Below are positions 1 through 34,743 of a stretch of DNA of 34,743 nt, one piece after another. The stretch is from a virus. The position numbers were made by a program, and so were the translations under genes. The notes under the pieces are model-generated. The model was given only the letters and a program-made list of their open reading frames with translations. It made no database searches and was not told the origin of the DNA. Numbering within the stretch: position 1 is the first letter of the stretch; every line of letters begins with the position of its first letter. The DNA is taken from positions 1 to 34,743 of IMG/VR virus record IMGVR_UViG_3300040801_003698. One strand, given 5' to 3'.

Positions 1-153
1 AAATACGAAGATCTCGATACAACCGCGATCGCTGATGGGGAGAACCTAGGGTATCTCCCACTAGAAAGTTGGACTTCAGTTTCCGGTGGCAAGTCGTCCG
101 CGTATATGGCGGTACATATCCCGATCCGAAACCTTCACCTGCCTTTGCTCTGA
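1..153 (+). pseudogene. PP-loop ATPase (PAPS-reductase-like) remnant, cut by the left edge
   Basis: The reading frame is open from base 1 to a TGA at 151-153. Near its end it carries SVSGGKSSAYMA, which is the PP-loop ATP-pyrophosphatase signature seen in phage PAPS-reductase-like proteins. In that family the motif lies near the N-terminus and is followed by 150 or more residues; here the frame stops about 15 residues later. Another plus frame continues from about 115 with YPDPKPSPAFALTDD, which looks like the expected continuation (HYP..., FAL..DD), so a one-base frameshift is likely. The helicase gene starts four bases after the stop. I infer a decayed N-terminal remnant whose 3' part was replaced by the helicase gene. 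A sequencing error, or a short real domain, is the alternative. Confidence 0.5.
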
Positions 154-156
154 CTG

Positions 157-1731
157 ATGATGTCCCAACTATCCCTCGAACTCAGTCCGATGGACTTGCG
201 GTTTCCCGAGCTTCGGGAATACCAGAAGAAGCAAGTCAACGAAACGATCGCCACCCTATCCGACGATACCCGCCGTATCATGCTCCAACAGCCTACCGGC
301 GGGGGGAAGTCTGTTATCTTCGCTTGGTTCGTCGTCGCTGCCCTCAAGCGCGGCCAGCGTGTCCTTGTCGTCGTCCACAAAGTTGAGCTACTACGGCAAG
401 CCCTCGATCACATCGAGGAGTGGACGGGGCAACGCCCTGGCGCGATCGCCAACAAATCCCAGTTTCCCCGAGAACCCCACAAGCAAGTCCAAGTTTGCTC
501 AATCCAGGCGTGGGGCCGCCTTAAGAACAAGCCCGAAGCCAACTTGATCATCATCGACGAGGCTCACCATGCAGCGGCCCCGTCCTACACCAGAATTTTC
601 ACCCACTACGAGAGGCAAATTATCCTCGGGTTCACCGCCACCCCAACGCGCCTAGATGGGCGAGGACTGCGATGGCTTCATAACGGGGTGTCGGGGTTCC
701 AAGCTCTAATCCTAGGAGCCACCACGGAATCGCTAATGGCAGATGGGTTCCTATGCCCAGTAAAGATTTATAGCCCTCAGAACATCCTAGATCCCGAGGC
801 CGCTGGTATCCCGAAGTCTAAGGGGGACTACAAGCAGAAGGAACTGGAGGAATACACGGAAACGGTAATGCTCTCGGGCGACGTGTTTGAGACATGGAGG
901 AAGCTCGCTCAAGGTAAGCAAACCGTCGTCTATCCGGTTTCCGTAAAACTCTCCCTAGAGTATTGCGAAACGTTCATTGACAACGGGGTGGCAGCGGCCC
1001 ATATCGACGCCAACACCCCAGCCAAAGAGCGCGAGCAAATCCTCGCCGACTTTGCAGCTACCAAAATCACCGTCTTATTCCAGCACAGTATTGTCATTGA
1101 GGGTGTGAATATCGTCGGGATTGAGGTGGTTCAGTTTGCCCGTCCCACCTCGTCCATCGTGACGTGGTTCCAGGCGATCGGGCGATCGCGCCGTCCCGCA
1201 CCCGGCAAGGAATGGGCCCTAATTATTGATCACACGGCCACCCATGCCCTACTCCCCCACCCCGATGATGAGATCCCCTGGAGCCTCGACGCGACATCCC
1301 TGACTCAACAGGGTTTTGGGACGCTTCAATGTCCTGAGTGTGGGCATATCTACAAAATGTCCCAACCTGATCGCGATCGCGGTTGGAGCCATTGCGCTGG
1401 CTGTCAAACTAAGTTCTCCTTCGAGGTGCAACGCGGCCCCGGTGGGCGGCCCCGAATTAAAACGGTGCAAACCCTACCGGCGGACTTTAACGAGTTATCG
1501 CTATATCAACTCGACAAGCCTACGATGGAATTTTTCGAGCAGAAACAACAGGAAGAAAAAGAGCTTGGATACAAATCCGGGTGGGCTGCCTTTAAGACGG
1601 TGGATGCCTGCAAGGAAGGGAAGTTCGCCGGCGGATTACAGGAGTTCAAAGAAATCGCCATCCGCACTGGATTCAAGCCCGGATGGGGATACTACAAATG
1701 GCGTGAAGTTCAGGAATGGAGGTTCGGATAA
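157..1731 (+). CDS. DEAD/DEAH-box superfamily 2 helicase with C-terminal zinc ribbon
   Basis: This is a 524-residue SF2 DNA or RNA helicase. Visible motifs are a Q-motif-like LREYQ (about 19-23), Walker A QPTGGGKS (45-52), DEAH (134-137), TATPTR (160-165), a motif V region IEGVNI (about 314-319), and motif VI QAIGRSRRP (339-347). Cysteines 392, 395, 413 and 416 form a CPxC/CxxC zinc ribbon after the helicase core. This layout resembles phage helicases of the UvsW/YeeB-like type that unwind branched or recombining DNA; the exact substrate cannot be read from sequence. ATG codons at 157 and 160 are both possible starts. It heads a tightly packed plus-strand set, and its stop overlaps the next start as TAATG, implying translational coupling with the adenine methylase. 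Confidence 0.9.
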   Translation: MMSQLSLELSPMDLRFPELREYQKKQVNETIATLSDDTRRIMLQQPTGGGKSVIFAWFVVAALKRGQRVLVVVHKVELLRQALDHIEEWTGQRPGAIANKSQFPREPHKQVQVCSIQAWGRLKNKPEANLIIIDEAHHAAAPSYTRIFTHYERQIILGFTATPTRLDGRGLRWLHNGVSGFQALILGATTESLMADGFLCPVKIYSPQNILDPEAAGIPKSKGDYKQKELEEYTETVMLSGDVFETWRKLAQGKQTVVYPVSVKLSLEYCETFIDNGVAAAHIDANTPAKEREQILADFAATKITVLFQHSIVIEGVNIVGIEVVQFARPTSSIVTWFQAIGRSRRPAPGKEWALIIDHTATHALLPHPDDEIPWSLDATSLTQQGFGTLQCPECGHIYKMSQPDRDRGWSHCAGCQTKFSFEVQRGPGGRPRIKTVQTLPADFNELSLYQLDKPTMEFFEQKQQEEKELGYKSGWAAFKTVDACKEGKFAGGLQEFKEIAIRTGFKPGWGYYKWREVQEWRFG

Positions 1732-2552
1732 TGAAATCACCCCTAGCCTATCCAGGCGGTAAAGCCAAGGCGGTGGGCCTAATCCTCGATCGCCGCCCCC
1801 AAGCCTTCACCTCCTACCGCGAACCCTTCATCGGCGGCGGCTCTGTCTTCCTCTCAATCCGCCAACGGTTCCCCACTATCCCTTGTTGGATCAACGATTT
1901 AAACCCCGATGTTTTCGCCTTCTGGCGGGGATTGCAAATAGATTCAGAGGGGATGGCGGATCTCATCGCCGACTGGAAAGACGCCAATCCCGACGGGACC
2001 AAACTCTACGAAGTACTGAGGGAATGGCAACCCAGCACTATTCCAGAGCGCGGCGCTCGCTACTTTGCCTTATCGCGCATGGTTTATGGTTCCTGCGTCG
2101 CCTCGGGTGGATTCTCGCAAACCCGGTTCAACTCGCGATTCACCCATCGCGCGATCGCCGCCCTGCGGGGCATGGGCCACGTCCTCAGCGGCGTGATGAT
2201 CACAAATCTCGACTACCGAGAGTGCCTACGTGGCCAAGGGGCCTTTATTTTCTTAGATCCCCCCTACGCCAGTGTCGCCCCCATACTTTACGGTTCCAAA
2301 AGAGGAGACTTGCATAGGGGGTTTCCTCACCAGCAATTTGCCCGTGACGTGCGCCAATGCGCCCATGACTGGCTCATCACCTACGACGACTGCCCTCTCG
2401 TTCGTGAGAATTTCGCTGGGTGCAAGATGGAGGCGTGGGCGCTCCAATATGCGATGGTGAAAGGATCGAAACGCCGCAAAGGGGCGGAATTATTCATCGC
2501 CAACTACCCCTACAACATCCCCCAACAACTGGAGTTAGCACTAGCACTATGA
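1731..2552 (+). CDS. D12-class DNA N6-adenine methyltransferase (Dam-type)
   Basis: This 273-residue protein transfers a methyl group from S-adenosylmethionine to adenine in DNA. The N-terminus has YPGGKAKA (7-14), and EPFIGGGSVF (31-40) is the SAM-binding motif of the D12 class. The catalytic motif IV is DPPY (176-179). The family usually recognises GATC or related sites, and GATC is the core of the HIP1 octamer that is abundant here, so the enzyme could methylate the phage's own HIP1 sites; that is inference. The start at 1731 shares its A with the helicase stop, and its own stop overlaps the next gene as ATGA. An upstream in-frame ATG at 1716 would overlap the helicase by 16 bases and lacks support. 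Confidence 0.9.
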   Translation: MKSPLAYPGGKAKAVGLILDRRPQAFTSYREPFIGGGSVFLSIRQRFPTIPCWINDLNPDVFAFWRGLQIDSEGMADLIADWKDANPDGTKLYEVLREWQPSTIPERGARYFALSRMVYGSCVASGGFSQTRFNSRFTHRAIAALRGMGHVLSGVMITNLDYRECLRGQGAFIFLDPPYASVAPILYGSKRGDLHRGFPHQQFARDVRQCAHDWLITYDDCPLVRENFAGCKMEAWALQYAMVKGSKRRKGAELFIANYPYNIPQQLELALAL

Positions 2553-3628
2553 TCGGTATCAAGACGGCCAAGCGCCAAAGTCGCGAGCAAGGGGCCATCC
2601 ACCTTTATAGTGGCCCCGGAAAAGGTAAAAGCCGGGCCATCCTAGGGTTGCTACTGCGATCGCTCGGAGCGGGCCATCGCGTTTGCCTGGTTCAGTTCCT
2701 CAAGGGTGGGCGGAATTACGACGAAGATCCGGCGATCGCAGCTTTACAATCCGCCTTCCCCCACGCCCTCGACTTCATCCGCTGCGGGCGCGGTGAGCAT
2801 CTATCCCTCTACACCACTACGCCCGATGACTACCGAGAATCCCGTCGCGGTTGGGACATCGCCAGGGGTGCGGTTGCCTCGGGATTCTACGATCTCGTCG
2901 CCCTCGATGAAATCAACCCAGTGGCCCATCTTAATCTTGTCTCAGCCTCGGAAATTGTCGAAGCCTTGCAAGGGCGCAAGACAAACACGGAAATCATCCT
3001 GACTGGGGAGCCTTGCCCGGACGACTTCAGTGCGATCGCGGATCTCCATTCCGTATTTACACCGTCTCGGGAAGGGGAGTTAGGCAACCTCCATGTCATT
3101 ACGGGCGACGGAAAGGGCAAAAGCACATCGGCTCTAGGCTATGCCCTAGAAGCGATTGGGGTGGCAATGCGAGAGCGTGATGATCGCGGGGTTGCTATTA
3201 TTCAGTTCCTTAAAGGGGGATCGGGATACACTGAAGATGGCCCCCTCCGCAAACTTCAAGAGTCCCACCCCAACATGACATATCGGGTTCGTTGTGGGCG
3301 CGATGCGATCGTCTGGCGAGGACGGCAAACCCCCCTCGACTACGAAGAAGCGGCCATGGGGTGGGATGAAGCCGTTGCTGCGATCGCATCGGGGGACTAC
3401 CGGGCCGTGATCCTCGATGAGATTAACACCGCCACAGACTTACATCTATTACTGAGCGAACCCATCTATCGCGCGATCGCCGCCAACCCCCAAACCAAGA
3501 TCATCTGCACCGGGCGTTATTCCACTCCCCAGAGGTATTCCACCCTCGCTGGGACTACCACTACAATCAACTGCAAGCGACACTACGCCGCTAGTGGGTG
3601 GAAGTTACGCCAAGGGATCGATTACTAG
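2549..3628 (+). CDS. Tandem fusion of two ATP:corrinoid adenosyltransferase (CobA/BtuR-type) domains
   Basis: The 359 residues contain the same P-loop domain twice. Domain 1 has Walker A SGPGKGKS (21-28), VQFLKGG (48-54) and a Walker B/adjacent motif LVALDEIN (116-123). Domain 2 has TGDGKGKS (185-192), IQFLKGG (218-224), VILDEIN (287-293) and TGR (321-323). It ends in GIDY, as enteric CobA does. VxxQFxKG and LDEIN are hallmark CobA motifs. The family transfers the 5'-deoxyadenosyl group of ATP to cob(I)alamin, making adenosylcobalamin. Known CobA is about 200 residues and dimeric; this looks like a covalent dimer. Domain 1 lacks the typical C-terminal GIxAxxGIE segment, so it may be structural. 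The window also encodes an adenosylcobalamin-dependent reductase. The ATG at 2549 overlaps the methylase stop by four bases. Confidence 0.85.
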   Translation: MIGIKTAKRQSREQGAIHLYSGPGKGKSRAILGLLLRSLGAGHRVCLVQFLKGGRNYDEDPAIAALQSAFPHALDFIRCGRGEHLSLYTTTPDDYRESRRGWDIARGAVASGFYDLVALDEINPVAHLNLVSASEIVEALQGRKTNTEIILTGEPCPDDFSAIADLHSVFTPSREGELGNLHVITGDGKGKSTSALGYALEAIGVAMRERDDRGVAIIQFLKGGSGYTEDGPLRKLQESHPNMTYRVRCGRDAIVWRGRQTPLDYEEAAMGWDEAVAAIASGDYRAVILDEINTATDLHLLLSEPIYRAIAANPQTKIICTGRYSTPQRYSTLAGTTTTINCKRHYAASGWKLRQGIDY

Positions 3629-3637
3629 GAACATACT

Positions 3638-4159
3638 ATGAAACCCATCACAACGTCCAATTATTCTGCCGTTCCGTCCGCATCTGATGGAGGAATCTCA
3701 ATCAGTCTTAGTCCTCCGAAGGGTTGCCAATACCCCCACTACCTCAAGTTAGCTCCATCCATTTACCTGTTGAGGGACTACAAGCGAGGGGGGGTGAGCG
3801 ACTGGGAATACGCCGTCCGGTTCAAAGAGGAAACCCTCGACGCTCTTAACGCCAACACCGTGGCCCAAGAAATTTCAGAGTTATCGAAATCCAAGAATAA
3901 CGCCCGCCTCCTGTGTTACGAACCCCCATCTAAGTTCTGCCATCGCCGCCTTGTGGCCATCTGGTTAGAGGTGTCCCATGCAAGTTCATGGGTTCACGAG
4001 GTTGAGCGATCGCGCACCGGGCAACTTAGCCCCACAATGTCCTGGGACGCTAAGGACTTCACCTTCCGCAAGAACTTCGAGAGCTTACTGCGGGGGGAAC
4101 CCGTCCACCTCGCAACCCAAAACTTCGAGTTTGAGCAACAAACCCTATTCGCCCTCTAA
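3638..4159 (+). CDS. DUF488-family protein
   Basis: The 173-residue product carries LLCYEPPSKFCHRRLVAIWL (about 91-110), matching the conserved CYE...FCHR.LVA.WL signature of DUF488 proteins. The family is widespread in bacteria and phages and has no settled biochemical role; the conserved Cys and His residues suggest a redox, metal or nucleic-acid site. AGGA about 7 bases before the ATG supports this start. It ends the plus-strand block, and its last 15 bases overlap the 3' end of the convergent minus-strand gene. I see no terminator in that overlap, so transcripts from both sides may run into each other. Confidence 0.7.
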   Translation: MKPITTSNYSAVPSASDGGISISLSPPKGCQYPHYLKLAPSIYLLRDYKRGGVSDWEYAVRFKEETLDALNANTVAQEISELSKSKNNARLLCYEPPSKFCHRRLVAIWLEVSHASSWVHEVERSRTGQLSPTMSWDAKDFTFRKNFESLLRGEPVHLATQNFEFEQQTLFAL

Positions 4160-4555
4160 ATCCTCACTCGTCGGGAACCACCCCTCATCCACCAAATCCT
4201 CCATTGTCTTGCGCTGCTCCCAGAGAGTGGCTGGGATGATGGAGGATAGTTTTATACGCGGATGTTGGGCGATCGCTGCCTCGAAACTCACCACTTCTTC
4301 CTCCGTGGCAAATGGTTGAATGAGTAGCTTGAGGGCATTCAGGGATTTTTCGTAGGCTTGCGAGTCCGGGAAGATTGGAATTTCATCATCAGGGACGGCA
4401 AGAACCACCTCTCCCGTACTGGGGTGGGTGTGCCAGGATGTATAGAACGACGTGCGATCGCGCGCTGAGCGAATTGAGGATGGCCGCGATAATTGCCATA
4501 GGGCAACCGAGATCGCTTGGGCGTTGGTGGTAGAAGTGACAGGAATGTAATCCAT
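4145..4555 (-). CDS. Hypothetical protein downstream of tail-fibre-like gene
   Basis: The 136-residue protein is acidic towards the C-terminus and has no motif I recognise. Its gene follows the tail-fibre-like gene with only three bases between stop and start, so the two are almost certainly co-transcribed. Small proteins in this position are often fibre-assembly chaperones or fibre tips, but nothing in the sequence proves that. The central part (SLNALKLLIQPFATEEEVV) looks helical. The start ATG is at 4553-4555. Confidence 0.6.
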   Translation of the reverse strand: MDYIPVTSTTNAQAISVALWQLSRPSSIRSARDRTSFYTSWHTHPSTGEVVLAVPDDEIPIFPDSQAYEKSLNALKLLIQPFATEEEVVSFEAAIAQHPRIKLSSIIPATLWEQRKTMEDLVDEGWFPTSEDLEGE

Positions 4556-4558
4556 GGT

Positions 4559-6382
4559 TTAGATGTTGTAGTGGGTGGCGATCGCCTCCAAGGGCGACTC
4601 CGAGAACGCGACACTGGCGCGATGCTGATGAACCCAGAACTCTAGGAGGTTCATTTTTGCGTTTCTGGAACTATTGCTGTTGCTCCCTCCTAGAATTAGC
4701 GCACCATCGGCGGGTATTACTTCTCCAAAATAGCTATTGGATGATAGGCTACTTACTGTTGTCCAGGATTCTCCAGAGAGCTTCCACTGGGATAACACTC
4801 CAGTACTGGCTTCAAATAGGATTGTAGATAGTAAAAATAGGGGAGAAAAAAGCGATGACGATGGTACGGATAAAGCCAACTCACCGCCTGAAGCGCCCCG
4901 CCTGAAAAACATCCCTAGCTGCTCTGTCAAATTGGAGGCAATCCCAACCCTCAAAATCACCCCGCCACTTCCTGGTGCGCCAACCTTAAATGGAAAGACG
5001 TAATGCGTGGTTTCTTCTCGTCTTTGAATGTGGGCGGCGATCGCGGCAGAAAATACCTCTGAAGTGTCTGTTGGCGAGAGTTTGGAGGGATCGGCGGTGA
5101 GAAGGTGGTTAACGTCGAAAAAGATCGTTGGTACTCCCTGGACATCAAACGTCGTTGCCCCTTCGATAATCTTCGGCTGAAGTGAGGCGGTGGCTTGGGT
5201 GAAGTGGTTGGCGTTGGCGCTCTGATCATAGAGCGTCGTCACAAACCCGGTACTGTCCCCACAAAAAACCCGAATCGAAGCAATATCTAGGGTGTTGCCG
5301 ACGAATCCAATATCGCGCTCTACATTGTCAAAATCCCGTCGCACTCTCAAACATGGGCCATCGTAGTTCTCGTCAAGGCGACGTAGCCCGACGGCGATCG
5401 CGGGGGTAGGGTGAGTTTGCACTGTTGACGGCGATGGCGCTGGGAGTAGTCCAAAGGACTCGGCCGTGTCAGTCCCCGGAGAGTTATTAAGAAAGGAAGT
5501 TCTACGATAAGAGACAATCTCTTGAAGAAGGATAGGGCAGTGCATATCATCTACTGATCTCGCACCCAACACAAATGTATTACCTCCAATGCTCGGACGG
5601 CGAGTTGGGGTGTGAGTGTAAAACATTTGCCCGCCTTCTAGGTTTTTTGTGTAAACCTGTAGGGAAGTTAAGGCGTCTCCACCATGCGATGCTGTCTCCG
5701 TTGATATCACAAAGTTATCCCCAATACCCTGCCCTTCAGGAATTAATGTTGCAACTCCAGTCCCCAGATTGATGTCCTTAAAAATCACCCAGGGCCGCAC
5801 CTCTGGGTGAGTGAACCTGATTGAATATAAAGGGTTAGTATTGGAAGCTGAGGAGTTCATGAAAGCATAGTTGCTATCAAGCGTTGAATGGATCGATCCT
5901 GATAAAGTGAGATAGATCGATCCATCGGACTCCGATATCAGGAAATCTTCTCGGGAAAAAAGATCATCCACCCCATCAAAGCGAATGCAGTAGCCTCCTG
6001 ATGCGTTGGTAGTAATCGCTCCCGCCACCGCGATCGCCGGCTGCCTCACCGCTACGTCTTGATGGAGATGGTAGTTGTTACCGCTCTGATCGTAGAGCGT
6101 CGTCACGTACCCATTCCCCGCCCCCACGAAAGCGAGGAGTGCATCGACATCGATCCAATCGCCCGAGAACCGGATATTTCGCTCGGTATTGTCACTATCG
6201 CGCCTCACTCGAACGCAGGGCCCAAAGTATCGAGCCTTGAGCCGTCGCAATGAGTAGGCCATCCAGGCGTCGGGATGGGTGTTTAGAGGCCCAACCTCAG
6301 AGCCAAGCTCCTGCGGATCTAGGGCGATCGCCGATGATGAGGCGAATTTCAGAGGCGGGGTGGGAGACAGTGGGATAGGCAT
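4559..6382 (-). CDS. Tail-fibre/adhesin-like protein with duplicated arabinofuranosidase-type and LamG-like modules
   Basis: The 607 residues are built from two homologous halves. Each begins with a block of the type LRRL...GPC.RVRRD.DN.ER.I.F...FVTTLYDQS, at about 44-104 and 333-398. This block resembles the segment found in alpha-L-arabinofuranosidase B-like regions of phage structural proteins. Each is followed by a beta-rich stretch that looks like a LamG/concanavalin fold (for example IRFDGVDDLFSREDF after the first block). Such proteins usually bind surface glycans as fibres or spikes. The duplication suggests unequal crossing-over or a two-domain binding unit. The start overlaps the upstream gene's stop as TAATG. 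A degradative rather than binding role cannot be excluded. Confidence 0.7.
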   Translation of the reverse strand: MPIPLSPTPPLKFASSSAIALDPQELGSEVGPLNTHPDAWMAYSLRRLKARYFGPCVRVRRDSDNTERNIRFSGDWIDVDALLAFVGAGNGYVTTLYDQSGNNYHLHQDVAVRQPAIAVAGAITTNASGGYCIRFDGVDDLFSREDFLISESDGSIYLTLSGSIHSTLDSNYAFMNSSASNTNPLYSIRFTHPEVRPWVIFKDINLGTGVATLIPEGQGIGDNFVISTETASHGGDALTSLQVYTKNLEGGQMFYTHTPTRRPSIGGNTFVLGARSVDDMHCPILLQEIVSYRRTSFLNNSPGTDTAESFGLLPAPSPSTVQTHPTPAIAVGLRRLDENYDGPCLRVRRDFDNVERDIGFVGNTLDIASIRVFCGDSTGFVTTLYDQSANANHFTQATASLQPKIIEGATTFDVQGVPTIFFDVNHLLTADPSKLSPTDTSEVFSAAIAAHIQRREETTHYVFPFKVGAPGSGGVILRVGIASNLTEQLGMFFRRGASGGELALSVPSSSLFSPLFLLSTILFEASTGVLSQWKLSGESWTTVSSLSSNSYFGEVIPADGALILGGSNSNSSRNAKMNLLEFWVHQHRASVAFSESPLEAIATHYNI

Positions 6383-6762
6383 TAGCGGTAATAAACCTGG
6401 GTTGCGTGATCCGGAAAACTTGCAGGGACGTATTCGTTGGCGTCACTACTTATTCCGATGATGGGGTAGGTGACGAACAAGCCATGAGGGGGAAGGTGTA
6501 CCCCCGCCGAGAGGGTGACGATGGTTTCGCCAGGGATGGCGATCGCAAACATTGCCTCATCATCTTGAGACAACTCCCCATTCTTTGATACCACCATCAA
6601 GTGGAAGGTGTCGGGGTGAAAATTCTGGACGATCGCACCCACAAGAAAAACCCCGTCTGGCGTACTCCAGTCCGGGGCCTTGATTTGGGTGATGTCGCCT
6701 CTAGGGGCGCGGTAGAGGCGGTATCCACCCCCAAACCGAAATCCAAAGCTGTCAACAGGCAT
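6382..6762 (-). CDS. Hypothetical structural-like protein
   Basis: The 126-residue protein begins PVDSFGFRFGGGYRLYRAPRGDI and looks largely beta-stranded, with few charged residues and many Gly, Pro and aromatic residues. I do not recognise a family. Its stop overlaps the tail-fibre start, and its own start overlaps the end of the nuclease-like gene by 11 bases. It is therefore an operon partner of the fibre gene and may be a fibre connector or base protein; this is inference from position only. Confidence 0.6.
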   Translation of the reverse strand: MPVDSFGFRFGGGYRLYRAPRGDITQIKAPDWSTPDGVFLVGAIVQNFHPDTFHLMVVSKNGELSQDDEAMFAIAIPGETIVTLSAGVHLPPHGLFVTYPIIGISSDANEYVPASFPDHATQVYYR

Positions 6763-7510
6763 AATTCAGGTACCGAGTTTCTCTCATTGTAGCTCTCGCT
6801 GGTGCGGCCCCGCGAACAGCATCAGCCCACGCCGCGATCGCCGGCAATTCCCCTTCATTCCCTCCCATGGCAAGGCGTGAAACCTTGCAGTAGTATCCTT
6901 CCTCGCGATCGCACATCCCACGCCGTGATCCTAGCCAGTCCTCCGTCGTTCCTAGGTAGTACCTATCGTGGGTGGGAGCGTTCCTCGGAGGTTCCCGGTA
7001 GTTCCCCTGCCACCCCTGCACTCGCCTCTCGGGTGTGGCTCCCAGTGCTAAGGCCACCTCGTCTGGGATGAGGTGAATCAATACGAGCGTCCGACAGTGC
7101 ATCCGCTGGGCCAGTTCGTGATAGTCCTCGATGAAACGTTTGTCAACGAACTGCTCTAGGGTGCGATCGCGCTCATAGAGACTGTGGTAGAGCTTCCCTT
7201 TTACATCAAGGAAGAACCGCGTCCCCCTCACCGTCTCGAACTCGAAGTCCGGGGCCACGAGCGATCGCCCTCCAGGGAAATGGAACCGCTGCCCACGCCC
7301 ATCACCATCCTGGTTGTTGGCGTGACAGATCCAGCGACGGATATATCGCGGATCTCCTAGCCAGCACGTCCCATCGGCGATCGCGCGTTGGAGTAGGTTT
7401 TCAGCAAATCGCCCGGCCCGGTAACTCCGGGATGCCCGAAACCCTGTAGCGTTGGAGAGTTCGGCGTTGGTGGCGGCGATCGCCATCCGGATCTGTTGTT
7501 TTCTGTCCAC
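6752..7510 (-). CDS. Possible PD-(D/E)XK-fold nuclease
   Basis: The product has up to 252 residues. Residues 84-106 contain APDFEFE, a short turn and FFLDVKGK, giving the arrangement PD-x13-DVK (Pro87-Asp88 and Asp102-Val-Lys104) expected of a PD-(D/E)XK nuclease active site with Asp in the second acidic position. Glu37 in a preceding helix could be the extra acidic residue of the fold. Roles known for such phage proteins include end-processing, Holliday-junction resolution and host DNA breakdown; none can be chosen here. The first codon at 7510 is GTG; ATG at 7486 is an alternative. A strong terminator-like hairpin lies immediately upstream, so expression may be attenuated. Confidence 0.5.
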   Translation of the reverse strand: MDRKQQIRMAIAATNAELSNATGFRASRSYRAGRFAENLLQRAIADGTCWLGDPRYIRRWICHANNQDGDGRGQRFHFPGGRSLVAPDFEFETVRGTRFFLDVKGKLYHSLYERDRTLEQFVDKRFIEDYHELAQRMHCRTLVLIHLIPDEVALALGATPERRVQGWQGNYREPPRNAPTHDRYYLGTTEDWLGSRRGMCDREEGYYCKVSRLAMGGNEGELPAIAAWADAVRGAAPARATMRETRYLNYAC

Positions 7511-7513
7511 AGT

Positions 7514-7536
7514 AAAAACCCCCTGAGTAGGGGGTT
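7514..7536 (-). terminator. Intrinsic terminator or attenuator inside the minus-strand unit
   Basis: Read on the minus strand, an eight-base stem AACCCCCT/AGGGGGTT (7529-7536 with 7517-7524) with loop ACTC is followed by a run of five T. This is a textbook Rho-independent terminator. It lies between the 118-residue gene and the nuclease-like gene, so it should reduce expression of the nuclease/fibre group from the upstream promoter. Confidence 0.8.
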
Positions 7537-7544
7537 GGTTAATG

Positions 7545-7901
7545 TTAATTCTGTTGGTGCTGGTAGTGTCCCCTCCGGGTTAACTCTCGGAGAAGGCGTT
7601 TTACGTCAACCCCTTCAAAGTCGGTGGGTGCGTTTTGGATATCCTCCGGGGTTAACCACCTTCCGTCGTCCTCTAGGGACGTGACGGTAAAGTACACCAC
7701 CGTTTCGATAATGTCGGCGATCGTGGACTCCCCTCTCTGTTCGAGGGTAATGGTTTCAACTGGCGTCGAGATCGTCCAGAAGGGAACTAACCCCTCCGTT
7801 TTCACAACATCGACGCGGAACCCACCATCATTAAGTAACAATAGGTAGCGCTGCTCTGGAGAGTCGGTGATGCGTTGGATGATTGAGGTTTGAGTAGTCA
7901 T
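7545..7901 (-). CDS. Hypothetical protein, paralogue of the 7954-8364 product
   Basis: The 118-residue protein has a predicted beta-rich N-terminus and a C-terminal block TPEDIQNAPTDFEGVDVKRL (about 83-102). The adjacent upstream gene encodes the closely similar block RQDIEDAPTNFEGLDVKHF, so the two are tandem paralogues. I do not recognise the family. The sequence just before the ATG is AGGCAAAGACA rather than a Shine-Dalgarno site; the same AAGACAA-type leader recurs before other minus-strand genes here. Position after an early-type promoter suggests a host-takeover or regulatory role, which is inference. Confidence 0.65.
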   Translation of the reverse strand: MTTQTSIIQRITDSPEQRYLLLLNDGGFRVDVVKTEGLVPFWTISTPVETITLEQRGESTIADIIETVVYFTVTSLEDDGRWLTPEDIQNAPTDFEGVDVKRLLRELTRRGHYQHQQN

Positions 7902-7930
7902 TGTCTTTGCCTGTCTAGGGTGCGGTGGAT

Positions 7931-7946
7931 GCCTCCGAGGGGAGGC
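7931..7946 (-). other. Intergenic hairpin
   Basis: GCCTCC and GGAGGC with a four-base loop form a short GC-rich stem between the two paralogous genes. No T-run follows on the minus strand, so it is not a clear terminator. It is one of five hairpins in the gaps of this gene cluster. Confidence 0.55.
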
Positions 7947-7953
7947 GTTGACT

Positions 7954-8364
7954 TTATTGTTGGCGGATGTGGATGTAGTCGAGTGGAGTCCCTCGCCCTA
8001 ATGAAGCGACGATCTGTGTTGCCGCTTTGAGGGACAAGAGGAAGTGTTTTACGTCTAAACCTTCAAAGTTGGTGGGTGCGTCTTCAATATCCTGCCGTTC
8101 GATCTCGATGAGGTATTGGTTCTCCTCTGCGATTGAAAGCGCGATCGCGATCGCCTCTTTGATGATCTCAGGGATGCCCCCACTGTCGCCAATGTCGCGA
8201 CGGATGATCTCGTTTCCATAGGGAGTCACAACCTCCCACCCTTCGACTCGGCGGTACAGCGAGATCCGAAACTCGTTCTCATTCAAACGGATGATGTATT
8301 GGTTGGGTTCCCCGGTAATCTCAATTCGCTCGATTAGGGGGAGCTTGATAGTGAGTTTAGTCAT
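7954..8364 (-). CDS. Hypothetical protein, paralogue of the 7545-7901 product
   Basis: The 136-residue product from ATG at 8364 begins TKLTIKLPLIERIEITGEPNQ and shares the signature DAPTNFEGLDVK with its downstream neighbour. It also shares the layout of a beta-rich N-terminus (RIEI...YIIRLNENEFRISLYRR) and a helical C-terminus. The longer in-frame extension to 8580 overlaps the upstream gene and has a low-complexity Ser/Thr/Ala composition, so I reject it. The leader before the ATG reads CAGGACAAGACG, again the AAGAC-type motif. Function unknown. Confidence 0.65.
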   Translation of the reverse strand: MTKLTIKLPLIERIEITGEPNQYIIRLNENEFRISLYRRVEGWEVVTPYGNEIIRRDIGDSGGIPEIIKEAIAIALSIAEENQYLIEIERQDIEDAPTNFEGLDVKHFLLSLKAATQIVASLGRGTPLDYIHIRQQ

Positions 8365-8406
8365 CGTCTTGTCCTGCTTGGAGTGTGAAAGTGTGGCGTG
8401 AGGGCT

Positions 8407-8424
8407 GCCCTCCAAGGGGAGGGC
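8407..8424 (-). other. Intergenic hairpin
   Basis: GCCCTCC and GGAGGGC with a four-base loop form a seven-base-pair stem between the 74-residue gene and the paralogue gene. No T-run follows it, so it is more likely an RNA processing or stability element than a terminator. Confidence 0.55.
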
Positions 8425-8431
8425 GGAAGTC

Positions 8432-8656
8432 CTAGCGGTTGAGGAGGAAGTCAATAGCCGCTTGGCGGTTTTCGACTTTCGCGGTTTCGCCGTCACGGGC
8501 GCGGTTTGCCCAGATGTGCGCGTCGTTGGAGGCAATGACGCCGAGACTGATCGCCCCGTTGCGGATGATGGAGATGTCAAGCCCTTCTTTGGCGAACCAT
8601 GCCCCCGCGTTGGCTGAGCGGGTGAGGGCGGTGTTGATGGGGTTGGTGGTAGTCAT
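8432..8656 (-). CDS. Small hypothetical protein, first gene of a minus-strand unit
   Basis: The 74-residue protein ends ENRQAAIDFLLNR and has no motif I recognise. It is the first gene after the promoter at 8688-8717, with a purine-rich leader (AAAAGGGAAAAGAG) directly before the ATG that can serve as a ribosome binding site. Being first behind a strong, apparently regulated promoter suggests early, abundant expression. Confidence 0.65.
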   Translation of the reverse strand: MTTTNPINTALTRSANAGAWFAKEGLDISIIRNGAISLGVIASNDAHIWANRARDGETAKVENRQAAIDFLLNR

Positions 8657-8687
8657 TTCTCTTTTCCCTTTTCTCTTAACTGTCTTT

Positions 8688-8717
8688 ATTGTAGCACACC
8701 TAGATGATGGGTGACGA
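8688..8717 (-). promoter_or_regulatory. Promoter of the 8656 unit
   Basis: On the minus strand, -35 TCGTCA (8712-8717) and -10 TACAAT (8688-8693) are separated by 18 bases. The surrounding sequence CACCCATCATCTAG, and the downstream AGTTAAGA, are nearly the same as in the promoter upstream of 10407, which supports a shared promoter class. Confidence 0.75.
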
Positions 8718-8720
8718 GTT

Positions 8721-8737
8721 TGTTACAATCCGTCACA
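8721..8737. promoter_or_regulatory. Dyad operator-like site upstream of the 8656 promoter
   Basis: TGTTAC-AATCC-GTCACA is an imperfect form (one mismatch) of the dyad TGTTAC-N5-GTAACA seen at 10465-10481. It lies just upstream of the -35 element and overlaps the 3' end of the gene at 8723-9040. Its position suits an activator or repressor site. Confidence 0.6.
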
Positions 8738-9040
8738 TTTGCTTTTGAAGGCCATGTATGCGGGAGTTGCCAGGGTGAGTTGTGCGATCGCGCCCTCTAG
8801 GGTTTTGCCCCTACCACGGGTTTTTATTTGGCGAATGGGGGTTCCGTTTACCACCTTCACGGACTGGGTTTTGGTGATGCGCCAGTGGGTAGATAGTCCC
8901 ACCGTGAGGACAACATTCCCATTGAGTCCTTGTTGGGATAACTGGGCCCGCAACTCGGCCTCTCCGATAGAGAATCGCCAGTCACCGGCGATCGCGCGGG
9001 TGACTGTGAACTTAAACGTCTCAAATCTACTGTTGTCCAT
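8723..9040 (-). CDS. Hypothetical protein
   Basis: The 105-residue protein is basic, with a predicted strand-rich middle (NVVLTVGLSTHWRITKTQSVKVV written here in parts: VVLTVGLSTHW, then RITKTQSVKVV) and a C-terminal helix GKTLEGAIAQLTLATPAYMA. I do not recognise a family. It is the third gene of the unit that starts at 10407. Its stop codon lies inside the operator of the next promoter, so transcription through it could interfere with that promoter. Confidence 0.6.
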   Translation of the reverse strand: MDNSRFETFKFTVTRAIAGDWRFSIGEAELRAQLSQQGLNGNVVLTVGLSTHWRITKTQSVKVVNGTPIRQIKTRGRGKTLEGAIAQLTLATPAYMAFKSKCDGL

Positions 9041-9068
9041 ATGATTTTTCGTGGATTGGTGAATGGGG

Positions 9069-9089
9069 GGGACTCATCACCCGAGTCCC
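9069..9089 (-). other. Intergenic hairpin
   Basis: GGGACTC and GAGTCCC with a seven-base loop form a stem between two genes of the same unit. There is no T-run after it on the minus strand. Confidence 0.5.
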
Positions 9090-9102
9090 TCGTGAACTTG
9101 CC

Positions 9103-9543
9103 CTACCGGATGCGTGGGAACATCCCTTCTTGAATGTTCCGAAGCAATCCCAGCGCAAGACGCGCGGATTTTTTCAAACCTCCGACGATGCGGCGTCCGG
9201 TGGAACCCGAGGCGATGTGGGAGATGAAGGCTCGGGCAACAGGGGCGGTGCGATACTCCGCGTTCGCCTGAAGTGCCTCGATATCAGAGCGGTTTGCCTC
9301 GTACCAATTATTGAGATGGTAATCGAGGGTTTCTCGGGTTAGCAGTCCTGCGTTGTAGGCGATCGCCGCCGCCGCCCAAAACGCATATTCTAGGTAATGG
9401 AGGGATTGACGAGCCATCAGGTTGGGGCGGGTTCCTTCTGTCATGAGGGTCTCGCTGAAGTCCACTGTTGCTGTCACCCCTCGACTGGCTAGATACAGAG
9501 TCTTGGAGAACATGATGTTGGTTTGAGGTGTGAAGTATTGCAT
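9103..9543 (-). CDS. Hypothetical protein
   Basis: The 146-residue protein from ATG at 9543 has an Ala-rich helical middle (SLHYLEYAFWAAAAIAYNAG) and a basic C-terminus (GLKKSARLALGLLRN). The Ala-rich stretch could be a membrane-facing helix but is short and interrupted by acidic and basic residues on both sides. I do not recognise a family. An extension to an ATG at 9606 would cover the ten-base-pair hairpin at 9576-9606 and has a low-complexity composition, so I prefer 9543. Confidence 0.6.
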   Translation of the reverse strand: MQYFTPQTNIMFSKTLYLASRGVTATVDFSETLMTEGTRPNLMARQSLHYLEYAFWAAAAIAYNAGLLTRETLDYHLNNWYEANRSDIEALQANAEYRTAPVARAFISHIASGSTGRRIVGGLKKSARLALGLLRNIQEGMFPRIR

Positions 9544-9575
9544 GATTATTCTTGGATTGGTTGACGGTGGTGGTA

Positions 9576-9606
9576 GTGAGGGCTTTTGGATGTGTGAAGC
9601 CCTCAC
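9576..9606 (-). other. Intergenic ten-base-pair hairpin
   Basis: GTGAGGGCTT and AAGCCCTCAC pair perfectly around an 11-base loop. It fills the gap between the 264-residue gene and the next gene of the unit. The absence of a T-run argues against simple termination. Confidence 0.6.
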
Positions 9607-9612
9607 TGCGTG

Positions 9613-10407
9613 CTATGCGTAGATGCGCTCAGCACTAAGGGTTTTTCCCCGCGCTGCGAAGAACTCCATCATGGCGCGGGTGTGCTTGTCGAGGGTGTTT
9701 CCTCGGCTCACACCCGGACTAGAGGAGATCCATCGACGGGTAACTGGATCGACGGCGAATGAATATTTGCTACCGGTGTTGAGGTTTTCTGTCCAACCAT
9801 GGATGTAGAACCCCGTGCGATCGCAGTCAATCGTTACCTCAATCGCGTCACCGGGAGACGATGCGGGACGGGAGACGCAGACATACTCAAACTCTGGGTA
9901 GATGGCGGGGCCCGGCATTAGGTAGGTGTGGATTTCGAGGCGATCGCTCACAATCTCGACATCCACTAATTCCCCTTCGGGGTTGATGATGTAGCCTTCC
10001 ATCACCTCCCCTTCGGATTGAATGCGCTTGCCCCGATAGCGGTGATCCTCCAAGGCGTAGAAGCGCCCCTCGTTTGTCGCGCTCGTGGCGACGATTTCAT
10101 ACTCAGTTCCGTTGTCCCAGCAGCGATCGCCGAGGTTGAAAAATTGAGGATATTTCTCCTCGCACCGCGCTTGTTCTTCCTCAAAGGTTCCGGGATCTTC
10201 GACGTAGGTGGTACGTCCTTGAGCTTTGGCAGATTCGGCGATCTCGACGGCGGTTTCCCAGAAGCGGCGGGAATTGCCCCGGCTGGCAAGATTCTCTTTT
10301 TGCGCGGCGGTTGTCGCAAACCGCCCACAGAACGTCCGCACGTTGGCGGGGCCGACGTAGCCAGTGATAGCGGTGAATTGCTCTTTTAGCTTTTGAACCG
10401 TTGTCAT
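9613..10407 (-). CDS. Hypothetical protein, first gene of a minus-strand unit
   Basis: The 264-residue protein starts TTVQKLKEQFTAITG and is soluble, with an acidic middle and a C-terminal helix HTRAMMEFFAARGKTLSAERI. The N-terminal 55 residues (KLKEQFTAITGYVG...NSRRFWETAVEIAES) look helical and could bind nucleic acid or protein. I do not recognise a family. The ATG at 10407 follows a good ribosome binding site (GGGAAGGGAC) about 20 bases after the promoter. As the first gene after a regulated promoter it is probably made early. Confidence 0.65.
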   Translation of the reverse strand: MTTVQKLKEQFTAITGYVGPANVRTFCGRFATTAAQKENLASRGNSRRFWETAVEIAESAKAQGRTTYVEDPGTFEEEQARCEEKYPQFFNLGDRCWDNGTEYEIVATSATNEGRFYALEDHRYRGKRIQSEGEVMEGYIINPEGELVDVEIVSDRLEIHTYLMPGPAIYPEFEYVCVSRPASSPGDAIEVTIDCDRTGFYIHGWTENLNTGSKYSFAVDPVTRRWISSSPGVSRGNTLDKHTRAMMEFFAARGKTLSAERIYA

Positions 10408-10431
10408 GTCCCTTCCCTCTTAACTATCCTT

Positions 10432-10461
10432 AGTGTAGCACAGCTAGATGATGGGTGACAA
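10432..10461 (-). promoter_or_regulatory. Promoter of the 10407 unit
   Basis: On the minus strand, -35 TTGTCA (10456-10461) and -10 TACACT (10432-10437) are 18 bases apart. The flanking CACCCATCATCTAG and AGTTAAGAG match the promoter at 8688-8717. Transcription would start shortly before the 10407 gene, giving a short leader. Confidence 0.8.
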
Positions 10462-10464
10462 GGT

Positions 10465-10481
10465 TGTTACAATCCGTAACA
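10465..10481. promoter_or_regulatory. Perfect dyad operator TGTTAC-N5-GTAACA
   Basis: TGTTAC AATCC GTAACA is a perfect inverted repeat with a five-base centre, placed directly upstream of the -35 of the minus-strand promoter. It is also 58 bases before the terminase small-subunit start, so it could control both directions. Its right half read on the minus strand is TGTTACGGATT, close to TGTGACGGATT in the large repeats. Confidence 0.7.
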
Positions 10482-10492
10482 CAGTAAGGACA

Positions 10493-10504
10493 ATGTACTA
10501 ACAG
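10493..10504 (+). promoter_or_regulatory. ATGTACTAACAG element upstream of the terminase genes
   Basis: This 12-base sequence is nearly identical to TTGTACTAACAA at the 3' end of the repeat copies at 14.6, 14.95 and 34.3 kb. Here it is 34 bases upstream of the terminase small-subunit ATG, suggesting a shared plus-strand signal. No clear sigma-70-type -10/-35 pair accompanies it. Confidence 0.45.
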
Positions 10505-10538
10505 CTAGGATAGGAACAATAGGAACGGGAGGGGAACG

Positions 10539-10925
10539 ATGCCAGCATTTAACTACGATCGCGCGGCCAAGGCGCTAGTGGATGCCGTAGCGATGGGCGA
10601 TCGCGAAGCGGCCGAGGTTAACGGATGCACAACGAGGGCGATCCGAAAGTGGCGTCGGAGGTTAAAGATGGGCGATGAGAAGTTGCTGGCGTCCTTCACC
10701 CGAAAGATGGATGCGGTAGAGAAGGGATGGGCGCATCGGGCCCCAGAGGCGATCGCAGAGGGGATAGCCTTCATCCTGAGAGCAGCCCAAGAGGGGAACC
10801 ACCAAGATCCGCGCATGGTAGAGGCGATTACTGGGAGTGTTGAACGCCTATCGGAGATCGTGCTACTCAAGGAAACCCTCGATGCTCGTACCCAGTCGCA
10901 ACTTCCCCCTGTGATCGATGTTTAA
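10539..10925 (+). CDS. terS: Terminase small subunit (probable)
   Basis: The 128-residue protein has an N-terminal helix-turn-helix (about 8-43: AKALVDAVAMGDREAAEVNG, then CTTRAIRKWRRRL) followed by helical segments. It lies directly upstream of the large subunit, overlapping it by 8 bases. Small terminase subunits recognise packaging sites on DNA and regulate the large subunit; the size, helix-turn-helix and position fit. The call rests on these, not on a strong family signature. A GAGGGG ribosome binding site lies just before the ATG. Confidence 0.7.
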   Translation: MPAFNYDRAAKALVDAVAMGDREAAEVNGCTTRAIRKWRRRLKMGDEKLLASFTRKMDAVEKGWAHRAPEAIAEGIAFILRAAQEGNHQDPRMVEAITGSVERLSEIVLLKETLDARTQSQLPPVIDV

Positions 10926-12900
10926 GGCCCTTAAGCGGTTGGAGGCAAGGCAGAAAGCAATAGAGCGATACTTCCCCGACTCAGGTGTTGGGGAGAGTCC
11001 GATCGCGCGGGCGATCGCCGCCGACAAGGAACCCGACTACCCCTGGCTTGATCGCATCAGCCGGCACTTCACCCCTCTCCCCCTGAATGATTTTGTCGAA
11101 TCGGATCAGCATATATCAGCGTCGGGGCAAGTGCGTCTCTACCCAAAGCAGCGAGAGGATTTGGAGCGTTTCCTTGGGAGCGATCCTAAGCAAGTCTTTG
11201 AGGGCGATCGCCTTAGATCTTATACCGAGGCTTTCCTAGTCTGGGGTAAAGGATCAGGTAAGGATTTCGTCGTGAGTGTGACTCAGGCGTGGGTTGTCCA
11301 CATTTTGCTGTGCCTAAAATCCCCGCAAGCCTATCTCGGCATGGCCCCAAACGAGAATATCGATCTCGCTGTGATTGGTTATGGCGAGTACCAGGCCAAA
11401 ACGGTGTACTTCCAGAAATTCCGCAATCGTATCATCAACTGGCCATGGCTGAGGACAACGCTCGACTTGCTGCGCCCGGATGTTGGCGGCGATCGCTGGC
11501 TCAAGGATAGGGGCGATTTCGTTCATGCCCAGGATATCGAGTTCCCCCACCACATCCATTGTTGGAGTTTGACAAGCTCCGTTAACGCTAGTGAGGGGAA
11601 GAACCTCCTATTTTGGGTTCTCGATGAATTGGCGGCGTTTTCGGGTTCCGAGTCAAAGGCTAACACCGCCAAGATGATCCATTCGTTGGTGGTGTCGAGC
11701 GCCCGGACGCGCTTCAATAACCGCTGGCGTGGCTTTGCTATCAGCTTTCCCCGCCATGCCGAGGATTACATGATGCAAATGGTGGCGCTCTCGCGGCGAT
11801 CGCTCCTGAAGGATACCTACTCAGCCGTTCGAGCCACATGGGAAGTTGTCCCCCACTTAACTGAGGATGATTTCGCTGAGGACTATCGCCGTAACCCAGA
11901 GGAGAGTGACACGAAGTATGCCTGTCGCCCGCCGGCGGCGATCGACGCCTACTTTAGATCGCCCGAGCTATTGCTTATGCACTCCCACGGGATTGATGCG
12001 GATCTCATTGATGAGAAACTCCCAGATTTGGGGGTGGGGGTTCGCGATGCGATCGCCGCCAGGGGGCGCAATCCAATCTCGATGGTGGATCGCTTCGGAG
12101 ATCCCGTGCTTGACGATCGCGGGTTCCCCCAACTTGCTGACTGGTTCCGATCTGAGAAGTCCCCATCTGGACTCGATTACGACTACTACTGCCACCTTGA
12201 TCCGGGGTTGACGGGCGATGGGTATGGGCTGGCGATCGGACATCTCCATCAGCCCGAGGCGGGCCAATTCCAACCTCAGATTGATCTCGCCTTCCGATGG
12301 ACGGGGGCCATGTTTGAGAAGTTTGGGGATATCCGCCGCGAGTCCTATTATGAGCGCGATAACGCCCACACAGACGAGGTTACGGCTAAAGAGGTAGATT
12401 ACAAGACAGTGCGTTATTTCCTCTACTACCTCAGTGAAGTCCGGGGCTTTCACTTTGCTTGGGTATCGGCCGATCGGTGGAACAGTGCCGACTCCATCCA
12501 AGAGCTTAGAAACCACGACTTTAACGTAATGCCCCACCTCGTCACAAAGGAAGACTACGACGAATTTAAGTCTCTGGTTTACGATCGCCAACTAATCTAC
12601 TACGGCTACCGCGCCCTCATCCTGGAATGTTACAAGCTCATCCTCACCGGCGGGGCCAAGGTTGACGCACCTCGCAGTGAGTCGGATGGGATGTTATCCA
12701 ACTCCCACAAGGATGTTTCTGATGCTGTGGCGGCGGTAGTATGGGCCATGGTTCGCGCCAAAGATCCTGATATTGTGTTCTCCCAGTTTGAGGAGATCGA
12801 AGACGACAAAAAACCTCAGCCAATCGTGGCTGAGGTTGGGGGGGAGCGGATGCTAGGAGATTCCCGCACTGCGTCGCTATTGTCGGAGTTTTTTGATTAG
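10918..12900 (+). CDS. terL: Terminase large subunit (packaging ATPase and nuclease)
   Basis: The 660-residue protein is the DNA-packaging motor. The ATPase half has Walker A VWGKGSGKD (108-116) and Walker B with catalytic Glu in FWVLDE (232-237). The C-terminal RNase-H-like nuclease half shows the first catalytic Asp in HLDPG (425-429), a second candidate in WVSADRW (about 515-521), and a final Asp in KDVSDAVAAV near 605. These three acidic positions match the two-metal nuclease of terminases. The ATG at 10918 overlaps the small-subunit stop. The stop at 12898-12900 overlaps the convergent PP-loop gene by four bases. The protein is longer than many terminases because of an acidic tail. Confidence 0.9.
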   Translation: MFKALKRLEARQKAIERYFPDSGVGESPIARAIAADKEPDYPWLDRISRHFTPLPLNDFVESDQHISASGQVRLYPKQREDLERFLGSDPKQVFEGDRLRSYTEAFLVWGKGSGKDFVVSVTQAWVVHILLCLKSPQAYLGMAPNENIDLAVIGYGEYQAKTVYFQKFRNRIINWPWLRTTLDLLRPDVGGDRWLKDRGDFVHAQDIEFPHHIHCWSLTSSVNASEGKNLLFWVLDELAAFSGSESKANTAKMIHSLVVSSARTRFNNRWRGFAISFPRHAEDYMMQMVALSRRSLLKDTYSAVRATWEVVPHLTEDDFAEDYRRNPEESDTKYACRPPAAIDAYFRSPELLLMHSHGIDADLIDEKLPDLGVGVRDAIAARGRNPISMVDRFGDPVLDDRGFPQLADWFRSEKSPSGLDYDYYCHLDPGLTGDGYGLAIGHLHQPEAGQFQPQIDLAFRWTGAMFEKFGDIRRESYYERDNAHTDEVTAKEVDYKTVRYFLYYLSEVRGFHFAWVSADRWNSADSIQELRNHDFNVMPHLVTKEDYDEFKSLVYDRQLIYYGYRALILECYKLILTGGAKVDAPRSESDGMLSNSHKDVSDAVAAVVWAMVRAKDPDIVFSQFEEIEDDKKPQPIVAEVGGERMLGDSRTASLLSEFFD

Positions 12901-13931
12901 TCGATGCAAGAGCAGCGCATCCCTTCCTTGGCGGACTCGACGGCGGCCAACTCTAAGGGGGTGAGCTTGTCTAAATCCCGCCAACTGAACCGGCGCCCCA
13001 GTCCTTTGATGGAGGTGCTGCGGGTAATATGGCTCATCGCCTGTTTTTCAATCTCGCATCCCAACTCGTAATATTCGGGGTGGTTATCTCGGAGTTCCCG
13101 CACCTCTGAAACTCGCATATTGGGACAAAACCAGCAGGAACTCTTGGGAGGGATCTCCCCTAGAATCGCCAAGCATAGGGCATTGCAGTGCGCCTGTTCG
13201 AGTCCCCACTCGATGAGGGGATATTCATCAAAGAAGTTGCCATGCTCCAACTCTTTCGGATGCCCTGATTTCATGAGCAGGCGACTCGTCTCTCCCGCGT
13301 GGATGCCAACTAGGGAGCGGATCGGGCGATCGCCATAAACCGCATTCAGTTGCTTCTGCATTGGCTCGATCTTCCACTTCATCGAGCAAGCACCCCGTCC
13401 GTAGGCCTTAGAGGGAAACCCCTCAGTGACGAGGCACTCCTCACCCAGTGATTCGTACTTGTAGTTTTGGCGGATGTCGTTCTCTTGGGATACTGCCAAC
13501 AGGGTTGTGGTGACGGCGGTGGCCCATGGCTCTAAGTTCTTGCGGGGAATGGATGCGATCGCCTCGCCTACCTCGCGGTACACCTTGCCTCGTCGTTGGG
13601 GGTTCTTGATTTTGTATCTCACTACGGAGATAGGGGGAAACCCGACAGACTTCAACCAGGTATTAAACCGAGCCATAAACTCGTATGTCTCTGGCTTCTC
13701 GTTGCCGGTGTCTGAGAACCAAATCCCATCAGGGCGGATACCCTTGCAGTACAGCGCCAAAATTACCGCCGTCGAGTTCGTCCCGCCTCCATACGAGATG
13801 ATCATTGGGGCCCCTTCCGGGGGAGTGCGGCGCTTTAGCATTTCTACGATCGCGTTAACCGATTGCTGCCGCGCCGTCCCCTTCTGTGGCACCATAGGCG
13901 ACGCGCCTTCTAGCAGGGATAGTTGTCTCAT
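12897..13931 (-). CDS. PAPS-reductase/DndC-like PP-loop ATP-pyrophosphatase
   Basis: The 344-residue protein has the PP-loop SYGGGTNSTA (46-55). It also has Cys182 in ACSMKWK, Cys266 and Cys269 in CWFCPN, and a CSC pair near the end (340, 342). PP-loop proteins adenylate a substrate before sulfur or amide transfer, and the cysteine pattern is like that of phage PAPS-reductase-like proteins and DndC, which can hold an iron-sulfur cluster. The sequence LDKLTPLELAAVESAKEG is conserved-looking near the C-terminus. No other dnd genes are visible, so DNA phosphorothioation is not supported. The gene starts four bases after the stop of the unknown gene at 13935-14402, with a GGAGGG site before its ATG, and is probably co-transcribed with it. 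Confidence 0.8.
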   Translation of the reverse strand: MRQLSLLEGASPMVPQKGTARQQSVNAIVEMLKRRTPPEGAPMIISYGGGTNSTAVILALYCKGIRPDGIWFSDTGNEKPETYEFMARFNTWLKSVGFPPISVVRYKIKNPQRRGKVYREVGEAIASIPRKNLEPWATAVTTTLLAVSQENDIRQNYKYESLGEECLVTEGFPSKAYGRGACSMKWKIEPMQKQLNAVYGDRPIRSLVGIHAGETSRLLMKSGHPKELEHGNFFDEYPLIEWGLEQAHCNALCLAILGEIPPKSSCWFCPNMRVSEVRELRDNHPEYYELGCEIEKQAMSHITRSTSIKGLGRRFSWRDLDKLTPLELAAVESAKEGMRCSCID

Positions 13932-13934
13932 GTC

Positions 13935-14402
13935 TTACCCTCCCTGTGCTTCCCGGAGTTTGTCGATGGCCTGTTCGCATACGTCGGCGACAAGCCATTG
14001 CTCGGATCGTCCCTCTGTCATCTCGGTAAGTAGCCAAGCCGCCACTTGAATCCAGGTTGGGTTCTCCTGTGGGTAAAGGTTTTTCGTCCCTCCCTGGATA
14101 TGCTTGGCGGTTTGCTCAATCAGAGAATCTAAAATCCCCGCCTCGGAAGCGCACCATACCCCGCATACGGAGTCGAGGACGCGAGCAAAAGTCGGCTTGC
14201 CCGACGGGTAGATGAACCCCGATGATACCGCCACCCACTTCATCCATTCCAGTGTTAGCTCATCCATTCGGATATTCCGAGATGCCCGGTAGGGGTTGCG
14301 TACCCCGTTTCCGCCGTACTTCGATACGGGATGCTTGTGGCGATGCCCGTTTAGGGGCGTTACTTTTTTGCGGGCGAATTTCTTGTGTTTAACAGCGCTC
14401 AT
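13935..14402 (-). CDS. Hypothetical basic protein
   Basis: The 155-residue protein has a strongly basic N-terminus (SAVKHKKFARKKVTP, then HRHKHPVSKYGG) followed by a helical, more acidic body rich in Trp. The basic arm suggests nucleic-acid binding. I do not recognise a family. It is the first gene after the promoter at 14437-14465, with a leader of about 30 bases containing AAGACAGGACACAATAACC. It is probably co-transcribed with the PP-loop gene. Confidence 0.6.
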   Translation of the reverse strand: MSAVKHKKFARKKVTPLNGHRHKHPVSKYGGNGVRNPYRASRNIRMDELTLEWMKWVAVSSGFIYPSGKPTFARVLDSVCGVWCASEAGILDSLIEQTAKHIQGGTKNLYPQENPTWIQVAAWLLTEMTEGRSEQWLVADVCEQAIDKLREAQGG

Positions 14403-14436
14403 GGTTATTGTGTCCTGTCTTGATGTTGTCTATCTA

Positions 14437-14465
14437 AGTGTATCCCATCTATGTTCATTGTGCAA
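14437..14465 (-). promoter_or_regulatory. Promoter of the 14402 unit
   Basis: On the minus strand, -35 TTGCAC (14460-14465) and -10 TACACT (14437-14442) are 17 bases apart, followed by TAGATAG. The same -35 and -10 hexamers occur in the promoter of the 28456 unit. TGTGACAATTCCC lies directly upstream, resembling the operator half-site. Confidence 0.75.
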
Positions 14466-14489
14466 GGGGGAATTGTCACAGCTTGGGAT

Positions 14490-14640
14490 GACATGGTTTT
14501 ATTTATCTATATATAGGTTTTGTGACGGATTCCGATCATGTCTTAGCTCCCTCCCTGACTGGGTTGTAGGCGACGAACCCCCGAAAATCGATTACACGTT
14601 TTTCTGTATCGGAGTGCAGCACTTTGTACTAACAACGTAC
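14490..14640 (+). repeat. 151-bp structured repeat, copy A
   Basis: This element matches copy B (14813-14963) over the same 151 bases with 9 differences, all transitions by my count. In order it holds GACATG...CATGTC outer arms, a nested hairpin around TATATATA, TGTGACGGATT (14521-14531), a GGGTT/AACCC hairpin, a CTGTA/TGCAG hairpin, and TTGTACTAACAA (14624-14635). No protein gene is visible inside it. It lies between the divergent unit at 14402 and the portal unit. Alternative readings are a replication origin, a packaging site or a promoter cassette. Confidence 0.85.
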
Positions 14641-14654
14641 TGCACTGAGTCCCC

Positions 14655-14729
14655 TAACAACACAAAACCCGCGCCGGTGAGGGTGCGGGTTAAGGCGGCA
14701 ATCTACGACTACCCCTGAGCTAAGCTCCT
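14655..14729 (-). ncRNA. Candidate small RNA with a tRNA-like 5' end
   Basis: A strong promoter at 14736-14764 would start RNA at about 14729. The first bases read GGAGCTTAGCTCAGGGGTAG (14728-14709), which looks like the 5' end and A-box of a tRNA. A seven-base-pair hairpin follows (14685-14691 with 14666-14672), then TTTTGTGTTGTT, a weak terminator. A normal cloverleaf does not form: the D-stem partner and the TTC arm are missing. It could be a tRNA-derived regulatory RNA, a decayed tRNA, or a chance match downstream of a real promoter. The 3' end is approximate. Confidence 0.4.
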
Positions 14730-14735
14730 GACTTC

Positions 14736-14764
14736 ATTATAACTAGCCGCACCACATTCGTCAA
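14736..14764 (-). promoter_or_regulatory. Consensus sigma-70-type promoter for the small-RNA candidate
   Basis: On the minus strand, TTGACG (14759-14764) and TATAAT (14736-14741) are separated by 17 bases. This is the closest match to consensus in the window after the one at 34137. No protein gene follows within range; the next start downstream is the unit at 14402, which has its own promoter. Confidence 0.75.
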
Positions 14765-14812
14765 GGGGGAAGGGAAAATAGTTTGGTGATGCGATCAGGG
14801 AGTGGTGTGACG

Positions 14813-14963
14813 GACATGATCTTATTTACCTATATATAGGTTTTGTGACGGATTCCGATCATGTCTTAGCTCCCTCCCTGACTGGGTTGTAGGCGACGAA
14901 CCCCCAAAAATCGATTACACGTTTTTCTGCATCAAGGTGCAGCACTTTGTACTAACAATGTAC
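14813..14963 (+). repeat. 151-bp structured repeat, copy B
   Basis: This is the copy with the most perfect arms: GACATGATC (14813-14821) pairs with GATCATGTC. ACCTATATATAGGT is a perfect palindrome. TGTGACGGATT is at 14844-14854, CTGCA/TGCAG forms a small hairpin, and TTGTACTAACAA is at 14947-14958. It ends 46 bases before the first ATG of the portal unit and may therefore be that unit's leader or promoter region. A further TGTGACGGA lies at 14806-14814, overlapping the first bases of the repeat. Confidence 0.85.
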
Positions 14964-15008
14964 TCACGGGTGCGGCGTGATTCGCCATCATTGCGACGGG
15001 CCGATAGA

Positions 15009-15272
15009 ATGGAGGGGAGATTTGATATATATAAGATGAGAGTTGACGATCTCCCAGAATTTAGCCGGGCCCATGCGGCTCTATCGAGGCTAAGGAGTAA
15101 AGGGGAGAACCCGGAGGAGCTGCGAGCGATCGCGGCTTTTTTAGTGCGGGTTGGAGGATGGTACACCCCGATCTACTCCCCTGTGCCGGGGAATGATGGC
15201 AGCGATCGCGCGGGGCGGATCTGCGAGGCTTATCAATTAGCTTGGACTGATTTCTTAGAGGGCGATGATTAA
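15009..15272 (+). CDS. Small hypothetical protein upstream of portal
   Basis: The product has about 87 residues; LSRLRSKGENPEELRAIAAF and the C-terminal YQLAWTDFLEGDD suggest a helical, acidic protein. I do not recognise a family. The stop overlaps the portal start by 8 bases, so the two are coupled. The start is uncertain: ATG at 15009 has little ribosome binding site, whereas ATG at 15036 follows GGAGGGGAGA at a rather long distance of about 15 bases. Position suggests a head or packaging accessory protein. Confidence 0.55.
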   Translation: MEGRFDIYKMRVDDLPEFSRAHAALSRLRSKGENPEELRAIAAFLVRVGGWYTPIYSPVPGNDGSDRAGRICEAYQLAWTDFLEGDD

Positions 15273-16800
15273 CCCAGTGGTTCCCAGTCAGATGACACAT
15301 TCCCAGGCCCGGGAACTCCTCAAGGCATCGGGGGTTGAGACTCCAGTGCGTCGCCGCCGGGTGGTTGGAAACGACTTTCCCACGTCAGGGGGACGCCCCA
15401 CGCCTCGTCAGGGGTTCCTCTCGGTTGAGTTGTTACGCGCGGTATATGAGCGCAGTGAGCTTGTAAGGGCGTGTATCGATACCCTGATTGAGTTTGTCTC
15501 CGCCGTCGAATGGCAGGTGAAGCCGCGCGATGAGGACAAATCGGAGTGGTTGCGCGATCGCCGTCCCGAAAAATACCAAGAACAGATGAGGCGGATCAAG
15601 TGGGCCCAAGAGTTTATTGAGCGCCCAAACCGCCACCAGTCACAAAATAGTTTTCACCGTATCCTGCTACGAGATCTCCTTATATATGACTTCGCTGCAT
15701 TCGAGATCGTCACGGCTCCCTGGAAAGGGCGCGATATTCCCATCGAGCTAGGCGTCATTCCGGGGGACACGGTAGAGATCGAGACGGATGACAGCGGGAT
15801 CCCCCTTCGTTATTGGCAGTCCTACAACGTGCTGAGAGAGCAGTGCTACGAGTGGGATGAGGTTGGGACGATGATGGTGAACCCATGTTCTTGGCAGCCC
15901 TATGGGTTTAGTGCGATCGAAACCTTCTTTGTCTCGATCGCCGCAGATCTCAACGCCAACTCCTATAACAACAAACTATTTGAGAAAAACGGTATCCCCC
16001 CGGCGCTCCTGGCAATCCTTGGGGTATCTGAGGCGCAATTCCGGGCGATCACGGGGCAAATGCGGAATACCTCGGCCGATAATCCCCATAACATCCACGC
16101 CTTCCGGGCCCAAAGAAACCCCGACGGATCGGCGTCTTCCCTATTCGAGCTTATCCCCCTCTCCCAAGTCTCCAATCGGGATATGCAGCACAAGGAATTG
16201 CTCACCTATTGCGTCAATCGGGTTTGCATGGCCTTCAAGATCACGCCATCGCAGATTGGCTTCACCGAAGGCGTCACCGGCGGTATCGGATCGGGAGTGG
16301 CCGAGACTCAGGTGGACTTGACGGAAAACAAAGGCGTTGCTCCCCTCTTGCAGATCATCTCAGAAACCTACAGCGACACTCTGATGAGGCGATCGCTCGG
16401 TTGGGATGATCTGATCGTCACCCCGGCCCAGTCCAACACGCCCCAAGAACAACAGGAGTACCAGCGCGACTCCCAAGAATGTCGAGACGGAATTATGACA
16501 ATCAACGAGTTTCGCAAAAAATGGGGCGGACGCGATCCGGTTGACTGGGGAGATTTGCCACTGGCGGCGCCCCAAGGTTGGCAACCCCCCATGGATGAGA
16601 ATCAGATGCAGCAGCAGATGCAGCAGCAGATGGGTGGCGGCGGGCAACCACCACCGGGCGGGCAACCCCAACCACCAGAGCCACCGCCCCAAGATGAAGG
16701 GGCGATCGCGCCTCCCCAACCACCGGCCCCCGGTAATGCTCAAGGTGAGGAACCTGATCGCCTATCCAAGTCCTCCAAGCGATTGATTTTGAGAATCTGA
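15265..16800 (+). CDS. Phage portal protein
   Basis: The 511-residue protein fits portal proteins in length and features. The N-terminal region (SELVRACIDTLIEFVSAVEW) is the typical portal start of the conserved domain. Further on are FGFSAIE-like PYGFSAIETFFVSI, NKLFEKNGIPPALLAI and CMAFKITPSQIGF, the last being the common portal motif of a fold segment before the clip region. Portals form the dodecameric ring through which terminase packages DNA. The C-terminus (about 445-495) is a Gln/Pro/Gly-rich tail with repeated QMQQ units, probably disordered. The stop overlaps the next ATG as TGATG-type coupling. Confidence 0.85.
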   Translation: MINPVVPSQMTHSQARELLKASGVETPVRRRRVVGNDFPTSGGRPTPRQGFLSVELLRAVYERSELVRACIDTLIEFVSAVEWQVKPRDEDKSEWLRDRRPEKYQEQMRRIKWAQEFIERPNRHQSQNSFHRILLRDLLIYDFAAFEIVTAPWKGRDIPIELGVIPGDTVEIETDDSGIPLRYWQSYNVLREQCYEWDEVGTMMVNPCSWQPYGFSAIETFFVSIAADLNANSYNNKLFEKNGIPPALLAILGVSEAQFRAITGQMRNTSADNPHNIHAFRAQRNPDGSASSLFELIPLSQVSNRDMQHKELLTYCVNRVCMAFKITPSQIGFTEGVTGGIGSGVAETQVDLTENKGVAPLLQIISETYSDTLMRRSLGWDDLIVTPAQSNTPQEQQEYQRDSQECRDGIMTINEFRKKWGGRDPVDWGDLPLAAPQGWQPPMDENQMQQQMQQQMGGGGQPPPGGQPQPPEPPPQDEGAIAPPQPPAPGNAQGEEPDRLSKSSKRLILRI

Positions 16801-17963
16801 TGACTGAATTGATATTTGAGGGCGATTGGGGCGAGGATGCGATCGCGGCGATCGCCGATACCCTGTCAAAAGCCGCCACCCCACAAACAAAATTCAAGGA
16901 TGGCAAGCGCTACATTCTCAACTCCAATAATCGCTGGGAGCGTTCCAAGGTTGGGAGCAACGAGAACGACTACGAAGAACCCACCCTAGCGGACTTCCAA
17001 TTTGCTCAGCGAGAAGGGGAATATGGCCGGGCGATCTATTTTGATGTAGGTATGCCAGGGGATGGAATGCAGGTAGTGTTCCATCTGGCGATCGCACCCG
17101 AACAGCTAATCTCTGGGGAGGACTACCTTGCCCTCGAAGACGACTATCGCAATAACATCGGAAAACTGCTTAGCGATAACGACATCCATGCCATTTTTGA
17201 CGGCGATCGCCTAGCTATCTTCGGAGAATCCGATATTACCCCCCTCGGATTCCTGCGAGGATCAGGGGAAATCCCGACGGATTTAAGCGGTTTTCGGATC
17301 ACAAACCTGGAACCTGACGAGGAGTTTGGTGGATACCGGGCCACCTGCGAGATGCAGGGCAAACCCCTATCGAAATCCGCCCTTCGATGCCGTCAGAAAG
17401 GACTTCCCCGCGTGGATAGGAAGATTGTTTCGGCGGCGGTGCGATATTGTAGCGATCGCGGTGTCGAACTCCCCCCCATTCATTCCTCTAGGGGTATCCC
17501 CCAGTTCTTCCCAGATAATCTAACGGCCTATCTTTCCGACGGTGAGATCTACGTTGTACCTGGTTTGCCGTCACGGGCGATCGCCAAAACTATTTCAACG
17601 ATGGCTCAACGGTTTGAGGCGGGTTTAGGACATCAGATCGTTGATTTTAGGGAAATTTTGCGGGTGCTTCGAGCCTTGGCGAGCCTATCGGATGAGGAGT
17701 GGATGGCCTTGGCGATCGCCCGCCTGGCGGGTTCAATGCGAGAACCCGATCCGCGATACCAGCAACTCCTCTCCCTACGAGGCTTTAGATTTTGGGGAGG
17801 ATATAAACTTTACCATCAGTGCATCGGAGAGGACTATCGCCTAGCTTGCGAGGTAGTCCCACAGATTCCAAATTTAGTTACGTGTGAGTGGGATCTCTGC
17901 TTTCCTGCGATCGCGCGAATGTCCCAGTCTCTTGTACTGAATGATAATGATGAGCAACAATGA
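16800..17963 (+). CDS. Hypothetical protein following portal
   Basis: The 387-residue protein carries FKDGKRYILNSNNRWER (about 32-48), a short module I have the impression of seeing in phage head-region or polyvalent proteins. The rest is not recognisable. A middle block (GKPLSKSALRCRQKGLPRVD) is basic and the C-terminal third is helical. In many phages the gene after the portal encodes a head-morphogenesis or MuF-like protein; no such signature is visible. Its start is coupled to the portal stop, and its end overlaps the next gene. Confidence 0.7.
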   Translation: MTELIFEGDWGEDAIAAIADTLSKAATPQTKFKDGKRYILNSNNRWERSKVGSNENDYEEPTLADFQFAQREGEYGRAIYFDVGMPGDGMQVVFHLAIAPEQLISGEDYLALEDDYRNNIGKLLSDNDIHAIFDGDRLAIFGESDITPLGFLRGSGEIPTDLSGFRITNLEPDEEFGGYRATCEMQGKPLSKSALRCRQKGLPRVDRKIVSAAVRYCSDRGVELPPIHSSRGIPQFFPDNLTAYLSDGEIYVVPGLPSRAIAKTISTMAQRFEAGLGHQIVDFREILRVLRALASLSDEEWMALAIARLAGSMREPDPRYQQLLSLRGFRFWGGYKLYHQCIGEDYRLACEVVPQIPNLVTCEWDLCFPAIARMSQSLVLNDNDEQQ

Positions 17964-18378
17964 TAATTCCCGATCCCGATTTGAGGATTCTAGGGGACGC
18001 TTTGAGGAGTCCCAAGATGCAGCAATGGCCTACTGCGATCGCGTCCTCTCCCCTGGGATGCAATCGCTCCATTCCTACCTTGTCCGTCTTGATGATCGTA
18101 CCGCCGAGACTTCAGCGGAACTACGGAAATTTAAGGATGAGATGCGATCGCGCCTCGAATCCAACACCGAAAAACGAGAAAAAACGACAGACAATGCCGC
18201 TGTCCGCGTATCCGACATCGAGAAGCGCCTAGAGGTGTTATCTTTTCAGATGCGGATTCTAGCCTATGTGGGGGCTGCGATCGTGACTGGGATTATTGCG
18301 ATCGTCGTTCCTCGGCTGATGGGGATGGATCAATCCATCGAATACATAGAGCGCCAACAATACCAAGAGAGAGAGTAA
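17941..18378 (+). CDS. Coiled-coil protein with one C-terminal membrane helix
   Basis: The 145-residue protein is polar and coiled-coil-like over about 50-100 (EKREKTTDNAAVRVSDIEKR), followed by a hydrophobic segment ILAYVGAAIVTGIIAIVVP (106-124) and a short charged tail. This arrangement resembles hemolysin XhlA-like holin-associated proteins, though it is longer and has a tail after the membrane helix. A role in lysis or membrane attachment is inference. ATG codons at 17941, 17947 and 17950 are in frame; none has a clear ribosome binding site, and the gene overlaps the previous one by 23 bases. Confidence 0.65.
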   Translation: MIMMSNNDNSRSRFEDSRGRFEESQDAAMAYCDRVLSPGMQSLHSYLVRLDDRTAETSAELRKFKDEMRSRLESNTEKREKTTDNAAVRVSDIEKRLEVLSFQMRILAYVGAAIVTGIIAIVVPRLMGMDQSIEYIERQQYQERE

Positions 18379-18380
18379 TA

Positions 18381-18527
18381 ATGAGAATCTTATCCCACGC
18401 CGAAATAGAGGCTTTGTGGGCCGCCAAAATCCAATCAGGTGATGGAGCGCCCCCCATGCCACCACCTATCCCCGTAGAGATTCCCAAGAAACCACAATCA
18501 CCCATTCATCAAATCTTATGCGTCTGA
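18381..18527 (+). CDS. 48-residue proline-rich protein
   Basis: A short frame starts with ATG two bases after the previous stop, preceded by AGAGAGAGTAATA. It encodes an N-terminal helix (MRILSHAEIEALWAAKIQSG) and a proline-rich tail (GAPPMPPPIPVEIPKKPQ). Its last 10 bases overlap the next gene's start. Tight packing on both sides and the plausible leader support it as real. Function unknown; small proline-rich linkers occur in virion assembly. Confidence 0.6.
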   Translation: MRILSHAEIEALWAAKIQSGDGAPPMPPPIPVEIPKKPQSPIHQILCV

Positions 18528-18760
18528 GAATCAATGGGGAAGTTTATGTCGGAGGCGGGCGACGGTTAGTGAAAGCAATCGCCGACAACCCCTACAAGCC
18601 ACCCTCCCCGAAACTCCCGAACCCCCCCTTGCCCCAACCCGACGACGATCCAAACAAGCCAATGACGGATGAGGTGATTGAGGAAATTCTCGAGATCCTC
18701 CTGAGGATGGATCGCGCTGGGGTTCAAAACCATCTACGGCAACTAAAACAGCATCGCTAA
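18518..18760 (+). CDS. 80-residue proline-rich hypothetical protein
   Basis: Residues 26-49 are rich in Pro and acidic residues (YKPPSPKLPNPPLPQPDDDP), followed by a C-terminal helix (DEVIEEILEILLRMDRAG). It is the second short proline-rich product in a row, with the two genes overlapping. The stop overlaps the next start as TAATG. I do not recognise a family; an adaptor between virion components is a guess from position. Confidence 0.6.
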   Translation: MRLRINGEVYVGGGRRLVKAIADNPYKPPSPKLPNPPLPQPDDDPNKPMTDEVIEEILEILLRMDRAGVQNHLRQLKQHR

Positions 18761-19698
18761 TGGCCCCAGGAACAGGAAAACGATGTGGCGATGGGTGGAT
18801 TCCGCAGGATCATGTTTGCGGCGGACGGGAAACCCCAACAAGCCTAAATAGTCGTCGTCGCCAAGATGACAGCAAGCCCTCACGAACCCCGACAAGCCTC
18901 AACAGTAAGAAGCGCAACCCGACTAAGCAGCAAAAACCTCTCAACGCCAGAACCCGCGCGATCGCCGGTGGGGATGACGCGACGGACGAGCAGCTAGAGG
19001 AGTTCTACGCCAAGCGCCGCGATGTCGAGTCCGAGGTGTTCACACAACTCAAAAACTCGGAGAACGATAAAACCGACGCCGCCTGGCAGGAACGCCAAGC
19101 TAAACTCCAGGAACTCAAGGGGCAAATCAACAAACTCTACTCCCCCGGAGAGCAGGCATTCCTGGGGCAGTTAATCCAGGTATTCGCGTTTAATCATGGG
19201 GCCAATAAAGATCCCAGCGCGATCGCCGCCGAAGTCGAAAAACTCCACTCATCGATGGAAGGCGTTGAGGAGACGCTTTCAAACTCCCTCCCCTACATCA
19301 CTTCCCTACTCAAAGAAGTCCCTGAAGTTTCGACGACAATTGAGTTCAGCGAGATCCAAGAGGCGTCTAAGGGGGCGGCGAAGGGGAACGGGATTATCGC
19401 CGCCTACACCCAGCAGATAGAAGGACTCAAGGAACTCACTCAGCAGATATCCCTCAACCCCGCAGTCAACCAGGCGGACTACGACGCCTACTACGACGCG
19501 ATCGAGTCGGCATTCGGCGGTTTAACGGAAACCATCAAAGAGGCGAAAACCACCGTCACGGGGAACGCCTCCCTAGATCAGATGCTCAGCAAGATCGCCT
19601 CAGTATCAAGAGAACGCCTGCCTGGATATCGCATGGCCGTTCCTTCTAGCATTGAATCGATCGCCGCCCGAGCCGAAACAGAACCCTGCCCCCCATAA
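18760..19698 (+). CDS. Hypothetical protein with N-terminal two-cysteine motif
   Basis: The 312-residue protein starts APGTGKRCGDGWIPQDHVCG, a short CxxGWIP...CxG motif that looks like the Cys-containing N-terminal tags of some phage and mobile-element multidomain proteins. A direct repeat TPTSLNS occurs at about 26 and 43 in a basic linker. The remainder is helical with many Glu, Lys and Gln residues, probably coiled coil. I do not recognise an enzyme. Position after portal suggests a virion component, possibly delivered with DNA. Its start overlaps the previous stop; the next gene begins 6 bases after its end. Confidence 0.65.
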   Translation: MAPGTGKRCGDGWIPQDHVCGGRETPTSLNSRRRQDDSKPSRTPTSLNSKKRNPTKQQKPLNARTRAIAGGDDATDEQLEEFYAKRRDVESEVFTQLKNSENDKTDAAWQERQAKLQELKGQINKLYSPGEQAFLGQLIQVFAFNHGANKDPSAIAAEVEKLHSSMEGVEETLSNSLPYITSLLKEVPEVSTTIEFSEIQEASKGAAKGNGIIAAYTQQIEGLKELTQQISLNPAVNQADYDAYYDAIESAFGGLTETIKEAKTTVTGNASLDQMLSKIASVSRERLPGYRMAVPSSIESIAARAETEPCPP

Positions 19699-19704
19699 CC
19701 TCCC

Positions 19705-21357
19705 ATGCCAATCTGTCCTGATCGCATTGCCGCCGATGGTGTCGGCAAACTACAGCGCAACGCCGACAAGCATATCGAAGCCCAGCGCGGTGTACTGGAG
19801 CGCCTAAAGTTGCGCCTCACCTCAATGGAAAGACAAGCGCTCGACTTAGATCCTGAGAGCGATCGCGGGCGACGCACGAAAGAAGGGATTGCCCTGCTTC
19901 GCCGCGAACTCAATGGGGAAGTTTGGAGTGACGAGGCGAATACGTGGGTGCGCGATGCCGCCAAAGAACCTGCTTACAGGCGTCTCGATGTAATGGCTCG
20001 CCTCTACAAAGATCGTCCTCCAAGAGAATTTACGTACACGAATAGTGCGGGGGAGGAGAGGACAAGTGCAGTGTATGGGTTGCCGACGATTGAGGAGTTT
20101 GAGAAGGCTGGGGCCAAAGAGGCGATCGAGGAGATGGTAGTGAGATCACTCTCCCTCGTCGAAACAGGGGACACGACTCGGAACCCCTACGACTACTTGC
20201 AAACGTCAGGACTGGAAGTTAAAGACGCCCTTGATCGCGGTATTGAACATCACCACATCTACAATAATGTCGTCGTCAACCCCGATGGCTCTGTCGTCCC
20301 GAAGTCTGTCAATATCCGAGTTAATCCCACCACCGGAGAACCCGAGTTACACGTTGTCCCCGCCTACCATGGGTACAATTACACTGACGACGATGTTGAA
20401 GAGTCGATGGATAGCGTCCAATTTGTATGCTTGATGGACGCCATGCACTCGGGCGATGATCCTCTTGCCCATCTCCACTTATACGAGTTTGAGGGTAGTG
20501 ATGCCGAATATCTAAAAGAGAAGATGCTGTGGCATGGGAAGGAAACAGCGGCGTCAGCTACTGCTCGTATCCCGAAGCTCGAAGCGGAAATCGCAGACTT
20601 AGAAGCCCGCCAAGAGAACCCCCAGCACTACGAACAGCAACTCCTTAGTGAGAACTCCAACGCCCTCATCGAGAAAGGGGAAATCATCTCAGCACGGCGC
20701 AGCCATCCAGATAAGGACTCTCCAGAATATGCCGCCCTTGGCGATCGCATGAACCAACTAACCAAGCAGATCAAAGGCAACGAGCGCAAACTTGCCAAAC
20801 ATACCGAAGCCCTCACCCTCCGAGATACGATCGCCACCCAAGAGTCCGAGGTTATCCAACTACGAACAGAGCGCAAACAATGGAGTGGTAAGGCCAGTTA
20901 TGCCAAGAAGAAGAAAAAAGAGGGGGCCGAGTTAACGGACGAGCAGAATGAGGCGATCGCCAAGGACAAGGAACTCGCAACCCGTTATAAGCAGGCAACC
21001 ATCAACCTGAAGTCCTCCCGAGACAAGCTCGCCAAATCTGGGGATCTCGGTTCCGTCATCGCCGCTAAGAAGAAATCCCTAGCAAGCTCCCAGCGCCTGG
21101 CTCAACTCGACGATCGCGAACTCACTGAGATATGGGAAAAGTCTAATGGTTTCTTCAGCTTCAACAAGGGGAACACGGAGTCAAAGGCCCACACCAAGTT
21201 TCGCCCGGCGATGAACTCCGAGATCAATAAGTTTGCCGCCAGATCTGCGTTAGAATATATACAGAAGTCAGGCGCCGACGTGCAAGAAATCTACGCCCGC
21301 CAATACCAGCAAAACCTTCTCCACCGGTTATCAGGTATCACCTCAAGAATTGTTTGA
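19705..21357 (+). CDS. Large coiled-coil hypothetical protein
   Basis: The 550-residue protein has an N-terminal helical part, a middle beta-rich part (about 175-260, with HHHIYNNVVVNPDGSVV), and a long coiled-coil region over about 280-480 rich in Glu, Lys and Gln (EAEIADLEARQENPQHYEQQ). AYHGYNYTDDDVEESMD in the middle is acidic. I do not recognise a family and no enzymatic motif stands out. In this place it may be a scaffold, internal virion or injected protein. A long run of lysines (KKKKKEG) occurs near 400. Confidence 0.65.
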   Translation: MPICPDRIAADGVGKLQRNADKHIEAQRGVLERLKLRLTSMERQALDLDPESDRGRRTKEGIALLRRELNGEVWSDEANTWVRDAAKEPAYRRLDVMARLYKDRPPREFTYTNSAGEERTSAVYGLPTIEEFEKAGAKEAIEEMVVRSLSLVETGDTTRNPYDYLQTSGLEVKDALDRGIEHHHIYNNVVVNPDGSVVPKSVNIRVNPTTGEPELHVVPAYHGYNYTDDDVEESMDSVQFVCLMDAMHSGDDPLAHLHLYEFEGSDAEYLKEKMLWHGKETAASATARIPKLEAEIADLEARQENPQHYEQQLLSENSNALIEKGEIISARRSHPDKDSPEYAALGDRMNQLTKQIKGNERKLAKHTEALTLRDTIATQESEVIQLRTERKQWSGKASYAKKKKKEGAELTDEQNEAIAKDKELATRYKQATINLKSSRDKLAKSGDLGSVIAAKKKSLASSQRLAQLDDRELTEIWEKSNGFFSFNKGNTESKAHTKFRPAMNSEINKFAARSALEYIQKSGADVQEIYARQYQQNLLHRLSGITSRIV

Positions 21358-21368
21358 CGAGTACCCCC

Positions 21369-21602
21369 ATGAGCGCAACCGCCTACGTGTCCATCCCCAA
21401 CGATGCCGATCCCGATAGTCCACCGATTGAAGTGTGGTTCTCCCTCATTGATGCCCAAAATGCCGATGCCGAGTTCATCTGTGATGGACGGGCGATCATG
21501 TTCGACTATCAAGAACACACCCACATTACGGTAGATGCGAGCGACATCGGAGACGACGCTTATCGCCATCTGCTACAATGCTTAGACTTGGACGCAAGCT
21601 AA
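21369..21602 (+). CDS. Small acidic hypothetical protein
   Basis: From ATG at 21369 the product has 77 residues, is acidic (many Asp), and ends DDAYRHLLQCLDLDAS. A TTG at 21354 could extend it by five residues and would overlap the previous gene's stop. No ribosome binding site is obvious. It is the last gene before the terminator at 21625, so it closes the portal unit. Function unknown. Confidence 0.55.
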   Translation: MSATAYVSIPNDADPDSPPIEVWFSLIDAQNADAEFICDGRAIMFDYQEHTHITVDASDIGDDAYRHLLQCLDLDAS

Positions 21603-21624
21603 TCTCCCTTGGTGTTTCAGTCCG

Positions 21625-21648
21625 GCCCGCCCTGTGCGGGCTTTTTTT
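21625..21648 (+). terminator. Rho-independent terminator of the portal unit
   Basis: GCCCGC (21625-21630) and GCGGGC (21636-21641) form a stem with a five-base loop, followed by seven T. It lies directly before the large helicase gene, whose ribosome binding site follows within 20 bases. The helicase gene is thus expressed by read-through or by a promoter I cannot see. Confidence 0.85.
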
Positions 21649-21660
21649 ATAGGGGAAACT

Positions 21661-24600
21661 ATGGATATTCTTACAGGCGATCGCCTCTGGTTCTTAGGTA
21701 ACGGGGAAATCGAAATTGTCCGGGGCGGGCGATCGCATGGCTTCACCTGGGGCGCTCAATCCCTCCAAAAAGATGCCGGGGGAGAACTCCCAGATGGCGC
21801 AAGATGGATCACCTTACACCCGAACGGGAAAGATGATCCTGATAACTATGTCCGCGTCGTCATCCGCCCTAATCCCGATGGTAGCGCTTCAGTGATCGGT
21901 GGGGCCGGAGGCAAACTCAACCAACTCCACCTGTCGCGCCTCAAGTCACCCGAGGAGTGGAAGGAAAACGCCAAAGCCAACCGAGAGAAGCGCAAGGAAA
22001 AAGAGAACCAACTTACTGATGAGCAGAAGCGAGATCGCGAGATGGCCCGACGCGAAGGGGCGATCGCTAAAACGGAGAATGCCAAGCAAACCCTCAATAC
22101 ACTCAGGGAGCATGGCATTGAATCTGGTATCACCGATGAACAACTCCGGGAACTTGACACACCCCCCCAGACTGATGCCGATGAATCGGAGTGGAAGGCA
22201 TGGAAGGCAAATGCTAAGCAGGTGAGCGATCGCGCCAAGGCTATCCAAAACGCCTATGAACACAAGCTCGTCACCGACAACGAGGCCCTAGCGTCGGCAT
22301 TCTTGGGAGAGGAGAACACCCTCGGAGATGTGGGAGCCAAGGTGATTGTCGATCGCGCCCACGTCGCAGCGTCTCCCGATGGGGATGTGGTGTCATCGGT
22401 TAATCGCCTCCCAAGCGGAGATTGGCTGGTTCGCAATGGCGGCGATGGGGAAGACAAGGTTTATGATCGCTGGGAAGACGCGGCCAAGGAACACGTCGCT
22501 AATGTCGTCTTAAACGAGCAAGAGCGCGGCGGCGATCGCACCCAAGCCGAAGACTTCTACGATCCGTCTCAATGGATCACCTCTCCAGAGGAGGAGTTAC
22601 CCGAGGGGTTCACCTTCAAGGCTGAGGCGGCGGCGGCGATCGCAGCACTGGCGGCCGAGCGCAAAGCTGGGGAGAAGAACACTAAGTATGCCGAAAAGGC
22701 GATCGAGCGGGGGAAACCCTACGCCCCTGGATATGATGTTGATGCCACTGATGAGGATGTTCTCGCCTCCATCCAAGATAAGGCTAAGCTCTACGACGAT
22801 GCGTTCACCCACAACAAACTCCTCGACATGGTGGACGATCGCACCGCCAAAGACTTACAAGCTCATGTCTCTAATGGGGGGTACTCATCCCTAGCTGATC
22901 TCGCCTCCGACATTCTCAAGGTGAACACCGTCAATCGCGCCGTCGTTGAGGCTGTGGGGCATAACGAGGCGGCAAAACTTCTCGCCTATCAAGCACGGCA
23001 AAACCTCACCCCGGCGGAATACGAGCGGGCCACACAAGCTCAGGCGGCACTCCATGCGAGGGAGTCCACCCGGATTGCCAATGAGGCGATCGCGGCAACT
23101 CAACCAATGATGGAGCGCCTCTCATCCGCTAATGACGAGATGCTGGCAATTGAGGAGGGGGCCTTAAAGGAACAGCGCCAGATCACCCCCGACGAGCAAC
23201 TGGCGATCGATAACCTCTCTCATGAAGCGCACGAGCTTAAGGCGGCGATCGATAAACGCCTTGGGACAACTGTGGGGAGTCTGCAAGCCTCAGCAGCCTT
23301 AGTTGCCGCACTAGAAGGCAAACCCGACAGCTTACGCTTTGTGGGTAGTGGGAACCTCAAAAGTACGGCGGATCTAGTTCCCCAAATGTGGGGCGATCGC
23401 GGGGAAGACACACCCCAGCAAACCTTGTTCGACAGGTATGGACTCACCCCCGACGACTTCGAGATTATCCCTGGCGATGGGGGAGAGCAGTCTATCAAAA
23501 TCAATCCCTCGGGTGTTGAAAAACTAGCCAAAGCAGAAGGGGTGCAAGAGGACAGGGAAGCCTACGAGAAGGCTCAGGCGATCAAGCGCGGTGAACTTGA
23601 CGAACCCGACTTTACCCCATCAGGGTTCAAGTATCGCCCAAAAAGCACCTACACCGATGCCCCGAAAGAAGCGAATCAATTTGGCGTGTCGTTTGATCCG
23701 CCTCAAGGAACGGGGGATGACTCGGTGCGTGAGGAGTTGCTGCAATATGTCGGGGCCCGCGTCGCTAACGGCTCCAACCCCATGGACGTATTTGGAGAGC
23801 TACACTCTCAGGAGTTCGCCGAATCGCTCAACGACGCCGAACAAGTGGGGCGGGTAATTCAGGCACTTGATCGCCAATTCTTTCGAGAATCAGAGGAGAA
23901 AGGTGGCTACATCGATGAGAAATCAGTGATTAGCGCCTTCCGAGAGTATGCCGAGTTCGAGGCCACCCGCCAACGGGAAAAGGGACTCGCCTCGGGTGAG
24001 GCGATTCATAAGCAGAAGATCACCGATAAAGACGCCGCAATTGAAGCCAGTCACCGGGCCCTATCGGCGATGCCCATGGCCAGGGTTGCCTTCAAACCGA
24101 CAAAAACGCGACGTGAGCGGCGATGGATGCGCGAATATGCCATCACCGAAATCATGGGAGAGACGATCCGAGAGGATGCGATCGCCTCCAAGCAAGAAAA
24201 AGAGCAGGAGAAAGCAGAGGAGCCTGGACTATTCGGGGCGATGGACTTCTCGGCTACCGTCAGGCTCACCGAACAAGAGAAGGCAATGGGGCTTACTGAG
24301 TCCGACGTGGCCTCTCAAATGGCGTCCGCATCGGCTGAGTCGAATCGCGAGGCGTCGGGGGGGCAATCCCAGTCAGCACCAAAAACCCAATGGGATGAGT
24401 TTGTGGATATGCTGGGTGGTGAGCGTCAAGCCTACGAGGCGGTAGAGGATCGTGTTCGCGGGCAATTCCTCCATCGCTTCAGCCAAGCCTACAATCGGAT
24501 GGCCTCATCTCCCATCGCCCTAGCCTCACAGCAGCAATCAGGGGCCAAGGGGGTGGCCATGGCAATGCTATCCCCCGATGATCGTGATCGCCACAGTAAG

Positions 24601-26628
24601 GAAATGGCGGAACTACGCCAGCGGCGGATAGTTTCCCTGCGATCGCGCGATGCTCAAGGGCGGCTCCAATCTGAGGAGGACGACTGGCTCAACGTGGCCG
24701 AGCGGTTCAAGCAGACGGCTGGCAACCGCCAATTCAGCCTATTCAACATGGCCGATATTGGGGGAACTCAGAGAGACAACCCAGATCGCCAGAAAGAACT
24801 CCTCAACGAGAAACCCAAGATGGGACACAGCGATCGCATCAGCCTAGGTGAATCAGCCGAGCAGCAACTGATGTCCGAGATCCTTCCCTCCGTACTAGGG
24901 AACTTTGAGCAGGTGAATGATCCGGTGAGCCTCTATCCCGAGGTAACGTGGAATGGCCCCCACGCCTCCAAACAGCGCGTCCTCAAGATGGTTGAGGAAC
25001 AGAAGAAGGTAGGGGTTCACTTTGGGGCAGGGAGCGGCAAGAGTTCCATCATGCTAGGGGTATTCACTGAGTTAAAGGCCAAAGGGAAGGCTAAGCGCAC
25101 CATCATCGCCGCACCATCCGGTGTCGTTGGACAGTTCGCCGGGGAATGCTGCACCTTCTTGGAGCCTGGAAAGTACAACTTCAACGCCAACCTTGGGTAC
25201 GATCGCGCCAAACGGATGGAGTCCTACCGAGATCCAAACCTCGATATCCACGTCACGACACGAGAGAGCCTGACGAACGACTTGCTCTACATGATTCAAG
25301 AACACGCCGGGGTGGATGGGGAGACTTTCAAGGCGGCCAGTGAGGGCGATCGCCGCCAAATGTTGCTATCGGCTCTCCAGAAGGAAGGCATAGATCCTGC
25401 CGATATGGTGTTCTCTGTCGATGAGGCGCACGATGTCAGTCACCGTCGCGGCGTCGAAGCGTCCAATCGTTCCCTCGTCCTCGAAACCCTGGCCCACCTC
25501 TCGGGACATTACCTCTCCGCTACCGGAACTCCCACCAAGAATGATTTATCAGAGATGTACTCATTTCTGCATAGCGTCGCCCCTGAAAAGTTCAACGATG
25601 AAAAGGGTTTCCTGGCTACCTATGGGAGTGACACGATTGGCGCGAAACGGGCCCTGCAACGTGCTGTGGCTCCCTACTCCTACGCTGCATCCACAAAGCC
25701 GCGTTCCAAGGAAACCGGGGAACTCCTGAAAATGAATGAAAAGTCATCAAATATCAAACCCCATGAATATCAGACTCAGGAGCGCGATCGCATCACCCAG
25801 AACTACGACAAAATCTCTCAATGGTATGCCAAGGAAACTCCTAGGGTTATCGATCGCATCATGAAGGAAGAAGGGGCCATGCGTCCTTTATCCGGGGAAG
25901 ACTTCGCCCATGCCTGGGAAGACGAGGGGTTGAAGGCGGCGGTGGATGCGATCGCCTCTCCCGAGACTTGGGGCAAGATGTCGGATGAGCAGAAGAAGGC
26001 GGCAATTGGGGGGCAAGTGATGGCGTCAGGAGCGATTAAGAATGTTGCCCTTAACCGCCTCTACCACTTGGCCCCCTACGACAAGAATCCCAAGGCCCAA
26101 GAGACGGTGAAGATGTGTATGGATTATGTCAGAGAGCAGGGCAAACAGGGGGTGGTGTTTTCGGCGTCGTCCGAGGGGGCGGCGATGTTAGCTGAGCAGC
26201 TACGGGGACAAGGGGTGAATGTTGGTGTCATCGATGGCTCCCTCTCGGCTCAGCAAAAGTCCGAGGAACGCCTAAAGTTCACCGCAAAGGGTGCAGAGCG
26301 TGGCGAGTACGACATCCTGATTGCCACCGACGCGGCCCAAACTGGACTCAACCTGGCGTCAGGACGGTTCCTCATCCACTACGATGTGCCGATGACGAAG
26401 AAAGCCTATGATCAGCGATCGGCGCGGATTCACCGTCTTGGGCAAATCGCCGACACCGATATTCACACCATGATGCTCGACACTCCCGAGGAAAAGGTGG
26501 CCATGGCGCGAATGTCACGAAAGGGGGAGATGGGGGAAGTTCTCCAGTCTCGTTCCGAGGTGATGGATGACACGGGACTCGCTGGGGAAATTGAGCGGAT
26601 GCGCTTGGGCGAACGGAGATCGTCGTGA
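21661..26628 (+). CDS. Giant SNF2/DEAH-type helicase of the phage polyvalent class
   Basis: The 1655-residue protein has an N-terminal module with ARWITLHPNGKDD and GGAGGKLNQLHLSRLK, as in phage and plasmid polyvalent proteins. A polar, coiled-coil-rich region of about 1000 residues follows, then an SF2/SNF2 helicase: Walker A GAGSGKSS (1122-1129), DEAH (1254-1257), SATGTP (1286-1291), DAAQTGLN and RSARIHRLGQ (1586-1595). Polyvalent proteins are thought to be packaged in the virion and injected to protect or process incoming DNA; that role here is inference. The start at ATG 21661 follows AGGGGAAA. A second terminator pair follows the gene. Confidence 0.85.
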   Translation: MDILTGDRLWFLGNGEIEIVRGGRSHGFTWGAQSLQKDAGGELPDGARWITLHPNGKDDPDNYVRVVIRPNPDGSASVIGGAGGKLNQLHLSRLKSPEEWKENAKANREKRKEKENQLTDEQKRDREMARREGAIAKTENAKQTLNTLREHGIESGITDEQLRELDTPPQTDADESEWKAWKANAKQVSDRAKAIQNAYEHKLVTDNEALASAFLGEENTLGDVGAKVIVDRAHVAASPDGDVVSSVNRLPSGDWLVRNGGDGEDKVYDRWEDAAKEHVANVVLNEQERGGDRTQAEDFYDPSQWITSPEEELPEGFTFKAEAAAAIAALAAERKAGEKNTKYAEKAIERGKPYAPGYDVDATDEDVLASIQDKAKLYDDAFTHNKLLDMVDDRTAKDLQAHVSNGGYSSLADLASDILKVNTVNRAVVEAVGHNEAAKLLAYQARQNLTPAEYERATQAQAALHARESTRIANEAIAATQPMMERLSSANDEMLAIEEGALKEQRQITPDEQLAIDNLSHEAHELKAAIDKRLGTTVGSLQASAALVAALEGKPDSLRFVGSGNLKSTADLVPQMWGDRGEDTPQQTLFDRYGLTPDDFEIIPGDGGEQSIKINPSGVEKLAKAEGVQEDREAYEKAQAIKRGELDEPDFTPSGFKYRPKSTYTDAPKEANQFGVSFDPPQGTGDDSVREELLQYVGARVANGSNPMDVFGELHSQEFAESLNDAEQVGRVIQALDRQFFRESEEKGGYIDEKSVISAFREYAEFEATRQREKGLASGEAIHKQKITDKDAAIEASHRALSAMPMARVAFKPTKTRRERRWMREYAITEIMGETIREDAIASKQEKEQEKAEEPGLFGAMDFSATVRLTEQEKAMGLTESDVASQMASASAESNREASGGQSQSAPKTQWDEFVDMLGGERQAYEAVEDRVRGQFLHRFSQAYNRMASSPIALASQQQSGAKGVAMAMLSPDDRDRHSKEMAELRQRRIVSLRSRDAQGRLQSEEDDWLNVAERFKQTAGNRQFSLFNMADIGGTQRDNPDRQKELLNEKPKMGHSDRISLGESAEQQLMSEILPSVLGNFEQVNDPVSLYPEVTWNGPHASKQRVLKMVEEQKKVGVHFGAGSGKSSIMLGVFTELKAKGKAKRTIIAAPSGVVGQFAGECCTFLEPGKYNFNANLGYDRAKRMESYRDPNLDIHVTTRESLTNDLLYMIQEHAGVDGETFKAASEGDRRQMLLSALQKEGIDPADMVFSVDEAHDVSHRRGVEASNRSLVLETLAHLSGHYLSATGTPTKNDLSEMYSFLHSVAPEKFNDEKGFLATYGSDTIGAKRALQRAVAPYSYAASTKPRSKETGELLKMNEKSSNIKPHEYQTQERDRITQNYDKISQWYAKETPRVIDRIMKEEGAMRPLSGEDFAHAWEDEGLKAAVDAIASPETWGKMSDEQKKAAIGGQVMASGAIKNVALNRLYHLAPYDKNPKAQETVKMCMDYVREQGKQGVVFSASSEGAAMLAEQLRGQGVNVGVIDGSLSAQQKSEERLKFTAKGAERGEYDILIATDAAQTGLNLASGRFLIHYDVPMTKKAYDQRSARIHRLGQIADTDIHTMMLDTPEEKVAMARMSRKGEMGEVLQSRSEVMDDTGLAGEIERMRLGERRSS

Positions 26629-26673
26629 TATCATTTCTTTCAGATGAACGGACACGCGATTACGACTGATCTT

Positions 26674-26699
26674 GGAGGGCGGCTAGTCCCTCCTTTTTT
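26674..26699 (+). terminator. Rho-independent terminator after the giant helicase gene
   Basis: GGAGGG (26674-26679) and CCCTCC (26688-26693) with an eight-base loop are followed by six T. It lies about 45 bases after the helicase stop. Confidence 0.85.
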
Positions 26700-26707
26700 A
26701 TGCAGCA

Positions 26708-26736
26708 AAAACCCCGCCGGGGAAGGGCGGGGTTTT
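26708..26736. terminator. Bidirectional terminator between convergent units
   Basis: AAAACCCCGCC (26708-26718) and GGCGGGGTTTT (26726-26736) form an 11-base-pair stem with T-runs on either strand. It separates the plus-strand helicase gene from the minus-strand unit that ends at 26754, and should stop transcription from both sides. Confidence 0.85.
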
Positions 26737-26753
26737 GTCTTTTTGTGGGGTAG

Positions 26754-27248
26754 TTAGAATCCTACAAAGTTAGGGGTGAAGTCTCGCTCGTCTAAGTCGA
26801 TTTTCCGGGGTTGATAGGACAACTTGAACAGAGCCTTTTCGATTGTCTGCCCTGCCCCCATGATGTACCCCGATCGCTTGGACTTAAAGACTTCCCATCC
26901 CTCATCTAAGCCATCGAGCTTAAGGCAGTATTCGCCCACCGCCTCCCGAGGAACGATCGCAACCTTGGTTTCGGGGTGGGGGGCGATCGCCCGCCCGTGA
27001 AAGTCAAACTCTCGCTTTGCCCGAATCCAGAGGAAATCCTGTTTTCGTTTCGTGATCTTGACTTGGAAGATGTTTAGTCCAACCTTACCGTAGGGGCCGT
27101 CAACCCACAGTTGGGATGAGGTGTAGGCGTCGTCAGAGGGCAGTCCATTCAGTCCTGTCACTGATGCGTTGATTAGATTTTTGAATGCCTCGAACTGGAG
27201 GAGGCGATCGTAGTTGAGGGGTTTTAGGTTGGTGGTTGTCATTGTCAT
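26754..27248 (-). CDS. Hypothetical protein, last gene of the 28456 unit
   Basis: The 164-residue protein contains a beta-rich middle (LWVDGPYGKVGLNIFQVKIT) and a C-terminal helix (GAGQTIEKALFKLSYQ). I do not recognise a family. The C-terminal TIEKALFKL recalls TLEGAIAQL of the 8723-9040 product, but the likeness is too short to claim kinship. The start is ATG at 27248 or in-frame ATG at 27242, after AAGAAGACAAGACA, a non-Shine-Dalgarno leader found also before other minus-strand genes. Confidence 0.6.
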   Translation of the reverse strand: MTMTTTNLKPLNYDRLLQFEAFKNLINASVTGLNGLPSDDAYTSSQLWVDGPYGKVGLNIFQVKITKRKQDFLWIRAKREFDFHGRAIAPHPETKVAIVPREAVGEYCLKLDGLDEGWEVFKSKRSGYIMGAGQTIEKALFKLSYQPRKIDLDERDFTPNFVGF

Positions 27249-27260
27249 TGTCTTGTCTTC

Positions 27261-27776
27261 TTAATTAGTTGTGTTTGTGTGAGAATCCAACGGACGTGCA
27301 GCCGATATGAATTTCATCTCGAAGATGTGCGCTTGAACTAGATCACTGTCCATGTCCCCCATAATGAAACTGTTTTTGCGATCGCAGATGCAATCATAGT
27401 CACTCTCTAGCACCCCCACAAACTTGGTGCCGGGCTTCCTGAAGCCACCCTTGGGAGAGCGGATCTCGGTAGTGCGTCCACCTCTGCTCACTTTGATCAG
27501 GGTTTCCCCCTTGTCGGGGCAAAAGTAGATCGCCTCCAAGTGAGGAAAGCGTTGTAGGATGCGGTACATCCGAGCAACTACCCAGCTTTCCTCGTGGAAG
27601 CCATACCAGATCCCCGCCTGATTACTTAGCCCAACACAGGTGTAACCCTCGCTTTGGCTTTTCTCTAGGATTTTCGGGGCGTGATCCGCCATAGTGCCGT
27701 CGTAGATACTCTCTGGGAATTTTTTTGCATATTCTAAGAGAGTCCAGTCAATGTCAAAAATGCCAAATCTTTTCAT
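27261..27776 (-). CDS. HAD-superfamily phosphatase (PNK 3'-phosphatase/HisB-like)
   Basis: The 171-residue protein has the four HAD motifs: DIDWT (8-12, nucleophile and acid Asp), SNQ (51-53), GFRKP with Lys114, and GDMDSDL (140-146). Subfamily IIIA HAD enzymes with SNQ-G and RKP include polynucleotide 3'-phosphatases and histidinol-phosphate phosphatases. In a phage, repair of 3'-phosphate ends or dephosphorylation of a nucleotide is plausible, but the substrate is not determined. The long frame to 27860 would overlap the upstream gene, while ATG at 27776 is coupled to that gene's stop by a four-base overlap, so I chose it. Confidence 0.8.
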   Translation of the reverse strand: MKRFGIFDIDWTLLEYAKKFPESIYDGTMADHAPKILEKSQSEGYTCVGLSNQAGIWYGFHEESWVVARMYRILQRFPHLEAIYFCPDKGETLIKVSRGGRTTEIRSPKGGFRKPGTKFVGVLESDYDCICDRKNSFIMGDMDSDLVQAHIFEMKFISAARPLDSHTNTTN

Positions 27777-28153
27777 TTCTTTTCTCCGGTGATGGGTACG
27801 CGATCGCACCAAGCCAGTGCGGCGGCGATCGCGTCTTCTTTCTCTTGAAACCCCTCCCACGATCGAGATTCACAAGGGTAGGAGTTCACAACTCGAACCA
27901 TGAGCCATTGGTATTGAGGCATGATCCCTTGGGGCGATCGCACCACGGAGACGTAGGAGAACTCTGCCCCTACGGAACCCTCGCAACAGTCGTACTCAAC
28001 CGAATCCCCATCGTTTAGCGCCTTTACCAACGCCTGACGGCTGGGATACTCCTCTAGCATGGCAAGGTATCCCCGACGCTCATCTTCTCGTTCGAGGCGA
28101 TCGCGTAATTCCCTGATCGCCCGTAATTCTCCTCCACTCAATAAGTTTTGCAT
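27773..28153 (-). CDS. Hypothetical protein
   Basis: The 126-residue protein has an N-terminal charged helix (LRAIRELRDRLEREDERRGY), a middle with CC (YDCCEGSVGAEF) and a C-terminal Ala-rich helix ending in WCDRVPITGEKK. No family is recognised. It is the second gene of its unit and is coupled to the HAD phosphatase by a four-base overlap. The leader before the ATG reads GATCAAGACAA, the AAGACAA-type motif. Confidence 0.6.
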   Translation of the reverse strand: MQNLLSGGELRAIRELRDRLEREDERRGYLAMLEEYPSRQALVKALNDGDSVEYDCCEGSVGAEFSYVSVVRSPQGIMPQYQWLMVRVVNSYPCESRSWEGFQEKEDAIAAALAWCDRVPITGEKK

Positions 28154-28165
28154 TTGTCTTGATCC

Positions 28166-28456
28166 TCAGTAGGTGGTAACGGGAGTGAAGGTAACACCAG
28201 TGAAGGGCCCAACAGTAACGGGAACACCCATCATCATTTCGTTTGCCATGGTGTCGCCGGTAACACGGGTGCGGTTCCCGTTGGAGTCCAAGCAAATCAC
28301 CATCGTCGGAAACTGAATCCCGCAGGCGGTGTGAGAGGCGACGATGAACCCGCGAATGCCGGGGGCGCTGTAAGTACCAGCGTTTTCGTATCCACAAACA
28401 CGCATTACGTTGATGTTGCTGATGATGTTGTTGAAGGCGATCTGTTGGCGGTTCAT
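28166..28456 (-). CDS. Hypothetical protein, first gene of its unit
   Basis: The 96-residue protein is rich in Gly, Thr and Val, without charged stretches, and carries three Cys (Cys21, Cys45, Cys55). I do not recognise a family. It follows the promoter at 28487-28516 with a good ribosome binding site (GAGGGGAAA). Being first behind a promoter with operator, it may be expressed early. It could be a small beta-barrel or metal-binding protein, but I have no firm evidence. Confidence 0.6.
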   Translation of the reverse strand: MNRQQIAFNNIISNINVMRVCGYENAGTYSAPGIRGFIVASHTACGIQFPTMVICLDSNGNRTRVTGDTMANEMMMGVPVTVGPFTGVTFTPVTTY

Positions 28457-28486
28457 GGGTGTTTCCCCTCTTTCTTAACTACCCTT

Positions 28487-28516
28487 AGTGTATCGCACCT
28501 ACTAGGATAAGTGCAA
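28487..28516 (-). promoter_or_regulatory. Promoter of the 28456 unit
   Basis: On the minus strand, -35 TTGCAC (28511-28516) and -10 TACACT (28487-28492) are separated by 18 bases, followed by AAGGGTAGTTAAGA. The -10 and the downstream AGTTAAGA match the promoters at 10432 and 8688. Confidence 0.8.
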
Positions 28517-28520
28517 CCCT

Positions 28521-28539
28521 TTGTTACAATCAGTTACAA
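28521..28539. promoter_or_regulatory. Dyad operator-like site of the 28456 promoter
   Basis: TTGTTACAATCAGTTACAA is a dyad with one mismatch, the same spacing and position (directly upstream of the -35) as the sites at 8721 and 10465. It lies just before the terminator of the reductase unit. Confidence 0.6.
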
Positions 28540-28542
28540 TAA

Positions 28543-28571
28543 TCCCCCTGTCGAGGTAAGTTGCAGGGGGA
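28543..28571 (-). terminator. Terminator of the reductase/methylase unit
   Basis: TCCCCCTG (28543-28550) and CAGGGGGA (28564-28571) pair over eight bases with a 13-base loop; on the minus strand TTATTGT follows. It lies 42 bases after the reductase stop and upstream of the next promoter, insulating the two units. The T-run is broken, so termination may be partial. Confidence 0.7.
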
Positions 28572-28612
28572 CGGTATTGAGGTAGGGCGACATAGACGCC
28601 GCCCATGGGTTC

Positions 28613-31600
28613 TTATCCTTTTCTAATCTCGCATCCCATCGAGTCGCACCCACTGGGGCCTTCGGCGTCGCCCCAAGTTCCAGCATATTGGTTGAGCGCC
28701 CGTTGTAGGGGAGTGCGGGCCGATAGGGTGATGCGATCGCACTCTACCTGATAGCGATCCTCAGAGATAGGCTCAAAGGGGAGGCGAGGGAACGTGAGGT
28801 TTGCGGTTGAGCGCGACATCATCGCCATGCTCACATAGCCCTCGTCATCGCGAATCGCCTCATAGATTCGTTGGGCAACCGCCGGTATCTCCGACTCAGA
28901 CAACTCTAGGGTTCCCGAGGTGTTGTGGCGGGTGTAGTGGCGTTGGTGCTGCATATAGAAGTCGAACTGGGCCAGTGCGGGTAGGTTTCCGATATCAACC
29001 GAGTCAACTCCTGGCATATTCGCCCAACTCACCTCACAGGGGATTTCGATCAACCAGGTATGGCAGCGCGGATCAAAGGGGTTGTTGAGAAGTTGTCCGT
29101 CGTCGTCGGTGTCGAATTGTCCGGGAACCACCCGGTAACCAGCATCCATACAGGCCCGTGCGATCGGACTCCCCGCGTCGAAGGTGATGCGGCGGATGTA
29201 CCGCAAAGACTTTGGAGGATGCCACCCTGGAGAGGCCCCGGTGAGTAGAGACTTGCTTCCCGATGGCTGGATGGCCGTAGAGCGGTTGGGAGCCTTGAGG
29301 TTGTGCTTGTCGCAGTATTCCGCCACGGTTTCCTCAACGACTTCGCGCCACATATTTAGGTAGAACGCCTCCATGGTGTGGAAGTAGTCCCCTTGAGTTG
29401 CAAACCCGCTCGGAGAGTCTGGGAACAACTTATGGAGGGGGTTAGCAACTTCTTCTCCCCAGGTGCGATCGCGCCCATTCTCCCACCACTTCAACCAGTC
29501 CGCCCCAAAGAGAGTCACAAAGAAGTCGAAAGATCCAGTGAAGGTGACAGCCACAATGGGATCTAAGTCGCGGGCCAGTTGGTGGCGAGGGTGGATGAAC
29601 CCACGCTTAAGCGCAGCGGCGGCGTAGAGGGCGCAGGCTTTGAAGCTGTCGAGTTGTTCTTCGAGGTTATGGGGGTGGACGCGGTTCAAGTGGACTTCGC
29701 TAAGGTTGCAGTGAAAGTCCTTCCCGATGATTTCGCCGCAATTGTGAGCAACAAACCCGTTCCCATCAAACTGATGAGCGCCTGGAACCGTGCAGTCGAA
29801 GACTTCTTCTACGCCGTCTTCAATAATCTCCTTAATGGTGGCAACAAACCGTTCCCGATTTTGGGTGCGCTTGTATCCTGAGAGCAGGCGTTCGAGCTTC
29901 CCACGCTTATCGGGTGAGCGGAATCCCACCACATCCTGATAGGTGAACAGGTTATCGTTTGCGATAACGAGTTCGTGGTTTGCCTTGCAGTGGTAAAGTG
30001 TCGGACTGCGATCGCTTCCAGGTAGTAAGCGCTCCCCTTCTTCCCGGCGATTCTCATAAATCTTGGACTGAATCCCAAGGCGGGCCAGCATTCGCTGAGC
30101 GCGGGTGAGGGTTGAGAGCGTTGATTGAGATAGGCGAACGCTTCCCCCCTTAGACAAGTTGCCTTGCACCGAACCATCAGCGTCAAACAGTCCCTGAAGT
30201 AGTCCCCGGTGAAAATCATAACTAGATCGCTCAATGGCGTCAGTCATGCTCTTAGCTTTGCGTGTGACACCGAATCGTTCGCATAACCCCCCTAAGAACG
30301 TCGTGCCTACTTGCAGGAAGTCACCCTGGGATGGGCGGTAGGCGGTGAGGCTGCGATCGCATCCAGAACTCTTGATGCAGGTGAGCGCGTGTTCTGCCAT
30401 CTCTTTCTGATGTTCACCCCAGTACCGAAGCAATCCAGTGGGTGATTTTGAGGAACCTTGGTCCAGTGAACCATTGCCAATGAGGTTGCCGATCATCCAT
30501 CCCTCCTCATGCGTACCATCTCCATCCCATCCCATGGTGATGTCTCGGTGATTATGTAGTTTGACGCGATCGCCCGGTTTCAATTCCCCAGCTTCTACCC
30601 ATTCAGTGTATTGCGCGTTTTGCGTCTGGGCTGTGACTTTGAGGAGCTTGTGGTTTCGGGTGAGTCGGAGGTTATACCCTTCTTGGGTGCTGAGCTTAAC
30701 AACAGGTTTAACACCATTCGAGAAGAATCCCGCCTGAGTGGTTGAGAATAGCTCGCCATTGATATAGACGGAGGTTTGGGCCCCAAGCAAGTCCTTAACC
30801 TGACGTGGGCCATCAGCGGTGTGAATCCAGGTGTCGGACGTGACGCAGGGATTCAGCCCGATCGCCTCTCGGATGTATTCCTGGCGGGGTAGGGGGAGAT
30901 TGCGCCCATACTTCTCGCGGTGGCAGTGGTTGAGAAACGCCATTGCCTCGATTTTGCGCCCGTTCCCCATGTCGTAGAGGCGTAGAAAAGATTTCTTGCG
31001 GGGTTCTGTGTCAAGGATATCGGCGGCGACGCGGGCGATCGTCTCCCCGCCCCATTGGATGGCCCCCTCACCGCACTCAAACTGAAGACGCACAGAATCC
31101 TCGCATTCTTTCAACGTGGGCTTGTGGGTGAAGACTCGGGTATGGTTGGCGGTGATTAGGTGCTTTTTCTTCTCGTCAGCCACCCATTCACCATTAGGAA
31201 GCTGGGAGTACACGCCCATCTTGCACTGGGCAAATTCAGTGTCGCGTTCGCTACCCTGATTGATATTTGCAGTCCGCCGAACACCACCAGCCACCACGGC
31301 CAACGCTGATGCTGAGAAGATATAAGCACAATCCGTCGCTGTCGGCTTGCGCCCAATGCAGTCATTGAGCGCGTCGGCGGCGATCGCAAACATATCGGGC
31401 AACTTGGCGGGGTTCGAGACTCCCCCAAACCCTTTCAGGATTTCCCCCTTCGGACGGACATTGCCGAGATCAATAGCCACCATGAGCGGGTTGTCACTGA
31501 AGTTTGGATCGCTCGACAATTCTAATAAGGAACGGTAGGCGTCACACCATCCCTGGCGACTATCGCCGACGGTGATAACAACCCCCTCATCTCCAATCCC

Positions 31601-32113
31601 GTCCCCCGAGGTGAACTGCTCAACAATGGTGTCGTCTTGCCGCAGAACAGCGGCGATCGTGCCAATGGGAGTCGTTACTGTCACATCTAGGCGGCGGCGG
31701 ATGACGGGGAGGTTGGCGATCGCTGAATCCGTCAAGACTCGTCCCGTCCCCGAACCCATCATGGCTAGATTCATCAACTCACCAAACACGTCCCACGAAT
31801 CGACGTGCATTGACGTGCAGTTGAAAATCCCCGAATAGTTCTCGGGCTTCTCTAACCAAGGTGTGCCAGCGACGAACAAGGCCCGCCCACTTGGGAAGGA
31901 TTTAGCTGATTGGAACTGGCGTAGGGTGAGATCCATTTCACTAAGGGTAAACTCCCCTAACTCACAAAAGTAGCGATGGACGCGCGTAACGGTGTCGTTC
32001 CAGGTTTCCCGCGTCCCGTCATCCTTGAGGCGACAGTACGATCGCGCCCGCAGCGGATCGAACGTCTTGACTTCCGGGGTGATGGCTTGTTGGAAGGGGT
32101 TAGGCTGCGACAT
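28613..32113 (-). CDS. nrdJ: Class II (adenosylcobalamin-dependent) ribonucleotide reductase with intein
   Basis: The 1166-residue precursor includes a 369-residue intein (residues 423-791); the spliced enzyme would have 797 residues, like monomeric class II reductases. It converts ribonucleotides to deoxyribonucleotides using a thiyl radical made from adenosylcobalamin. The conserved LNPCGEI motif, with the radical Cys, is reconstituted only after splicing (LNP before, CGEI after). C-terminal CDSMGC is the shuttle Cys pair. The ATG at 32113 follows AGAGGAAA and overlaps the small upstream gene by 14 bases. Its cofactor could be supplied with help of the CobA-like fusion at 2549-3628. Flanking methylase genes share the unit. 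Confidence 0.9.
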   Translation of the reverse strand: MSQPNPFQQAITPEVKTFDPLRARSYCRLKDDGTRETWNDTVTRVHRYFCELGEFTLSEMDLTLRQFQSAKSFPSGRALFVAGTPWLEKPENYSGIFNCTSMHVDSWDVFGELMNLAMMGSGTGRVLTDSAIANLPVIRRRLDVTVTTPIGTIAAVLRQDDTIVEQFTSGDGIGDEGVVITVGDSRQGWCDAYRSLLELSSDPNFSDNPLMVAIDLGNVRPKGEILKGFGGVSNPAKLPDMFAIAADALNDCIGRKPTATDCAYIFSASALAVVAGGVRRTANINQGSERDTEFAQCKMGVYSQLPNGEWVADEKKKHLITANHTRVFTHKPTLKECEDSVRLQFECGEGAIQWGGETIARVAADILDTEPRKKSFLRLYDMGNGRKIEAMAFLNHCHREKYGRNLPLPRQEYIREAIGLNPCVTSDTWIHTADGPRQVKDLLGAQTSVYINGELFSTTQAGFFSNGVKPVVKLSTQEGYNLRLTRNHKLLKVTAQTQNAQYTEWVEAGELKPGDRVKLHNHRDITMGWDGDGTHEEGWMIGNLIGNGSLDQGSSKSPTGLLRYWGEHQKEMAEHALTCIKSSGCDRSLTAYRPSQGDFLQVGTTFLGGLCERFGVTRKAKSMTDAIERSSYDFHRGLLQGLFDADGSVQGNLSKGGSVRLSQSTLSTLTRAQRMLARLGIQSKIYENRREEGERLLPGSDRSPTLYHCKANHELVIANDNLFTYQDVVGFRSPDKRGKLERLLSGYKRTQNRERFVATIKEIIEDGVEEVFDCTVPGAHQFDGNGFVAHNCGEIIGKDFHCNLSEVHLNRVHPHNLEEQLDSFKACALYAAAALKRGFIHPRHQLARDLDPIVAVTFTGSFDFFVTLFGADWLKWWENGRDRTWGEEVANPLHKLFPDSPSGFATQGDYFHTMEAFYLNMWREVVEETVAEYCDKHNLKAPNRSTAIQPSGSKSLLTGASPGWHPPKSLRYIRRITFDAGSPIARACMDAGYRVVPGQFDTDDDGQLLNNPFDPRCHTWLIEIPCEVSWANMPGVDSVDIGNLPALAQFDFYMQHQRHYTRHNTSGTLELSESEIPAVAQRIYEAIRDDEGYVSMAMMSRSTANLTFPRLPFEPISEDRYQVECDRITLSARTPLQRALNQYAGTWGDAEGPSGCDSMGCEIRKG
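29741..30847 (-). other. Intein with LAGLIDADG homing endonuclease domain
   Basis: Within the reductase, the intein begins with Cys1 (codon at 30845-30847) and ends with His-Asn (29741-29746), and the first extein residue is Cys (29738-29740). Splicing block A is CVTSDTWIHT, block B has LTRNH (intein residues 62-66), and the C-terminal blocks are VEEVFDCTVP and GNGFVAHN. Two LAGLIDADG-type helices, GWMIGNLIGNGSL (about 116-128) and LLQGLFDADGSV (216-227), indicate a homing endonuclease. Both Asp/Asn metal positions appear as GNG and DADG, so the first helix has an Asn where Asp is usual, which may affect cutting. Confidence 0.92.
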
Positions 32114-32390
32114 GATATGTTTCCTCTAATGTGTGCATGATTGCGAGTTTGGCGTTATGGTGATTGAGCCAAAATAGGGTTCTCGGTTCTGGTTCGTCAT
32201 TGCTTCCCGCGCGGCGAACCATCCAAGTGGGAAATAGGGTATCGAGGGGGATGTGACATTCCAGCTTCCGGGTTGCAACTCCAGGTTCAACCCAGAGAAC
32301 GCAAACCGGCGCGATCGCCTCCATCTGAATGCCAGCGGGATCCTCAAAGATATCCCCCGCTTTTTGGGGGAACATTACAATCGGTTTCAA
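32100..32390 (-). CDS. Small hypothetical protein in the reductase unit
   Basis: The 96-residue protein begins KPIVMFPQKAGDIFEDPAGI and ends near the reductase start, which it overlaps by 14 bases; its own ATG overlaps the cytosine-methylase stop by four bases. The overlaps strongly support co-translation. I do not recognise a family. The segment PVCVLWVEPG is hydrophobic but too short for a membrane helix. A role with the reductase or methylases is only suggested by position. Confidence 0.6.
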   Translation of the reverse strand: MKPIVMFPQKAGDIFEDPAGIQMEAIAPVCVLWVEPGVATRKLECHIPLDTLFPTWMVRRAGSNDEPEPRTLFWLNHHNAKLAIMHTLEETYHVAA

Positions 32391-33412
32391 TGCGTTAACT
32401 CCGTGATTAGTTCTTGGGCGTTGGCGGCGATCGCGCGCACGACGGGAAGTGTCATGGCATTAGCGATCGCGCCTACTCTTAGGTAGTTTGGGGCTAATCC
32501 TCCGAGGTAGGGAATAAGGGTATAGTCATCTGGTAGCCCTTGCAATCGCTCCAACTCGACTGGAGTGAGCTTGCGGGCGTTATACCCATCTGTGATAGCC
32601 ACGGCGTTTCCTCCACTACAGGGGCGTCCTTTGCGGCTATTCCCGGATCGTAAGGTAGGGGAAAGGATGCCCGCGTCTCGTCCGTTGTCGATGGATGAGA
32701 AGGCGATAAGCCCATCTCCATGAGCGGGGGGAGATTGATGCTGTGTTTGGCCGCCCTTCTTAGTATCCCAGTTTTGCAGCGATCGCTCAGCCAGAATCGC
32801 GAGAGGTAAGACTGCCAATCTTGCTGTGTTGATCCTGGATGCCGCGCCTCCCAATCCTCGAAGTCTTCCAATATCGATCGCAGCGAGATAAATTCGCCGC
32901 CGCCGTTGGGGGACATACCGAGAACTGTTGAGGCACTTCCAAGCGATCGCTCTCCGGCGTCCCAAGACACCACCGCAGCTTGGCCAGCGTCCGCCGGGGG
33001 GATGCAGTTCACCTTCGCCTGCCATTCCTCCGATAAATTGTCCAAAAGCGTTATCAGAGGTGGTAAGCACTCCTGGGACGTTTTCCCAGACGGTGAGAGT
33101 TGGGGCGATTTCATTAGCTAGTTCAATGAATTTCAGGGTGAGTTGGCCAACGCCGTCAGCGAGCGATCGCCGCAAGCCAATCGTCGAGAACGCTTGGCAG
33201 GGAGTCCCACCACAGAACACATCAACCTGCCCACGATAGCTTTCCCCGTCGATATTCCTCATGTCTCCGAGGTTGCGCGATTCGGGGAAACGCTCGGCAA
33301 GGACGGCACTCGGGAACGCGGCGATTTCGGATTGAAAGATTGAACGCAATCCAAACGCTAACTCGGGAACCCCGATCCCTGACGACACGGTGGCGATCGT
33401 CTCTAGTCGCAT
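32387..33412 (-). CDS. DNA C5-cytosine methyltransferase
   Basis: The 341-residue protein has the ordered motifs of C5 methylases: motif I VSSGIGVPELAF (9-20), motif IV GGTPCQAFS with catalytic Cys72, motif VI WENVPG (109-114), motif VIII QRRRRIYL, motif IX near RKLTPVELERLQGLP, and a motif X-like AIANAM. It methylates cytosine in a sequence I cannot predict; the target recognition region lies between VIII and IX. It overlaps the Dam-like gene by 10 bases and the small downstream gene by four. No cognate restriction enzyme is visible, so it is probably a solitary protective enzyme. Confidence 0.88.
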   Translation of the reverse strand: MRLETIATVSSGIGVPELAFGLRSIFQSEIAAFPSAVLAERFPESRNLGDMRNIDGESYRGQVDVFCGGTPCQAFSTIGLRRSLADGVGQLTLKFIELANEIAPTLTVWENVPGVLTTSDNAFGQFIGGMAGEGELHPPGGRWPSCGGVLGRRRAIAWKCLNSSRYVPQRRRRIYLAAIDIGRLRGLGGAASRINTARLAVLPLAILAERSLQNWDTKKGGQTQHQSPPAHGDGLIAFSSIDNGRDAGILSPTLRSGNSRKGRPCSGGNAVAITDGYNARKLTPVELERLQGLPDDYTLIPYLGGLAPNYLRVGAIANAMTLPVVRAIAANAQELITELTH

Positions 33413-34071
33413 GAGATTCGATTTCCCCCACAGTCAAATAGGATCGGTGGGTTGGTGGCGCGATCGCCAAAGATGTCGCCGAACTTAATCGTCTTGACTG
33501 CCCACTGGAGAGGGTCCTGTGGGGGAACATAGACAATAATGCTGTGATGAGGTGGTGAGGTGGCAGGGCGCAACTCGGGGATGATGTTTGCGATGGGGTA
33601 GTCACATCGCTTGCAGTGGCGATCGCTACCAAGGCTCACTTTTCCACATTCGGGGCAGTCTTTCAGCCAACTCCAATACTTAATCCGTTGCCGGGGTATC
33701 CAGTGGGGAAACCGTGAGATTGTCTCATGCCGCTGGGCGACAATTGATAGAGAGAACCCAACGAAAATGGCGTCGCGAAACTCGTTATTCTCCCACTTGT
33801 TGATGAGAAGATCCCACCAATTCCGCATATCGCCGGGGGGATTCAGAAATACAGAGGTGGCGTTCCATTCTTGGTTTTCTGACTCATCTTCCTTGGTGAG
33901 AAAGCGAGGGAAGCGATGGAGGTAATTTGCCGTCTCACAACTCGCTACATCAAGGCAATCCGGGTTTAAAAGTTCCTGAGCCTTCGCTGTTATTTCTGGG
34001 GGTGTGTAACGTTCCACTGTTTGGTTGTGGTGGAACGCGAGGACGCGCCCCTTCTGTTCAGGTTGATTCAT
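33403..34071 (-). CDS. Phage Dam-like N6-adenine methyltransferase with zinc-ribbon insert
   Basis: The 222-residue protein resembles phage N-6-adenine methyltransferases: YTPPE (22-26), DCLDVAS (38-44) in place of the usual D.DPAS, FLNPPG with catalytic NPP (77-79), and IPRQRIKYW. Inserted after that is a CPEC...CKRC zinc ribbon (Cys139, 142, 153, 156), which I do not know as a usual part of this family. It starts the reductase unit behind a strong promoter. The leader just before its ATG is a repeat of ACAAG units (GACAAGACAAGACAAGACA) with no Shine-Dalgarno site. With the D12 enzyme, the window holds two adenine methylases. Confidence 0.8.
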   Translation of the reverse strand: MNQPEQKGRVLAFHHNQTVERYTPPEITAKAQELLNPDCLDVASCETANYLHRFPRFLTKEDESENQEWNATSVFLNPPGDMRNWWDLLINKWENNEFRDAIFVGFSLSIVAQRHETISRFPHWIPRQRIKYWSWLKDCPECGKVSLGSDRHCKRCDYPIANIIPELRPATSPPHHSIIVYVPPQDPLQWAVKTIKFGDIFGDRATNPPILFDCGGNRISCD

Positions 34072-34136
34072 TGTCTTGTCTTGTCTTGTCGTTAGCTACC
34101 GAGGAGGTGATACTCTCCGTCTTTAGCCGTGTCTCA

Positions 34137-34165
34137 AGTATATCTCCATCTCCTGTCACCGTCAA
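34137..34165 (-). promoter_or_regulatory. Sigma-70-type promoter of the methylase/reductase unit
   Basis: On the minus strand, TTGACG (34160-34165) and TATACT (34137-34142) are separated by 17 bases, about 60 bases upstream of the 34071 start. It is closer to consensus than the operator-associated promoters and has no adjacent TGTTAC dyad, so this unit may be expressed constitutively or early. Confidence 0.75.
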
Positions 34166-34212
34166 GGGAGTTGCGGGGTATTTTGCAGCGGCGATCGCAT
34201 AAACCCAAACTA

Positions 34213-34343
34213 CCTGTACAGGGTTTTGTGACGGATTCTGGACAGCACTCTACCCCATACGGTGAGGGCGTTTTGGGCTTTTAAACTGCCGCGATACGGT
34301 AACACGTTTTCTGTTCCAGAATTGCAGTACGTTGTACTAACAA
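34213..34343 (+). repeat. Divergent repeat copy C
   Basis: This is a diverged member of the 151-bp family. CCTGTACAGG (34213-34222) is a palindrome standing where the other copies have ACCTATATATAGGT. It is followed by the conserved GTTTTGTGACGGATT (half-site at 34227-34237), later by AACACGTTTTCTG, and ends in TTGTACTAACAA (34332-34343). The palindrome is kept although its bases differ, which suggests that its symmetry matters. Confidence 0.6.
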
Positions 34344-34401
34344 AACTCGTCCTTCACCTTCCTGTTGTGGGGTGATGCTCACTGATTGGGGAGGGTGAAA
34401 C

Positions 34402-34429
34402 CTAAATCACGCCGATCAGCGTGATTTAG
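34402..34429. other. Perfect 11-base-pair inverted repeat
   Basis: CTAAATCACGC and GCGTGATTTAG pair perfectly around a six-base loop (CGATCA). No T-run follows on the plus strand, so it is not a typical terminator. It lies between repeat copies C and D in a region without genes. It could be an operator, a replication-initiator site or the first arm of a structured RNA. Confidence 0.7.
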
Positions 34430-34432
34430 ATA

Positions 34433-34500
34433 GAAGTGCCTAGGAGGGCGATGGAGGCGGGTTTAACCCTCCGGGTGTGGTTTCCCCGTCTCGGCACTTC
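34433..34500. other. Nested inverted-repeat structure
   Basis: Outer arms GAAGTGCC (34433-34440) and GGCACTTC (34493-34500) pair perfectly over 8 bases. Inside are GGAGGG (34443-34448) with CCCTCC (34467-34472), and GGG near 34473 with CCC near 34484. The nested layout looks like a multi-branch RNA or a cruciform. No protein frame of note runs through it. From 34501 to 34612 I see nothing beyond HIP1 octamers. Confidence 0.5.
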
Positions 34501-34612
34501 AACGCCCCTTAATGGCTCTCCTAAGCTGATGCTTTATTGAGGCGGGGTGTTCATCGTCGAGGGGGTGGGAAGGGTGCGATCGCAGTTCCTACACGCTTCG
34601 CGATCGCAAATG

Positions 34613-34743
34613 GACATGATCTTATCTACCTATATATAGGTTTTGTGACGGATTCCGATCATGTCTTAGCTCCCTCCCTGTCTGGGTTCTAGGCGACGAA
34701 CCCCTCAAAATCGATTACACGTTTTTCTGCATCAAGTTGCAGT
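34613..34743 (+). repeat. 151-bp structured repeat, copy D, cut by the window end
   Basis: The first 131 bases of the repeat are present, with 6 differences from copy B by my count. The outer arms GACATGATC/GATCATGTC, ACCTATATATAGGT, TGTGACGGATT (34644-34654), the GGGTT/AACCC hairpin and CTGCA/TGCAG are all intact. By analogy with copy B, a plus-strand unit would be expected just beyond the window. Confidence 0.85.

Follow-up and report, generated by a model that had tools for sequence, protein, structure and literature searches.

The stretch of DNA analysed here, hereafter the window, is the 34,743-base IMG/VR virus record IMGVR_UViG_3300040801_003698, which is classed as linear and could be a fragment. 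A superfamily 2 DNA helicase gene (157..1731, plus strand; phrog_16, E 3e-84) opens a gene run that continues with a D12 (Dam-type) DNA adenine methyltransferase (1716..2552, plus strand; PF02086, phrog_56), a tandem CobA/BtuR-family gene encoding 359 aa, of the cyanobacterial PRK07413/NF005647 type (2549..3628, plus strand; an open reading frame matched by NF005647 and twice by PF02572), and, downstream of it, a DUF488-family gene (3638..4159, plus strand; PF22751, PF04343). The cobA frame extends from an ATG at 2549 to a stop at 3628, and the methyltransferase stop overlaps its start in the ATGA at 2549-2552. The window also encodes portal and terminase genes, and the cyanobacterial HIP1 octamer GCGATCGC is present in 100 copies over its 34.7 kb, whereas its base composition predicts 0.7; because of this excess, together with the portal and terminase genes, the virus is, judged by its sequence, a cyanophage. 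Megablast with the window's first 25 kb retrieved no relative, and PHROGs holds no family for the tandem CobA protein.

Three DNA methyltransferase genes are found in the window, the D12/Dam-type gene at 1716-2552 (plus strand) and two others at 32387-33412 and 33403-34071 (both on the minus strand), the types represented being D12/Dam-type, C5-cytosine and a weak Dam-like match. CGATCG sites number 142, against 10 expected, and this abundance, together with the methyltransferases, suggests that HIP1-like sites may be methylated. Elsewhere in the window, 12897-13931 (minus strand) encodes a PAPS-reductase-like phage protein (phrog_424, E 1e-30), and 21634-26628 (plus strand) a 1664-aa protein with a helicase region at its C-terminal end (phrog_62) and about 1100 N-terminal residues without assignment.

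The product of the cobA gene is matched twice by PF02572, each time over the curated cut-off of 25.7 bits, and as a whole it scores 246.6 bits (E 2e-73). Domain 1 (2585..3061, plus strand; 125.7 bits) carries the P-loop GPGKGKS (2612-2632, residues 22-28), QFLKGG (residues 49-54) and LDEIN (2903-2917, residues 119-123). Domain 2 (3083..3625, plus strand; 124.1 bits) carries GDGKGKS (3104-3124, residues 186-192), QFLKGG (residues 219-224), LDEIN (3413-3427, residues 289-293), the family motif GRDAIVW (3296-3316) and a C-terminal GIDY. The two complete sets of CobA motifs that a previous, sequence-only reading had seen in one chain are thus both there, with every named motif located, and the P-loop GxGKGK(S/T) and LDE (E128) motifs stand in both domains. 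The same reading had remarked that domain 1 lacks the typical C-terminal segment. This is correct, as the HxFxxxGxxAQxGIEY-type segment is kept by domain 2 (HYAASGWKLRQGIDY, residues 345-359) and missing from domain 1, but it is a trait of the family, common to the cellular tandems. The FTW motif (F91/W93) of the Co(II)-corrinoid loop of Salmonella CobA is absent from both window domains: at that site domain 1 has neither F nor W, and domain 2 keeps the W, within GRDAIVW, and not the F, the loop alignment being gapped and these positions tentative.

An AlphaFold2 model of the window protein, for which the sequence alignment contained window and locus proteins only, reached a pLDDT of 85.9 and a pTM of 0.85. 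Comparison with Salmonella CobA, which had been proposed as a check, identified it as the closest solved fold, with Z scores of 21.0-21.5 for its entries against 14.9 for RecA; the best of these relates domain 1 to entry 4hut (Z 21.5 across 156 residues). Folds of the RecA type, also in the list of structural matches, were set aside as instances of the shared P-loop fold. Salmonella CobA, like ordinary CobA in general, works as a homodimer, and the model is consistent with a fusion that would act as a built-in dimer.

The best family match of the window protein is NF005647/PRK07413 (E 2e-113), which aligns residues 2-359 with positions 6-382 of a 382-position model. The score of 378.8 bits is lower than the 426-bit equivalog cut-off, and on this basis we treat the protein as a phage relative that has diverged from the family, and not as an equivalog. 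Single-sequence scans of viral and genome contigs gave no match, whereas alignment scans did; the alignment-based scan of bacterial genomes returned at least 560 related stretches, the best 80 of which are all cyanobacterial, with 47-50% identity; in direct comparisons, the window protein shares 49-52% identity with cyanobacterial tandems. Because of the full-length PRK07413 match and the cyanobacterial scan matches, the fusion is a conserved cyanobacterial (host) protein and no phage invention. The idea that it is phage-specific is not supported: PRK07413/NF005647 occurs across cyanobacteria, and phage P-SS2 provided a precedent in 2009.

Each of ten cyanobacterial genomes examined contains three PF02572 loci, namely canonical CobA (about 214-225 bits in these genomes), the tandem and a weaker third single-domain protein, and PduO was found in none of the ten. 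The canonical cyanobacterial CobA retains GEGFTWETQ, which includes the counterparts of F91 and W93 of Salmonella CobA, whereas neither tandem domain does. Domain 2 of the tandems has an invariant GRDAIVWR, with its W at the W93 position, and the P-loops and LDE are retained in both domains. Since the tandem has diverged in the Co(II)-corrinoid loop of both domains, membership of the CobA family does not prove the canonical reaction, and adenosyltransferase activity is here considered putative; no assay of a tandem CobA was present in the papers searched. As for the third paralogue (PRK07414-type), the GKGK P-loop is lost and FLKGG and LDE are retained in the four examples read (L093, L094, L096, L098); by match counts, it is found mostly with NrdJ and is mostly missing from class I-only genomes.

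The sequence-only reading had also placed a class II ribonucleotide reductase in the same window, and rightly so. The nrdJ gene (28613..32113, minus strand) encodes 1166 aa, intein included, of an adenosylcobalamin-dependent, RTPR-type enzyme that scores 490 bits with TIGR02505 (cut-off 340) and matches phrog_367 (E 3e-123); the CobA and reductase profile matches in the window are all far above chance. The cysteines of FNC, NPC|GE, HCN and the C-terminal CxxxxC are present by eye. A LAGLIDADG-type intein occupies residues 423-791 (29741..30847, minus strand; PF14890, PF14528, TIGR01443, TIGR01445), with its junctions read from the sequence. The insertion point immediately precedes the Cys of NPCGE, and splicing would therefore be needed for an active NrdJ. 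In filamentous cyanobacteria, many of the NrdJ frames are split at the same model region. The two genes had been described as lying side by side; they do share one record, but they stand at its opposite ends and on opposite strands, about 25 kb apart, and only if the genome were circular would the distance fall to about 5 kb.

The relation between both proteins was followed across 244 Cyanobacteriota genomes, with psbC as the oxygenic marker; the 114 genomes with a full-length psbC were usable. Among these, tandem and NrdJ are both present in 82 (a figure that includes two imperfect tandems, interrupted in G077 and partial in G207) and both absent in 30, the exceptions being G057, with the tandem alone, and G092, with NrdJ alone. 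All 30 genomes devoid of NrdJ and tandem carry the class I small subunit, and the tandem is kept in three genomes that have both reductase classes. Canonical CobA is retained in 26 of the 31 NrdJ-less oxygenic genomes, and for this reason the tandem appears to follow the class II reductase and not B12 metabolism in general, a relation that is strong when taken as a pattern and weak when evolutionary events are counted. On the psbC tree, six changes are needed for each of the two traits; four well-supported independent NrdJ contrasts are available, the tandem being concordant in three of them and opposite in none, and canonical CobA being concordant in 0.2 on average. A Fisher test that ignores kinship gives 3e-25, and a kinship-aware sign test, of low power, gives p 0.25.

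In the genome with the tandem alone (G057), NrdJ was undetected by two methods, and since the NrdJ frame of the nearly identical sister genome G237 is interrupted and contains a stop, a recent loss of NrdJ is suggested. The cellular tandem gene of G077 (G077:C11:190910-194254) is interrupted by some 2.2 kb in the vicinity of model positions 220-231. In hosts, the search for an operon that links the tandem to nrdJ found none; they are not adjacent in Synechococcus WH7803, nor are they in the window. In filamentous cyanobacteria (L014, L058, L085) the tandem is divergent from an adjoining fraC and a DUF5357 gene, in the filament integrity region, and adjoins neither cob genes nor nrdJ. An open-access literature search yielded no paper stating a link between the tandem and NrdJ.

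Among 50,697 phage records searched for CobA, the only credible carriers are those of the Prochlorococcus siphovirus P-SS2, whose tandem 'cobO' (gp036, YP_003084180) and class II nrd (gp011) were published in 2009 (PMC2784084). An alignment scan of IMG/VR added one further tandem, on a P-SS2-like 7 kb fragment. A viral predicted-structure library contains just one full-length tandem, C7F482 (344 aa, 38% identical); its length and identity lead us to infer that it is the P-SS2 CobO. A tree built from 47 tandems places P-SS2 and the 7 kb fragment, with strong support, inside the Prochlorococcus/Synechococcus/Cyanobium group and the window gene outside it; the grouping of all phage copies in one clade is rejected (p-AU 0.007), although the length of both phage branches calls for caution. 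Because of this position outside the P-SS2 lineage, the window gene was probably acquired separately, as a second event.

Co-occurrence of the fusion with nrdJ in other phages, another check that had been proposed, is seen in both lineages with enough sequence (P-SS2 and the window). In the phage collections searched, no phage was found to carry the tandem but lack NrdJ, the remaining copy being the one on the 7 kb fragment. A phage copy of CobA is nonetheless optional, since a CobA match is absent from several cyanophages whose class II reductase is of this type (S-CBP2, P60, S-CBS2, S-CRES1-3, Cr-LKS4 and others). A review counted cobA in 38 and cobO in 37 of 153 cyanophages (PMC10452541); these counts were not reproduced for the tandem family, for which only the P-SS2 records matched among cyanophages. 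Three human-gut scaffolds named 'Bacteriophage sp.' (MT835487, MT837844, MT838865) were not used as phage evidence; their CobA is single-domain, and a class II reductase is absent. In MT835487 and MT838865, CobA is flanked by SSB and DapA, and the former also has TypA, DapB and AsnA; given that housekeeping genes adjoin CobA, these two look like bacterial DNA or contamination and not phage.

Across 29 cellular tandems, neither the two P-loops nor the DE of domain 2 vary, and all of these motifs are kept in the window. When all invariant positions are considered, the window protein keeps 65 of 86 in domain 1 and 68 of 95 in domain 2, that is, about equal shares, and P-SS2 keeps 46 of 86 and 79 of 95, respectively. 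In P-SS2, domain 2 thus looks like the more essential half, whereas in the window both halves are still under constraint. A division of labour between the domains, at which the sequence-only reading had hinted, is therefore plausible from P-SS2, where domain 1 has decayed and domain 2 has not, but the about equally kept domains of the window do not speak for it.

Altogether, we consider, with a probability of about 0.6, that the window gene derives from the tandem CobA paralogue of a cyanobacterial host, and that it is dedicated, in this cyanophage, to supplying NrdJ with its cofactor. Arguments to the contrary are the small number of NrdJ changes on the tree, the cyanophages with NrdJ and no CobA match, the missing FTW motif, the score under the equivalog cut-off, the distance between tandem and nrdJ in hosts and window, and the tandem of G057 without NrdJ. 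The host paralogue (PRK07413) would have been taken by a cyanophage; its product would bind ATP and (pseudo)cobalamin, pseudocobalamin being the likely substrate in most cyanobacteria. Most of the work on the corrinoid would probably fall to domain 2, and the two domains of one chain would stand where ordinary CobA forms its dimer. The tandem would then supply or renew the adenosyl cofactor specifically for the class II reductase, a role proposed by analogy with other adenosylcobalamin systems, such as the human ATR, which is described as making the adenosyl cofactor and also handing it to its enzyme (PMC8633584). During infection, phage (and host) NrdJ would be kept charged at a time of high dNTP demand, to the benefit of phage dNTP synthesis. 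A cofactor supply for the reductase had already been put forward from this one genome; it is now partly supported, and better than a single genome could have allowed, by a tandem that tracks NrdJ (82 genomes with both, 30 with neither) and by two phage lineages that both carry NrdJ, but the fusion itself is an ordinary protein of cyanobacteria, with a precedent in phages. That the tandem is, more precisely, a dedicated loading or reactivating partner of NrdJ, distinct from the general adenosyltransferase, and that cyanophages recruited the pair at least twice, is a more tentative proposal, to which we give slightly less than even odds.

Several other explanations deserve consideration. The tandem could be an ordinary ATP:co(I)rrinoid adenosyltransferase, extra copies of which would raise total AdoCbl redundantly with host CobA, its link to NrdJ merely reflecting a general B12 demand. 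Its family, the P-loops and LDE motifs retained in both domains, the NCBIfam and P-SS2 annotations as adenosyltransferase, and the picocyanobacteria described with cobO1/cobO2 (PMC9361551) are all in line with such a role. We nevertheless hold it to be unlikely: canonical CobA is already present in every class II genome examined in detail and, unlike the tandem, does not track NrdJ, FTW is found in neither domain, and phages took the tandem and not the canonical gene. The loss of the F91/W93 equivalents would suit a non-catalytic or allosteric partner, i.e., an AdoCbl chaperone, sensor or NrdJ-binding factor without adenosyl transfer, in which domain 1 may be structural; so would the decay of domain 1 in P-SS2 and the existence of a third paralogue that lost its P-loop and is likewise mostly missing from class I genomes. 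However, the invariance of the P-loops and of the domain-2 DE in cellular tandems, and their retention in the window, suggest that nucleotide chemistry still matters, and this alternative seems to us quite unlikely.

It is very improbable that the gene is a passive passenger, caught by chance from a host and unselected in the phage. The frame of 359 codons is intact and its motifs are kept, although identity to any cellular copy is only about 50%, so that selection probably acted over a long divergence; moreover, there are two apparently separate acquisitions (p-AU 0.007, subject to the long-branch caveat), both of them with NrdJ. In favour of a passenger are the long branch in the tree and the rarity of the tandem, limited to P-SS2, one P-SS2-like fragment and the window in the phage collections searched.

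Class II reductases are common in marine and freshwater viruses. A dedicated supply of cofactor to NrdJ, if true, would turn the vague auxiliary-gene annotation 'cobO' into a function in DNA-precursor supply, and a widespread cyanobacterial protein that is found almost only with NrdJ and is carried by phages is a concrete candidate when a B12 partner specific to the reductase is sought. The tandem family and the P-SS2 precedent (2009) were already known, and the value of the present analysis lies in a testable function for an uncharacterised family.

When compared with known systems, the window protein resembles PRK07413/NF005647 in having two CobA domains in the same order, a full-length alignment, GRDAIVW in domain 2 and a domain 1 without the C-terminal segment; it is some 10-20 residues shorter, and the domain-1 loop, conserved in host tandems as R-T-G-R-A/G-E-F-F (GR(A/G)EFF or similar), is altered to RCGRGEHL. 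With Salmonella CobA (BtuR/CobO; 4hut, 1g64) it shares the fold (Z 21.5), the P-loop GxGKGK(S/T) and the LDE motif, whereas the Salmonella enzyme is a single domain with the FTW motif (F91, W93), an N-terminal helix and a C-terminal segment, and the window protein has two domains and no FTW. The window NrdJ is, like the filamentous cyanobacterial NrdJ with an NPC-site intein (TIGR02505), a monomeric class II reductase with its interruption in the same model region (about 376-388); unlike it, it is encoded by a phage, and it shares 42-45% identity with the NrdJ proteins of other cyanophages. P-SS2 likewise combines a tandem CobA with a class II reductase in a cyanophage, but its cobO product is 38.6% identical to the window protein and has lost the domain-1 loop and motifs that the window keeps, and its NrdJ is one uninterrupted match, whereas that of the window is split by an intein.
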